A stretch of DNA of 64,000 bases from Tridacna crocea. Lineage: Eukaryota > Mollusca > Bivalvia > Cardiida > Cardiidae. Every line of letters starts with the position of its first letter. Position 1 is the first letter of the stretch. The notes under the pieces are model-generated. The model had not been told where the DNA came from, did no database searches, and was given only the letters and a program-made list of their open reading frames with translations. Location: contig OX031063.1 of the NCBI GenBank assembly GCA_943736015.1, forward strand, positions 38,146,672-38,210,671, written 5' to 3'. This document shows, piece by piece, positions 1 to 64,000 of this stretch. Both the position numbers and the translations under genes were made by a program.

Positions 1-190
1 TTTAACTTCATCATGTTATGCTCTTGGTGAAGGTCTTTCCTTTCACAGTTGGAGCACAGGTCGAAATCGGGGCACATCAAACATTTATAGCGAATTCCCT
101 TGATGGGCCCCTCACATCCATCACAAACAACTCCCTCATGGAGTTCCCCCTCAGGCTGTTGATCTTTCTTAGGGACTTCCGCATTTGGTA
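1..190 (-). CDS. SQSTM1: SQSTM1 coding exon 3, partial (ZZ zinc finger)
   Basis: The acceptor TTTTCAAG (minus strand) is followed by [10 protein letters not shown] and then a ZZ finger with all Cys pairs and the HxxxH tail (HQEHNMMK). The frame is still open at position 1, so the exon or gene continues outside the window. Confidence 0.92.
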
Positions 191-3100
191 CTTGAAAAGC
201 AAAGGTAACATTTTTTCAAAGTTATACTTCTATGACATGTTGGAAGATACCCTCAAGACTTTTTCTCAGAAGGTTTCAAATTATACAAAGCCAGTAAGAC
301 TAGGACTGTTTTATAAAATCTCAAAGTGCTAAATTACACACAAAGAAATTTCAAATATTGCAGGCTACCACCATTTCCTCCCTTTTAAAGGTGGCCCTTC
401 AGATTTTGGGACAAAATTTTACAAAAAATACAAAAAAATCATCCTTGTACTCCCAAAGCTTTATAACTTTCATCCATTAAACCCCAGTAGTCGAAAACCA
501 TCCGACAACTAGATAAATTAGAGATTTACTACAGCCCAGGTCGACAATGAAGGGAAACGCGGTCTATTTTTACATGAGCAACTCGATCATTTACATACCG
601 GAAATATACAGACGAAGCTTCAAGCATAGCATCCGAAGTTCTAGACATTATGGAAAATAATTAAATCTTTGTTATGTTACGGAATTTAATAGTCATAAGT
701 CACGTGCAAGTCACTTAACATTTCCACAATACTTTTTTGATTTTGGCGGGAAATCTAAAAATAGCTTAAGAGGCTACGTAGCCTTTTAAGGGAATACCAC
801 CAAAAAAATTTTTTTTTGTAATTTTATTATTCTTAATTACTGATGATTTGTATTGTTTTTTCATATAAATTCAGTGACATATATATTTCTTAATTTGGTG
901 TGATGTGAAAATTCTAAACACCCACCTTTAATGTTTCCATTTCCAAACAATATTTTCTCTTTGTCAAAGAAGTTGAAACTCAGGAATATTTGGGAAAAGT
1001 TTAAATGATAAATGCAATTGAGTCATGCCCCATGGAAAGGAGGTTTAATGCAACCTGACATGGACTGAAACTTTTTGCTATTTGTATGGCCAAGGACCAG
1101 TCTACCTCATGGCTAAGTCTGCACTTAGACAAAATAAATATTTTGGATCCATAGTTTTGCAATGACTTGCTCGGCATGTTGCCTTCCAGACCTTTTATGC
1201 TCCAGTTATTGGCTTATAAACTTGATTTCTTTTGATTACTGAAAATACATTCCATCAAAACTCAGATTTGAATCTCATTGCAGGGCTAACACAGTCAATA
1301 TAACTGATCCAAGATCTGACCAAATGTTCTATGCATAGTCTTATCTTGATCTACCATGTATGCCATTTATAAAAGTGACTGTTTAGGTCTTTATCACACA
1401 ATCAGGACTTTTCACACCCCTGTACAAGAAGCATTTAGAAAACATTGTTGGAAAAGAAGAAAATGCTGGTACCCAGCATTTTCTTCTTTTCCTACAATGT
1501 TTTCTTCTCCAACCAAAACAAAAATCATTATTTCACTTACATATAATTTTTCGTCTGCAAATCCTTTCAATTTGGATCAGTCTATTTTTTTGTCCTTTTG
1601 TAAAGGGTTAACTCTTTACCAAACAACAAAATTTTGGACTGGCCCAAATTGAAAGCATTTGCAGATGACAAAATAAATATAACTGAAAATTTGAAATTGG
1701 ATTTGGGAAGGGTAGATAACATTATGGGAAAAGGAAAAAATGCTGGTTACCAGCATTTTCTCCTTTTCCCACTTTTCAGAAGACCTTTTTCTTCGGGTTG
1801 TCAAAAGTCGGGATTGTGTGGTAAAAAGTTTAGGCAGTGAAAGGTTTATTGCCCAAGAAAGTTTGGTAAAAGGTTAATCCGAAATGAACAACACTCTTGA
1901 ATCATCCATACCTAAGGATCTAATGTACACTTTAAAGACAGAGTCTGTCACAAACCCAAGGGCTTCCATTTGCTCCTCGTCCGTGGAAAATAGAATTGAG
2001 TCTCCATCAGGATCTACAAAATAATGTAGGTAATATCCCAACTAATTAACTCTGCAAAACAAGGTGGGGGAAAAAACGTTTTCTCCATTGAATTCTTCTC
2101 CCACAATGTTTGCATAAGTATTCTTCCTCAAAGGTCTTTGGTTATCAACATTCCATTAACCCTTTACAATCCTGTGTACAACATTGTGAGCAAAAGGGAG
2201 AAAATCTCCTTTCTCCTTTACCCACAGTGTTTCCTATCCTGTCAATGAATTTAAGTTCAATTGTACCACTTTGAGATTTGTCATCTGCAGACACACTCAG
2301 TTTGGAAGAGTCTAAAATTTGTCTTTTATGAAGGGGTTAAGAAATCTGCAGAAGAACTAAGAAGTACCAAAGTAAAGCTACACCCTTTATCCCCTTTCCC
2401 AACCTTCTCGAAAAAGACATTTAACTCTTTACCAAACAACAAAATTTTAGACTGGTCTAAATTGAAAGCATTCGCAGATGAAAAATTAAATGTTGTCAAA
2501 ATGCTGATTTCTTTTTTTCAATTATGGGTAGAAAACATAGTGGGAAAAGGAGAAAATGCTGGTTACCAGCATTTTCTCTTTTTCCCACAATGTTTTCAAA
2601 AGGCCTCTTTCCCAGGGTCGTTAAAAGTCGGACTTGTTTAGTAAAGGGTTAAACACTGAGGTAAGAGAACAAATCCTGCTCCCTCATTCTTCCCTTTTCC
2701 ACAATGTCTTCTACCTTTTCAAAAGCGAATTTCAATCCCAAAGTAGACAAGATTGAAAATTTTTCATTCAATAGAGAGTTAAATAAATATCAAACTGCAG
2801 ATAAATCAAAATACATGTGTACTTTTTGGCGAGATATTTTTAACTTTCAGACTTGACCTTTTACCAAACAATCCCTGGTTTTTACAACCCAGAGGAACAG
2901 GCCTACTACAAACATTGTAGGAAAAGGAACCAGCATTTTCTCCTTTTCCCACAAATTTATCTACTCTTTCATAGTCAACTTTCAATATCTGAGTTAAGTT
3001 TATTTTGCCATATTCAAATGCTTTCAATGTGGATGAGTCTAAAATTTTGTTGTTTGGTAAAGATTTAAACGTAACTTTAATATGTTTGTCACATTCACTC

Positions 3101-4432
3101 TTTACCAAATGAAAAAATTGTAGATTTGTCCAAATTGAAAGCATTTGCAGATGACAAAATAAATGTGGCTCGAAAATTGGAATTTGTTTTGGGTTGGGAG
3201 AAAACATGAAGAGGATAAGGAGAAAATGCTGGTTACCAGTGTTTTCTCCTTTTCCCACAATGTTTTCTACAGGCTTTTTTCTCAGGGTCTTTAAGCAAAG
3301 CACAAATCAGTTGCCAATGAGTTGGAAGTCTATCAAAAAAGAAAATCTGGAAATTTAGAAGCCCCCTCGATCTGCCAGTGAGTTGATTTGTCTCAGTAGA
3401 TAGAGAATAGGACTCGTGCACACAATGTTTCGGGTCACTTAAGGTTGTGGGTTCAATTCCCTGGCTGGCCAACTTAAATTACTAATAGTCTTTCAGATGA
3501 GACATTAAACCGAGGTCCCGAGTAACGGTGCTATACGCCGAGCACATTAAAGAACCAGGCAAAGGTCTAATTTTGACCTGTATCCATGCACTATCCCCCA
3601 TAACAAATAACCGTTTTCTGGTAGCATCGCTCAGATGGACAATTGGTAGCGACGATAAACAGAAATAACCATCATGTGATGTTCCAGTTTGTTAGATGGC
3701 AAGGATGTTTCAAAGGATGTCATAACTAATCCACACAAAAAGTGCAATATGGTTTGTAAAAGAAACCCCTTTAGTTCTGTTTCCACGGAAACCAGAGATC
3801 TCTAGTAAACCCCTGGGAAAGAAGCCTTTTGGAAACATTTCAAATGATCACCAGCTTTTTCGGATATTCCTGGAATGTTTTCTACCTTATCGAAGAAAAA
3901 ATGCACCATATGAGAGGCACTGAAATTGTCATCTGCAAATATTTTCAGCTTGTATAAAGCTAGAATTCTGTCATCTGGTAAAGAATTAATTTACTTAGCT
4001 CAATTGACAGATTTTGTCTTTGAATTTGTAGAAAACATTGTAGAAAAAAGTAACCATTGTCTTCTCCATTTTCTACAGTATTTCCATGAGGCTTCTTCCA
4101 TTGATTGTTAAGACTACGGACTTCTTTGTAAAGGGTTAATCCTTCGGATGTTTCATAACTTGTAAAAGCGCGATCACTCACTGACCTTTTGAGGACCATG
4201 TAGATCAGGATCAGACTGCACAGAACGGGGGTATTTGTAGATAACATCGTAATCAATACATACCTCTCCAATACAACGAAAAGTTGTCCTCAGCCAATCC
4301 TGGGAAGATGTTTGCGATCTTCTTCACTAGATAGGCATAGCTGCTGGACACGTCGGCTGGAATCTGAAAGCGACGTATTTCGCCGTTTTCTTTTCCATCA
4401 ACGTCTAAAAACGCCTTGACTGTCAACGACAT
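1..4432 (-). CDS. SQSTM1: Sequestosome-1 (p62) gene, 5' part: three coding exons, incomplete at the window edge
   Basis: Minus-strand exons 4432-4264, 2013-1912 and 190-<1 join in one frame (1-nt overhangs at both junctions). They encode the N-terminus of p62, the receptor that polymerises and links ubiquitinated cargo to autophagosomes. The PB1 domain has the basic cluster (LTVKAF, then EIRRF) and the acidic OPCA motif (DPDGDSI, STDEE); both polymerisation faces are therefore present. After a short linker comes a ZZ zinc finger with [19 protein letters not shown] and HQEH, including the two acidic residues of CPDFDLC that bind N-degrons in the family. The LIR, KIR and UBA regions must lie beyond position 1. 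The start ATG (4432-4430) is the first in frame, giving MSLTVKAF, close to vertebrate MASLTVKAY. Introns 1 and 2 are full of Hp1 elements. The gene is divergent from SREBF. Identity rests on remembered family motifs; I am confident. Confidence 0.93.
191..1383. other. SQSTM1 intron 2, repeat-poor part
   Basis: AT-rich intron sequence without a recognised gene. 1089-1200 resembles the fragment at 54231-54370 (both begin GGACCAGTCTACCTCATG), a dispersed repeat of unknown type. Confidence 0.6.
1384..1611 (+). mobile_element. Hp1 hairpin MITE
   Basis: The central hairpin is GGAAAAGAAGAAAATGCTGG and its complement. The right end GTAAAGGGTTAA is intact; the left end is decayed. It shares its right TTAA with the next copy. 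Plus orientation is defined by a left arm reading ATCCCTACTTTTGACGACC and a right arm with GTCTGCAAATGCTTTCAATT. Confidence 0.9.
1608..1832 (-). mobile_element. Hp1 hairpin MITE
   Basis: It begins TTAACTCTTTACCAAACAAC using the TTAA of the previous element and is inverted relative to it. The right end is decayed (AAAAAGTTTA). Confidence 0.9.
1912..2013 (-). CDS. SQSTM1: SQSTM1 coding exon 2 (OPCA half of PB1)
   Basis: The exon is 102 nt, with acceptor TTTGTAG and donor GTATGG on the minus strand. It encodes [15 protein letters not shown] and ends near VYIRSL, matching the acidic PB1 motif and last strand of p62. The reading frame is open only in the phase set by exon 1. Confidence 0.93.
2156..2340 (+). 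mobile_element. Hp1 hairpin MITE, internally shortened
   Basis: Both TTAACCCTTTAC and GGGGTTAA ends are present. The stem is diverged and the left arm is about 40 bp short. Confidence 0.8.
2421..2652 (-). mobile_element. Hp1 hairpin MITE, intact
   Basis: TTAACTCTTTACC and GTAAAGGGTTAA ends are at full length (232 bp) with a near-perfect stem. Confidence 0.92.
2853..3068 (+). mobile_element. Hp1 hairpin MITE with part of the first stem arm deleted
   Basis: The left end is CCTTTTACCAAACAATCCC. The inner first arm is missing (GGAAAAGGAACCAGC), so only half of the stem can pair. It ends GGTAAAGATTTAA. Confidence 0.85.
3095..3300 (-). mobile_element. Hp1 hairpin MITE, 3' end lost
   Basis: It starts CACTCTTTACCAAATGA. 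The stem is complete with one G/T change at its tip. The element stops in CTCAGGGTCTTTAAGC. Confidence 0.85.
3377..3610 (+). mobile_element. tRNA-derived SINE
   Basis: An A-box-like GTCTCAGTAGATAGAG and a B-box GGTTCAATTCC form a Pol III-type head. The body GATGAGACATTAAACCGAGG is a core sequence I recognise from aquatic invertebrate SINEs. Confidence 0.65.
3805..3989 (+). mobile_element. Hp1 hairpin MITE, degenerate
   Basis: GAAAGAAGCCTTTTGGAAAC and GTCATCTGCAAATATTTTCA align with the family; the stem is mostly lost. It ends GGTAAAGAATTAA. Confidence 0.7.
3986..4139 (-). mobile_element. Hp1 hairpin MITE, degenerate and shortened
   Basis: It shares TTAA with the preceding copy, keeps GTAGAAAACATTGTAG and ends GTAAAGGGTTAA. 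Confidence 0.7.
4171..4230. mobile_element. Hp3 fragment
   Basis: Left half of the stem only (GTAGATCAGGATCAGACTGC), in SQSTM1 intron 1 about 40 bp from the exon 1 donor. Confidence 0.6.
4264..4432 (-). CDS. SQSTM1: SQSTM1 coding exon 1 (first half of PB1)
   Basis: It starts MSLTVKAF and holds the basic PB1 residues, with EIRRFQIP about 20 residues in. It ends in YWR plus one base, followed by donor GTATGT on the minus strand. The length is 169 nt. The split codon continues as Asp in exon 2, restoring WRDPDGD, the expected OPCA entry. Confidence 0.93.
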
Positions 4433-4691
4433 CCTCTAATTCTGTTAGTTTCTTGAATTGTTCAAGTTGTCAACGATATTAACGCAAGAAAAAGTTGTAC
4501 ATTTAAGTTCTATAACGCTCTTGTCAATGACTCACGTTCACCTGATTAATATTGCGACGCAATTTCAATACACAATATTGTATTACGTAGTGATAGGTGA
4601 TGTTTAATTTACATACACAATCTATTTTTAGAATGTCCTTCACCGGGCATTCCCTTCCGGGTCAAATGAACAACATCAAGAAATATTCGAG

Positions 4692-4701
4692 ATCACCCCA
4701 T
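4692..4701 (+). promoter_or_regulatory. Candidate sterol regulatory element (SRE)
   Basis: ATCACCCCAT matches the LDL-receptor SRE-1 (ATCACCCCAC) at 9 of 10 bases. It lies 58 bp upstream of the SREBF start codon. Confidence 0.6.
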
Positions 4702-4717
4702 CGCGCGAAGTGTTTTG

Positions 4718-4722
4718 ATTGG
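4718..4722 (-). promoter_or_regulatory. Candidate NF-Y site (inverted CCAAT box)
   Basis: ATTGG on the plus strand lies 16 bp downstream of the SRE-like site. NF-Y cooperates with SREBP at about this spacing in vertebrate sterol-regulated promoters. A 5-bp motif alone is weak; the pairing adds the weight. Confidence 0.5.
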
Positions 4723-4759
4723 ACAATGCAGCGTGGTGTCATCTACAGAGAAAACAACC

Positions 4760-4868
4760 ATGGCCGACCCAACGAGTTGGTCGCTGAATGATGATGTGTT
4801 TCCAGACTTGGATAACGATATACTGTCTTCTAATTCTCTTGACAATTGCATTTTAGATGATATTGATG
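4760..4868 (+). CDS. SREBF: SREBF coding exon 1 (acidic N-terminus)
   Basis: The exon encodes [20 protein letters not shown] and ends in DDID plus one base, with donor GTAAGT. It is rich in Asp, Leu and Ser, as expected of the SREBP activation domain. Confidence 0.93.
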
Positions 4869-7800
4869 GTAAGTTACTCAAATTTCTTAATTTTTGTAAA
4901 AAAACACGACTTAATGTTCGCTTAAACATCAAAACATGAGAGGTGATTCAACGCAACGGGCCCACCAAAGGTTTCGGGATTGCTGTAATGTGGCAGTTGT
5001 TATTTCTTTAAGACACACAGCTTCCCAGGTATTTCGTCATTAGAAAACTTAGCATTCCCATGTTTTGTATTTTGTTTGGCTCTTCCAAACGGTATAATTA
5101 TAGACTTGTGTGAATTGAGATATTTTGCAGATCACAAAATTCAAATGAACAAGTGGAGGTAAGGGGATGGGTAAGAAATTAGTCTCAATAATGAGACGCA
5201 CCGGTGATCTTTTTCATATTTGGATATTTACTGTACACCGTACCCAGAGGCGACCAGTCGAAAAGTAACATTGCCTTTGGGGACAGTAAACTGTACTAGG
5301 TAGGAAATATGGTAAAGTAATATTTAGTAACCAGCATCCCCTCTTCCTTCATTGTTTGCAAAAGACTTTTCTCAGGGATGTTTTAAAAAGGGCATAATAC
5401 CAAAAAATATTACTGCAGTAAATAAAAAAAAAGGCTGTTTTTTTCAGTAACTAAAATTTGAAGATGGTAGACAGGTTTTCATTGACACAATTTTGTGTGT
5501 CATCAACTCTTGACGTATATTTTAAGAAAATGACCCACATTTTTTTCTATGATGCATCGAGGGAGAAAAGCCCGTCATCAAAGATTCCAAAACGCCTGGT
5601 AAGAGGACACTAAAACACATTTCAAGGACTCGAGGGTTTACTGTAAATTACAATATAGCTTAAGAAATACTTTGTTATTTGTTGAAAACAAGGGCATGAA
5701 TGCAACCTCCATTTTAAAATACAGGAATCAGCAGATTAATTGGTGAGAATATGAATAGTTTATTTTTAGGCCAAAATGGATATTTTCTATAAAGTAAAAC
5801 AATAAAGACTTTCCAAGCACAAAATTCAACCCTTGTACATCGTCAAAACACTAGTGTTAGTGATGATCTCCTTCAAAGAATACAATTACCAAGAAATATG
5901 ACAGCTTGTCTGAAGTTAGAGCATATTTTCTTGGTAAAAACAGGCAAAAATAAAGCATACTTAAGATACTGTTATGAAAAAAGTGTCATTTAGGCTGCAA
6001 GCTTCTTCTCTAAAGAAACTTGGAAGTTATTATATGTATCTCTCACCATCTTAAACATATGTAGGGTATACAAAGATTTACAGTGAATACAAAACATGAA
6101 AAAGATACATGTTTTCCCAAATACTTGCTTTTGTCCAAGGTAATTACATATTGGTGTAACCCCCACAAATTCCAAAATGACCCCCATAATGTTTGACTAG
6201 GAGGTCACAATGACCCCCTTTACATTTTTATTGCCAAGAGAAAACCCTAAGTGTAGATCACCAGCCAGACTTCAGATTTATACCAGTTGAATCTGAATCT
6301 TCTCTGCTGTGAATCTGAGGGCAACTTTGAGCAACCGAAATGAATCTGCTGTGATTAGATAGACTGAAGGTATTGCAGTCAGCTTTGAGAGTTTAACAGT
6401 TCAAAATATCTGACAAGATAGATCTAGAACCAGTCCGATTTTTTTTGCTAGTTCTTCTTGTTACTAGTTGCTAAAAAAGAGTTACTGCTAAATCAAATGA
6501 CCCAGAGAAGGAAACCTAATGAAAATGTTGAGGGAAAAGAACAGAATTTGGATAACCAGCATTTCCTCCATTGCCCACTATTTATTTTGTCAAAAAAAAT
6601 TATCAACGAATGCCATATTTTATTTTCATTCCACAAAAGTTTTCAAATTTAAGGAGTATGTTTTTGTCAATTTTTAACTCATCACCAGACCACAAAAGTT
6701 TAGACTTGTTCAAATTGATAGCGTTTGCAGAGAAGAAATTTTCGGTTGCTCAAAGTATATATTTTATGGTGCTGTAGAGAACATTTTTTTTTTTCAAATT
6801 TAGTTTCATATTAGAAAGAGTAAAAACTTTACCGCTTTTTTTTTTTTCCTATTACAGATATAGTGAAATATATTTGCCCTGATGGACCAGCCAGTGCAGA
6901 TGCTGATGTGTTCAGTGCAAGTGCTCAGCAAGACCCTTCCGACTTCTTGATACAAGATCAATCATTAGCACAGCCTAGTGACATCAAACAAGAACTGGAC
7001 TTCGACATTGGGGAACAGCTGCTGTTGTCACATGTAAATCAAGATTCAAACCCATTTTCAGTGACATCACATAGCGAATCATTACTTAGCAATTTACCAG
7101 GAAACAAACAACAAACTCTAAATCTCTCACAGCTAAGTAGTGCACAGCAATTACAACAAGCAGTATTGAAACTGCATGCACAGAGACAGAGCCAAGTTGC
7201 ACAACAGCAACAGAAACAGTTGCAACAGCAACAGTTAATACAACTTCTTTTGCAGTACCAGCAACAACAGCGACAACAAGAAGAGGAAAGGCAAAAACAG
7301 CAACAACAGAACCTGACCGTAACTCAAGATCAGCTCAAACTCCTTTTGCTAGAGTACCAAAATAGACAAAATAAGAGTAAACAGCTAGTTCAACAGTCAA
7401 AACCAGCCGTCCACAACAGTTCTGGAATTACCATTCAACAGCTACAGCAGGTTTTTTTTCTTTTTTTTCAAACGCTTCATATATTTGGTCATGGTTCTTA
7501 GATATGTATTACTTGTTCACAAAATGACAAAATTTTGGAAACATTCAAATTCAAAGCTCTTATAGACGAGATGTAGCTCAAGAAATGGAAATTGTCTTTG
7601 AACAGGCTGAAACATGGTGGAAATGGAAAAAGGAAAGATGCTGGTTACAATCATTCTTTCCTGGTCTCAAAATGTGTTCAAAAGCTTTCTTCATCAGCAT
7701 GCTCAAGTTTGGATCGCATGGTGAAGGGTTATTGTGGATTTATCCACTGATATGGGCCATAACTTTCATGCACAACTTAGTGGGATATTTGTAGACATTT

Positions 7801-10800
7801 TAAGATCAGATGCACAGCATTACTTCCTTTCTTTGAAAGTGGTGTTTTGAAGGCCACAAAAAAGTGCTTTTCTGACTTTAGATTAAAACAAGTCGGCATG
7901 TGACTTCTTGTGCCCCATTTGCACTGATTCATTTTGTTTGTGCAGTGTCAGTATTTAAATCAGTCCCAGGTTTAAATTCAGTTTGCTTTATTAAGCTAGG
8001 TAAAAAATTATACTAGTAATGTTTTTGCAAAATGCTAGTGTCCTGTATGACTCGCTGATTAAGGCAGGAAATTTGCTGCCAGGAAACCTTGCGATCAATA
8101 ATTCAGGTTGTAGTGCTGATCACATGGAATTACTGAATTTTTTCAAAGTGCTGCAGTGCCCCATTCGCATGCTGTTGATTTCCAGGAAAGAAGAACATTT
8201 GTAGAAAAAGTGAGCATGTACCATTATTGAACTACAAACTTGATTAATGTTAAAACCTGCATACAACATCACTTTGTTGTCTTTCTTGTTTTTCAGTTAC
8301 TAAACTTACAGCAACAACTTGGGCATGGAGAAACTGGCAACTCAATACCAATTCAGGCAACCACCCCATCACAGGTATCCTCGCCCATATCTATACAAGC
8401 ACCAGTCTCGCCCTCATCCATCCAGGTCAAACCATCTGCAGGCATTTTACAGTCATCCTCACCGGTACAACTACAAACCAGCCCTATTGTCCCATCCTCA
8501 TCCCCCGTCCAGATACAAACAGCACAAATCTCCAGGTCTAGTCCTAGTGTATCATCTGTGCAGAATGTGACACATGGTGGTGCCATTGTAACAACAAATA
8601 TCCCAATTCAGGTGGTGGAAAATGAGAAGGTGCCTATAAATAGACTGAATCAGTCCAAGCCAGGCTTGAGGCCCCCAAAAGGAGAGAAAAAGACATCCCA
8701 CAATGCCATTGAGAAACGCTACAGATTGAGCATCAATGACAAAATCACAGAGCTGAAGGATATTGTGGCAGGAAAGGAAGCCAAGGTAAGCAAGATGTTT
8801 ATTTTGTTATGAACTCTTTACTGGATTACAAAATTTTAGACTTTGTCTAAAGTAAAGGCATTTACAGATAAATAAATGAAAGTGAACACGTGCCAAACGA
8901 TTGGATTAACCCATTACCACACAATCCCCACTTTAGACAACCCTGAGATAGAAGCCTTTAGAAAACTTTGTGGGAAAAGGAGAAAATGCTGGTAACCAGC
9001 ATTTTCTCCTTTTCCCACAATGTTTTCTATTCTTCACAAAACAAATTTCAAATTTTTAGTCGCTATTATTTTGTGGTCTGCAAATGCTTCGATTTGGACA
9101 AGCCTAAAATAATGTCGTTTGAGTTAACTCTTTACCAAACAAAAAAATAGTAGACTGGTCCAAATTGAAAGTATTTGCAGACAACAAAATAAATGTAACT
9201 GAAAGTGTGAAATTTGGTTTAGGAAGGACGGAAAACATAGTGGGAAAAGGCCAAAATGCTGTTTACCAGCATTTTGTCCTTTTCTCACAATGTTTTCATA
9301 AGGCTTTTTGCTCCGGGTCGTTATAAGTCGGGATTGTGCGGTAAAGAGTTAATTCTTGAAGGGTATAAAATCTAGTCGATAAAGGGGAAAAAGCTGGTTA
9401 CCAAACTTTTCCCAGTGATGACTTCCATGGTATAAAGCAACAGATAGATGCGTTAAGCCTCCTTTTGCCAGAGCATGGCTCATAATTATGTTTGAATTGT
9501 TCATGACAGTAGTATAAAACTTTGAAAATATTCTAGATTCATGGAGAACTGCTTCGTCCATAACATTAGAACAAGAAAATTTTGCAAAGTTTGGAGCTAC
9601 ACCCATTTTGTGTACTTGCTGTAGAAAATTTATTATGGATAATGCATGCCACCAAGTGAGACATAACTTAAAGAACTATAAAATTGACCTTGTCTCAAGA
9701 CCAAATGAAAATATTAGAATGGTGTAGACTGGTCCTTTGGCATCTGAAATTTTACCAATACGTAGCTGACCTAGGTCGATGCTTTTTGCAGATGCAGTAA
9801 GCCCCCTTTTCACAGAGTGTGACTCAAATGTTATTTTGCTATGTTTCAAATACCAGTTTTAACTTAGCCCCATGTAAAGGCTGCAAATCTAGAGGATATG
9901 TGGAAGACCATGGCATGATGTGGTGGTGCATTGTAGTTGCATTGCATTGAAATTTAAAGTGTGCAATGTTTCTGCAGTGCAATCACTAAACTTGCCCAGA
10001 GCAGCATGGACAGCAGCAGCAATGGCTGACTACTACCTTATGACTCCAACGAATTTCAATGCTTTTTGAATTAAATGAGTATACAGTAGTGATAATATCT
10101 GTATTCACCTGGGTACGCAGAGATCAAGATTAACTTACAAAATATATGGATTCATGCTTGAAATTGGGGGATGGTGCTTGAATTATTTCCAAACTTGTAT
10201 GCCACAGGAAACAGTAAAATTCTTTTACAGACATTTCAGGCCAAGATTAGAACAACCAGAAGTTTGTTTCAGAAGTGAACTCAGGGCCTGTATTCACCAA
10301 CCATTCTTAAGAACTTTCTTTGTCTTACTCTCCAGAATTTTCTATATTTGAAAGTAACACAATTTCTGATTGCCTAAACCATGCTGTTTAGCCAATCAGA
10401 AATTGTGTTACTTACAAATATAGAAAATCTTGCAGAATAAGACTAAGAATATTTTCAAGAATGGTTTGTGAATATGAGCCCAGATCTTGGTGTACATTTT
10501 AATGTAGTTTTAGGCTACAAAAAAACCAACTTGAAATGTAGTATTTGGGTCTTGGGATGAAAATATCCATTTCAGTTTATATATAGGAAAGAATCAATTT
10601 TCTGTACCTCATCACCTTTGTGTTTTTTTTTGTATTTTAGCTTAACAAGTCTGCCATTCTCAGAAAAGGAATAGATTACATTCGCTACTTACAAGCCCAG
10701 AATGACAGACTGAAAAAGGAAAATATGTCACTGAAAATGGCTGCCAGAAAACAGAGTAAGTTACTATACAGTGAAATCTTGACCCTTTTAGTGGCCTTTA

Positions 10801-13800
10801 CCACACATACCTTGACTTAACTACCTGCAAGAAGGCTTTTTGGAGACATTGTGGGAAAAGTAGAAAATGCCGGTAACCAACGTGATCTACTTTTCCTGTG
10901 ATGTTTTCTGTCCAATGAAAATCAAATTTCATGATTTAGAAAAGATTTATTTTGTCGTATGCAACTGCTTTTTGGATAAGGCTAGAATTTTGTTATGTAT
11001 CATGGTATGTTTAAAACATCTACTGCATAAAGTAATGCAGAGAGCAGTACTGCTCTCTGCATTACTTTATGCAGTAGATGTTGCAAACAATCAGAACTCA
11101 TGCTCCACTCTTCCATTTGCAAAAAGTTATTTTAAGTCTGTATGAATACTAGTAATCTGATAATTATTTCTATTGATAAGTATGTATGTGTTTGAGATCA
11201 TCCTAGACTTTTCAAACACAGTGTGAGTTTTTGATTATCTTGGTAAATTTGTTATTGCCTTGTTATTGCCTTGTGACCAGCTTTTTCTCCTTTTCCCACA
11301 ATGTTCTCAGAGGGCTTCTTCCTCTAGGTCGCCAAAACCAGGGATTGTTTGGTAAAGGGTTAATAAACAAATGGTGCGTTGAAATTGAAATTAATTCTTT
11401 TTTTTTACAGATCTCCAAGAATTGTTACAGCTTGCCAAAGAGGTGCCAGATGAGACTTCCCTACTTACCCCACCGGGGTCAGACATCAGCAGTGACAGTG
11501 AGGTGTCCTCACCAGGCAGTCCTGCATATGAGGATATGGGTATGTTGTCAAGCTCATTTTCTACAGAACCCACCACTGACCATTGTTTTGGTGATTGCTA
11601 TTTAGGAAAGCAGCCAGTGGCATATATTCATTATGTGACATGTCAAGTAAAAAGGGGCCATCTGGGAACTGCGACAAATGTCAACCCGGGTTGGCCTGTG
11701 TGGGTTGCACAGGCTGACCAGGGTTGACATGTTACACTTTTAGGATATATGTGTATGATTTTCTGTATCGGATGTGGTCATTCTACTGTGCCTCACTGTT
11801 CAATAATTTTTTGCATGCTTTCAATTTGGACCAGTCCAGAATTTTGTCATTTGTTAAAGAGCTGACTTGCGTATTTTGTTTCTTTCAGATTCTCAAAGTG
11901 ACACAAAGATGTTTGTTACGAATGGTATGGCAGACAAAACAAGATTTACACTGTGTGTCTTTATGCTGGCTGTTCTAGCCTTCAATCCATTTGGAACAAT
12001 CCTCAACACAGCTGGAGTCAACACTGGAGACTCCTATGACACGGGGTATGCTGGCAGACAGCTACATGGAGTAGAAGGAGTGTCTGATGGTGAGTTTCTT
12101 TCAGGATAACATTGCTCAGAATTTATGTTTTTAACACATTACCAAACAACAAAATTTTTGGCTTTTCCAAATAGAAAGCATTTGCATACAACAAAATAAA
12201 AGTGATTGAAAATTTGTTTTTGTGAAGTGTAGAAAACACTGTGGGAAAAGTCAAAAGTAGGGATTGTGTTGTAAAGGGTTAAGCCTCTCAGAGCTCCAGA
12301 TAGAGGGAGTGATTTGGATTTAAGAATTGAAAGTATTGATTATTCTCCCTTAAACCCTACATTGTGGGTACTCATTATCGAGACGATTCTTATGAGTACA
12401 CACAACTTGGGGTTTCAACGAGAAACAATGACTTTAGAATACCATCACTATCCTTCACCTGGAGCTCTGCCTCTACCATATGATAAAATTGTAAAAATGG
12501 AGGGTGTTTCTAATGCTTTAGACTGTGACGGTGTCAGTTAAAGCACATGGCAGTGGACTTAAAGCACTAGCATGTTCTGCTTTCCCAGAAAGGTTTTCAT
12601 ATGTCTTCTTCCGTAGAGTCTTCACAAAATGGAAATGTGTGGTAAATAGTTAAATATATGTACATATAATATAATAGAATCAATATATTTTACCAGGATC
12701 ATGGTCAATTTGGAACACAGGGCTCCTGTCAACATTTTTGTTATGGCTTGTGAATGGTTTGATAGTGATAGGAGTTCTAGCAAAGCTGTTTATATTTGGG
12801 GAACCAATCACATCAAAGAACAGTGAGGCCAGCACTGCCTACTGGAGGCACAGGAACCAGTCTGGCCAGGATGTTGCCAGGGTATGTAGTATTGACTGCT
12901 ACTGTTTTTCAATTATTATGTTGTACATTATTGAAAACGTCCCTCATGATTTAGTAATAATTGGTAGGGATTAAAGACAGTATTGTTTAACAAGCAGCTG
13001 CCAGTTTTACTTTTTTAGTGTGAAAAATCTCAATGTTGTAAATAGTGTAATAGACTATCAATTGTTAGAGATTAATATTGTGATAAATGAAGCAGTTGCT
13101 CAGTATAAGTGAAAATTTGGTGGGCTTTTATAAACATGCAATCTTTATTGTTGCTGTAGTTGTGTATTTCCCATATCTTAATAAAAATATTTGGTTGTTG
13201 ACAGTCCATACTTCTCCATCCATCCATCCATCCATAAAATTTTCATGACCCTGCTGCGAATATCTTGTGGAATTATCTCCCCTTGAAACTTTTTTCAACG
13301 CTTACTTTTCAACTCTTACTTCTGTACTAAACCATTCAGCATTCTGTGACAAAAACCTGTTTTTGTGACAAGGGGCGGGGGGGGGGGGGGGGGGGGGGTG
13401 TTATAATTGCGTTTAGTGATAGCTCTAGTTTTTACTGAAAAATCACTAGCTGAGCTTTTGGAAGGTCGTAACATTTTTCATGCTTTTTGTTGAAGAGTTT
13501 TAGTTTATGATGTTTTTTGACCAAGGACACCTTTTCATTGGAGTGAAAATTGGTTTATGGATGCAGGCTGAACTTTCTTGCAGGGTGATTTTTCGGCAGC
13601 TGCACACCAACTGAGACTAGCATTGATAGCACTTGGGAGGCCCTTACCTACATCAAAAGTGGATCTGGTAGCCAGCCTGATCTGGCAGATTTTCCGACAG
13701 ATTTTGCACAAGGTGTATGTGGGGCGCTGGCTGTTCTGCCGTTCAGGTAAAATGAGGAGGAAGCCAGTTGAACCCACAGATGTGAAAAGTTCAGCAAGAG

Positions 13801-16800
13801 ATGCTGCTGCAGTGTACTTTAAACTACATCAGTTACATTTAGCTGGTAAGTTTGCTTTAGTGAACACTTTACCCCACAATGGTACCTTTTAACAACCCTG
13901 GGAAAGAAGCCTCTTGAAAACATTTTGGGAAAAGGAGAAAATGCTGGTTACCAGCATTTTCTCCTTCCCCCATAATGTTTCCTACAATATCAAAGATTTC
14001 ACCGTTTTAGCTACACTGAAATTGTCGTCTGCAAAAAGAGTTAGATATATGCTACATCAACATCACTAATATTTCAGTAACACTTATATTAAGAAAAAAT
14101 AGAAGTGCAAGGTTTTGTAATGTTTATTGATAAGAAATTATAGTTCCCATAAATTGTTAAGTCTTGACCTGTAATTATAAATCTGGGCAAATACTTTCAA
14201 TTTAAAATTGTACTAAATTTTGTCATTTGGTAAAAATTAAGTATTTAGTGAGTTTTCAAGTAAGTTGAATGCATTTTATTATAATCCCCTGCCTTAGGCA
14301 TACACATATTGAGTGTAGCTTAGGTGTTTCTTATTCTGTCTCAAGTGAGATATAACTGATATAAAGTTGAAAGCAGAGTAAAACACCATTCGGTCAATCA
14401 AGTGTGTTGAAATGCATTTGTTTTGAGCAGTCAACTGCCTTAAACATGCACATATCTAGTGTTCCCTGGAAGCTTGTCATTATGTTACAGACAATAGTAG
14501 TTGGACTGTATTGCCTATCCGTTAGGCTTGAAATAGTAGGTTGTGTAAATTCAATTCTAATGTTTAACTACCCCTCAGGATATGTGCCTGGAAGTTTCCT
14601 GTATGGATTGAACCTAAGTCTGTGTGCCATCAACCTAGCTGAAGCATCTGGAGATCTGATATCTAGTACCATGGTGGCGGAGATATACATTGCTGCTGCT
14701 CTCAGGGTCACCCAAAGCAAACTGAAGTTCATGGCTGTAAATACCAATTATTTAACTCTTTACCACACAATCCTGACTTTTAGCAACTCTTAAAGAGAAA
14801 GCTTTGGAAAACCTTATGGGAAAAGGAGAAAATGCTGGCATTTTCTTCTTTTCCACATTGTTTTCTTCCCTATCAAAGGCAGAAATTATAATTTGAGCAG
14901 CATCTTGTTTGTAGTCTGCAAGCTCTTTCAAGTTGGACATGTCCAAAATTTTTTTGTGTACTAAGGAGCTAACTGCGACCCATCACGCTACAAGGGACCA
15001 GCTGGGAACTGCAAAAAGGTGTTGACTGTGGTCAGACTGTGCGGATTAGGCAGGCTGGCCAGGGTCAACACTTTTCGCTTTTATAATTTTTCCAGTAGGA
15101 AAAATGGTCATTCTACCTTGCTCTACAATCATTTTTGAACTAGCAGCTTAAATTGACCTGCACTGTCTTTGATCTGTTTTCATCTAATTCCCAAATTGTC
15201 TCTTTTTGCATGACGAGTCACAATTTTAAGAGATCACCTAGTGCTCACATCTGGCTCACCCCTTCCCACCCCCCATCCCTTTTTACTGCTGCATGGCAAG
15301 AAATGACCTTTTGTAATCTGTCGGGTTCATCTGTTGAGCTCATTGTACTCACTGGGGGGGGGGGGGGGGGGGGGAGAAGCATTGTGTTATGTTGTCAGAT
15401 GTTGAATTATTATACCCCGCAAAATGAATGCTTTTGGGGGTATACCAGAATCAGCTTGTGTTATCCACCATACATCTGTCCATACTGTAACTGGGCAATT
15501 ATGAGTTCAGTTGTGGGTCTGTCCATCATTTGTGAGTTTACAAAACTTATGAGCTAAGCCCATGTGTCCGTCTGTGTACAAAATACTAGTAAAATTCCTC
15601 CCCCAGTTTTCCTTCAGTTGTATTGAAACTTTGCACATATATTGATCACATATTGCAGATTTGCAAGACGCAATTTTCAAATGTCAACTCTTTCTGGTTT
15701 AGGAATTATCTCCCCTTGAACATGACACTTTTTTCTGTCAACGCGCTGGTGGGGGTATTAAGTCACATTCAGTGACAGCTCTAGATTTCTTTTGCTAACA
15801 AATACAAAATTTTTCTCCATTCATTGAAAATTTTTTGCAGTTTTAAAACAAAATATATAAAAATGAGATTACCAATTCATGTTGAATTTACTTTACCTGA
15901 ATGTTTTCTAATCAACCCTTTACCGAACAATCCCTGGTTTTTACGACCCTGAGATACAACCTTTTGAAAACATTGTGGGAAAAAAAGAAAATGCTGGTAA
16001 CCAGCATTTTTCTCCTTTGGCAACAATGTTTTCTATCCTGCTGGTAGGAAACTTCAGTTTTTCAATTACATTTATTGTGTTGTCTCCAAGTGCTTTTGAA
16101 TGGGACCAGTCTAAAACTGTGTAATTTGGTAAAGTGTTAAATTTCACTCTTAAACTTTGATTTTAGGAGATAACCACTAAAATGAAAGAAAGAATGAAAC
16201 AAAGAATATGTCCCTAACAAATTATTTGTCATACTCTGATTATGTATGGCTGTGGCTGACTTATTATGTATATTTTACAGAGATATTTTCTGAGCTCTGC
16301 ATGCTACACAGTATCACACAGTGTAGATCCAGTTCCTGCCAGTATTCAGTGGATTTGTCATCCAGACGGATACAGGTTTTTCGTCAATGGGGAATGGAAT
16401 CTTACAGCCAAGGACAATATTTTTTCATCTTGTCCTTGCATTGGTATGGTTAAATCTCTTTCATTAAAAATATGCTGATATCAATTGATTTTTCAAACAA
16501 ACAGTTCTATAAAAATACCTCAACCCTTTACCACACAATGACGACTTTTGAGGATTTTGAGGAAGACACCTTCAGAAAAAATTGTGGGAAAAGGAGAAAA
16601 ATGCTGATAACCACAAAGTTTGTTTTCCTATCAAGGAAAAATCGAGTTATTTGAACCACTATAAAAATGTGGTCTGCAAAAGATTTCAATTTCGATAGCT
16701 CTAAAATTCTGCCATGTGGTAAACAGTTAAAGCTTGGTCTTACATGCAGTAAATGTAGTTGTACAAAGTTTTTAGTGTTAACTTAGATTATACTTTCCAA

Positions 16801-19800
16801 GCTTTTGAAGTGTTCATGAGTTAATAGAATTAACAGTCAATGGCTCTCCCAAGGTTTAAAGATACAACTTTTTGTAAAGTTAAACTGCAGCAAGGTACTT
16901 TAAAAAATAGGTTGAAGTAGTTAAGCTATGTTCAGTTACACAGAAGTTGAACTCTGTTACTTAATGCATACATATGAGCCAGACTCGATGAGCTTTTGTT
17001 GTTGTTGTTTTTTTTTCAGCTGACCCTCTTGCAATTGTTACACAGCAGTTTAGATGTCACTTACTGGAAAAGTCTTTGTACAGTCTAGTTTCACCTAGAA
17101 ACAGGAATTCAGAGGGAGAATTGAAATCTGCGGAGGTATTACAGTATGCTCAGTTACTGGCTGATGTGTCATGTTTGAGGCAGAATAACAGACTGGCACA
17201 TATGTCCAAAAATATCGAAATTGCAGGTAGGTTTTGTATTGCAATTAACTTCTAGTTTTTCATGGAAAGAAGTTGTGAAATAATGTGTATGTTCAGGATT
17301 CAGAATTGAGTACACATATTCTGCACAAAAGTATCAATAACACTGTTTTATATTATGTCTGAAATTTGAATTAAGAATTTCTGTTCAAGTTTTTTTTCTT
17401 TTTCCTTGTTCTATAGAACTTGGTAAAATAGATTTAGAAACTGTGGAAGCCTAATTTCTCTGATTCAGAAGAATGAATGTCTTTTTGTTTTATAACCAAT
17501 ATGTGACAGGTTAAATACCTGTACATGAATTTGTGAAAACATTTCAGCCACAGGGAAAGTTTCATGTGATCAGCTTTTTCTTTTGCTTTTTTGTTTTCAA
17601 GAAATAACACTTCTTACTTTTGTTATAGAAAAGAAGAAGTAACAACATAACCTATTAACACATAACCACACAATCCCTACTTTTGACGACCCTGAGAAAG
17701 AAGCCTTTAGAAAACATTGTTAGAAAAGAAGAAAATGCTGGTAACCAGCATTTTTTCCTTTTCCCACAATGTTTTCTACTCTTCACAAGACAAATTTCAA
17801 ATTTTCATTTTTTTATTTTGTCATCTGCAAATGCTTTTAATTTGGACCAGCTTAACATAATGTCGTTTGGTACTGAGTTATACAAAAGACACAATTTTGG
17901 TACTTGTCCAGATGCAAAGCATCTGCAGACTGCAATATGAATGTGACTCAAAAATTGAGAGCCATCTTTCTTATAACCAGCATTTTCTCCATTTCATAGT
18001 TCTTTTTTTTATTTTTCAAAAAACATTTTCCTCCAGGGCCTATTTTCACGAAAAAAAAAAACAAATTTCTTATTTTGCTCAAGTCAGCATTCAAGCCTTT
18101 TTCCCAACTGAAGATGACTTCATTATTTCAGATGCATTTCACCAACATTATCAGACTAGATACATTTTCATATCCTTGGCTGACACAACATTTCAGACTC
18201 ATCTAAGCTAAATAATGGACTTGAAGTCATTTTAAGTCCATTTTTTTGCTGAGTGTCAACTAAGGATTTGAGAATGTTTCTTTAGTCTGTTAATATTTTA
18301 AAATAAGTTTCAAGTAACAAACTCAAGTCGTAAATGGGGTCTGCAGGCTTGAGTAGAATGACAGACTTAAATTTTTCATGATCTTGGGATATAATTAAGT
18401 GTTTTGAAAGTCAGAAATAATCTCTTGTGTTTTTCCCCTTATCCATAGACTATGATGAGGCTGCACTATGGTGGTCTGGTGTGGTATCTGTCGCAATGTA
18501 CTGGCTGATGGGAGATGATGAAAATGCAGAGAGAAGTTACTCCATGGTAGATTCGTTCCCAAGGAAACTTCAGACATCTGATGATCCATTACCCAAGTCA
18601 GTGCTCATGGCTTTTAAAGCAAGAAGGAATTTCTTCTGTAGTGGACAAAGCTCTCATTGTAATGCTGTTATTCGTCAAGCAGACAGGGCTGGCCGATTAC
18701 TGCGCGAGAGTTTGAAACTTACCTATAGTAAAGAGAGCTCAGAAATGATAAAGGTAAAAAATTATTGTAGAATCTGAAAAGAAATATTTTGTTTTGTTTC
18801 TTCCTAATGCATCATTTGTTTTTGGACAGAAGAAGAAATCCCCATTGCCATGTCAAAATTGGATAGACACATATGGAAGGACTTCAGAATTTTACTTTCC
18901 ATGACGTTTGTGTGCTGTAGGGCTGTGACTCTTTAACTCTTTACCAAACGCCAAAATTTTGGGTTAGCCTGAATTGAAAGTATTTGCAAAAGACAAATGT
19001 GAATCAAAAATTGAATTTTTTTAAGAAGGTAAGAAAACATTGTGGGAAAAGGAGAAAATGCTGGTTACCAGCATTTTCTCCTTTTTCCACAATGTTTTTA
19101 AAAGGCTCCTTTCACAGGGTGTGTTAAAATTCAGGATTGTGTGGTAAAGGGTTAAAATGAAACTACACTTGCTGTGTTCTATTGCAAGGCATTGAAGAGC
19201 CTGCCTAGGCATGGAACTGGAATAGGAGGATGAATGGTAACTGAGCAGTTGTGCATTGTAGTTGCATTGCGTGTGTTTCATCTTTCGCAGTGCTTCTGCA
19301 GTGCAATGACTGACTTTGCTTTAAACAACTCTACATATACATGGAGCATCTTCGCTGAAATGGATCTACAAGAAAGTAAACCTGTTTTGTTCTTGGACAT
19401 TGACCAGCCTCAGCCTGACTGACTAATTTGTTAAAGAAGTAATACTTTTAGGACAATATCTCTTTTTTTTTTTTTTTTTTTCAGGATAGAGTAGTTAGTG
19501 ATCTGTATTGACTCTATACAAAAATCACAAGTTAAACTTGCTCATAGTGAAAGCATTTTCTGATGACAAAAAATAAATATATGGTATAGATGATAGCATT
19601 TGAGTAGATAGGGCAGAAAATATTGTGGCACAATGAGAAATTGCTGGTTACCTGCATTTTTCCTTTTCCACCATTTTACAAAAGGCTTTCTTCCTATCGT
19701 CAGGACTGCACAGTTATTTGTTGAAGGATTAATCACAGCAAGTTTTACTATACAGTATTTTAAGTTGCATCATATTTCTGATGTAATCTACACTAATTCA

Positions 19801-22652
19801 AAATTTCGTGAAGATGCACTTTCATATATTTTTATGACAAAACCTACTCTACAGAACTAGGTGCTGTTTCATGGGCCACATAGATCAAGGTTAAACTGCA
19901 TCATACATGCCGTCTGATCTAATATCTTGTCTATCTGAAGTGTTTTAAGAAATTCTAACAGCACCCAGAAGAGTCTTACAAGGGTCTTTCCCACAGACTG
20001 AAAAAGGTTGTTGCATTTCTTCAGGTCTTTGTAGATGATCTTGCTTGATATACATGTTTAACCCTTTACCAAATTTTATAACAAAATTTTAGTCTGGTAA
20101 AAATTTGAAGCATTTGCAGACGATCAAATGAATGTGACCAAAGAATTAAAATTTGTTTTAGGAGTGGAAGAAAACATGGTGGGAAAAGGAGAAAATGCTG
20201 GTTACCAGCATTTTCTCCTTTTCCAACCATGTTTTCAGAAGGCTTCTTTCTTAGTGGTGTCGAAAGTAGGGATTGTGTGGTAAAGAGTTGAATTTGTTTA
20301 CAGAATTACTACATCTTTACATGCATTTTCTAGGCTATACAGTTACTGGTTTGTGATTGGTTGCTTGCAACAAGGACTGAAGTCTGGGAGAGGGAACTTT
20401 CCAGTGGTGAAAAAGAGCGGATGTCACAAACTGAACTGATAGCATTCCAGCAGGATCTTGGAAGTTTGAGAAAACTTGCCCAAAGTAACAAGACAGCTTT
20501 ACCTAGGGTAAGATTGGTGGCTGTTTCATTTTCTCTGTAGGTTTTGCAGTAAGCAACTTTCTTGAGAACATTGTTTCAAAAGTCGAAAATGATTATAATG
20601 TATTCTGAACTTGTTTCATTTTGAGTATGAAGCATGTGAGAAAAGTAGTCGGTGCCTTTGAAAAGAAAGTAGTGTAAGTACCGGTGTGAGAAAGCCAGGA
20701 AACACATGTGCGTCACAGACCGCCATGATATGACCTTAGCTGTTAAAGTGGTGTGAAACCTTTGCTTTCATCATCAACCTTTCTGACAAGATCTATGTGT
20801 GTTGATTTCTTGACTAATGGGATTTGATAAATTAATTTTTCACTACACATTGATGATTTTGATGACAGAGGAAGAAGCCTTTTGAAAGCATTTTCCCCCT
20901 TTCCCAAGTTTTCTGTCTTATCAAGGAAAAGTTGCCTAATTTGAGCCACTATGAAATTCTCATCTGCAAATGCTTTAATTTGGGTAGGTCTAAAATTTTG
21001 CCATTTGGTAAAGGGTAAACATAATTTTGAGTCTTGCCCATTGCTGCTCACACACAACTTTTTCAGCCCCTGAAGTTGATGGTCTTGGTTAACACTGTGA
21101 GAAAATAAGCTGTTTTCCATTGTAAAAGTTGCTCCTTTTCTCACAGTATTCTCTTTGTGATGAAAAGTTACCAAACGATCAGATAGTTGCCTTATACATT
21201 TATACTATAAGTACAAAGGGACATAGGTTTATTTGGGTCCTGTCTGGCTCAGAGGTAAAGTGTAGAGGACTTGTGACCTGTGAGCTGTTACTGTGATACG
21301 ACTGAAATGTTGAAAGTTGCAGAATACTATTCAATTACCTCTTTCAGCACCGAATAGATTTATAAATTTGACCTCTTTCAACTGCTCTAAATACAGCCCA
21401 TTGAAACTTCCAAAGATTTTGAAGGTATACCCTTGACTACACAAGCTGACAGTATAGACCAAAAATCAGACTGCACATTATGTGCAGTCTGATCTTGGTC
21501 TATGCCGTCTGCAAAAGCCAGTTTTAGCCCATGGTGTGAAAGGGTTGAACACTTCACATTTCATTTTTAGAAGAAAACCACTTGATTGTATATGATTGTA
21601 GGTGTTCCTACACGAAGCCACTAGTCGAATGATGGCTGGAGCTAATCCTGCCCGGACTCAACAGCTGCTAGACAGAAGTATCATCAGGAGAAGGGTATCA
21701 AGGGAGGATAAAGGTATCAGTTTTACTTTTTAACTCTTTACTAAATGACAAAATTTTAGACTGGTTCTAATTGAAAGCACTTGCAGATGACAATATAAAC
21801 ATACCATAAAAAATTGATTTTTTTTTTTCCAGCGAGGTAGAAAATATTGTGGGAAAAGGAGAAAATGCTGTTTACCAGCATTTTCTCCGTTTCCCACAAT
21901 GTTTTCAAAAGGTTTCTAACTCAGGGTTGTTAAAACCAGGGATTGTTTGGGAAAGGGTTAGCCTTTATTCTGCTAAATAAGTGAATTGAAACTATCAAAC
22001 AAGTGGTAGAAGCCCAATATTCTGCTATTATAAACATATTTCTTGCATTAACAATATCTTTATGTTAGAAAGTGTTGAGTGATAAAGAGTTAATGGCAGT
22101 GTGGACTGGGCTTTTCATTCTTCAAGAAATTATTTCCAGTGTTTCCTAGTTTTAACTCTTTTCCAAAAGACAAGTTTCAGATTGCCAAGTTGAATGTATA
22201 CATAGATGACAAACTAGAAAGTGGCAAAATGAACTGAACTTCTTTGACAAGGAAGAAAACATTGTGGGCAAAAGAGAAAATATTGATTACCAGCATTTTC
22301 TCCTTTTTTATTGTGCTTTCAAACCTTTTTTCTTCTCTTTCCTCCGGATTATTAAAACAAATGATTATCTGGTAAAAGGTTAATGTATTTTCATGTATTT
22401 GTTACAGATTTATCAGATGATTCTGATAGTGAAAGTCCAGACAGGGAGCAAGCTACAGCGCTATTGATGGCTGGAAGACACCTGCCAGAATCGTTGATGG
22501 CAAACCCTGGAGACAGGATGACACTCATATCAGAAGCTAGTAGACTGTATGAAGTATTAGGGGATAGAAAATCTGTGCAAAGTTGTAGAAAAACATTAAT
22601 GATGCTTGAAGAAAAGAATCAGGTTCAGTCAACATCAGTACAGTGCTCGTAG
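4760..22652 (+). CDS. SREBF: Sterol regulatory element-binding protein, complete, 15 coding exons
   Basis: Fifteen exons (4760-4868, 6858-7450, 8297-8785, 10641-10755, 11411-11539, 11889-12089, 12697-12881, 13584-13845, 14579-14736, 16281-16443, 17020-17226, 18449-18753, 20334-20507, 21602-21713, 22408-22652) join without a frame break to 1148 residues, the usual SREBP length (human about 1147). Domains: acidic activation segment 1-60; Gln-rich 130-234; Pro/Ser-rich 245-350; bHLH 364-397 with EKRYR (Tyr376, the SREBP hallmark); leucine zipper 398-435; membrane spans about 498-517 and 555-579 around a luminal loop; regulatory domain 580-1148, which binds SCAP in the family. Known role: ER membrane precursor, carried by SCAP to the Golgi, cut by S1P then S2P, releasing a nuclear activator of lipid-synthesis genes. 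The S2P region keeps Leu500-Cys501 and Asn511-Pro512. The start is the first in-frame ATG, in a good context (ACAACCATGG). Invertebrates usually have a single SREBP, so SREBF1 versus SREBF2 should not be read into it. Confidence 0.97.
4869..6857 (+). other. SREBF intron 1
   Basis: AT-rich. Decayed Hp1 remnants are visible at about 5102-5395 (ACCAGCATCCCCTCTTCC), 6490-6580 and 6665-6780. Nothing else was recognised; ACACACTTCTGG-type exon signals were not seen. Confidence 0.55.
6858..7450 (+). CDS. SREBF: SREBF coding exon 2 (activation domain, Gln-rich)
   Basis: The acceptor is TATTACAG and the donor CAG|GTTTTT, a weak donor that runs straight into a T-run. It completes the acidic segment ([10 protein letters not shown]), then a long Gln-rich stretch with QQQQ runs. 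It is 593 nt and ends in phase 0. Confidence 0.92.
7512..7731 (-). mobile_element. Hp1 hairpin MITE, degenerate, SREBF intron 2
   Basis: It aligns over its length (ACAAAATTTTGG, GCTGGTTACAA, GAAGGGTTA) but the second stem arm no longer pairs. Confidence 0.65.
7732..8296 (+). other. Rest of SREBF intron 2
   Basis: No feature seen apart from the exon 3 polypyrimidine tract. Confidence 0.5.
8297..8785 (+). CDS. SREBF: SREBF coding exon 3 (Pro/Ser-rich linker, basic region and helix 1)
   Basis: The acceptor is TTTTTCAG and the donor AAG|GTAAGC. Repeated SSP/QIQ motifs lead into [20 protein letters not shown], the SREBP-type basic region. The Tyr in EKRYR allows binding to SREs as well as E-boxes. 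The exon breaks after GKEAK, in the bHLH loop. Confidence 0.96.
8812..8890 (-). mobile_element. Hp1 left-end fragment
   Basis: AACTCTTTACTGG, ACAAAATTTTAGAC and GGCATTTACAGAT; truncated before the stem. Confidence 0.6.
8906..9127 (+). mobile_element. Hp1 hairpin MITE, intact, SREBF intron 3
   Basis: TTAACCCATTACCACACAAT to GTCGTTTGAGTTAA; perfect inner stem. Confidence 0.92.
9124..9352 (-). mobile_element. Hp1 hairpin MITE, intact, inverted next to the previous copy
   Basis: It shares TTAA 9124-9127 with its neighbour. The stem shows a paired change: GGCCAAAATGC in one arm and GCATTTTGTCC in the other. Confidence 0.92.
9353..10282 (+). other. SREBF intron 3, dispersed-repeat remnants
   Basis: 9414-9492 (TGCCAGAGCATGGCTCATAA) resembles 54290-54370, and 9715-9840 resembles it more weakly. 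No exon seen. Confidence 0.5.
10283..10481. mobile_element. Hp6 palindromic element
   Basis: A near-complete inverted repeat of about 200 bp. The ends are AGGGCCTGTATTCACCAACC and its complement; the centre reads AATCAGAAATTGTGTTACTT. A second copy is at 58139-58338. Confidence 0.8.
10641..10755 (+). CDS. SREBF: SREBF coding exon 4 (helix 2 and leucine zipper)
   Basis: The exon encodes [18 protein letters not shown], then [12 protein letters not shown]. The acceptor is TATTTTAG and the donor GTAAGT. It ends with one base of a split Asn codon. Confidence 0.96.
10792..11003 (+). mobile_element. Hp1 hairpin MITE, SREBF intron 4
   Basis: It starts 37 bp after the exon 4 donor. The stem is GTGGGAAAAGTAGAAAATGC with the matching TCTACTTTTCC in the other arm; the right end is decayed. 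Confidence 0.75.
11015..11082. repeat. Perfect 68-bp palindrome
   Basis: AACATCTACTGCATAAAGTA runs to the exact reverse complement around 11048/11049 (GCAGT|ACTGC) without loop or mismatch. It lies just after the decayed end of an Hp1 copy. Confidence 0.9.
11279..11363 (-). mobile_element. Hp1 right-half fragment
   Basis: It begins in the second stem arm (TTTTCTCCTTTTCCCACAAT) and ends GGTAAAGGGTTAA, 47 bp before exon 5. Confidence 0.8.
11411..11539 (+). CDS. SREBF: SREBF coding exon 5 (post-zipper linker with a phosphodegron-like site)
   Basis: After [12 protein letters not shown] comes [10 protein letters not shown] (Thr455, Ser459), which matches the TPPxS degron that FBXW7 reads in vertebrate SREBP-1. 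Ser-rich [11 protein letters not shown] follows. The donor is GTATGT. Confidence 0.94.
11648..11812 (+). mobile_element. Hp4 hairpin element
   Basis: GGGGCCATCTGGGAACTGC leads into an imperfect GC-rich stem around GGTTGGCCTGTG / CACAGGCTGACC. Copies are at 14985 and 30768. Confidence 0.65.
11812..11866 (+). mobile_element. Hp1 right-end fragment
   Basis: TGCTTTCAATTTGGACCAGT then GTTAAAGAGCTGAC; it abuts Hp4 and lies 22 bp before exon 6. Confidence 0.65.
11889..12089 (+). CDS. SREBF: SREBF coding exon 6 (first membrane span, luminal loop)
   Basis: DKTRFTLC starts the first membrane span. Leu500-Cys501 matches the S2P cleavage pair and FNP (510-512) keeps the Asn-Pro needed for unwinding of the helix. 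The luminal loop holds [10 protein letters not shown], the candidate S1P site. Acceptor TTTCAG, donor GTGAGT. Confidence 0.95.
12131..12282 (-). mobile_element. Hp1 element lacking the second stem arm
   Basis: Both ends are intact (TTAACACATTACC, GTAAAGGGTTAA), but GTGGGAAAAG runs directly into TCAAAAGTAGGG, so the hairpin tip and second arm are gone. Confidence 0.85.
12290..12469. mobile_element. Hp5 element with GAGCTCC ends
   Basis: The ends CAGAGCTCCAG and CTGGAGCTCTG are inverted. Inside, GGGTACTCATTATCGAGACG is followed by its partial complement. A second copy is at 56305-56496. Confidence 0.75.
12697..12881 (+). CDS. SREBF: SREBF coding exon 7 (second membrane span)
   Basis: [19 protein letters not shown] is the second span. 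It is followed by FGEPI and YWRHRNQ, both close to vertebrate SREBP (FVYGEP, FWRHRKQ). Acceptor TTTACCAG, donor GTATGT. Confidence 0.95.
12882..13583 (+). other. SREBF intron 7: simple repeat and G-run
   Basis: A CATC tandem is at about 13212-13232 and a run of about 20 G at 13378-13398. 13195-13435 matches part of 15340-15790 (GGAATTATCTCCCCTTGAA, GTGATAGCTCTAG), a dispersed repeat. This is the only SREBF intron where I see no Hp1 sequence. Confidence 0.6.
13584..13845 (+). CDS. SREBF: SREBF coding exon 8 (regulatory domain)
   Basis: The exon starts [20 protein letters not shown], matching the SREBP segment after the second membrane span, then VGRWLFCRS. The phase is 0 in and 1 out; donor GTAAGT. 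Confidence 0.95.
13861..14240 (+). mobile_element. Hp1 hairpin MITE, interrupted, SREBF intron 8
   Basis: The stem at about 13919-13980 is perfect inside. After GTCGTCTGCAAA (near 14033) the element breaks off and seems to resume at about 14185 (GCAAATACTTTCAATTTA, ending GGTAAAAATTAAG). Confidence 0.7.
14241..14578 (+). other. Rest of SREBF intron 8
   Basis: 14280-14340 and 14420-14480 show weak similarity to each other (GCCTTAGGCATACACATAT and GCCTTAAACATGCACATAT). No coding signal seen. Confidence 0.4.
14579..14736 (+). CDS. SREBF: SREBF coding exon 9 (regulatory domain)
   Basis: [16 protein letters not shown] and [11 protein letters not shown] are typical of the family. Acceptor CCCCTCAG; donor GCT|GTAAAT lacks the usual final G, and an Hp1 element begins 15 bp beyond it. 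Confidence 0.93.
14752..14972 (+). mobile_element. Hp1 hairpin MITE, SREBF intron 9
   Basis: TTAACTCTTTACCACACAAT starts 15 bp after the exon 9 donor. The loop is shortened to GCTGGCATT, so the stem tip is lost. Confidence 0.85.
14985..15150 (+). mobile_element. Hp4 hairpin element
   Basis: GGGACCAGCTGGGAACTGC, then GTGTTGACTGTGGTCAGACT pairing with GGCTGGCCAGGGTCAACAC. Confidence 0.7.
15340..15790 (+). repeat. Dispersed repeat with a G-run
   Basis: A run of over 20 G (about 15353-15374) is followed by ATTATACCCCGCAAAATG, ATTGAAACTTTGCACATAT and CTCCCCTTGAACATGACAC; it shares blocks with intron 7. The type is unknown. Confidence 0.55.
15912..16140 (+). mobile_element. Hp1 hairpin MITE, SREBF intron 9
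   Basis: TCAACCCTTTACCGAACAAT to TTTGGTAAAGTGTTAA; the stem has an extra T and a GGCAAC change in the second arm. Confidence 0.88.
16281..16443 (+). CDS. SREBF: SREBF coding exon 10 (regulatory domain)
   Basis: [24 protein letters not shown] and NGEW match the conserved QWLCHP/RFFVDGDW block. Acceptor TTTTACAG, donor GTATGG. Confidence 0.94.
16521..16730 (+). mobile_element. Hp1 element lacking the second stem arm, SREBF intron 10
   Basis: CAACCCTTTACCACACAATG; the first arm GTGGGAAAAGGAGAAAAATG is present, but GATAACCAC runs into AAAGTTTGTTTTCCTATC. It ends GGTAAACAGTTAA. Confidence 0.8.
16731..17019 (+). other. Rest of SREBF intron 10
   Basis: No feature seen except a GTT repeat and T-run just before exon 11. 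Confidence 0.45.
17020..17226 (+). CDS. SREBF: SREBF coding exon 11 (regulatory domain)
   Basis: [20 protein letters not shown] matches the SREBP block DPLAQVTQLFREHLLE. Acceptor after a long T-run (TTTTTTCAG), donor GTAGGT. Confidence 0.94.
17227..17654 (+). other. SREBF intron 11, first part
   Basis: Unique AT-rich intron sequence; nothing recognised. Confidence 0.45.
17655..17880 (+). mobile_element. Hp1 hairpin MITE, SREBF intron 11
   Basis: TTAACACATAACCACACAAT to GTCGTTTGGTACTGAGTTA. Confidence 0.9.
17881..18040 (-). mobile_element. Hp1 hairpin MITE, degenerate
   Basis: It follows directly in inverted orientation (ACACAATTTTGGTACTTGTC, AACCAGCATTTTCTCCATTT). The first arm is missing and the right end lost. 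Confidence 0.6.
18041..18448 (+). other. Rest of SREBF intron 11
   Basis: No feature recognised. Confidence 0.4.
18449..18753 (+). CDS. SREBF: SREBF coding exon 12 (regulatory domain)
   Basis: [20 protein letters not shown] and AFKARRNFF correspond to the KWWASL...VIHWL and SFKAAR blocks. Acceptor ATCCATAG, donor GTAAAA. Confidence 0.94.
18933..19155 (-). mobile_element. Hp1 hairpin MITE, intact, SREBF intron 12
   Basis: TTAACTCTTTACCAAACGCC to GTGGTAAAGGGTTAA; nearly perfect stem. Confidence 0.92.
19508..19731 (-). mobile_element. Hp1 hairpin MITE, degenerate
   Basis: AAGCATTTTCTGATGACAAA, TGCTGGTTACCTGCATTTTT and GAAGGATTAA remain. Confidence 0.65.
19732..20057 (+). other. Part of SREBF intron 12
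   Basis: A weak Hp3-like trace at about 19875-19925 (ACATAGATCAAGGTTAAACT). Otherwise nothing recognised. Confidence 0.35.
20058..20291 (-). mobile_element. Hp1 hairpin MITE, SREBF intron 12
   Basis: TTAACCCTTTACCAAATTTT to TGTGGTAAAGAGTTGA, ending 42 bp before exon 13; perfect inner stem. Confidence 0.9.
20334..20507 (+). CDS. SREBF: SREBF coding exon 13 (regulatory domain)
   Basis: [19 protein letters not shown] then [13 protein letters not shown] match the family blocks AVQLFLCDLLLVVRT and FQRDLSSLRRLAQ. Acceptor TTTTCTAG, donor GTAAGA. The exon starts about 42 bp after an Hp1 copy. Confidence 0.95.
20641..20762 (+). mobile_element. SINE 3' part
   Basis: AGTCGGTGCCTTTGAAAAG, GGTGTGAGAAAGCCAGGAAA and CCGCCATGATATGACCTT are shared with the fuller copy at 62545. 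Confidence 0.65.
20866..21019 (+). mobile_element. Hp1 element lacking the first stem arm
   Basis: GAAGCCTTTTGAAAGCATTT runs directly to CCCCTTTCCCAAGTTTTC; the right half is complete to GGTAAAGGGTAAA. Confidence 0.75.
21236..21305 (+). mobile_element. tRNA-like SINE head fragment
   Basis: GTCTGGCTCAGAGGTAAAGT resembles a Pol III A-box region; no clear B box. Confidence 0.4.
21337..21548 (-). mobile_element. Hp3 hairpin MITE, SREBF intron 13
   Basis: The stem is AATCAGACTGCACATTATGT and its complement; it ends GAAAGGGTTGAA, 53 bp before exon 14. Confidence 0.7.
21602..21713 (+). CDS. SREBF: SREBF coding exon 14 (regulatory domain)
   Basis: [20 protein letters not shown] is almost the same as vertebrate VFLHEATARLMAGASPTRT; it is followed by [10 protein letters not shown]. 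Acceptor ATTGTAG, donor GTATCA. Confidence 0.96.
21730..21960 (-). mobile_element. Hp1 hairpin MITE, SREBF intron 14
   Basis: TTAACTCTTTACTAAATGAC starts 16 bp after the exon 14 donor; the loop is GCTGTTTACCAGC, as in the copy at 9124. Confidence 0.9.
21957..22075 (-). mobile_element. Hp3 right-end fragment
   Basis: CTGCTAAATAAGTGAATTGA matches the Hp3 end; the stem is absent. Confidence 0.5.
22152..22383 (-). mobile_element. Hp1 hairpin MITE ending 24 bp before SREBF exon 15
   Basis: TTAACTCTTTTCC to GGTAAAAGGTTAA; the stem has several mismatches. Confidence 0.85.
22408..22652 (+). CDS. SREBF: SREBF coding exon 15 (C-terminus and stop)
   Basis: Acidic [20 protein letters not shown], then the conserved end [20 protein letters not shown]; stop TAG at 22650-22652. 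An Hp1 copy ends 24 bp before this exon, over its polypyrimidine/branch region. Confidence 0.94.
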
Positions 22653-22962
22653 TTTGTGACTGACAAAATTTGAACAGTGCTTTTTTGTACATAATCATAT
22701 ATTTATAACCTGAGTGGAAGCTTAGAAAATGTATGTCACTATATAAATTATGAGGTATGATATGTCACTCGCAATGATCGAGTGTGGATGGCAAGTTTGG
22801 AAGAAGCTTTGTGAATAGTGGATAATTGATCATTTAATCCAAACATGGCTGAAAACACATGTGGCAAGATAAGGGATGCTCATTATCAGCAAATTTTTCC
22901 TGTACCATGTTGAAAAAGGGGAAGAGTACATGATGATGATTATACATTGCAAAATGGGAGAA

Positions 22963-23170
22963 TTAACTCCTTACCAGACGACAAAATTTTAGCCATGCCG
23001 AAATTGAAAGCATTTGCAGACGACATTTCAGTGTGCCTCAATTGGTCAAACTTTTCTATGATCGATTAGAAAACAATGTGTTACCAGCATTTTCTCCTTT
23101 CTTTACAATGTTTTCCAAAGGCTTCTTTTTCAGGGTCGTTAAAAGTCGGCATTGTGTGATAAAGGTTTAA
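22963..23170 (-). mobile_element. Hp1 element in the SREBF 3' UTR, first stem arm shortened
   Basis: TTAACTCCTTACCAGACGAC; AAACAATGTG runs directly into TTACCAGCATTTTCTCC; it ends AAAGGTTTAA. Confidence 0.85.
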
Positions 23171-23238
23171 GGGACCATTGTGGCAAATAGAAAAATGGGT
23201 TATTATGAATATCTAAGATGTAAGATAATGGGCTGGTG

Positions 23239-23460
23239 TTGACCCTTTGGCTGCTATGTGCGACTCACTGACCCTTTGTGGACAGTGTAGATCAAGGTCA
23301 GACTGCACAGAACGTGCAGTCTGATCTTTGATCTGCATAGTCCGATAAGGAGATATTATCCCCAAAAACATACCTTTGAAACAGCAATATTTGAGTTATT
23401 GATATCAGCTTGAAAATTTAACTTTAGTAATTTAGCAGGATAAGGGTTAATAAATTGGAT
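23239..23460 (+). mobile_element. Hp3 hairpin MITE, full length, in the SREBF 3' UTR
   Basis: It runs from TTGACCCTTTGGCTGCTATG to TTTAGCAGGATAAGGGTTAA. The stem GTAGATCAAGGTCAGACTGC pairs with GCAGTCTGATCTTTGATCTG. Its right end supplies an AATAAA. Confidence 0.85.
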
Positions 23461-23670
23461 ACGTATGTGATGCATTGCACCAAGTAAGACATCACAGAAT
23501 TTTATGGATCCATAGAATCTATTTTGTGAAACCACAAAATTTATTGTGAGGTAGAATGGTCCTTTTACATGCAGTTAATTGACCAATACCTAAATTGTTT
23601 CGTCCCAGGTCAGCCCGGGGGGGGGGGGGTTTACACAGACTTACCTGGGTCTATACTTTTTGCAGATGCA

Positions 23671-23896
23671 TTAACCCTTTACCAAACAATCCCTGGTTTT
23701 TACGACCCCGAGGATAAAGCCTTTTGAAAACATTGTAGGAAAAGGAAAAAATACTGGTAACCAGCATTTTCTCCTTTTCCCACTGTTTTCTACCCTGCGG
23801 GAAACAAAATTCAAATTTTGAGTTACTTTTGTTTTTTGTCTGCAAGCGCTTTAAATTTAGACCAGTCTAAAATTTTGCCGTGTGGTAAAGAGTTAA
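23671..23896 (+). mobile_element. Hp1 hairpin MITE in the SREBF 3' UTR
   Basis: TTAACCCTTTACCAAACAAT to GTGGTAAAGAGTTAA; the second arm has a 4-bp deletion. Confidence 0.9.
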
Positions 23897-24049
23897 GCAC
23901 CCTTCTCACTGAATGTTGCTGACTTTTTTGTGAGTGTACACGTGTGTGTGTGAATGACAGAATGTTTTATTACTGTAGACTTAACTTCCGATCATGCACA
24001 TGTAAATATAGAGAATGTGAAAATTCATCTCGTCTTGTTTATGAATGTA

Positions 24050-24055
24050 AATAAA
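24050..24055 (+). terminator. Probable SREBF polyadenylation signal
   Basis: The hexamer AATAAA is followed by a T-rich, G/T-containing stretch. Confidence 0.55.
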
Positions 24056-24080
24056 TTATTTTTGCTGTACTGATTTATCA

Positions 24081-24640
24081 TTTGTTTTATTTATACAAAA
24101 ATGTAAAATTTTAGTCTGTTCTCTAGAAACTTACTAATTAGAGTGGTCAGCATGTTTTAGAGTTGGCCAATAGCTAGACTGGTGTCAGTCCGTTAAATAG
24201 AGCCTTTTTATTAAAACAAAATCATCAAGTAAAACTGAAAAACGAAAATTCTGTGTTCTAACTCTTCTGAATGTCTGTATTTCAGAAGAAGGGCAAGTAA
24301 CAACACATATGTCTGTGACTTTGCTGTAGTTGTGTACCTTGTTTATTAGAATGACTTAAATGCAGGACCTGAATGCCAGGCTAGCCAATAGCTTGCAGTA
24401 TTTTATTATTTATTCAATCATTGTATTTTGAATTCCACGCTCTACTAACATAATCCTTAAAAGCAAAGATTCATGAATTATCTCCCTTCGTACAAAACCG
24501 GCAACATCAAGATGTTTTGAATGAATGTAATAAAGTTTAAATTACAGATATTAGGAAATTGAATATTTGAGTTGAGAAATGTTGAGTTTATAGTTTCCGA
24601 AAAAGTCACTGCTACAAAGGCATTGCCCTTATGTATTATA
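24081..24640. other. Intergenic, no gene seen
   Basis: AT-rich; a second AATAAA is at about 24528. No repeat recognised. Confidence 0.45.
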
Positions 24641-24644
24641 CCAA

Positions 24645-24901
24645 CCCTTTGCGGAGTTTCTCAAACAAGCCCTTGTTTTTATGTGTCTGCAGTATAAGTC
24701 TTTCGAAAACACTGTGGGAAAAGGAGAAATTGCTCGTTACGAGCAATTTCTCCTTTCTCCACAGTGTTTTCAAAAGACTTTTCCCACAGTGTTTTCTACC
24801 CATTTGGGAACTTTCTGTCATTTTCATTAAGTTTGAAATTGTTGTCTGCAAACTCTTTGAGTTTGAAGGAGTCTAAAATTTGTCGTTTTGGAAAGGGCTA
24901 A
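24645..24901 (+). mobile_element. Hp1/Hp2-like hairpin MITE
   Basis: The outer stem is of Hp1 type but the inner stem is GAAATTGCTCGTTACGAGC, as in Hp2. A partial repeat of the second arm (TTTTCCCACAGTGTTTTC) follows, probably a duplication. Confidence 0.8.
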
Positions 24902-25036
24902 GCCAGTCATCACACAAGTATGGATCAATGAAATCCATCCTAACAGCCGACTGAATTGTGTGATAGTGTGGGCCTTGAACGTGCAGAATATATATATAGC
25001 GAAAAGTTGTAGTAGTACCAGGCGTTTCACAGTGCC

Positions 25037-25125
25037 TCGCCGATCCATGTAGCTTAATCGTTAACATGCAAGGCTTGAAAATAGGAGGCTGCCGGTTCCG
25101 ATTCCACATTGTGCAGACTCTGTGT
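25037..25125 (+). mobile_element. tRNA-like SINE fragment
   Basis: CATGTAGCTTAATCGTTAAC (A-box-like) and GCCGGTTCCGATTCC (B-box-like). Confidence 0.5.
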
Positions 25126-25273
25126 AATAATAGCCATTACTTCAAGATTCTTTCTTCTTTTACCGTTGAACAATGTTTCAGATACGTATATTTCATAAAG
25201 AAAAATGGCATGTATCTTGGGACGAAATGTCATTTGGCCTGCGACTCAAGAAAAATGACATTAGGACATTTGC

Positions 25274-25501
25274 TTAACCCTTTACTCCATAGATACTCAT
25301 TTCTACTCATTGCTTGTAGGAGCATTTGGAAAACATTGTGGCAAAAGGTGAAATTGCTCATGATGAGCAATTTCACCTTTTGCCACAATGTTTTCTATGC
25401 TATCAAAAGGTGTCATATACACATAGGAAACAGCTTCATCCTTGCTGTTAGTTAGGGTCAATTAGAGATACCAAGACATGCATTATGGGGTAAAGGGTTA
25501 A
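25274..25501 (+). mobile_element. Hp2 hairpin MITE, intact
   Basis: TTAACCCTTTACTCCATAGA to ATGGGGTAAAGGGTTAA. The stem GGAAAACATTGTGGCAAAAG continues as GTGAAATTGCTCATGATG; both arms are perfect. Confidence 0.9.
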
Positions 25502-25560
25502 AGTGTCGTCTAGGATTAGCCTGCGCACTCCGCGCAGGCAAATTCGAAACGACACTTTCC
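25501..25560. mobile_element. Hp4 core fragment
   Basis: AAGTGTCGTCTAGGATTAGC, then the GCGCACTCCGCGC tip; it directly follows Hp2. Confidence 0.6.
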
Positions 25561-26032
25561 TTGTTTTTGTAAATTTCTTTTTTGCACAAGTCTGCTGTAG
25601 CACAAAACCTAATATGGTCTCGGATAAGTTGCGTATAACACCATTCATTCAATTAAACAATCCATGAAAATAGTCTGTATGCTTCAGCAGATATATTTTC
25701 AATCGTCGGGAGAGGCTGATTTGAATGGCGCTGAAAAAGAGGTAAGTATTGAAAGGAAATAGGTTCTATCTATTACAGAACGTGTTTGCAAGCGAAAGAA
25801 TGAACAATACATTGAAAGAGCGCAGGAAATATGGGCAATAAATTGGTACATAAACAGGACGAGAGGTTTACAACCCTACCAAGAAAAAATAACAACGTAC
25901 AAATCTTCAGCTACTTGCTGTCCTTTGATCTACTAATACAGATGCGGTGTTAATTTCATACACCTCCTTGACATCTATGTGTTAAAACTGCTTTTTGCTT
26001 TCCGTTACGTTTCTCGTCAAGTGGTTGTTTAA
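25561..26032. other. Intergenic, no gene seen
   Basis: A short open stretch from the ATG at 25679 to a GTAAGT at 25742 was considered and not called. Confidence 0.4.
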
Positions 26033-26261
26033 TTAACCCATTACCACACAATCCCTACTTTTGACGCCCCTGAGAAAGAAGCCTTTTGAAAACACTATGG
26101 GAAAAGGAGAAAATGCTGGTAACCAGCATTTTCTCCTTTTCCCAAAGTGTTTTCTACCCATCCCAGAACAAATTTCAATTTTTCTGTCACCTTTATTTTG
26201 TCGTCTGCAAATACTTTCAATTTGAATCTGTCTAAATTTTTCTCGTGTGGTAATGGATTAA
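26033..26261 (+). mobile_element. Hp1 hairpin MITE, intact
   Basis: TTAACCCATTACCACACAAT to GTGTGGTAATGGATTAA. The ends differ (CCCATTACC / GGTAATGGA) but still match each other. Confidence 0.92.
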
Positions 26262-26298
26262 ATAAGAGCAGGTGAAAATAGTAACAGAAGTTAAGCCC

Positions 26299-26526
26299 TT
26301 AACTCATTACCAAACAACAAACTGCAGACTTCTCCAAATTGAAAGCATATGCAAACGACAAAATAAAGGTGACTACAAAATAGAAATTTGTTCTGGGAAG
26401 GGTAGAAAACACTGTGGGAAAAGGAAAAAATGCTGGTTACCAGCATTTTCTCCTTTTCCCATAGTGTTTTCAAAAGGCTTCTTTCTCAGGAGCGTCAAAA
26501 GTAGGGATTGTGTGGTAATAGGTTAA
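26299..26526 (-). mobile_element. Hp1 hairpin MITE, intact
   Basis: TTAACTCATTACCAAACAAC to GTGTGGTAATAGGTTAA; inverted to the copy 37 bp upstream. Confidence 0.92.
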
Positions 26527-26552
26527 GTGCCTTTAATAACTGTTGTAGCCGA

Positions 26553-26625
26553 TGGGGCAAGTGTAGATCAAAATCAGACTGCACAAAAAGTGCAATCTGA
26601 TCTTTGATCTGCACTGTCCACTTTG
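26553..26625. mobile_element. Hp3 core
   Basis: GTGTAGATCAAAATCAGACT to its complement with the loop AAAAAGTG; ends not intact. Confidence 0.7.
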
Positions 26626-26894
26626 CGAAAACACTGTAGATGAATACAACTTTGATATTGTACCAGTCTATGTTAGGTCTTATCTCTGCACCGAAACTGT
26701 ACGTACGGTTTATTCGGTCTTCTGTTGCGAATATTATTCGCGGAAGAAGACATGTATGTTTTTCTCTGTTACTTGAGAATTATTTCTTACCTTTTTTCGC
26801 GCTAAATAAGTTAAACTTCCAAGTTTAGAGTAGAAACCCGAATAACGCTACATCAATTTTTTTTTTTTGTAAAGGAAAAAAAAATCTCATTAGA

Positions 26895-26996
26895 CGTTGT
26901 AGGATCAAGATCAGACTGACGTTCTGTGCAGTCTGATCTTGATCCACACTGTCTGCAAAAGGTCAGTGTGTCGCTCTTAGCAGCCAAAGAGTTGAA
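26895..26996 (-). mobile_element. Hp3 partial copy
   Basis: The hairpin GATCAAGATCAGACTGACGT... and the end AGCAGCCAAAGAGTTGAA. Confidence 0.65.
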
Positions 26997-27022
26997 AAAT
27001 TGATAAAATATTGAGAATATAT

Positions 27023-27226
27023 TTAGCCCTTAACCACAAGAAAGGCTTTTTGAAACAGTGTTGGAAAAAGTTATTAGGCTGGTAACCAGTATTTTTTCCC
27101 TTTTCACAATATTTCCTATCCTTTCAAAAGCACCCCCATAACCTGTGCCACATGTAATTTATTTTTCGTCTGCACGTGCTTTCAATTTGGACAAGATTCA
27201 AAATTTGACGTCTGGTAAAGAGTTAA
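27023..27226 (+). mobile_element. Hp1 hairpin MITE, degenerate
   Basis: The left arm is shortened; GCTGGTAACCAGTATTTT and the right end GGTAAAGAGTTAA are clear. Confidence 0.8.
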
Positions 27227-27460
27227 GTTCTCGACAAGTACTTGTAGAGCAGACGAAAGCAGCCAGAAGAAATTAGGGTCTAATGTGCACGTATGTACAT
27301 ACAGATGCATATTTTTACTTTAACAACAACACAAAAAAAAAAAAAAACCGGGAGGGGGATGGGTGAGGGAATTCAATTAATTGCACCTTTAAGTGTGCAA
27401 TCATAATTACAAAGTTATCTGCGCTTGAAATCTTTGGGAAAATGTTATGAATTATTTAAA

Positions 27461-27663
27461 CGTTTACTTCATAGTCCTCAGTTTTAACGACCCTGGGGAA
27501 TAAAGGCTTTTGAAAACATAATGGGAAAAGGTGAAAATGCTGGTAACCAGCATTTTCTCCTTTTCCCACAAAGTTTTCTACTCTATTAAAGACAAAGGTC
27601 ATAATCTGTTCGTCCCCTGCAAATGCTTTTTTATATGATCCAGTTCAATACTTTGTCGTTTGC
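27461..27663 (+). mobile_element. Hp1 hairpin MITE, ends decayed
   Basis: The stem GGGAAAAGGTGAAAATGC is complete; the right end stops at TTTGTCGTTTGCC. Confidence 0.8.
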
Positions 27664-27791
27664 CTCCTTTTCTCACATTCTTCCTCAGAGTTGAAAAATA
27701 AAAGAAAACGGGATTGGTTGGTACCGGGCTAAAAGAAATGCATTTTTCGGATAAGGCTTGATTTAATAGGATCAATGTAACCCATTTACTT

Positions 27792-28004
27792 CTTAACCAG
27801 ACATTCGAATTCCGGACTTATCAAAAGTCATAGTATTTCATTTTCAGATTGAAAATCGACAGTATTTCAATGGATGGAATTATCTTTGACAGGGTAGAAA
27901 ATATTGTTGGAAAAGGAAAAAAAAGACTTGTCCTTTTCCTAAAAATCCTCTCCCAACCTTTTATCCTCAGGGAAGCTCAAATCAGTGTTGTGAGGTAGAC
28001 TTAA
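27792..28004 (-). mobile_element. Hp1 hairpin MITE, degenerate
   Basis: GTAGAAAATATTGTTGGAAA and GTCCTTTTCCTAAAAATC remain. Confidence 0.6.
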
Positions 28005-28007
28005 ACG

Positions 28008-28092
28008 ACAAAGGTCAAAATTCCTACTGAAGGTCTGGATCAAGATCAGGTTGCACAGAACGTGCATTCTGATCTTTGATCTACACCTATTT
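28008..28092. mobile_element. Hp3 core
   Basis: GATCAAGATCAGGTTGCACA pairs with GTGCATTCTGATCTTTGATC. Confidence 0.65.
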
Positions 28093-28198
28093 TTTCCCCC
28101 GTAGGATTTGATCAAATGTTCTAAAACTGCAATGGAACTATAGTACATGTATATATTTCATCCTTAAAGGAACGTCGGCTTTAAATGGCGTATAAGTA

Positions 28199-28410
28199 TT
28201 TACCCCTTAGACTGCTAAGGGCGCTTCTGCGGACAGTGTAGATCAAAGATCAGACTGCACTTTTTGTGCAGTCTGATCTTTGATCTACATTGTATGGTAC
28301 GGTATTTTCTCTCCGGCGAAATCAACTTTGAAATCGCGATATTTGTCTTTTGTTACTTTTAAGTGGAAATTTTCATTTTTTGTATTTAACAGTACGATAA
28401 GGGTTCATTT
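28199..28410 (+). mobile_element. Hp3 hairpin MITE, near full length
   Basis: CCCTTAGACTGCTAAGG to CGATAAGGGTTCA. The stem GTAGATCAAAGATCAGACTG is perfect around TTTTT. Confidence 0.8.
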
Positions 28411-28780
28411 GTTTTATCTGCGCGGTCATTAAACGGACATAAGACTGGATAATTGAAATCAAAACAGTCTGCTGTAAATACAAGCAAATAAACGATTTCC
28501 ACATATAAACAGGATTTTCTGATTAGACCTCCGATATAAACAGATAAGATTATCATCACTAATGCCTGATTCCACAGGGAAAAACATAAGATTTTGGTCC
28601 ACGTAGTTAATCCGTAAACAAACTATTTTAAAGGTAAACATAACTAGTTCAAGGAACAGAGAAAGGATGAATTTGGAAAAAGAGTACTTTTTTTTTCCCC
28701 AGTTCTATTATATGAAGAAAGTCCTTATGTACCAAAACTTCACATATTCCAAGCAATTACCGACTATAAAATTTTCGGAT

Positions 28781-28790
<10 letters not shown>
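28411..28790. other. Intergenic, no gene seen
   Basis: No repeat or coding signal recognised. Confidence 0.4.

Positions 28791-28794
<4 letters not shown>

Positions 28795-28835
<41 letters not shown>
28795..28835. repeat. (TC)n microsatellite
   Basis: About 20 TC units, followed by TCTA units. Confidence 0.9.
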
Positions 28836-28837
<2 letters not shown>

Positions 28838-28901
28838 ATGTCTATCTATCTATCATTCTCTCTCTCTCCCCACTCACCGGTTTACATACGCCACACAGTT
28901 T

Positions 28902-29058
28902 TATCCCTTCACCAAACAATCCCCTTTCTTCCACTTGTTTTTTACGATAGACGCCTTTTGGAAACATTGTGGGAAAAGGAGAAAATTCTGGTAACCAGCA
29001 TGTTCTCCTTTTCCTACAATGTTTTATTCCCTACTGGAAACAAATTTCAGTTCGCTTA
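28902..29058 (+). mobile_element. Hp1 hairpin MITE, 3' end lost
   Basis: ATCCCTTCACCAAACAATCC; the stem is near complete with T/G changes near the tip. Confidence 0.75.
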
Positions 29059-29304
29059 ATTTTTTTGTTACAACTGTGTGCTATAAGCTACAGAATAATG
29101 TTGTTGTTTCTTCTTCTTCGTATTGCAAATTATTTGTTATAAACTAAAGAAATGAGGCAATAGGTGAACGCACTTTTTTGCCAATATATTTTCAGTCATA
29201 CTTCTACAGTAAATTATCTGATTCTGCCACACGATAATTTTTATTCTTTTGATTTTTTTTTTTGCATACATCAAAGAAGATAATACATTATGTAATATGT
29301 CTTT

Positions 29305-29470
29305 CAAATAGAATTTGTCTTTGAACGGCTGGAAAACCTTTTACGGAAAAAGAGATAATACTTGTTAATAACATTTCCTCCTTTTCCCCCAATGTTTTCA
29401 ATAGCCTTTTGTCCCCTAAGACATAAAAAAGAAGTGACTTAAAACTTTGGTGTATGGTTCATTGATGTTG
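29305..29470 (-). mobile_element. Hp1 remnant
   Basis: TTTGTCTTTGAACGGCTGG and TCCTCCTTTTCCCCCAATGT remain. Confidence 0.5.
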
Positions 29471-29802
29471 ATCGTACCAGTTTACAAGGATATTTTCTGT
29501 CTTCTTCCAACACGTTGTTTCGGAGGACAGTGAGGTTGATTCATCCAGCAAGTCCGAATAAGGGGTCACTGTTCCTGTCTTTGCTAGGACAAAAATTTAT
29601 TGCCTTCAATTAGATATACCTTAATTGCCACGAGAAAACGTTTAAGATCGACCACAGATACCATTAGATATGTAACGATACCATAATAACGCTATACTAG
29701 CTGTAAAAATGACAAATGGCGGACCCAGTGGTATAACTTGTACCATTTTACAACTATTGTTGAAAAGGGGGTCCTTTCTTAATCTCGAAACCCTAGGCCT
29801 CA
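29471..29802. other. Intergenic, no feature seen
   Basis: Unique-looking sequence; no ORF of note. Confidence 0.4.
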
Positions 29803-30045
29803 TTTATCCCTTTGTCTCACCTTTTCCTGTTTTAACGACTTTGATAAAAAAAAAAAAAAAAAAAAAAGCCTTTTGAAAACATTGTGGGAAAAGGAGAAAA
29901 TGCTGGCAACAGCATTTTCTCCTTTTCCCACTGTGTTTTCTACAACATAAAAGGCAAACATAATCTTTTATGCTACACTGAATTTGTCGTCTTAAAGCTT
30001 TCCGTTTGGTCGAGTCTAAAACGTTTTTGTTTGGTAAAATGTTAA
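29803..30045 (+). mobile_element. Hp1 hairpin MITE carrying an A-tract
   Basis: TTTATCCCTTTGTC to GTTTGGTAAAATGTTAA. The GAAAGAAG site of the left arm is expanded to over 20 A (about 29847-29869). Confidence 0.85.
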
Positions 30046-30767
30046 ATTGCGAGGGCAATAAAAAGTAAATTTTAAAATTACAGCCCCGTCACATTATAAG
30101 TTTGATGACCAATTAGTGCGGTCATATTTCACTAATTGATGACCGATGGCGTGACGTCACGGTCAATTGACTTAGGGGTCATCGGCTGACCAAAAACTGA
30201 ATCACAGAGCCAACTCGAACACTGAACAGTCCTCACCAGGAAAAAAATGTTCACCTACCATACTCTAATGATACAGAATAGTACTGTTTTCTAACTAGAA
30301 GCTATATATAAATTTGGACCATAGTCCATTGTCCATTGACAGTTATAAATTTGGAACAATAGCACAATTATCAAAATTAATGTAGATCAGGTACTAGAGT
30401 CTGTAAGAATAGCAACGCACTCAGGATTGTAGTTTATATATAATTAAGAATTTGAACACTTCATAATAATGAAACTTCTGTCTACGTAAATCTATCATAC
30501 ATAAGAGAAAAACACGCTTAATATCAATAGACATCCATGAAAACGGACCTAAACCAAGAACATTTCGTCGATGTACTTCCAAAACATCGTAACAAGCTGT
30601 AGTTACGAGGTTTTGGAGGTACACCGACGATTTATTAAACTTGTAGATATCTTTTGTCTAAGGAGCTGGCTCTCTGATTGATTGAATGTTGTTTGAAGCC
30701 GCTTTAAAACAATATTTCAGTCATATTACGGCGACAGCAAATAAATTCATTTGTGAACCATCACTCA
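30046..30767. other. Intergenic, no gene seen
   Basis: 30100-30180 holds short GATGACCAATT-type inverted matches; no clear element. Confidence 0.4.
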
Positions 30768-30962
30768 AAAGAGGACCATCTGGGAAGTGCAAAAAGTGTC
30801 GACCCTGGTCAGCCTGCGCATATTGCGCAGGCTGACCAGGGTCAACACTTTTCGCTTTTATGATATTTTCTGTTTGAAAAGTAGTCATTCTACCTTACTA
30901 TACTATCATTTTTTAACTATCAACTTAAAGTTACCTTTACTATCTTTGATCTGTTTTCGTCT
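30768..30962 (+). mobile_element. Hp4 hairpin element, best copy
   Basis: GAGGACCATCTGGGAAGTGC, then GTGTCGACCCTGGTCAGCCT pairing with AGGCTGACCAGGGTCAACAC around GCGCATATTGCGC. The tail (GTAGTCATTCTACCTTACTA) matches the copies at 11648 and 14985. Confidence 0.8.
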
Positions 30963-31029
30963 AAATGGTTACAAAATTCCTAGACGGTCCCTTTTTGAGT
31001 GACTGATCACATTTATGTCCTGGTTTCGC

Positions 31030-31160
31030 CAGTGGACTAGGGTATGGCTCTGAAGTATCTTGCCAAAGGACCTTCGAAAACCCATTCCTTCTATTGAGGT
31101 TCGAACCCAGGACCACCAGGTTACGGGTCCTATATACATTACCACTAAGTCGGACAGGAT
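31030..31160 (-). mobile_element. tRNA-derived SINE head
   Basis: On the minus strand, CTTAGTGGTAATG (A box) and GGGTTCGAACC (B box). Confidence 0.6.
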
Positions 31161-31493
31161 CTCTGCAAAATCGTAAAGATGAGCAGCACTCAGCCAAATG
31201 GGGCTTTAACGCATCTCTGTGATATCCTATGTCAAGCAAGACAATACACATGTAGGTAGAAAGGTCCCTGCAACAGCATAAAACTTATAAATTGCAAAAA
31301 GTTTCGACCAATGTCAGCCTTGGCAGAACATAGCTCATATACAGTATTTCTTTGAGATACCCTGTGGAGACATCGAATTACAGTCCTGTTTTCACCTAAA
31401 AGAGATTGAAACAGAAAATTGATTTTGAACTACATATACATGTACCTCGATTATTGCCTTTAACAAAAAAGGAAAGAGTAATACGAAACAGGA

Positions 31494-31495
<2 letters not shown>

Positions 31496-31534
<39 letters not shown>
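31496..31534. repeat. (TC)n microsatellite
   Basis: About 19 units, followed by CCTCCATCCGTCCCTCCCTC. Confidence 0.9.
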
Positions 31535-31538
<4 letters not shown>

Positions 31539-31855
31539 CCATCCGTCCCTCCCTCTCTCCCAACACCTGGCATTTGCCTACAAGCTAGGTAGAAATCCAG
31601 CGAGTTTCAAATTTAGGACAGAGCAATAGTTCTTCAGTTAAAATTTTATTTCCTCCAATTAAGGCTAAATGGTTCAGGATACAGTTGTTTAACCGCCAAT
31701 ATGTCAGGTTTTATGTTCAAGATGTCGTAAAGTGATCGTCCTGATAACATCTTTTTATTGGCCAGAATTGGATAAATCAACTTGATATCGACCAGTAACG
31801 ACAGTATCGCTTCACATGGTTATATCATAGCTTTACTTGGATGAGTGACCAAGAT
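31535..31855. other. Intergenic, no feature seen
   Basis: Nothing recognised. Confidence 0.4.
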
Positions 31856-32082
31856 TTAGCTCTCAACTAAAGTACAATAATTTAGACTTTGTCCAATTTA
31901 AAATTATTTGTAGGAGATACATTAAATTGTGGCTTAAGAGAGCTCTCTGTGAACTAGGAGAAAACATTGTGGGAAAGGAGAAAATGCTGGTTACCAGCAT
32001 TTTCTCCTTTTCCCACAGTGTTTCAATGCGTCTTCTTTGTTAGGGTCATAAAGACATGGGGTCGCTAGGTGAAGAAGTTTAA
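31856..32082 (-). mobile_element. Hp1 hairpin MITE
   Basis: CTCTCAACTAAAGTACAATA; a perfect stem around GCTGGTTACCAGC; it ends AGAAGTTTAA. Confidence 0.82.
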
Positions 32083-32280
32083 TCCTTCACCATATTATCG
32101 AGATTTTTAACGACCTTGACAAAGAAGGATTTGGAAAATATTGCGAGAAAAGGAGAAAATGCAGGAACCAGCTTTTTTTCTTCTTTTTCAAAGGTAAATT
32201 TTGCTGTGTAAGACACGTTTTTGTCGTCTGTCAGATGCTTTGATTTTGGACCAGTCTAATTTTATTTCGTTTGAAACAAA
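32079..32280 (+). mobile_element. Hp1 hairpin MITE, degenerate
   Basis: It shares TTAA with the previous copy. The stem tip is reduced to GCAGGAACCAGC; the right end is decayed. Confidence 0.72.
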
Positions 32281-32334
32281 GTAAAATCATCTCCACATTC
32301 ACTTTTATTATAGATCTGGACAAGATAAAGGGAA

Positions 32335-32420
32335 TGAGTGGGTCGGTCAACATACGAGCTTGTGGTATATGGGATATCTATTGGTTCGAACCCAGGCTTG
32401 GTTCAAGGTTCTCTTTTCTA
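32335..32420 (+). mobile_element. tRNA-like SINE fragment
   Basis: A B-box-like TGGTTCGAACCCAGG after GGTCGGTCAACATACGAGC. Confidence 0.4.
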
Positions 32421-32437
32421 GACTACATGTTGACAGT

Positions 32438-32628
32438 TAACCATTTTCCACAAAATTCCGATATTGTACGACCCTGACAAAGTTTTGAAAACACCTCAGG
32501 ATAAAAAGGAGAATAACGCTGACATTTTCTCCTTTCCTCAAAATGTTTTCAACCCTATCAAAGATAAATTCCATCTTTTGAGCCACACTGGAGTCGTCGT
32601 CTGCAAATGTTTGCAATTTTGGACATTT
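32438..32628 (+). mobile_element. Hp1 hairpin MITE, degenerate
   Basis: CGACCCTGACAAAGTTTTG and GTCGTCTGCAAATGTTTGC; cut off at its right end by SINE-like sequence. Confidence 0.7.
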
Positions 32629-32695
32629 GGGTCCCGGGTTCGATCATTTATCCATTGGCCGAGTTTTTTCAATGAAGTTTCCTTGGGCAAGGTTC
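32629..32695 (+). mobile_element. SINE fragment between two Hp1 copies
   Basis: GGGTCCCGGGTTCGATCATT (B-box-like), then CCTTGGGCAAGGTTCCCAA. Confidence 0.5.
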
Positions 32696-32912
32696 CCAAA
32701 CGACAAACTTTTGGACTAGACCAAATTGAAAGCATTTGCAGATGGCAATTCAACTCTTGCTGAAAAGATGATTTCTGTCTATGATAGGGTAGAAAACATT
32801 GTGGGAAAAGGAGAAAATGCTGGTTACCAGCATTTTCTCCTTTTCCCACAATGTTTTCAAAAGGCTACTATTCCAGACCCGTTAAAACCAGGGATTGTTT
32901 GGGAAAGGGTTA
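32695..32912 (-). mobile_element. Hp1 hairpin MITE
   Basis: ACGACAAACTTTTGGACTAG to TTTGGGAAAGGGTTAA; perfect stem. Confidence 0.88.
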
Positions 32913-33133
32913 ACCAAACGACATAATTTCAGACTGGTTCAGATTGAAAGCATTTTGCAGAAGACAAATTTAATATAGATCGGATTATAAAATTTGGATG
33001 TGATTGGGCAGAAATCATTGTGGGAAAAGGAGAAAATGCTGCGGGTTACCAGCATTTTCTCCTTTTCCAACAACGTTTTTAGAAGGCTTCTTTCTCAGGT
33101 TCGTGGACACCTGGGATAGTTTGGTAAACGGTT
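32909..33133 (-). mobile_element. Hp1 hairpin MITE
   Basis: It uses the TTAA of the preceding copy, in the same orientation. The loop has three extra bases (GCTGCGGGTTACC). Confidence 0.88.
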
Positions 33134-33216
33134 AGTCAATCTAACGTTTATACACAAATGTTTCTAGCTGATTTCAAGGAAAACACTGTTCTCTTCATCA
33201 AATTTATTTTTACTCT

Positions 33217-33421
33217 TTAGATGCTGAGAGCGAATACCTGACCTCTTGCGGACAGTATAGATCAAGATCAGACTGCACAGAACGTGCAATCTGATCTTTG
33301 ATCTACACTGTCCGATAAGGAGATATTATTCCCTAAAACATTACTTTGAAATAGCAATACTTGGGTTTTTAACTATAGGAATGGAAAGTTCATTTTACTT
33401 GTTTAGCAGGATAAGGCTTAA
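33217..33421 (+). mobile_element. Hp3 hairpin MITE, full length
   Basis: The stem GTATAGATCAAGATCAGACT is almost perfect; the right end TTTAGCAGGATAAGGCTTAA shares TTAA with the next Hp1. Confidence 0.85.
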
Positions 33422-33654
33422 CTCATTACCACACCACTCCTAGTTTTGACCCTCCTGGAAAAGAAGCCTTTTGAAAACATTGTTGGAAAAGGAGAAAATG
33501 CTGGTAACCAGCATTTTCTCCTTTTCCAACAATGTTTTCTACCCTTCAAAAAACAAATTTTAAAATTTCAATCACTTTTATTTTGTCGTCTGCAAATGCT
33601 TTTGATTTGGACACTTCTAAAATACTAAAATAATGTCGTCTGGTAATGAGTTAA
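33418..33654 (+). mobile_element. Hp1 hairpin MITE, intact
   Basis: TTAACTCATTACCACACCAC to CTGGTAATGAGTTAA. The stem has TTGGAAAAGG matched by CCTTTTCCAA. Confidence 0.93.
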
Positions 33655-34610
33655 AAGGTTGGGATAGGTGTAGGTGTAGGTGTTTGGGGGGGGGGGGGGA
33701 AATCGCTTAGGGATCAGTGTAACGGGAAGACAAAATTAAGAAATGTAAATAAATGATTGTCAAGATGGTGCGAGAATAGCGCCTCCCTTTAATCGGATCA
33801 AAGTGCGCCAAGTATTTACTTTCCATCTTCACATCTTAATTCCATTAGAGTTCATTATCTTTAACGCATCTTTCAAATATTTACCAGTTTCTAATTATCT
33901 CTGTATAGATTCCACCATTCATAATTTTTCTACACTATTACACAAGCATTTGCGACGGAAAGATCTTTTTGCGAAACTATTTTCTCTGTTGGGCCCTTCC
34001 GCATTATAACCCATTACTTCACTGAAGCCAACTTTATACTCGAAGTGAAATGTAGTACAGGAAATAGAAATATATGCAACTTTTTTGAAAGGTATAAGAA
34101 AAAATATGGGAAAATGAACCATTAGTGATGAAAAACAAAACTGCTTGGAGTCTCAAACTTATTTTAACAAATACTTAGACAAAAAGAAAGCTAAAACGTT
34201 AGTTTTACGTCGTATTGGCCTTTTGGTGTATTTTTGTAAGCATTTCATAATTAAATAAATATTTAACGGGAAATCCGAGCCAGGCAAACAGATGAATGTC
34301 AAGTAGGTGCAAGGATTTGTTCAGCACCTGTAATACTACATCGAACTACACATACTGGGTGTTTATCAATCACACCTGCAATCAAAAGTAAATACATACA
34401 TGTACTGGTAAAATATCACTGCCAATGTACGTCAGGGTTTTTTTTTTTTGTCTCTCATATTAAAAGAACTTATTTTTTTACCAAAGCCCCTTTGATTCTA
34501 TGGAACAAGTTTGAAATTGATTTCACCGTCTTGACATCGATTACAATCTAACTAATTCGAATTGATCACCGTTAACAAGTTTCAACAACCAGACGATTCA
34601 TTTCGTCTCT
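33655..34610. other. Intergenic, no gene seen
   Basis: A G-run is at about 33687-33701. The remainder is AT-rich without recognised repeats. Confidence 0.45.
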
Positions 34611-34612
34611 TA

Positions 34613-34815
34613 AAGCTCTACCAAACGACAAAATTTTAGACTTGTCCAAATTGAAAACAGTTGCAGACGACGAAAATGAATGTGACTCAAAAATTGAAAC
34701 TTGACATTGGAAGAGTAGAGAACTGTGGTAAATGGAAAAAAATACTAATAACCAGTACTTTCTCCTTCTTCCACAATGTATTCAGAGAAGGCTCTTTCCT
34801 CGGGGTGTGACGAAG
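34613..34815 (-). mobile_element. Hp1 hairpin MITE, degenerate
   Basis: CTCTACCAAACGACAAAATT is well kept; the stem is diverged (AATACTAATAACCAGTACTT). Confidence 0.75.
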
Positions 34816-35084
34816 AATTTTTTCCTTTTACCGCAATGCTTATAAATGTATAAATTGACCATCCGTGTTGATTATCCCCAGTATTTACAGTGATGGTTGA
34901 AGGTAGCTGTCTGTAAATTTGCTTCAGGGGGTTAATGTCGATGTGAAATGAATGAAACATCGTAATAACAATCTAGAATGTTCAGAATCCTATTACAAAG
35001 CTAACGAAGCAATTTATCAAAGTACGCCCTTTTCTCCAATGCGAAGAATAGGAGGGAAGGCTTTTATTCAAAGTTACTTTTTTT

Positions 35085-35308
35085 TTAAACTCTTTTCCAA
35101 ACGACAACATTTTAGACTGGTCCAAATTGAGAGCATTTGCAGACGACAAAATAAAAGTGAAATTTGAAATTTGTTTTGTGAAGGGTAGAAAACATTGTGG
35201 GAAAAGGAGAAAATGCTGGTTACCAGCATTTCTCCTTTTCCCACAATGTTTTCTGAAGTCTTCTTTCTCAGCGTGGTCAAAAGTAGGGATTGTGTGTTAA
35301 TGGCTTAA
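35085..35308 (-). mobile_element. Hp1 hairpin MITE, intact
   Basis: TTAAACTCTTTTCCAAACGA to TGTGTTAATGGCTTAA; one base is missing from the second arm. Confidence 0.9.
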
Positions 35309-35515
35309 CTGACAGGTACATAAACGAATTTTCCCTTCTGAGACAACATGCAAAAGACAAAAAAAAAAAATGTGACTCAAACGCTGTATTTTTCTGCTTT
35401 AGAGGGCAGAAAACACGGTTGAGAAAATAAAAGGAGAAAGTGCTGGTTTCCAGAATTTCTCCGTTTGCCACAATGTTTTCAGAAGCTTAACTATTCATGG
35501 AAGTTGAAGATTAAA
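35305..35515 (-). mobile_element. Hp1 hairpin MITE, degenerate
   Basis: It starts at the shared TTAA; GACTCAAACGCTG, GGAGAAAGTGCTGG and TTTGCCACAATGTTTTC remain. Confidence 0.65.
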
Positions 35516-35670
35516 ACTTAGGAAAAGTATGTATTCATAAAACGTGACCAAGTAACCTGGCCCGAAATAACATTTCAATCCATTACAAAAATTGTCGATC
35601 TTTCTTAATAATAGTGTAAACGTAAAAAAATGTGCATCTCAAAAAATGACAAAAACATAATTTCTCAAAA

Positions 35671-35714
35671 TTCTTCTTCTTCTTCTTCTTCTTCTTCTTC
35701 TTCTTCTTCTTCTT
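35671..35714. repeat. (TTC)n microsatellite
   Basis: About 14 units, then an A-run. Confidence 0.9.
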
Positions 35715-35715
35715 C

Positions 35716-36136
35716 TCTTTTTCAAAAAAAAAAAAAAAAAAAGAGTAGGGTACAGCTATATATACGGGTTCAAAAAATCTATTTTTAAAGAAAATCTATC
35801 AATTTCGAACAAAAACAGGCTAACGTTTCTGTTTCATTTGGTTCGATAATTTTACAAAAAAAAAACTAACAAAAAGAACGAAAAAAAAAATCTATAAAGA
35901 AAAGGTGATAATCGGTAAGATAGCATCTACAGCCGGCATTTTAGTAACCCAACTTCAGTCCCGTAATTACAAGAAATTATTGTCGAAAACTGCTCTAATT
36001 TTGTTGTCATGGTAATAAAGAGCACGTGCGTATGATTAATATAGCCTTTTAGGGGAAGAAATATTTCATCTGTTGCTACATTGCATTTGAATTTGCCGCG
36101 CCGCCAGTAAAAAAGACTTCAGTGTATACGTAATCA
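35716..36136. other. Intergenic, no feature seen
   Basis: A-rich simple sequence, nothing else. Confidence 0.4.
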
Positions 36137-36349
36137 TTAAACGATCCCTGGTTTTTACGTCCGAGATAGAAGCCTTTTAAAAGCATTGTGGGAAAAGGAG
36201 AAAATGCTGGTAACCAGCATTTTCTCCTTTTCCCACAATGTTTTCTATCCTGTTGGAAACAAATTTTAATGTTTGAGTGACGGTTATTTTGTCGTCTGCT
36301 AGTGCTTTCAATTTGAACCTGTCTAGAATATTGTCGTTTGGTAGAGTTA
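36137..36349 (+). mobile_element. Hp1 hairpin MITE
   Basis: ATTAAACGATCCCTGG; a perfect stem; it ends GTCGTTTGGTAGAGTTA. Confidence 0.9.
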
Positions 36350-36352
36350 TCT

Positions 36353-36515
36353 CTTTCAGCGCCAAGTAGCTAAACTTGTCTTCTTCCGACAGCTATTTAT
36401 GCAATCCATTGAAACTTACAAAGACCTTGATTGCATAGGTTTGACTAAAAGTGCAGCCTGATCTTTGATGTATACATCCCGCTAAGTCAGCCAAACCTAT
36501 AGAGGATATTTTGGT
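36353..36515 (-). mobile_element. Hp3 hairpin MITE, degenerate
   Basis: CTCTTTCAGCGCCAAGTAG and GTGCAGCCTGATCTTTGATG; one stem arm is mostly missing. Confidence 0.5.
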
Positions 36516-36519
36516 TTTT

Positions 36520-36656
36520 TTTTTCGGTGAAAGATCGAAATTTATTTCATCGAGTGGACACCATTGGTAATATTTTCACGAGTGGCGCGGCCACGCGTGA
36601 AAATATTACCGATGGTGTTTACAAGATGAAATAAATTTCAATCTTTCACCGAAAAA
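36520..36656. mobile_element. Palindromic element (CGGTGAAAGAT ends)
   Basis: An imperfect inverted repeat: CGGTGAAAGATCGAAATTTA to TTTCAATCTTTCACCG, with GGTAATATTTTCACG / CGTGAAAATATTACC inside and GGCGCGGCC at the tip. Confidence 0.8.
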
Positions 36657-37195
36657 TACAAATATTCTATTTATTTCATGCTGTTAACCCTCTCTGGGAG
36701 GAGGTTTATCAAAATCCAGTACAGTTCTTTTCCGTTATTCCCCGTGGCGTACCCCTCCTGCATAGCAACGCATTACAATATTACGTCAAGCGCGAGAAAT
36801 GTAAGGTAAATGACGTCATATTTCCATCTGGTTGTGAGGCAGGTGCAATTAATATAGGCAACAAGAACATGAAAATCGGTATTTTCACTGGTTGTACCAG
36901 TGTAAGATCTGAAAATATTTTCACTGCTATTTCTCGATATCCTACCGGAAAGCATGAAATAATACAGGATAATCATCTTCCTGAGGTTCGGTGGACTTTA
37001 TACTTCACTGTCGAAAAGGCAGAGTTGGTATTTTAGGCCCTGAGAAGCGCCGTTTTCAAACAGCTCACAAAATATCAAACATATCAAGCTTGAGCAAATA
37101 CGGTTTTGATTGATTAATTGATTGATTAACTGATTGATTGATGGATTGATTAACGGATTGATTGATTAATGGATTGATTGATGTTTGACTCCGCT
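36657..37195. other. Intergenic with ATTGATTG simple repeats
   Basis: Degenerate GATTGATTAATT units occupy about 37108-37183. No gene. Confidence 0.6.
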
Positions 37196-37397
37196 TAGGG
37201 CATAATACCACTCATTTCACTGCGTCAGTTGATACTCTATATATTTCCTAGGTTCCAACAGTATTAGGCTTGGGATCTGAGGAGTCTTGCCCAGGAAAAC
37301 TCCCATGAAAAATCCAGTGGATGCAGTGAGGCTCGAACCTGGGATTTTTAAGTTACAAGTTGCACACTTTACCACTGAGCCACGCAGGACCCCTAGA
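37196..37397 (-). mobile_element. tRNA-derived SINE
   Basis: On the minus strand, GGCTCAGTGGTAAAGTGTGC (A box) and CCCAGGTTCGAGCC (B box), then a body up to the ATTGATTG repeats. Confidence 0.65.
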
Positions 37398-37574
37398 TAC
37401 TATTTAGTTTTTTTTTTCTATTCGTCTGATCTAATCTTTAACATCTTTAAAATCGCGCACGCACACTCTACGAAAGGGAATTATTAAAAGCTATGCTGAG
37501 CTTTTGTTAAAATTTAGCCCCCCCCCCCCCATCCACCACCCCCTCCCCCCCCAAAAAAAAAAATCGTGGCGAAA

Positions 37575-37810
37575 AGTCAGCAACCCTGAGATATATAACT
37601 TGTGAAAACATTGCAGAAAAAAAAAGAAGAAGAAAATGCTGATAAACAGTATTTTCTCCTTTTACGTCAATGATTTCTATTCTCTTTTTTTTTATTACAA
37701 AAAAAAAAAACTATCATGCGAAACCACGTGTAATTTATATTATGCACTTCATTTAAATTTGAAGAGTGGGAAATTTCGTCATCTTACAAAAAGTTACATT
37801 CTTTTTTTCC
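37575..37810 (+). mobile_element. Hp1 hairpin MITE, degenerate
   Basis: CAACCCTGAGATATATAACT; the stem GAAAATGCTGATAAACAGT is interrupted by A-runs. Confidence 0.6.
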
Positions 37811-37976
37811 TTTCAAAAAGGGAATAAAAAAGATGTAGGCCTACCATTAAAGACGGCTGTTGCTATATTTGGAGAGAAAAATAACCAATGAAGTCGCGTG
37901 CAACAGTCAAACATAAGTCGTTCCGAATGGGATGATTTGAAAAGAAAACGTTTTCACCCGGCAGTTGCTGGGTAAT

Positions 37977-38189
37977 GTAAACCCTTCCCATAAGATCGCG
38001 ATTCATGAACCTTTTGCTGACAGCGTAGATCAAAGATCAGACCGCACAAAACGTGCGGTCTGATCTTTGATCTACACTGTCCGATGTGGTTTTGTCTTTT
38101 CGGTGAAATCAACTTTGGTTCTGAATTATTTTGGATATTTACTATTGCCTGCAAATGTCCATTTCATTTATTTAGGAGTTTAAGGGTTA
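37977..38189 (+). mobile_element. Hp3 hairpin MITE, near full length
   Basis: The stem GATCAAAGATCAGACCGCAC pairs exactly with GTGCGGTCTGATCTTTGATC; the right end is GTTTAAGGGTTA. Confidence 0.82.
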
Positions 38190-38455
38190 CGGAAAAAAAA
38201 AAAAGTTTGTAACTTCTTGTGCCGACGCACATGTTGAATTAATCTTAATTATCAAGCGAGACATGCCATTATTAACATCTTGGTTTTCAAGGGGTTGTAC
38301 CGTAACAAATTTGAATTTCAACAGCCACTTACTTTAGAAAAAAATTTAATGTCGTCAAATGAAAACGAGCAGGCACACGCCATGCCTAGTTATAAGTAAC
38401 CCTCGATGTATAAAAGGCGACGTTAACAATGGGTAGTGTATGACAATGAGTTTCC
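38190..38455. other. Intergenic, no feature seen
   Basis: Nothing recognised. Confidence 0.4.
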
Positions 38456-38679
38456 TCAACTCTTTCCCGAACGATAAATTCTTATACTGGTTCAAACTGA
38501 AAACATTTGCAGACTACAAAGTAAATGCTACTCAAAAATTGAAATTGTTCCAGCAAGGGCGGAAAACATTGTGGAAAAAGGAGATAATGCTGTTTACCAG
38601 CATTCTCTCCTTTTCCTATATTGTTTTTCAAAGGTTTCTTCCTCAACGTCGTGAAAACCAGAGGTTATCTGGTAAACTC
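38456..38679 (-). mobile_element. Hp1 hairpin MITE
   Basis: CAACTCTTTCCCGAACGATA to TTATCTGGTAAACTCAC; loop GCTGTTTACCAGC. Confidence 0.82.
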
Positions 38680-38692
38680 ACTGTCTCCCATA

Positions 38693-38800
38693 TCTTTGTG
38701 TGGTGTTCGTGGTTGGGAGGTATAGCGTTGGCTCTGTAATCATAAGGTCCTGAGTTCGATACCCCCGAGAGATGGTGTTAATTTGTAGACTGTTTTTGGC
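38693..38800 (+). mobile_element. tRNA-derived SINE
   Basis: GTGGTTGGGAGGTATAGCGT and GAGTTCGATACCC (B-box-like). Confidence 0.55.
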
Positions 38801-38927
38801 TCGTACATTCGGTGCGAGTACTGGTGAATTTTCCAAGAAGCAGAATCGAAAGAGATGAAAATTACAAGCTGCAAGAACTCACTCCTCAATCGATGTAAAA
38901 GAAAGTACGTTTTAACTGTACCACATC

Positions 38928-39125
38928 AAAAAAAAATTCAGACATAATAAATCCGACTCAAAAACGGAAACTTCTTGTCGGTACGGTAGAAAACATGGTG
39001 TTGGAAAATGGGGAAAAAAAAGACTTTGGTAAACAGCATTTCTTCCTTCTCTCAAAATGTTTTCAAAAGTCTCCCTTTTTTCCCTTCAGGCACTTTGAAA
39101 CTCCGGTAATGCGGCAAAGGGTTAA
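38928..39125 (-). mobile_element. Hp1 hairpin MITE, degenerate
   Basis: GACTCAAAAACGGAAAC, GTAGAAAACATGGTGTTGG and CGGCAAAGGGTTAA remain. Confidence 0.65.
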
Positions 39126-39500
39126 CTCGTGATCCCTTTAGAGAAAATTGCAGTATCTCCAACGGTGAAATATTTTCATTGGTTTTATCGTTATCACTTA
39201 GACAAAAACTTGCCAAATTTTCTACAGATACTATTAGACTTTGCTTTTTCACCACCTGCAAACTATAACTGGCAATATGTTTCGATATAAGATAACTTTT
39301 TTTAGACATTTGTAATTTTGTATTGCCTGTCCGCCAACTTTAGGCCTTAAGGTTGATACTTGGGGGTGTTCTAAATCGAATCCTCCATCTACATGATAAA
39401 ACACAGAAACTACATACTAAAACCTTCATATCGCACGACCGAAAAGTTTAGTATGTCATTAAGTCGCTTACTTTAGGCTGCTATACCGCCAGTCACAAAC
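39126..39500. other. Intergenic, no feature seen
   Basis: Nothing recognised. Confidence 0.4.
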
Positions 39501-39729
39501 TTAACCCTTTACTCCATAGATATTCATTTCTAAGCACTGCTTGTAGGAGCCTTTTGAAAACATTGTGGCAAAAGGTGAAATTGCTCGTAACGAGCAATTT
39601 CACCTTTGGTCACAATGTTTTCTATGCTATCAAAAGGTGTCATATACACATAAGAAACGGCTTCATCTTTGCTGTTATTTAGGATCAATTTGAGATACCT
39701 TAGAAATGCCTCATGGGGTAAAGGGTTAA
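39501..39729 (+). mobile_element. Hp2 hairpin MITE, intact
   Basis: TTAACCCTTTACTCCATAGA to ATGGGGTAAAGGGTTAA; tip GCTCGTAACGAGC. Confidence 0.92.
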
Positions 39730-39958
39730 CTCTGTACCAATTGACAAACTGATCTTAGATTAGTCCAAATTGAAAACACTTGCAGACGACAAGTTAAACG
39801 TAACTCAAAAATTGAAATTTGTTTCCAGCAGGGTAGAAAACATTGTAGGAAAAGGAGAAAATGATGGTTACCAGCATTTTCTCCTCTTCCCACTATGTTT
39901 TCAAAAGGCTGTTATCTTAGTGTAGTCAAAAAGTCGGGATTCTGTAGTAAAGAGTTAA
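39726..39958 (-). mobile_element. Hp1 hairpin MITE
   Basis: It shares TTAA 39726-39729 with the Hp2 copy and ends GTAGTAAAGAGTTAA. Confidence 0.88.
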
Positions 39959-40178
39959 AGGCTGGTTATTGCTGGGTTTCTAGCAGCTATTTCGGAAAGT
40001 TCGCACAACCTAATGCAGTTGTTCATCCTGGCTGTAATCTTTTAGCCACTATAGCACTTGGCTACTGATCATGGGCCTATACGTGTACAGCCAGGCCGCC
40101 TAATTAAGCCACTTTCCCGCCAAGCAGCAAAGTATTAGGTCGCTACACCTTCAGCCGTCGACCAAAAGTAGTTTTATC
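39959..40178. other. Intergenic, Hp4-like traces only
   Basis: No gene; nothing firm. Confidence 0.3.
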
Positions 40179-40407
40179 TTAACCCATTACCACACAATCT
40201 CAACTTTTAACGACCCTGGAAAAGAAGCCCTTTGAAAAAATTGTAGGAAAAGGAGAAAATGCTTTAAACCAGCATTTTCTCCTTTTCCCACAATGTTTTC
40301 TACCCTATCAAAGTAAATTTGCACCATTTGAGCTACCCTGATATTGTCGTCTGCAAATGCTTTCAATTTTGACATGGCTAAAATTTTGTCCACTGGTAAA
40401 GGGTTAA
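40179..40407 (+). mobile_element. Hp1 hairpin MITE
   Basis: TTAACCCATTACCACACAAT to CTGGTAAAGGGTTAA; the tip has changed to GCTTTAAACCAGC. Confidence 0.9.
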
Positions 40408-40632
40408 CCCTTTACTCCATAGATACTCATTTCAACACATTGCTTGTAGGAGCCTTTGGAAAACATTGTGGCAAAAGGTGAAATTGCTCGTGACGAGCAA
40501 TTTCACCTTTTGCCACAATGTTTTCTATGCTATCAAAAGGAGTCATATACACATAAGAAACAACTCCATGCTTGCTGTTTTTTAGGGTCAATTAGAGATA
40601 CCATAGAAATGCCTCATGGGGTAAAGGATTAA
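40404..40632 (+). mobile_element. Hp2 hairpin MITE, intact
   Basis: It shares TTAA with the preceding Hp1 copy; tip GCTCGTGACGAGC; it ends GGGGTAAAGGATTAA. Confidence 0.92.
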
Positions 40633-41474
40633 GGCGTTACCCTCCTAACACTTCTAGCGCAACATGGGATGAAATTTTCTTATTGGTTGATAAATAAGGA
40701 TTTATACCCATATAATATTTTTGCACATTTCTAACCGACGAGAAATTCATTTGATGCCCATCTTGAAATTATTTGTTGATATTTTGTAATTTTTCAGAAA
40801 AGGGAGGTAATTACCTTCTCCTTTTGTAATGAGAATATAGAGTGGCCCTAGATTTATAAATGGTAGTTTTTAGAAGGAAAAAATGGAAAAAGTGGCTCGG
40901 TCAAAGTAATACAATAATACTCATTTTCAATCATGGCAACTTTTTTAGGATAATATCATAGTGGAAATAGCTGTTTTCCATTAGAATAGTACCACCTTAA
41001 GACTGCCAACTTTGAGCCGCTAAACACAAGACCGCAAATTTCAGACGGATAGGTCGGTAGGCAAGTAACTTCTACCTGCTTTACCACCAGGCCGCAAATT
41101 TCAGGTCGCCATTCCACCCACGTGGCCCGTAATAGAAAACAGCTATTTCCACTATAATATTATCCTTCAAAATTTGCTTTGATTAAATATGAGTATTATT
41201 GTACTACTTTAACCGATCCCCCTTTTTTTTCCTTCTTAGAATTATCATTTATAAATCTAAAACCCCTATATTCTCAATACAAAGGGAGATGTTAATTACC
41301 TCCCTTTTCTGGATACAAACAAAAGTATTAACAAATAATTTCAAGACAGACATCAATAGACTTTCCGTTTCTTAAAAATATGCAAACGTATGATATTTGT
41401 ATAAATTCGAATTTATCAACTATCAAGACATTTTAATTCATGTTGCACTGGAAGTGTTACGGGTCCACTACCTT
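40631..41474. mobile_element. Foldback element with long inverted repeats
   Basis: Arms of about 340-360 bp (40631-40990 and about 41135-41474) are inverted copies. Matches include GTGGAAATAGCTGTTTTCCA / GAAAACAGCTATTTCCAC, CAATAATACTCAT / ATGAGTATTATTG and AAAAGGGAGGTAATTACC / complement. They flank a spacer of about 145 bp with a GACCGCAAATTTCAG / GGCCGCAAATTTCAG direct repeat. There is no coding capacity. Confidence 0.85.
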
Positions 41475-41569
41475 AAACCTCTTCAACACAAGGCCGGAAA
41501 TTTCAGCAATAGGATGTAAAAACAGAGCAGCTATACAGCTTTGCCGCGAATTTTTCCCTCCGTCCTTTG

Positions 41570-41740
41570 TGGCTCAGTGTTGAAGTGTGGCCTGGAGGCC
41601 CGGAGTTCGAGCCCCATGCGATCTTCTGAGTTTTTCGTGAGGGCTCCTTTGAGCAAAACTCTTTAGAGCACTAGCCTAGTCCTAGTGAAACCCAGAACTG
41701 AAATAATGTTGAAAGCGGTGAAAAAACACTATTCAACCAC
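41570..41740 (+). mobile_element. tRNA-derived SINE
   Basis: TTGTGGCTCAGTGTTGAAGT (A box), GGAGTTCGAGCCCC (B box) and the tail GAACTGAAATAATGTTGAAA, shared with 46620-46640. Confidence 0.65.
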
Positions 41741-41915
41741 TTACCTCCAACTTATTTTTAAAGAAAATACCTTTATGATTTTGTATGGGTATTATTCTGC
41801 AAATTTCTCAGAATGGTTCAAAGTTTTTCTCCCTTTCCTTCGCCTGAGAGCAGAAAATTTGCACTTTTGTCATTTTTGTCGTTGTTGTGATGTCATTAGG
41901 TATCTAGTTTGCCTG

Positions 41916-42141
41916 TTAACCCTTTCCCAAATAATCCCTGGTTTTCACGACCCTGAGAAAAAAGCCTAGAAAACATTATGGGAAAAGGAGAAAATGCTGG
42001 TTTGCATCATTTTCTTCTTTTCCCACAATGTTTTCTACCCCATCAAAGATCTCAAGCTAATCTGCAAAGTTTTGACTTTTTTGTCTGCAGATGTTTCTGA
42101 AATAGTAAGAGTCCAAAATTCTACGTGTGGAAAAGGGTTAA
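41916..42141 (+). mobile_element. Hp1 hairpin MITE
   Basis: TTAACCCTTTCCCAAATAAT to GTGGAAAAGGGTTAA; the tip is disrupted (GCTGGTTTGCATC). Confidence 0.88.
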
Positions 42142-42430
42142 TATGTTTCAGCATGCTATAGATGAGGAGGATGGGGAATAATATTTTTTCTCAGTGTTTC
42201 AAATGTCTTATGCCAGCCAGATTCGTTCATGGTTCATACAACAAGTGCATAAAAGGCTCTTTGCACGGGACAAAGGGTTGAACGTTCAACGGGGCCTCTT
42301 TTGTCAGAAAATGTGAACTGTTAGGATGAAGATATATCGTCCACGATGAAAAGTATGGGGTCAGTTTGACCGACCAGTCATCCCAAACTTTTTTTTTCTT
42401 TACGGTGCCCTGTCTATTGAATAGTGCCAG

Positions 42431-42565
42431 TTTAACAGATGACCAAACAATGACGAGTTTTAAATATCCTGAGACGAGACAGTTGAAAACATCCGTGGGT
42501 AAAGGAGAAAATGCTGGTAACCAGCATTTTCTCCTTTTTCCACGGTGTTTTCTTCTACGTGTTCT
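42431..42565 (+). mobile_element. Hp1 hairpin MITE, right half lost
   Basis: GTTTAACAGATGACCAAACA; the complete stem has CCGTGG matched by CCACGG. Confidence 0.78.
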
Positions 42566-43390
42566 ATGGTGATATACTATAATTAGATACACATTTTAAA
42601 ACTGGTATTTTGCAAATGTATTCATTTCGAAAAAAACTTTTTTTGTTCGTAGTTTAAAAACTTGAAACGTAGGGCTTGATATACTAGTACCTTACCAGCC
42701 GGAGATCAAGTTTCTTTTTTTAAAAAAAATCAGATTGTGTGCAACAGTGCAAAACATTAATTAAAGAAAAATTACTGTTCATGTTACTCTCGTTTATATG
42801 ATTTTGACATTTTTTTATCAAGTGAATAAGCGTGTTTGAGAGAAAAAGAGAGAAGAAAGAGGTTAAAACTTAAGAAAATAAAGTATCGCTTTCTATTAAC
42901 GATTTATTTAACCACAAAAACCTCTTTTGTGGCATCGGACCGAGTTTATTAAACTAACAGCAGTAATTCTTGTCTAATTCAACTATACCCACAGAATTTG
43001 TAAAGTAAATACACTTGTGCGAAATGCAAATACACTTGCTAAACCAAGTAACAAGTGGACGGATTTTCAAATTTTCGTGAAGAACCTGTTGCTCCCGCAT
43101 TCTTGAATTTGGGGTACCGACTATTTCATTGGGGGAAGGTTTGACTTCTTCCAACCTAGTATTCAACGCAAAGAATGATTAAATATTTACCAGAAAAACT
43201 CTATGTAAAAAAAGTATTTTGTTTTCCGCACTTGGGTCTTTCATTTTCACACAATATATTCATATCTGTAGAGATAAGCATACAAATAATTGACAAAGTT
43301 GTCGCTTCCCATATCTAGCGTTCCCTCTTTGTAGCCCCAGGCTTAAATCAATAATAATAACAAAGCGGAGGAATTTGAATGGCTATTCGA
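42566..43390. other. Intergenic, upstream of the SNAG exon
   Basis: No repeats or firm ORF. From about 43330 the sequence becomes richer in CpG. Confidence 0.45.
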
Positions 43391-43394
43391 CTTT

Positions 43395-43408
43395 TCGCGC
43401 ATGCGTGA
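43395..43408 (+). promoter_or_regulatory. NRF-1-like site upstream of the SNAG exon
   Basis: CGCGCATGCGTG fits the palindromic NRF-1 consensus (GCGCATGCGC-like), about 130 bp upstream of the candidate start codon, in a locally CpG-richer stretch. Confidence 0.35.
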
Positions 43409-43537
43409 ATCGAGATCTTACTCCAAGGGCGCTTTATACGAAATCGACTATAAACGTGGAGTTCACGGATGTTTTGATGTTATACATGGACGGACGGGAT
43501 GGCGTTATAATAGTGAGTGTTCGTGCGTCTGTACACT

Positions 43538-43688
43538 ATGCCGAAAAACTTTCTTGTAAAGAGATGTGGAGAGGAAGGTGAAATATGTAATCAGGACTTT
43601 TCGGAAAGCGATTCTGCTCCTGACAGAGAGGATTTAATTACTAAAGTACTATTGACGTATAATGACAGTTCAGTTACATATCGAACGG
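43538..43688 (+). CDS. Candidate first coding exon of a SNAG-domain (probably zinc-finger) transcription factor
   Basis: ATG in a fair context (A at -3) opens MPKNFLVKR, which fits the SNAG repressor peptide (MPRSFLVKK in Snail/Gfi1, similar in Ovo-like and Insm proteins). SNAG recruits LSD1/CoREST and occurs only at protein N-termini. Fifty codons stay open (CGEEGEICNQDFSESDSAP, then REDLITKVLLTYNDSS) up to a clean donor G|GTGAGT, after which the frame closes at once. The flanks 43330-43700 carry no repeat and look promoter-like. No C2H2 exon was found downstream in the window, so the rest of the gene would lie behind an intron of more than 20 kb. The member of the SNAG group cannot be told from this exon. 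A chance ORF remains possible. Confidence 0.55.
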
Positions 43689-43985
43689 GTGAGTGATCTT
43701 GACATATTCAGTAGGTATGCATGCAGATTCATATCAATGCACGTGATGGTTGTCATACAGCCGATGCACGAGCATTCAGAATATTATGAACTATTATTTG
43801 CATTAGTCACCGAAAAGTCTTCAAGAGATCTTTATGTCATTGACCAGCTTCCAATAAATATGATTTGAAAACATATTTTGACGTATCAGGTATATAGATC
43901 TAATTACTGTATGTCATTAGCGCTTCATTCATATAAATCTGCTGGAATTGAATCCAATCCCCCGTGTGGTTGACTTTTATTCCTG
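43689..43985 (+). other. Start of the putative SNAG-gene intron
   Basis: Donor GTGAGT is at 43689-43694; nothing else recognised. Confidence 0.35.
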
Positions 43986-43989
43986 GTCT

Positions 43990-44170
43990 TGTAGCAGACG
44001 AATTTTGAAACCATTACGACAAAAGGAGAAATTGCTTGACTCTAGCAATGTCTTCTTTGCCACAATGTTTTCAATCGTTTTCATTACTTGAACCCGATTC
44101 ATGAAGTATATATTATCAGTATTTTACAAGGACCCTTATTCCAGATTGTCGTCTGCTTCATTTTTTTCTC
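43990..44170. mobile_element. Hp2-like remnant
   Basis: GACAAAAGGAGAAATTGCTT and TTGCCACAATGTTTTCAATC are left. Confidence 0.5.
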
Positions 44171-44387
44171 CGAATGTAGGCCAAATGAATTTTATATGCT
44201 AGGATTGCCTTTATTTTGATCTTTCGTTTTCATCAAAATGTCAGGACCTACTCCCTTTAACTGTCAGAAGTTCCTTTCATCTCAAATCACGTTGATTGAC
44301 GGTCGGACAAAATGAGCGATACCTACTGCAGGTAGGTTGCTGTATTTATATGTAGTCATGGATCGAACACGTTACTTAATCTTAAGG

Positions 44388-44562
44388 CGGCTAAGCACAA
44401 CCCACTGACCTTCTGCGGACAGTGTAGATCCAAGATCAGACTGCACAGAACGTGCAGTCTGATCTTGGATCTACACTGTCCGTTGAAGAGTAATTTTTCT
44501 CTAAAAGTAAGGTTGAAAGAGCATTGTTGAAGTTTTTGCTATCGACGTACAAGTTTCATTTA
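44388..44562 (+). mobile_element. Hp3 hairpin MITE, right end lost
   Basis: GGCGGCTAAGCACAACCCAC; the stem GTGTAGATCCAAGATCAGAC pairs exactly with its complement, including the extra C/G. An Hp1 copy follows at once. Confidence 0.82.
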
Positions 44563-44564
44563 AA

Positions 44565-44786
44565 AACCCATTACCATTCAATTCCTTCGTTTGACGCCCC
44601 TGAGAAAGAGGCTTTTAGAAAACATTGTGGGAAACTGAGAAAATGCTGGTAACCAGCATTTTCTCCTTTTCCCGCAATGTTTTCTACTCTTCACAGAACA
44701 AATTTCAAATTTTGAGTCACTTTTATTTTGTCGTCTGCAATTAGTTTCGATTTGGACAAGTCAAAAATATTGTCGTTTGGTAATAT
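44565..44786 (+). mobile_element. Hp1 hairpin MITE
   Basis: AACCCATTACCATTCAATTC to GTCGTTTGGTAATATTA. Confidence 0.88.
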
Positions 44787-44879
44787 TAGCTATTTATTTG
44801 CCAGGATGAAGATTATTGTGCGAGCAACTTGTTGCTTAGTACGACAGGCAGTATTGGCGGAATATGTTACTTTCTGCTG

Positions 44880-45000
44880 GGTAGACGGGTTTTCCCCCCT
44901 CTCTCAGCAGACGATAGTTGTAGCAAAAGGAAAATTTGGTCGTAACGAGTTGCTTTTCTTTTTGCTACAATCTTTTACCTGCAATCTTAAATTTGAATAT
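44880..45000. mobile_element. Hp2-like remnant
   Basis: GTAGCAAAAGGAAAATTTGG with the loose complement TTCTTTTTGCTAC. Confidence 0.5.
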
Positions 45001-45182
45001 TTTGTTGAATATCCATAATTTTGATAGATGTTTCCAAGTTTTCTATCCTAAATATGGTTTGAAGATAAATACGGGGTACTAAAGGGGGGCGAATGTGTTA
45101 TTTTCCTATACTGTTTCACCAGATATAAAGTGGCGATGTCTCGAAGTGTGTGTAAACATGCAAGGTAGATTTTAAAACGGCT

Positions 45183-45411
45183 TTAACCCTTCACCTCACA
45201 ATGACGACTTCTGATGACCCTGAGGTAGAAGCCTTTTGAAAACATTGTGGGAAAAGAAGAAAATGCTGGTAACCAGCATTTTCTTCTTTTCCCACAATGT
45301 TTTCTACCCTGCTGGAAACAAGTTTTGATTTTCTGGTTACGTTTATTTTGTCGTCTGCAAGTGCTTTCAATTTGGATAAGTCTAAAATTTTGTCGTTTGG
45401 TAAAGAGTTCA
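45183..45411 (+). mobile_element. Hp1 hairpin MITE, intact
   Basis: TTAACCCTTCACCTCACAAT to TTTGGTAAAGAGTTCA; the stem reads AAAAGAAGAAAATGC in one arm and GCATTTTCTTCTTTT in the other. Confidence 0.93.
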
Positions 45412-46052
45412 TATTGTCCGCTGTATCCTCGGCATTAATAAGATGTAAAATCGATGGTTGCGCATTTTAGTCGGTTTAATGTTCGTCCCAGTGGGCTTAA
45501 GGGCCATTCATTCCTGCACATTTAATCTTTTTTATCACCTTAAGTTTATTTGCACACTCTATCAGCCTATGCACTTGTCGGCGAGAAAAATAGCGCAGCA
45601 GGTGTAACCTAGGCGACGGACGACATATTATTTGTTTCTATCGCTAACTCTTGCTAATTTCACCATATCCGGCCACCTGTCACCGGCAGAGATTTTTAAA
45701 ATCCGTTTACGACTATTTTAAGAAATGCTATTCGACCTATTTCGAAAGTCAACCCGATAATACCGTTTGAATGCGGACGAAAAAGAAAAGGGGCACCTAT
45801 AAAATACCCCAATATTTCCATTGAAATGTGCCCTTCTTTGGCTATCTGATATACGTCCTAAATAAGCCCCTACGTTCGCAGTTAATACCTTTATTATCAG
45901 GCCAATATTAGTTCTTTTATCGTACGGCTCGCCGGCTGACAATAGATTTTAATCAAAGTCGGTATTTATATAGAAGGTTTTTGTAAAGACACCCGAAAGA
46001 TGGGGTATTTATCCCTCTTCGTCGATCTGATTTTATCCTCCTAAATAGCTAG
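45412..46052. other. Intergenic, no gene seen
   Basis: A 75-codon open frame on the minus strand (45942-45718) has no recognised motif and was not called. Confidence 0.4.
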
Positions 46053-46250
46053 AATTCACCCTTTACCAAAAGGCAAAATTTTTGACAGGGCCAAATTGAA
46101 ACCTTTCGCAGGCAACAAGGTACAGCTCACTCGAAATTTAAATCTGTCAAGGGAAAGATAACGTTAGAAGACATGGCAGGAACAGGAAAAAATGCTGGTT
46201 ACTAGTATTTCCTCCTTTTCTCACAATGTTTTCGAAAGCATTCTGCTGTA
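46053..46250 (-). mobile_element. Hp1 hairpin MITE, right end lost
   Basis: TTCACCCTTTACCAAAAGGC; degenerate tip GCTGGTTACTAGTATT. Confidence 0.75.
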
Positions 46251-46279
46251 AGATTGTTTGCCCTTGACACGATTCTGTA

Positions 46280-46320
46280 GTGTCCTCGTATAGGTCAAGA
46301 TCAGACAACACAGAACGGAC
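46280..46320. mobile_element. Hp3 fragment
   Basis: CTCGTATAGGTCAAGATCAG; one arm only. Confidence 0.5.
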
Positions 46321-46344
46321 ATTTTGCGTTCTTCGTTAAAACAC

Positions 46345-46682
46345 GGGGCCAAGCCCCGGTACCTCAGTCGGTATAGCGCCCAGTATTTGAGAACTCGGGG
46401 TCCAGGGTTCGATCCCTGGCTATGATCCCTGGCCCGGCCAATTTCTTCCCGAGTATTGATAATAGTCACTGTGACAGGATTTCTTTCTTTCTTCTCGCTG
46501 ACCATTGTTTGGACGATGATCTTGTGGGAAAGCAGTCGGTGACTTGGAAAGAAAATTGTGTGAAGTACTGGTTAAAGAAACTCCAGGAACGCATGGATAG
46601 GTGCACTGGCCGCCGCGACATAACTGAAATAATGTTGAAAACGGCGTATAACACCTTACAATCAATCTATCAATCAATAACA
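46345..46682 (+). mobile_element. tRNA-derived SINE, near full length
   Basis: GGTACCTCAGTCGGTATAGC (A box), AGGGTTCGATCCCTGG (B box), a body with GTCGGTGACTTGGAAAG, the tail CTGAAATAATGTTGAAAACG and terminal AATCAATCTATC units. Confidence 0.72.
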
Positions 46683-46719
46683 AACGACAGAATTATGAGG
46701 TGGATGATCGTTGTCCATG

Positions 46720-46825
46720 TTGCAAAAGGTATCGACCCGGATCAGCCTGCGCGGGATGCGCAGGCTGATCCGGGTCGATGCATTTTGCAGATGCATTTAG
46801 TTCCATTTTCTCAGAGTATAGCTTA
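46720..46825. mobile_element. Hp4 hairpin element
   Basis: GTATCGACCCGGATCAGCCT pairs with AGGCTGATCCGGGTCGAT around GCGCGGGATGCGC. Confidence 0.75.
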
Positions 46826-47459
46826 AATATAAAGTAATTGTGATGGATTAAAAACTTTGTCAATTTATATGGAAATCCGCTTTTTTTTCAGCAAGTTTTT
46901 TATAAAGATTTAAATCTTCTATTTTTAAAATTCATCTGATTTTAATCAGTGTCAGATAGTGTCGGATTAAAACATACCGGTTGGAATTCGTGGTCCGAAA
47001 CGGACAGGCAGACCTTTTGCTGCGATCGACAATCCAGTTCGATACAGAACAGAACAGAAATTTTATTTTGACTCTTAAGCATATAACCTTAATGGTCATA
47101 GCAGTATAGTACAAAGCATGCAATATTATATATCATATTTCAATATACAAATATTGAAGAAAATGAATAATTTCACTAATTATTTCAGTAACTAAGTGGA
47201 CATTCTTTTACGTATCTTTAAATGTGAGAGTGATTTAAAGACTTACTCTTGTCCTGCAATGTTTTGTATACACTGCAAGTATATAGATTGACAAGCATTC
47301 AGTACCGTTTTCAACAGTTTTTCAGTCACAGCACTGCCTTGTATTCTCGCTTTATGTCTCGCTGCCTCGTATTCTCGCTTAATGTCTATCTTGGGTTCTG
47401 CCTTATCAGACTGTGGCACTGTAGCGCCTTCCCACGAGGACTTTAGAACCATGATGACA
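46826..47459. other. Intergenic, no gene seen
   Basis: 47300-47395 has a short repeated block (CTCGCTTTATGTC / CTCGCTTAATGTC). Nothing else. Confidence 0.4.
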
Positions 47460-47688
47460 TTAATCTTTTACCAAATAATCCCTGGTTTTTACAACCCAGA
47501 AGAAGAAGCCTTCGGAAAACATTGTGGGAAAAGGAGAAATGCTGGTTACCAGCATTTTCTCCTTTTCCCACAATGTTTTCTACCCCGCTGGAAACAAATT
47601 TCAATTTTTGAGTTACGTTTATTTTTGTCATCTGCAAGTGCTTTGGATTTGGACCAGTCTGGAATTTTGTCGTTTAGTACAGGGTTAA
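47460..47688 (+). mobile_element. Hp1 hairpin MITE, intact
   Basis: TTAATCTTTTACCAAATAAT to GTTTAGTACAGGGTTAA; the first arm is one base short. Confidence 0.9.
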
Positions 47689-47889
47689 AGCGACGCGGCA
47701 CTGGTAACCACCATGGCTCCTTTTTCTAAAATGTTTTCTCCCTTTTTAAGTAAAAAACACATGATTTCACATCTAATTTGTTATTCACATGACGGCGACG
47801 TTACGATAATTCGCCAGTATCAATTGACCTTATTCCAAACAAGCAGTTTTGCTTTTTCCTATAATTTTTTTAAACCTTCAAATGATATT

Positions 47890-48095
47890 CGACTCTGTTC
47901 TGAAAAATTTTAAGTTTTAAGAACCCTCCAGGGAGATAGCTTTTGAAAAGATAGTGAGAAAAAAAAGATATGCTGTTTCAAACCTTCCTAAATTAACTAT
48001 CATTATTCAATCAAATTTTAACTTGTCTTCTGCAATGCAAATGCTTTCAACTGGGAAACTGCTGAACTTTTGATGTTTGGTTAAGAATCAGGTTA
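47890..48095 (+). mobile_element. Hp1 remnant
   Basis: AAGAACCCTCCAGGGAGATAG and GCAAATGCTTTCAACTGGG; the stem is gone. Confidence 0.5.
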
Positions 48096-48510
48096 AGGAA
48101 CAGCGTTTTGGTCATGCTTTATCTTAAGAACGACAATATTGACCGTATAATTACGGTCTTACGTTACAGTGTGACTGCACAATATTGAGATAACTTGGGT
48201 TTGTTTTACAATAGTTTCAATAACAACGGTAAACAGAGCTGTCAAAACGTCATTTATCACCTGTTTGTTTACATTTGTACAGTAAAATTGACATTGCGTC
48301 TCGATTACGTCAAAATTGTTAACATCACCCGTCACATACCAGAGCTATACGTCCATACATACAGGTGCCCGTTCTACTGACATGTATGGTATTTTTTTGT
48401 TTATGTTGTTTAAAAAATATTTGCGTTTTTCTAAAATTGATCAACAATAAAAATCTAGTTTAGAGTTATGTATTATTCTAACGCTTTCTGTGCCGTAGGC
48501 GAAAACAGGG
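48096..48510. other. Intergenic, no feature seen
   Basis: Nothing recognised. Confidence 0.4.
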
Positions 48511-48514
48511 GCTT

Positions 48515-48595
48515 TTGCCAACAACATAGATCAAGATCAGACTGCACAGAAGCTGCAGTCTGATCTTGGATGTATATTGTCTGCTTGGTTAATCT
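48515..48595. mobile_element. Hp3 core
   Basis: GATCAAGATCAGACTGCACA to GCAGTCTGATCTTGGATG. Confidence 0.7.
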
Positions 48596-48711
48596 AGCCT
48601 GGAAAATGAAGATCTGTTTCAGATGTTGTTATATTATCAGGCGTCGAAGCAGGTCTTGTGTACAGATTTGGAGCCGAAAGACTGATATTTGCTGTTTTCA
48701 TAGCAATATAT

Positions 48712-48822
48712 TTGAACCATGCTTTGTGAAAAGGAAGCTTAAAGCATGTGCGAAAAGTATCGACCCAGATCAGCCTGCGCAGTCCGCGAAGGCTGATCTG
48801 GGTCGAAACTTTTCGCCAATTG
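48712..48822. mobile_element. Hp4 hairpin element
   Basis: GCGAAAAGTATCGACCCAGA pairs with TCTGGGTCGAAACTTTTCGC. Confidence 0.78.
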
Positions 48823-48899
48823 TCAAAAAAGTCTTTAAAACTCAGAATTGTGTGGTGGTATAGCTCTGTTTGGTTCCTCTTTTTGATTCCTTGGTTGAA

Positions 48900-49082
48900 T
48901 GTACAGACAGAGAGAGCGACAGACAGAGAGAGAGCATAGACAGAGATACAGAAGGAGAGACAGAGACAAAGCGAGAGAGAGAGAGACAATTAAAACAGAG
49001 ACAGAGAAGAGACAGAAGGAGAGACAGAAAGACACACGGAGAGTTAGAGAGAGACAGAGAGAGAGAGAGAGAGGGAGAGACC
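48900..49082. repeat. Imperfect (GACA/GAGA)n purine-rich repeat
   Basis: About 180 bp of AGACAGAGAGAG-type units on the plus strand. Confidence 0.85.
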
Positions 49083-49656
49083 TGTAGCTTTTCATTTCCA
49101 TCTCTCAATATTGAGCACGGTTATCCCGACCCGCAACAATGTCCGTTTTGTCGATGTCCCCGGGTCCAACGTATTGACCAATAATTGATTTCGTATAACT
49201 TATTAATTGCACCCCTCCCATTATACTGACCGTTACTATCCCTTCCTTGACATCCATTCATAGAGCACGTTTCATAATTCTGGCATATTGTTCGTCTTTG
49301 AATACCAGTAAACAGGAGAACCCTTGGTGTGCCCCCGCTGCCCCAAGAAAGACCCTAACTTCATTAATTAACTGTTAGCGAGCACTTGTGACTCCCCAGG
49401 AGGGAGGATTTCTCACGATATTAATGTTGCATCATGTATTATTCAGGGTTTGTTCTCACAAACGCAGGGAAAACCAAGTTTACTGTACTATTTGCAGTTT
49501 GAAAAATACAAGGAAATTTGAAGATGTTTTTTTTTCCCCGAATGATTGGGGAGCATCCTGCCCTTCTAGCAACTACCAATTGCCTTTTGTAGATATAGTA
49601 CTGTAATAACTTCATTGAAATCGAAACTTTCAAGGTATTAGCTCATTATATAACTT
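49083..49656. other. Intergenic, no gene seen
   Basis: Nothing recognised. Confidence 0.4.
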
Positions 49657-49855
49657 TAACCATTACCACACAATCCCTACTTTTGACGCCCCTGAGAAAG
49701 AAGCCTTTTGAAAACACTGTGGGAAAAGGAGAAAATGCTGCTAACCAGCATTTTCTCCTTTTCCCACAATGTTTTCTACCCTTCCCAGAACAAATTTCAA
49801 TTTTTTAGTCATCTTTATTTTGTCGCCTGCAAATGCTTTCAATTTGGACCAGTTT
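49657..49855 (+). mobile_element. Hp1 hairpin MITE, right end lost
   Basis: TTAACCATTACCACACAATC; near-perfect stem; it stops after TTTGGACCAGTTT. Confidence 0.88.
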
Positions 49856-49874
49856 GGAACAGTAAAAACGCTTT

Positions 49875-49980
49875 TCATAAACTTGGTTGCATTTGCGGGC
49901 AATGCAAATCAAGATCAGACTTCACAAAACATGCATTCTGGTCTTTGATCTACAACTTCCGCTGTGCTGAGGCTCTCTAG
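49875..49980. mobile_element. Hp3 core, degenerate
   Basis: CAAATCAAGATCAGACTTCA with GTCTTTGATCTACAAC. Confidence 0.6.
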
Positions 49981-50016
49981 ATAAATACACATTCACCCTT
50001 TTCTTCCTTTATAAAC

Positions 50017-50237
50017 CTTTTATCATATAATTCCCTTTTAAACGATCGTCAGGAAGAAGTCTTGTGGAAACATTGCGGGTAAAGGAGAAAATGCTGGTAC
50101 ACAGCATTTTCTCATTTTCCCACATTATTTTCCTCCAATCAGAAGTATATCATACCATTTGAGAAACATTCTCTTTGCTATCTGCAAAAACCGTCTATAA
50201 TGCAAGTCTAGTATTTTGTTGTTTGACAAAGGGTTAA
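50017..50237 (+). mobile_element. Hp1 hairpin MITE, diverged
   Basis: AACCTTTTATCATATAATTC to GTTTGACAAAGGGTTAA; tip GCTGGTACACAGC. Confidence 0.75.
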
Positions 50238-50835
50238 GTTACAAACGAAGAAAAAATATTGTTTTTCTAGCATTTTGAACTGGTCAGGCAAGTTCATGCA
50301 CCCCCTTCACAACTGTTTGCGGACCACCCTAATTAGCGATCGGGTCAAGATGACCAGTGATAAAATTTGAGACGGCTATCTCGATCTTGATATCAATACT
50401 GTTATTCCCCAGCCTATCGCGGGCTTATCGGTTACACCGTAAGCCAGACGGAACTGGCAGAATGATCCCTCGGGATATGTCAGGGAAATGTGCCGGAGAA
50501 ACTTAGAGCCCTTCCATACACGCTTATCAGAAACTTGCAAATTACACTTACAACAATCTTTTGAGTATAGGGAAGATACTGCTTTTACATGATATAGAAT
50601 ATATTGTAGGAAAAAGAGCTGTAACTAACCCAGTTGTCAACTAACTCGTAGTTGCCTACACTTATGGGTAAACAACAGAGACATTTGCGATTTACTTGCG
50701 ACTTTTACAGAACGACGAAATTTTTGACTCGTCCAAATTGAAAGTTTTTGCATAATTGTGACAATCGAAAAGCAAACCGACTTGATCATGATGTAGAAAA
50801 ATCCTTTGACATGCTGAAAATTTAAAGCTAACGCA
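50238..50835. other. Intergenic with an Hp1 left-end trace
   Basis: 50705-50750 (CAGAACGACGAAATTTTTGA) is an Hp1 remnant; otherwise nothing. Confidence 0.45.
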
Positions 50836-50839
50836 CAGT

Positions 50840-50900
50840 TTCGGCGCATGTCAACCTGCGTATACTGCGCAGGCTAACATGAGTCGATACTTTTCGCTCA
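50840..50900. mobile_element. Hp4 core
   Basis: GCATGTCAACCTGCGTATAC with GCGCAGGCTAACATGAGTCG. Confidence 0.65.
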
Positions 50901-50904
50901 TACA

Positions 50905-51138
50905 TTAACCCATTACCACACAGACCCTACTTTTGACGACCCTGAGAAAGAAGCTTTTTGAAAACATTGTGGGAAAAGGAGAAAATGCTGGTAACCAGCA
51001 TTTTCTCCTTTTCCCGCAATTTTTTCTTCCCTTCCTTAATTTAAACAAATTTCAATTCTTTAGTCACTTCTATTTTGTCGTCTGCAAATGCTTTCGAATT
51101 GGACATACCTAAAATTTTGTCGTTTGGTAATGAGTTAA
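50905..51138 (+). mobile_element. Hp1 hairpin MITE, intact
   Basis: TTAACCCATTACCACACAGA to GTTTGGTAATGAGTTAA. Confidence 0.92.
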
Positions 51139-51598
51139 TTAAGTCCTCTTCTCACAGAGCTTGGCTTATTTTTGAAACAACAGCAGCCGAGCGTTCACTC
51201 TAGCATGTGGTGCTCTTGTTTTAATATATCAGGATAAAAATTCAGTGTTCCATTCTGATTCCATTTTTTGTCACATCTTGACCATCGTTTGTGTTTCGCA
51301 TTCACATGAGTCGGTCATAAAACTCAAAACTTCATAATCATTTTTTGTGGTCAGATTTAACTGTTACTAATCAGTTATTATTACTATCATTCTATTTCGA
51401 CATATATTTCTACCAAATGATAGCCATTCCCATAAATAATAGACATTAAAACGAACGAGATTATTCACTGCCAATTAAGCGCGCACCCATAAAATAGCGC
51501 GAAATGCGATTCGCAGAATGGCTGTTTTTAACTGCCAGACCACAGCGGGAAACCCCTTCCAGACTTTGAGATTTTGAAATATAGCCTTCATGTACGAT
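51139..51598. other. Intergenic, no feature seen
   Basis: Nothing recognised. Confidence 0.4.
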
Positions 51599-51599
51599 T

Positions 51600-51825
51600 G
51601 CTCTTTAACAGACGTAAAAAATGTTTAGACTTGTCCAGACTGAAAGCATTTGCAGACGACAAAGTAACTCTCATACAACTGATAGGAGTTGTCTTTTAAA
51701 TTAAGGAAAACATTGTGGAAAAAGGAGAAAATGCTGGTTACCAGCATTTTCTCCTTTTTCCACTATGTTTTCGAAAGGCTTTTTTCAGGGTCGTTAAATC
51801 ACGGTATTGTTTGGTAAAGAGTTAA
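51600..51825 (-). mobile_element. Hp1 hairpin MITE
   Basis: CTCTTTAACAGACGTAAAAA to GTTTGGTAAAGAGTTAA; the stem has TGGAAAAAGG matched by CCTTTTTCCA. Confidence 0.9.
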
Positions 51826-51903
51826 AGTTTATATTTTCAGAAGAAAATTTCCGCCAGACGACTTTGATATATGGAAAACAACATGCTTCTGCAGTATATT
51901 GAA

Positions 51904-52037
51904 TGCATTGTAGAAAACACTCTGGCTCAACGGAAAAAAAATCGCCCATTACGAGCAATTTCTACTTTTATTACAATGTTTTCAGACGTTCGTCTGCTGG
52001 AAAACGAGAAAATTCGTCTGCAGAACGCAATGAGTTA
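51904..52037. mobile_element. Hp2-like remnant
   Basis: AATGCATTGTAGAAAACACT and CATTACGAGCAATTTCTAC. Confidence 0.5.
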
Positions 52038-52279
52038 AAATCTTTACCAGACGACAAAATTTTAAGACCCTTCAAAATTGAAAGCATTTGCAGGCAACAA
52101 ATGCAATGTTGTTCGTATGGAGAGACTTGAAAACGGTAAAGAACATGGCGAGAATTGGAAAAAAGCTGGTATTTAGCATTTCTATTAACCAACGTTTTTG
52201 CCTTTTATCACAGTGTTCCAAAAGCTTTTTTCTCCTTTTGGGAAATTCTTAAGATACGGTACAATTTGGAAAAGGGTCA
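52036..52279 (-). mobile_element. Hp1 hairpin MITE, degenerate
   Basis: TTAAAATCTTTACCAGACGA; the stem is lost; it ends TTGGAAAAGGGTCAA. Confidence 0.7.
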
Positions 52280-52470
52280 AACGAGCGGAAATTTATCCCA
52301 GCTGTAAAACTAATGCCATATGAAACGTTCATGTACGTATCGCAGTGCAATAAACATGTCAGGCGCAGCGTCCGCCATGTTTCTTTTTTTTTATTTCCGG
52401 TTAATTGCAATAATCCAGTTACACTGTTATCTCGTCCGAAATCTCGCTGCCCGGTAACTAACCGGGTTAA

Positions 52471-52740
52471 TGGTCTCTTGAATACATGCATGCTCGGAAT
52501 TGCCGTACTTTTGACCCGTTCACCTTAACCCTTGGGGTGCTAAGCGAAACTCAAGGACCTTCTGTGTACAGTGTAGATCAAGATTAGGCTGGACTTTCTG
52601 TACATGATCTCTTGAACACATGCATGCTCGAAATCGCCGTCTTTTTGACCCACTCACCTTAACCCTAAGGCTGTTAAGCGTAGATCAAGGACCTTTTTCG
52701 GACAATGTAGTTCAAGATCAGACTGCACAGAACGTGCGGT
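52471..52740 (+). repeat. Two-unit tandem duplication of about 134 bp
   Basis: 52471-52604 and 52605-52740 both begin TGRTCTCTTGAAYACATGCA and continue through a CACCTTAACCC block into an Hp3 left half. Confidence 0.8.
52527..52604 (+). mobile_element. Hp3 fragment (unit 1 of the duplication)
   Basis: TTAACCCTTGGGGTGCTAAG, then GTGTAGATCAAGATTAGGCT; one arm only. Confidence 0.65.
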
Positions 52741-52790
52741 CTAATCTTGGGTATACCTCGTCCGATACGGAGATATATTTTCCCCCCCCC
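52659..52790 (+). mobile_element. Hp3 partial copy (unit 2)
   Basis: TTAACCCTAAGGCTGTTAAG, both stem arms (TTCAAGATCAGACTGCACAG / GTGCGGTCTAATCTTGGG), then a C-run at 52783-52795. Confidence 0.7.
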
Positions 52791-52809
52791 CCCCCAATCT
52801 TTACATATG

Positions 52810-52910
52810 ACTTGCAACACGCGAAAAGGGACATTCAGACATTTGCGTAAAGTGTCGTCTCGGATCAGCCTGTGCAGTGCGCGCAGGCTAATCCTTTACG
52901 AATTCGACTA
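52810..52910. mobile_element. Hp4-like hairpin
   Basis: AGTGTCGTCTCGGATCAGCC around GCAGTGCGCGC; the second arm is decayed. Confidence 0.6.
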
Positions 52911-52939
52911 CGTTAAATATTGTGCAACAGTCGACCAGC

Positions 52940-53015
52940 GCGGAGATTTTCGTCTCGGATTGGCCTGCCCTAGGTGTGCAGACTGATCCGATACGAAACT
53001 TTGTGCAAACGTCCA
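52940..53015. mobile_element. Hp4-like hairpin
   Basis: TTTTCGTCTCGGATTGGCCT and GACTGATCCGATACGAAAC pair imperfectly. Confidence 0.55.
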
Positions 53016-53040
53016 AAAGCCCCTTTTTTGCGTATTGCAG

Positions 53041-53155
53041 ACCATAATGGTTGTGAGGACCGAAGCCCTGTAGGGCTAAAATAGTGTAAGCGACTTTGGA
53101 AAACAGGATCGCAAGTTCGAATCGGCATATTTCCAAAGACCAATGCTAGCCATTG
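53041..53155 (+). mobile_element. Possible tRNA-like SINE fragment
   Basis: GGATCGCAAGTTCGAATCGG resembles a B box; weak. Confidence 0.35.
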
Positions 53156-54100
53156 CAACATGATTTATCCTCTTTCACCTCTGGTCAGTTTTTCGACGAT
53201 AACTACGTGGAAAAGTTCAAACTTCAACAAAATTACTCAATTCAGCATCGTCTCCTTACCTTTCGATTATTTTGTAGTAAAAGGGTGTGGACGGGTCAAT
53301 AACAAAAGGATGGATTTCCAGTATCATTTAAAGGATGTCACAGAGATTTCGGTATAAATACTCTTGAGTTTCATTTAAATTAAATCTCAAATTTCGGTCC
53401 CGTAAAATCCTATTTCCTGTCTGAGGGCTTGAAGATGATAATTGATCGCTTGAAGGGAGCCGTTCTTTAAGAAAATCCGATCATCCCTTTTTCCGATCCC
53501 GATGTCTTTATTTCGTCAAAATTCTAGGGTTTCGTTTTGCATTTAGCCAACCCTGTCTCCTTTCTTATTCCTCTTACTCTCCAAAGTTCTTTTAGCAACA
53601 TTAAAACTGTTCTTTTTTTCCCTTAGCAAGGTTTTGTCTTTTTTCACGATGTTTTTATTACATGTTCAGACCCCGATTAAAATTAGATGTGCATACATAT
53701 ACTTGTAGCCCAAAAAAGTTTCAATTTCATGCAAATTAACGTTAACGGATTACTGATTTTCTGCCCTTTTCAATGTTCAATGACTTGATCGCAAACCTGT
53801 CAAGACTAAGCAATAGAGTTCAGATCCCTTTTCGAGGGGTTTATTGTTCGAGACAATCGTACCCATAGCCAGAGTAGGTATACTGTGAAAAACAAGAACA
53901 AGGAAAAAACTTCTGAGAAACTGTCTGTCCGTCATCATCTTTCACTTCACGCACACACAGCGGAGCATATTCAGTGTCCCGGCCTGCCATTTTGGAACTT
54001 TTTCCTCTAATATTTCTATATGAATGACAAGACTAGCATTAACAAAACCTTTCTGATTGAGAAACGCCAGAAAACAAGAAAAATAGCGTCATGAAATATA
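53156..54100. other. Intergenic, no gene seen
   Basis: AT-rich without recognised repeats or coding signal. Confidence 0.45.
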
Positions 54101-54104
54101 TGAG

Positions 54105-54215
54105 CCATGCTCTATAAAAAGGGGGCTTAATGCATTTGCGAAAAGTATCGGCTCATGTTAGCCTGCGCAGTCCACGCAGGCTGACATGGGCCGAAACCTT
54201 TCGCCATTGGTCGTT
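54105..54215. mobile_element. Hp4 hairpin element
   Basis: GCGAAAAGTATCGGCTCATG with CATGGGCCGAAACCTTTCGC. Confidence 0.75.
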
Positions 54216-54230
54216 TTTCTGTATGTTAAA

Positions 54231-54372
54231 GGACCAGTCTACCTCATGATCCAGTCAGTTTTTCAACAAAACGGATTTTAATGATGTATAATACTGTGAT
54301 GACTTGCCTGGTATCATATATCACGGAGATGCATTAAGCCCCGTTTTGCCAGAGCATGGCTCATAATTATGT
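54231..54372. repeat. Dispersed repeat (GGACCAGTCTACCTCATG)
   Basis: It shares blocks with 1089-1200 and 9414-9492, including TGATGACTTGCC and GCCAGAGCATGGCTCATAAT. Confidence 0.5.
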
Positions 54373-54411
54373 TTTATTAATGTAATCTGTGAAGGGGTAT
54401 CAGAAGCCCTT

Positions 54412-54622
54412 TAATCCTTTACCTGCTAAATAAGTGAAATGAAACTTTCAAGGGGATTATAAAAACCTATAATTTTGCTATTTTAAACGTATTTTCTTTT
54501 TGTGGGGGGGTACGATCGGAAAGTGTAGATCAAAGATCAGACTGCACATTCTGTGCAGTCTGACCTTGATCTACACTATTCGAAAGAGGTCCATGAGTCA
54601 CGCGCTAAGCAGCCTATAGGGG
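54412..54622 (-). mobile_element. Hp3 hairpin MITE, near full length
   Basis: AATCCTTTACCTGCTAAATA to GCTAAGCAGCCTATAGG; the stem GATCAAAGATCAGACTGCAC pairs around ATTCT. Confidence 0.8.
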
Positions 54623-54677
54623 TCAATTCTATTTATTCTCCTTCTATAAACTATATAGATGAATATTTCGGAGAGAG

Positions 54678-54735
54678 AAGACCAAGATCAGCATGCACTT
54701 TCTTGCAGTCCTATCTTGGTTCTGCACTCTCCACT
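54678..54735. mobile_element. Hp3 remnant
   Basis: ACCAAGATCAGCATGCACTT with GCAGTCCTATCTTGGT. Confidence 0.5.
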
Positions 54736-54969
54736 CCTTTACCAGTGGTTTCCGCTATATAATCCCCATGAAATGCAAATACACTTAGCAAAATCTGCGT
54801 TTCGTTTGAAGTCAACATTACAACCCAGTCAACGTTACAAACCAGCAGAAAATGGCTTTAAGATAGCGACATCAAGAAATCAACATTGCATGCTATACGA
54901 AAGTTCAAAGTGCTGCTTTTTCCAATGCGAACTGTCTTTGAAGTACCCAACGAAAATTGGATATACAAA

Positions 54970-55055
54970 CGCCTGATCCTACACTGCATGCAGTCTGATC
55001 TTGTTCCATATTGCTTTAAAAACACTAAAACCTGTATCCAGATGAGTAAAGGTTA
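54970..55055. mobile_element. Hp3 fragment
   Basis: GCAGTCTGATCTTGTTCC and the end GTAAAGGTTAA. Confidence 0.5.
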
Positions 55056-55126
55056 ATGTTTTTTAGACTCTTGACATTTCAAGTACCTACTGTCACTGGT
55101 CAAGCTCAGTAGCTCTCAAATGCCCA

Positions 55127-55338
55127 TTAACCCGTAGCCTGATTGGTGCAACACTAGGCGCTCTTGCAGACAGTGCAAATCAAGATCAGACTGCACAGAA
55201 CGTGCAGTCTGATCTTGATCTGCACTGTCTGATACCGCGAGGTATTTCCGGCAAAACAAACATTAAAGATGCGATAGCTTTGAATTTCATTCTCGGGTGG
55301 AATCTTTAATTTTATTTATTTAGTAGTTCAAGGGTATA
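55127..55338 (+). mobile_element. Hp3 hairpin MITE, near full length
   Basis: TTAACCCGTAGCCTGATTGG; a perfect stem AATCAAGATCAGACTGCACA...; it ends AGTAGTTCAAGGGTATA. Confidence 0.82.
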
Positions 55339-55414
55339 TGACCATAGAAAATGTCTGTTTCAACGAGAACATTACAATAAGTGCACTTCCTGTGAGAGAA
55401 TTAAATTAATGCGC

Positions 55415-55600
55415 GCTGTCTCCCCTCTCTCTTCTTCCCTCTCATATCTCTCTCCTCCTTTCCGTCTTTCCATCTTTCTATCTCCCTCTCCTTGTCTGTC
55501 TCTCTCGCCCTCTCTCTCTTTCTGTCTGTCCATCTATCTTTCTGTTTCTTTCTTCTTGTCTGCCTTTGCCTTTGTACTTCTTGTCTTTTTCTCCCAGTGT
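55415..55600. repeat. Pyrimidine-rich low-complexity tract
   Basis: TCTC/TCTG/TTTC units on the plus strand; the long ORFs over it are compositional. Confidence 0.8.
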
Positions 55601-55950
55601 CTCTCTCAACGGGTTGTGGATAAAAAAAGAACGAGGTCGACGTCGTTACTTTAAATGTCGACAAACTATTGTCATTAGTTTCCGTAATGATCGTTTACCG
55701 ATGATTACCCGACAATTACAGCGGACACCTGTTACATTAACACACGTGTAGGATAACATGTTTGGGGTATTTGATTGGTTGACGAAATCTCGCAAAGTTT
55801 TACGTGATTTGAAAAACTTTTGAATGAATTGATTTGATTTGTTTTGGGGGGTATTCAATGCCGGGCTGTCCTAACCGTGTTTCATTCATGAAAGTAGGCG
55901 CTTTTCTCATTTTTAAGTAATGTTTCATTTCCATATCCTGCCTTCTAAAG
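55601..55950. other. Intergenic, no feature seen
   Basis: Nothing recognised. Confidence 0.4.
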
Positions 55951-55954
55951 ATTT

Positions 55955-56290
55955 GTTTATCCATTTCCCAAACAATTCCGTCCTTTGAAAAAAAAAGAAG
56001 GGGAAATCCCATAGTTGCGCCACACACATTTTGTTGTCTGCAAATAATTCTAATGTTGAACAGCCTTGGTAAAGAAAAACTGGTTTTTTCCACACAAGAA
56101 CCTTTGTAAGGGGTAGAAAAGGAGAAAATGCTGGTAGTATGAGCATTTTCTAATTTTTCCACATTGTCTTCTTCCCTGTCAAAGACAAATTCAGTTTATT
56201 CTAGTCAAATCCAATATGAAGCCCCCCATTGCTTTCATTTTGGACAAGAATTTTAAAATTTCTCGTCTATTAGACAGTTACTGTAACACA
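55955..56290 (+). mobile_element. Hp1 remnant(s)
   Basis: GTTGTCTGCAAATAATTCTA and a stem GTAGAAAAGGAGAAAATGCT with a weak complement, probably two decayed overlapping copies. Confidence 0.5.
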
Positions 56291-56304
56291 GGAACAATGA
56301 ATAT

Positions 56305-56496
56305 CAAAGCTCCAGATAGCGGGAGTGATATTGATTTCAAAACTGAAAATATTAATTTTTCTCCACTAAACCCTACGTTATTGGTACTCATTAGAATCGT
56401 CCCATCGAGACAATTCTAATGAGTACCCACAACACAGGGTTTGGAAGAGAAATAACGGATTTAGAATGCCATCACTCACTCTAATGTGGAGCTCTG
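56305..56496. mobile_element. Hp5 element, second copy
   Basis: AAAGCTCCAGATAGCGGGAG to AATGTGGAGCTCTG. Inside, TACTCATTAGAATCGTC is followed by its complement GACAATTCTAATGAGTA. Confidence 0.78.
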
Positions 56497-56655
56497 AACA
56501 ACTACGGTAATACGAGATCGGTTCTGGTGGATGGCTTAGGCTTATGCCATTTTCCACTAGATTTATTTCTTATTATAGTCATAGATAGACTATAAAATAC
56601 TGAGCATACGGAGGTTTAGCAGGTTTTCCATGATCGCCAGCCGTTCATGGCACAC

Positions 56656-56840
56656 TTAAACCCTTAGCTCTTTCATAGCTAAACAAATAAATTCATGATT
56701 TTTTTTCTAAGACAATTGATACATTTTCGCTGCAACCGGTTTTGCTAGAATGAAAAAAGTGGACAGTGTAGATCTGAGATCAGACTGCACGTTCTGTGCA
56801 GTCTGATCTTGATCTACACTGTCCACAAAAGCAGTTTATC
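56656..56840 (-). mobile_element. Hp3 hairpin MITE
   Basis: AAACCCTTAGCTCTTTCATA; the stem GTAGATCTGAGATCAGACTG pairs around TTCTGT. Confidence 0.75.
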
Positions 56841-56861
56841 TCGTGTACATTAAGGAATGCG

Positions 56862-57045
56862 TTAACCTGTAGAATGGATGAAACAAAAATTTCTACTCAA
56901 TAGTAAAAGTCCAAATATCGTAATTTCAAAGTTGATTTCAGCTGGGAAAAAACCGTTTCGGACAGTGCACGTTTTGTGCCGTCTGATCTTGATCTACATT
57001 GTCCGTACTTGCGTTCCGAGTCGCAGTAGGCAGCCTAAGGGTTAA
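56862..57045 (-). mobile_element. Hp3 element lacking most of one stem arm
   Basis: TTAACCTGTAGAATGGATGA to GCAGCCTAAGGGTTAA; GGACAGTG runs directly into CACGTTTTGTGCCGTC. Confidence 0.78.
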
Positions 57046-57164
57046 CTTATCATAAAAGTTTTATGACTCAAGGAATATAAAAAGGCATCACGGGTAATCA
57101 TTTTAACGACCCAATCAAAAACAAGAACGTTATTTCAAATCTCGGTTCGCTTGTCTCTTTACGA

Positions 57165-57575
57165 AACTCCCTGTTTTCTAACGACTCTGATGTAAACGTA
57201 GTTTTGAAAACATCGTTAGAAAATGAGAAAATGCTGGTACCGTGCACTTTCTCCTTTTCTTGCAATGTTTTATACCCTTTCAACCCTTTACCAAACTATA
57301 ATAGGCCTATTTTGAACTTGTTCATATTGAAGTTGTGAGTAGAGTGACAAATTTGGTTGAAATGACTCTATCTGGTGAAACCGATACAAGAAAAAGAAGA
57401 ACATGTTTCTCACCAGCATTTTCTCCTTTTCTCAGAAATATTTTCAAAAGGCCTTATTACCCAGAGTTTTTTTTTTAATCAGGGATTGTCTGGTCGCACC
57501 ATCTTTTGCAGGTAGTCATTTTGTGGTCCGCAAATCTTTTGGACCAGTCTAAAATTTTGTAGTTTTGTAAAGAGT
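57165..57575. mobile_element. Two degenerate Hp1 copies
   Basis: 57165-57285 keeps GAAAATGCTGGTACCGTGC and an inverted right part; 57290-57575 keeps ACCAGCATTTTCTCCTTTTC and ends GTAAAGAGTTG. Confidence 0.55.
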
Positions 57576-57930
57576 TGTACTGTTACAGTAAAAGCGCTAT
57601 GATCACAAACCCGGTCATTATACACTCTCAATTTGTTTCCGCTCCTTAGGCATTTTCAGGTCCAACTAGTTTTCGTCTATTTCTTTTACGTTCCTATGGA
57701 GAAATTGTTGTTTTCACAGTTCGGCGAACACTGGAGACCTGTTGAATTATGGTCGTTTTTCCTGTAGATTTCAAAACACCTGTTGGTCTTTCAAAAACAT
57801 TTGTTCAATAACAAAACGACGGGGGTCAAGTTATTGTTCGCGCACTATTCATACGATTCTTGACTTTTTGAAAGGTACTATTCCCTCGGCGCCCGTCCCT
57901 GATTTATCATATACAGTGTACACTGTACAG
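57576..57930. other. Intergenic, no gene seen
   Basis: Nothing recognised. Confidence 0.4.
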
Positions 57931-57935
57931 TACTT

Positions 57936-58138
57936 GGCGTGTTACACGCGAAAAGGGGCATTCAGACATTTGCGTAAAACGTCGTCTCTGACAAGCTTGC
58001 GCAGTGCGTGCAGGCTAGCACAAGACGCCACTTAACGACTACATAAGATTTTGTCCATACAGTAGACTTGAGCAAAATAGAAAATCTCATAAGAACAGAC
58101 ATTGTCGTGTCGGATTAGTCTGCACGGAATGCGCAACC
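57936..58138. mobile_element. Two Hp4-like hairpin fragments
   Basis: 57975-58030 (AAACGTCGTCTCTGACAAGC) and 58108-58136 (GTGTCGGATTAGTCTGCACG). The second is cut off by the Hp6 insertion. Confidence 0.55.
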
Positions 58139-58338
58139 AGGGCCCGTATTCACCAACCATTCTTAAGAATATTCTTTGTCTTATTCTTCAAATTTTTCCG
58201 ACTGTGAAAGTAACAGAACTTCTGATTGGCTAAACCAAATGGTTTAGCCAATCAGAAGTTCTGTTACTTTCACTTGGACAAAATTCTGAAGAATAAGAAC
58301 AAGAACGTTCTTAAGAATGGTTGGTGAATACGGGCCCT
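58139..58338. mobile_element. Hp6 palindromic element, best copy
   Basis: AGGGCCCGTATTCACCAACC to GGTTGGTGAATACGGGCCCT. The halves are almost fully complementary; centre CTAAACCAAATGGTTTAG. Confidence 0.88.
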
Positions 58339-59618
58339 GATCCTGACCACTTTATGCACATGTCCGAATGCCCATGTTTGTGTATTGCAGGCCATTTCAA
58401 AGCGGCACTTGGGGGGAAAGTGGTTTATTACACTTTCAGAATGCATTATTCCATCGAAGCCTTTCTAATTTACGGCTCCAATCTGTCGAAGACTAGACTT
58501 AATCCGAAATCATGTGGTAAATGATTTTTTTACATTCAGAAAATATACCAACAGCAAAAAAATCTACAACGTCAGCCTGCGCACACTGCCCAGGTTGATC
58601 AGGATCGAAATTTGTTGCACTTATTTACCGTGGTCAGATATGCACCTCTGTTGAAACGTTACTATACTAATTACGGTAAAACTCGTCAAAGACGAAAGAA
58701 AAGAATGATAATTCAGGTCTTTTAAAATTGGGTTGGAAAATGAACACTTGGTAGTCAATACATACAAGAATACCAGTTTGTATGAGCGAGATACATGCAT
58801 TTCAATGACATACTAGTAATAGTGGACAGTTTTCTTTTAAAGGGGCATTTTCATATATTTCAGTGAATAAAGATTTCATTTAAAATAGTGATCCATACCA
58901 CTCCTTAGTGTATCTTTCTTCTCAAGTATAAAGAAACTGGATCGGCGCATTCCGTATAGTTATATTCGGTATAAAACGGTACATTTTTTTGTGTGTAAAC
59001 TTGAACAGGATGGTTGTTTTTGCAGCCTGTTACTTTTCTATGTTTATTGGACCTAATGTGATGTCATTATACTTATTTCAATGTGATCAAACATGATCGT
59101 GATCATGCGGCATTTCCACAAGTTGTTTCAAAATCGTTTAGCGCAATCTGAAAAAAAAAAGCTGAAACTATACGTACCCTCCCTAAGGAGAAAACGTTAA
59201 GGTCATGTTTTTTTTACTATTCTCATTCGCTGTTAATTTAAAGTCTGCAAGTCATTGCCTCGCTGAATTCAGTTACAAATCTTTTTTTCTTTAACTAGAC
59301 TTGAATATAAAAAATGTTAATCTTAATCTGGGCCCCTTTAAAAGTTAGTGGTGAAACTTAAATTAGTCTGTTAAGTAAAGCGTTTTACCAGTGATAAAGG
59401 AGGGATAAAAAGCAAGATAGATCCCGGGTGTCAGGTGAAGGCGTGCAGACGGACGGGAGGGGGACAGCTGTATCGGATACAGTGAACAACTCATAAACTA
59501 CCTGGATGGGCTAAGACAGTATACAAATTTGTATTCTGCACAGTTTTTATTAAGATAATGAACACGATAGTACACTAACCTCCCGTCCCGGGCTGGCACA
59601 TTGTACTAAAAAATCTAA
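58339..59618. other. Intergenic, no gene seen
   Basis: An Hp4-like tip lies at about 58570-58610 (GTCAGCCTGCGCACACTG). 59396-59530 is less AT-rich but shows no exon I can defend. Confidence 0.45.
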
Positions 59619-59619
59619 C

Positions 59620-59838
59620 ATAACTCTTTACAAAGTTGACAAAATTTAAGCCCCCGTCCAAATTGTAGACGACATTGAAAATTTGGCTCAAAAGAAAGAA
59701 ATGGTAGTAAACATGATGGGAAAAGAAGAAAATGCTGGTCACCAGCATTTTCTTCTTTTCCCATCACGTTTTCAAAAGCATTTTTTTTTTTATCCCTGGG
59801 TCGTTAAAACTCTGATCTTTCTTTTATTAAGGGTGTAA
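59620..59838 (-). mobile_element. Hp1 hairpin MITE
   Basis: CTCTTTACAAAGTTGACAAA; the stem ATGATGGGAAAAGAAGAAAA is matched exactly by its complement, including GATGGG/CCCATC; right end decayed. Confidence 0.88.
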
Positions 59839-59977
59839 ACACTTTTATCTGTTTTAAAAATCTTGTTTAAATTTATACCTTTGTCACCCTTTAACTGCAG
59901 AATAAATTTTCCAGTCAATTGTGACAGTCCAAAATATTGCGATTTTTCAATTCATTTTCACAGGCAATTTTTTTCTA

Positions 59978-60055
59978 CCGTATTAGACTGTAGATTCAAG
60001 GTTAGACTGCTTGTCCTGTGTTGTCTGATACTGATGTTCACTGTCTGCAAAATAG
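59978..60055. mobile_element. Hp3 remnant
   Basis: TAGATTCAAGGTTAGACTGC with GTTGTCTGATACTGATG. Confidence 0.5.
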
Positions 60056-60540
60056 CATAGAGTACCACACAGCAGCGCAAGGATTCTGGAATAACTTTAA
60101 GGTCAGAGAAAAGTGTGACCATAACTGTAGCTGATACACGGTAGATTCTATTTCTAAACTCCCCTTCAGATTTCTGTTTTTGTTATTTTTCTCTTTCCTG
60201 CTGAAAAATACCACTTTTTTTTTTACTTTTTCCTGCAAAATTATAGAAAATGGCCAGGTAAAAGGTGCGAATTCGATATCCAATTGACGGATCGATCGCT
60301 CTCCAAATAGTTACACCGTTTAATATTTTGACATCGACTATGACGTCATTCCTACAAACCTTTCCAAAAACCAGATGCGAAATCTAAAAATATCTGTAGA
60401 GGGTAAGTAGCCCATCAAGGAAATATCTATTACTACTGTATAATTATTCAATGCATTAAAACAAACATATAGTAATAACTGACTGAATAGTTAGGAACAA
60501 TGGTACTTTTTAAACAGAGCACAGAATATTGACTTAAAAA
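60056..60540. other. Intergenic, no feature seen
   Basis: Nothing recognised. Confidence 0.4.
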
Positions 60541-60777
60541 GCTTTGACTAAGGTCAGGCTGACATGGGTCGAAACTTTTTGCAGATACATTAGGCCTCCT
60601 TTCCCAGAGCATTGCTCATGAAACCCATCCATATTTTATAAGATTTTTTTTCCCAAAACCACCCTGTTGCATTTTCATTTCAAAAACCAATAATTTTAAC
60701 AAAAAATAATGAACACACTCACGAGCCAATACATTTTAGAGGTAAATGATCCGTTTCAAAAGTCTTAATTCACGTTG

Positions 60778-61003
60778 ATTAATCTTTATAAAATCTAAAG
60801 CTTTAACGCTCCTGGGAGAGAAGGCTTCTGAAAACGTTGTGGTTAAAGGAGAAAATGCTGGTGACCAGCATTTTCTACTTTACCCAAAATGTTTCATGCG
60901 CCATCAAACATATATTCCCTCATTTAAGCAACATTTATTTCGTCATCTTTAAATGCTTTTTATATTGACGATTCTAAATTATGTCATTATTGCAAAGAGT
61001 TAA
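60778..61003 (+). mobile_element. Hp1 hairpin MITE, diverged
   Basis: TTAATCTTTATAAAATCTAA; tip GCTGGTGACCAGC; it ends GCAAAGAGTTAA. Confidence 0.82.
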
Positions 61004-61190
61004 CTCTTTACCACATAATTCCGTGATTTTATGACACCGTTTGGGAAAAAGGGATTTTGAAACTTTTGCAGGAAAGTAAGCATTCTCTCTTTTTCGAACA
61101 CTGTTTTTCTTCTGATAAGAAAACCATACAATTAATCTAGCATTCCTCTGGCCGCCTGCAAATTCTCAAAATTTCCGGAAAAGAGTTCTA
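61000..61190 (+). mobile_element. Hp1 hairpin MITE, degenerate
   Basis: It shares TTAA with the previous copy (TTAACTCTTTACCACATAAT); the stem is mostly lost. Confidence 0.65.
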
Positions 61191-61490
61191 AATATGAAAA
61201 AAATGGTAATAATTACGAACAAGCACATTTCACGGTAAGTTATTTCACAAAAGGGACTTTCTTTCTCATGCCGTGCCGTTTTAAGTAACAGAAAATTTAC
61301 GAAAAGATTTTTGGAGGGAAGAAAAAGCAACTGGTGTCTGGGCCCTCAAGTGTATACGGAGACGATGTTAAATTACTTGTACAGCAGGGTCGCATGGGGC
61401 TTGTAGGGATTTTGTTAAGGACCAGATAAGGGGCCTTGTTATCAAGCTATTATTTGTAAACCCTTTCACCAACAGTCCCCAATTTTAATG
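61191..61490. other. Intergenic, Hp1 left-end trace
   Basis: 61455-61490 (AACCCTTTCACCAACAGTCC) is an Hp1 left end cut by the next copy. Confidence 0.45.
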
Positions 61491-61492
61491 TA

Positions 61493-61755
61493 CTTAACTC
61501 TCTACTATTCGACAAATATTGTAGATTTGTTCAATTTGAAAGCATTTTTATATGACGGGATGAATATGACTCTAAGGATATATATAAAAAATGTTTTGGA
61601 GGGGTATAAAACATTGTGGGAAAAGGAGACAATACCGGTTAACCACAATTTCTTTTTGCTGTCCAACATGTGAACTACATTCAATTTGTCGTCTGCAAAT
61701 GCTTTCAATTTGAACAAGTCTAAAATTTCATGATGATTATGATAAAGGATAAACT
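61493..61755. mobile_element. Chimeric Hp1 element with two right halves
   Basis: The left part reads in minus orientation (TTGAAAGCATTTTTATATGA); the right part reads GTCGTCTGCAAATGCTTTCA in plus orientation, so both ends are the long-arm type. Confidence 0.65.
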
Positions 61756-62099
61756 TTTTACTGCATCACAAAGTTGAAAAATCGTCCATTTAGGATAGAT
61801 TTAACTTGGTTTGTATGGTGGGATGTTTTATTGATGGGGCAGAAGACAACCCTGAAAACAAGGAGAAATTGCCATTTTAAGATATTTTCTTAAATGTCAT
61901 AAAGTCACGGAATCGTTTCGTTTCAGATTGGCATACTAGAGTTACGAATCTGGAAGATTTGATTTCATTTAATATAGATACATTTTATCAGTGAAAGTAT
62001 CTTATACTTGTGAAAAGGTTGTGGCAATAGGAGAATTCCTTGGCATCAAAGCATTTTATAAAGCATCTTCTGCAAGACGTATTAATGTTAATGTTTTAT

Positions 62100-62335
62100 T
62101 CTTCAGCAAAAGACAGAATTTTACATCAGTTCAACTAGAGAGCATTCGCAGACGACAAAGGAAATGATATTCAAACATTGTGGGAAAAGGAGAAAATGCT
62201 GGTTATCAGCATTTTCTCCTTTTCCCACAATGTTTGGATATCATTTCTTACTGCTTCTAACAAGCGTTTCTTCTCTTCCCACACTGTTTTCTAATACCTT
62301 TTACCTCAGGTTCGTAGCAAAGGATTGTTTAGTAA
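62100..62335 (-). mobile_element. Hp1 element with an extended palindrome
   Basis: The stem at 62161-62247 runs from GAAATGATATTCAAACATTG to its complement; the outermost bases (GAAATGATAT) are not from the family consensus. Confidence 0.8.
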
Positions 62336-62544
62336 TGAATAAAGGACAAGATAATGGGGTTTGTTATCGAGCTATTAAATCAGAAGTGAATTATTAAAGA
62401 CTCATGAACTGCGATGTGATAATAGAAAGTTTGATCTCTTATCTGATTCTCTTTTTGAATGCAGAAAAGATGATAGAGTATCTGCTTAACGTAATGTATT
62501 TTTCTCGTCACCATTCTTTTAAATTTAGTTTACAAGCCGGATTT

Positions 62545-62800
62545 TGCAAGTCCGATCGGGAAGCTCAGTAATAAACGTATCTGACTTGCGACCTGAAGGT
62601 TACGGGTTCGATAACCGGTTGTAGCGAACTTTCTTTCAGGCGAATTTTCGCCTTTTATCTCTGATGCATATGAGAAAGGTAGTTATTGGCCTTGGAAAGA
62701 AAGTTGTTTCAGCACTGGTGTGAGAAAGCCAGGAAACACATGGGTGCGTCACTGACCGCCATGATATGACCTAAGCTGTTGAAATGGCGTTAAACACTAA
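62545..62800 (+). mobile_element. tRNA-derived SINE, near full length
   Basis: GGGAAGCTCAGTAATAAACG (A box), GGTTACGGGTTCGATAACC (B box), a body with GGTGTGAGAAAGCCAGGAAA and a tail GGCGTTAAACACTAATACAA. Confidence 0.72.
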
Positions 62801-62879
62801 TACAAACCAAACCATATGGACTTCCTTAACAGTAACGGGATTGACGAGCTAGAGAAAAGGGGGAGGGGTAGATGAACGG

Positions 62880-63006
62880 AGCGACGGACGCGAGGACGGA
62901 CAGACAGACAGATAAACAGACCATGAATGTTTTAGAAGGTTCGGTTTTCGTTGATTGAGATGAGGTTTGCGAGTGGGTGGGAGAGAGAGAGAAAGAGAGA
63001 GAGATG
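62880..63006. repeat. Purine-rich simple repeats
   Basis: GGACGGACAGACAGACAG at about 62893-62915 and GAGAGAGAGAAAGAGAGAG at about 62979-63003. Confidence 0.8.
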
Positions 63007-63600
63007 TCCAAGATATTCACTTTGTGTGACAAACGGTCCATCTCAAATTTACAAGGGTCACACAAGTTTTATTGTAGTATTTAAAAGAAAATACGGCTAT
63101 TGTGGTCGGCAGTGACTAACACGACACATTTGAAATAATTTTATGACGTCCGAAGCAGTCGCCAGTCTAGCAAAAATTGATTATAACAAAGCTTTACGAA
63201 GAAGGCGTAGTTCCTCAATGATTCGTAACTATTCACTTTAATGAGAAGTTCATGAATGGATGTCAGTGTATAAAGACTTACAATACCTACTAGTTTCGGT
63301 TGCTTAAATGGACAGCATAGAGCAAGATCAGTATACACAACATTTTTTTTTAAATCTAGATTCTTTAGTTATTTTTTGTAGGTTTTATTTTTGCTAGAAG
63401 TGGAGTTCAAGACTCAGTTGGGTTTTTTTTTACTGATAATAGAAAAAAAAAGAAATAGAAAAAAAACTATTTAGTTTCTTGCATGGGTCAGTAAATCTTA
63501 ACACAAAACCTCTCAGTCATAAGTTAACCGTAACCGTGTCTTTAAAAATATCCCCGTAAAAATTAGACAATTACGCTAGTAAACTGAATAAAGTCTTAGT
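63007..63600. other. Intergenic, no gene seen
   Basis: An Hp3 half-stem trace at about 63305-63345 (CATAGAGCAAGATCAGTAT); otherwise nothing. Confidence 0.4.
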
Positions 63601-63614
63601 ACATGACTACGTAT

Positions 63615-63690
63615 CAAAACATTGAGATCAAAGGAAAAATTGCTCGTCCCGAGCAATTTCTCCTTTGGCCTTAATGTTCTTTCTCAACAT
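63615..63690. mobile_element. Hp2-like hairpin core
   Basis: AAAGGAAAAATTGCTCGTCC pairs with CGAGCAATTTCTCCTTTG. Confidence 0.65.
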
Positions 63691-64000
63691 TAACTGTAGC
63701 AAAACGAAAATAGAAAAAAGTTTCTACAGGAAGTAAAATTTTGAAGGAGGAACACAGGTTGTACACAAAGCCACGCGAACAAAAGAACGGCACAAGGTTA
63801 TCTTGTTTAGGGCGATAATCCGCTTTCTTAAGCGGCTATGATATGACCTTAAACAAATAATCCGGAGACTTAATCTATCTTGAAAATCAAATACAATTTT
63901 GACAACGGTATCTTACTGGTAATCGTAAGCATTTAAAACGCTTATCATATCCCACCACCCCCATGAATACATTTCAAGCCCTAAAATTGGTTACCTTCAG
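63691..64000. other. Intergenic, no feature seen
   Basis: Nothing recognised up to the window end. Confidence 0.4.

Follow-up and report, generated by a model that had tools for sequence, protein, structure and literature searches.

Promoters between head-to-head genes of animals form a class with CpG enrichment, no TATA box and ETS/GABP-like motifs, and the elements of bidirectional promoters are often common to both genes. The best spacing between a sterol regulatory element (SRE) and an NF-Y site is 16–20 bp. In humans, the SQSTM1 gene is located at 5q35. The human genes SREBF1 and SREBF2 were assigned to 17p11.2 and 22q13, respectively, according to the title of a work cited in PMC2478640. 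The consulted part of a study on the mouse Srebp2 promoter reports that reporter activation by RALY was lost after mutating the NFY or SRE sites (PMC7033216). For mouse liver, binding and activation of several autophagy genes by SREBP-2 are stated in the consulted part of PMC5073315, citing Seo 2011. Searches of open-licence literature, a scope outside of which most subscription journals lie, brought up no description of a linkage of p62 and SREBF in the titles and opening lines of abstracts that they listed.

We analyzed a window of 64 kb, by which we mean the whole stretch C8:38146672–38210671, from contig C8 (60.8 Mb) of an animal genome, probably that of a mollusc, of 1.05 Gb in 31 contigs. 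It contains the N-terminal exons of a p62 gene, called p62-A, on the minus strand and an SREBF gene on the plus strand, together with the following features around their start codons:

1–190, minus strand: p62-A exon 3 with the ZZ domain, running on past window position 1
1912–2013, minus strand: p62-A exon 2, coding for the C-terminal part of PB1 and modelled by hand from splice sites and phase
4264–4432, minus strand: p62-A coding exon 1, which supplies the N-terminal part of PB1
4433–4759, no strand: intergenic gap between the start codons, proposed divergent promoter (CpG o/e 1.24, GC 37%)
4528–4534, no strand: weak AP-1-like site TGACTCA close to p62-A (Markov-model P 0.06)
4654–4660, minus strand: ETS/GABP-like CCGGAAG (Markov-model expectation 0.009; the 200 kb of background contain 8)
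4692–4701, plus strand: candidate sterol regulatory element ATCACCCCAT
4718–4722, plus strand: ATTGG, an inverted CCAAT box and candidate NF-Y site, separated from the preceding SRE by 16 bp
4760–4868, plus strand: SREBF coding exon 1
6858–22652, plus strand: SREBF exons 2–15 (GT/AG model, open frame)

The start codon of p62-A occupies positions 4432–4430 of the minus strand (CAT at 4430–4432 on the forward strand), and its three N-terminal exons yield one open frame when joined. Pfam recognized an N-terminal PB1 domain (PF00564, 5.1e-7) and a ZZ zinc finger (PF00569, 1.7e-13) in the product, and the top PDB chains were those of Sequestosome-1 ZZ (2.6e-16) and Sequestosome-1 PB1 (7.2e-12). Past the ZZ exon on C8, the gene continues with an exon containing the candidate LIR-like sequence SWTLL, spotted by eye, and then with a UBA_5 exon (3.8e-16 for this piece); we take UBA_5 to represent the UBA domain of the p62 type. 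The second intron of p62-A contains a short frame on the minus strand (532–753) with an ATG at 648–650 and a donor-like GTATGT, which is preceded by CACGTG (701) and by TTTGGCGGGAAA (742), presumably an E2F-like site. No in-frame join of this frame to the ZZ exon was seen by eye, and it is possibly an alternative start site or an insertion.

The SREBF gene starts with the ATG at 4760 on the plus strand and was modelled with 15 exons with GT/AG borders, which stay open up to the stop codon at 22650–22652 and code for 1148 amino acids (1150 if an alternative donor is used). Exons 2–15 code for an acidic and Gln-rich part, a bHLH-Zip domain across exons 3–4 and a C-terminal part; in the 1148-residue model, two hydrophobic segments were seen by eye in exons 6–7, followed by a long C-terminal part. 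The bHLH domain was recognized by Pfam (6.7e-16), and the bHLH-Zip matched PDB entry 1am9 (SREBP-1a) with 1.9e-29. Both aligned sequences contain EKRYR, whose tyrosine we regard as diagnostic of the bHLH of SREBP. An additional, out-of-frame ATG at 4726 on the plus strand opens a 21-codon ORF (4726–4791) overlapping the SREBF start codon, which is a possible upstream ORF of SREBF if the transcript begins upstream of 4726. The preliminary description had named the two genes SQSTM1/p62 and SREBF and placed 327 bp between their divergent start codons. Both identities are borne out by the domain and PDB matches, the UBA_5 exon and the open 15-exon model. The distance between the start codons, less than 1 kb, is indeed 327 bp (4433–4759), and the span of 4264–4868 assigned to the arrangement agrees with the borders of the two first coding exons at 4264–4432 and 4760–4868.

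If the gap is queried against the genome in a search that skips very common words, the single match is the gap itself. In a self-comparison of the window, which is blind to elements without a second copy there, repeats cover 28.7% of the sequence, and the stretch at 4228–6496 is the longest of 111 runs without any base under at least two other matches. This run extends 36 bp beyond exon 1 of p62-A to the left and 1.6 kb into intron 1 of SREBF to the right. The earlier claim of a transposon-free intergenic region is in accord with the gap lying inside this run and having one genome match; the claim that both flanks are full of transposons applies to the p62 side, but not to the immediate SREBF side with its 1.6 kb of repeat-free sequence. 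A high-copy, MITE-like palindromic element with a GGGAAAAGGAGAAAATGCTGGTTACCAGCATTTTCTCCTTTTCCC-like core was noticed in the window (e.g., at 2417–2655, 2851–3294 and 8899–9373), and as many as 122 other matches inside the 64 kb overlap its bases. The CpG o/e of the gap is 1.24 vs. 0.63 for the whole window. As a background, we used 200 kb of sequence, for which two 10-kb pieces starting at round coordinates were taken from each of ten contigs (20 pieces in total). The value of the gap is reached in 61 of 1274 windows of the 64-kb sequence and in 156 of 1780 background windows, which have a median of 0.55. Because this enrichment is moderate (top 5–9% of windows) and the GC content is only 37%, the gap is hardly a classical CpG island.

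The gap was scanned with 23 patterns, of which 11 matched, five of them being SRE and CCAAT variants. The candidate SRE is located 59–68 bp before the ATG of SREBF and 260–269 bp upstream of the ATG of p62-A, and we take ATCACCCCAT and the following ATTGG to fit the consensus sequences of an SRE and an inverted CCAAT box. By the Markov model, the gap should contain 0.002 strict SREs and 0.0008 loose SRE/CCAAT pairs, chance figures that are flattering because the pair was first recognized by eye and its rarity tested afterwards, with a spacing range picked post hoc, and because 23 patterns were scanned (11 matched). Taken by itself, the CCAAT box is no rarer than chance predicts (0.5–0.7 expected per gap by the Markov model and the background). 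A similar loose pair, allowed in any order or orientation, has one match in the 64-kb window and none in the 200 kb of background, where the strict pair also gave 0 matches. In its position right before the start of SREBF, the pair is hard to ascribe to chance. Further sites of the AP-1, two-unit HSE, CRE-like, E2F-like and Inr-like types matched weakly (P 0.03 to 0.75), and the pattern scan gave no match in the gap for ARE, MARE, CLEAR (TCACGTGA), CACGTG, TATA, CRE, UPRE, NRF1, three-unit HSE, YY1, Sp1 or DRE. The missing TATA match carries little weight because only 0.18 matches are expected in the gap.

A second p62 gene, p62-B, is present in tandem with p62-A on the same strand (C8:38120600–38133700), and its ATG at C8:38133631 is 17.5 kb away from that of p62-A. 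The gene order on C8 is p62-B, p62-A and then the divergent SREBF, and only p62-A, one of the two tandem genes, is arranged head-to-head with SREBF. The exon set of p62-B comprises its own PB1 exons and ZZ, middle, LIR-like and UBA exons, with SWTIL as the candidate LIR-like sequence seen by eye and a UBA_5 score of 2e-15 for the respective piece. Exactly two UBA_5 matches were obtained genome-wide, which belong to p62-A (C8:38142351–38142479) and p62-B (C8:38120693–38120824). The identities between the two copies (tblastn) are 59% for exon 1, 63% for exon 2, 66% for ZZ, 40% for the middle piece and 81% for UBA, a wide divergence which suggests that the duplication is not recent. Counted from its ATG, the upstream region of p62-B contains TATAAAAG (TATA box) at −149, ATTGG at −285 and CACGTG at −395, and the SRE pattern is absent from the 600 bp upstream of the gene. 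The CpG o/e in the last 327 bp before the ATG of p62-B is 0.68, and comparing the 327-bp gap with the 1.5 kb upstream of p62-B gave short matches only, with E values of 0.17 or worse. Searching the genome with the SREBF bHLH yielded two matches; because both are exons of the SREBF gene in the window, SREBF appears to be single-copy at this sensitivity. No relative was found in a scan of viral contigs with the same bHLH.

We propose that the gap is a divergent promoter by which SREBP regulates its own gene, with a possible effect on p62-A, and assign a probability of about 0.6 to this reading. The CpG-enriched gap of 327 bp without a TATA match would drive p62-A leftward and SREBF rightward, and its use as the promoter of both genes appears quite likely. 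Nuclear SREBP and NF-Y bound at the SRE/CCAAT pair would activate SREBF itself in a positive feedback; autoregulation via this candidate element is probable in our estimate, and by analogy, the loop would resemble that of vertebrate SREBF2. Because shared elements are frequent in bidirectional promoters, an action on p62-A from 260–269 bp away is possible as well. SREBP at the same element may then also raise p62-A, which would couple lipid or sterol shortage to selective autophagy, but we regard such a control of p62-A by SREBP as tentative and rather doubtful. The second copy, p62-B, would supply p62 independently of SREBP from its own upstream region with a TATA box. The preliminary description had already postulated a bidirectional promoter co-regulating lipid synthesis and selective autophagy. 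The promoter itself is in accord with the geometry, the CpG enrichment and the unique sequence, and it is made more plausible by the SRE/CCAAT pair on the SREBF side, a concrete means for SREBP to act on the region. Of the two tandem p62 genes, p62-A alone belongs to the arrangement; the co-regulation is a possible consequence, weakened by the second p62 gene outside the arrangement. A more far-reaching variant would be that the copies divided their control after the p62 duplication. In this case, p62-A would have been fixed head-to-head with the single SREBF under the SRE/NF-Y promoter, where active SREBP would jointly increase lipid synthesis, the expression of SREBF and that of a dedicated selective-autophagy receptor, p62-B would be of the TATA type and independent of SREBP, and selection would hold the arrangement across related species. 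We consider this variant improbable.

To gauge its rarity, the SRE/CCAAT pair was also searched in the whole genome. The strict pattern ATCACCCCAYN{12,22}ATTGG gave 11 matches in 1,048,827,098 bases (6 forward, 5 reverse), one of which is the site in the gap, and the reversed control pattern gave seven (4 and 3). Genome-wide, the strict pair is not clearly in excess over the control. The CpG o/e around the other ten matches ranges from 0.09 to 0.86 vs. 1.11 at the gap site by the same measure, and eight of the ten surrounding 2-kb pieces contain repeat sequence. One of the other matches lies within a tubulin-like reading frame (882–1115 of its 2-kb piece) and another within a GR-rich reading frame, both as judged by eye. 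The pair is no general promoter mark in this genome, and its use as a finder of other SREBP targets was dropped in view of the 11 matches vs. 7 for the control and the lack of a CpG-rich context. These ten further exact matches, the seven of the reversed control and the surroundings speak for an accidental match in the gap. Against this stand the location of the site at 59–68 bp before the start codon of a gene whose product binds SREs, the low expectation for the loose pair in the Markov model and the density of the strict pair in the genome, by which it is expected about 3e-6 times in 327 bp, a value flattered by the same choice by eye. We rate a chance match as very unlikely.

The gap need not be the main promoter of both genes. 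One or both of them may have non-coding first exons elsewhere, for which the gap offers two candidate acceptors, one at 4742 on the minus strand with a score of 8.0 (top 1.9% of AGs) and one at 4632 on the plus strand with a score of 5.9. The score was built from the 14 acceptors of SREBF, which themselves score 6.3–15.4. Because the site at 4742 falls into the range of true acceptors, there is room for an upstream non-coding exon of p62, whereas the site at 4632 scores below all 14 SREBF acceptors used for building the score. The CpG enrichment and the ETS-like, SRE and CCAAT motifs present together in the gap also speak against distant first exons, which we consider an unlikely explanation. 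We give about even odds to the idea that the genes are accidental neighbours whose separate core promoters happen to share one gap, SREBP acting on SREBF only and stress factors on p62-A. Divergent genes at short distances are frequent in animals, the SRE is located towards SREBF and the AP-1-like site towards p62-A, and because p62 is duplicated, the copy linked to SREBF need not be the main one. However, since the gap is only 327 bp long including both 5′ UTRs, the elements of either gene should reach into the promoter range of the other.

Compared to the known systems, the locus shares several traits with the head-to-head promoters of animals, namely less than 1 kb between the start codons, CpG enrichment, no TATA match and an ETS/GABP-like motif. 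Unlike typical bidirectional promoters, it has a GC content of only 37% and would hardly count as a classical CpG island. The presence of an SRE and an NF-Y/CCAAT site upstream of an SREBP gene, here seen as sequence motifs, is similar to the mammalian SREBF2 promoter as described in the consulted part of PMC7033216. If the proposed reading is correct, an SRE/NF-Y feedback of SREBP in the SREBF promoter of an invertebrate would indicate that this feedback predates the vertebrates. In humans, neither SREBF1 nor SREBF2 is paired with SQSTM1, whereas p62-A starts at the other end of the gap in the genome analyzed here. A connection between SREBP and autophagy has likewise been proposed for SREBP-2 in mouse liver; there, the term p62 occurs 0 times in PMC5073315, whereas the connection suggested here would be made by gene order. 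A promoter common to SREBF and a p62 paralogue would tie lipid sensing to selective autophagy via the order of genes rather than via scattered target sites.
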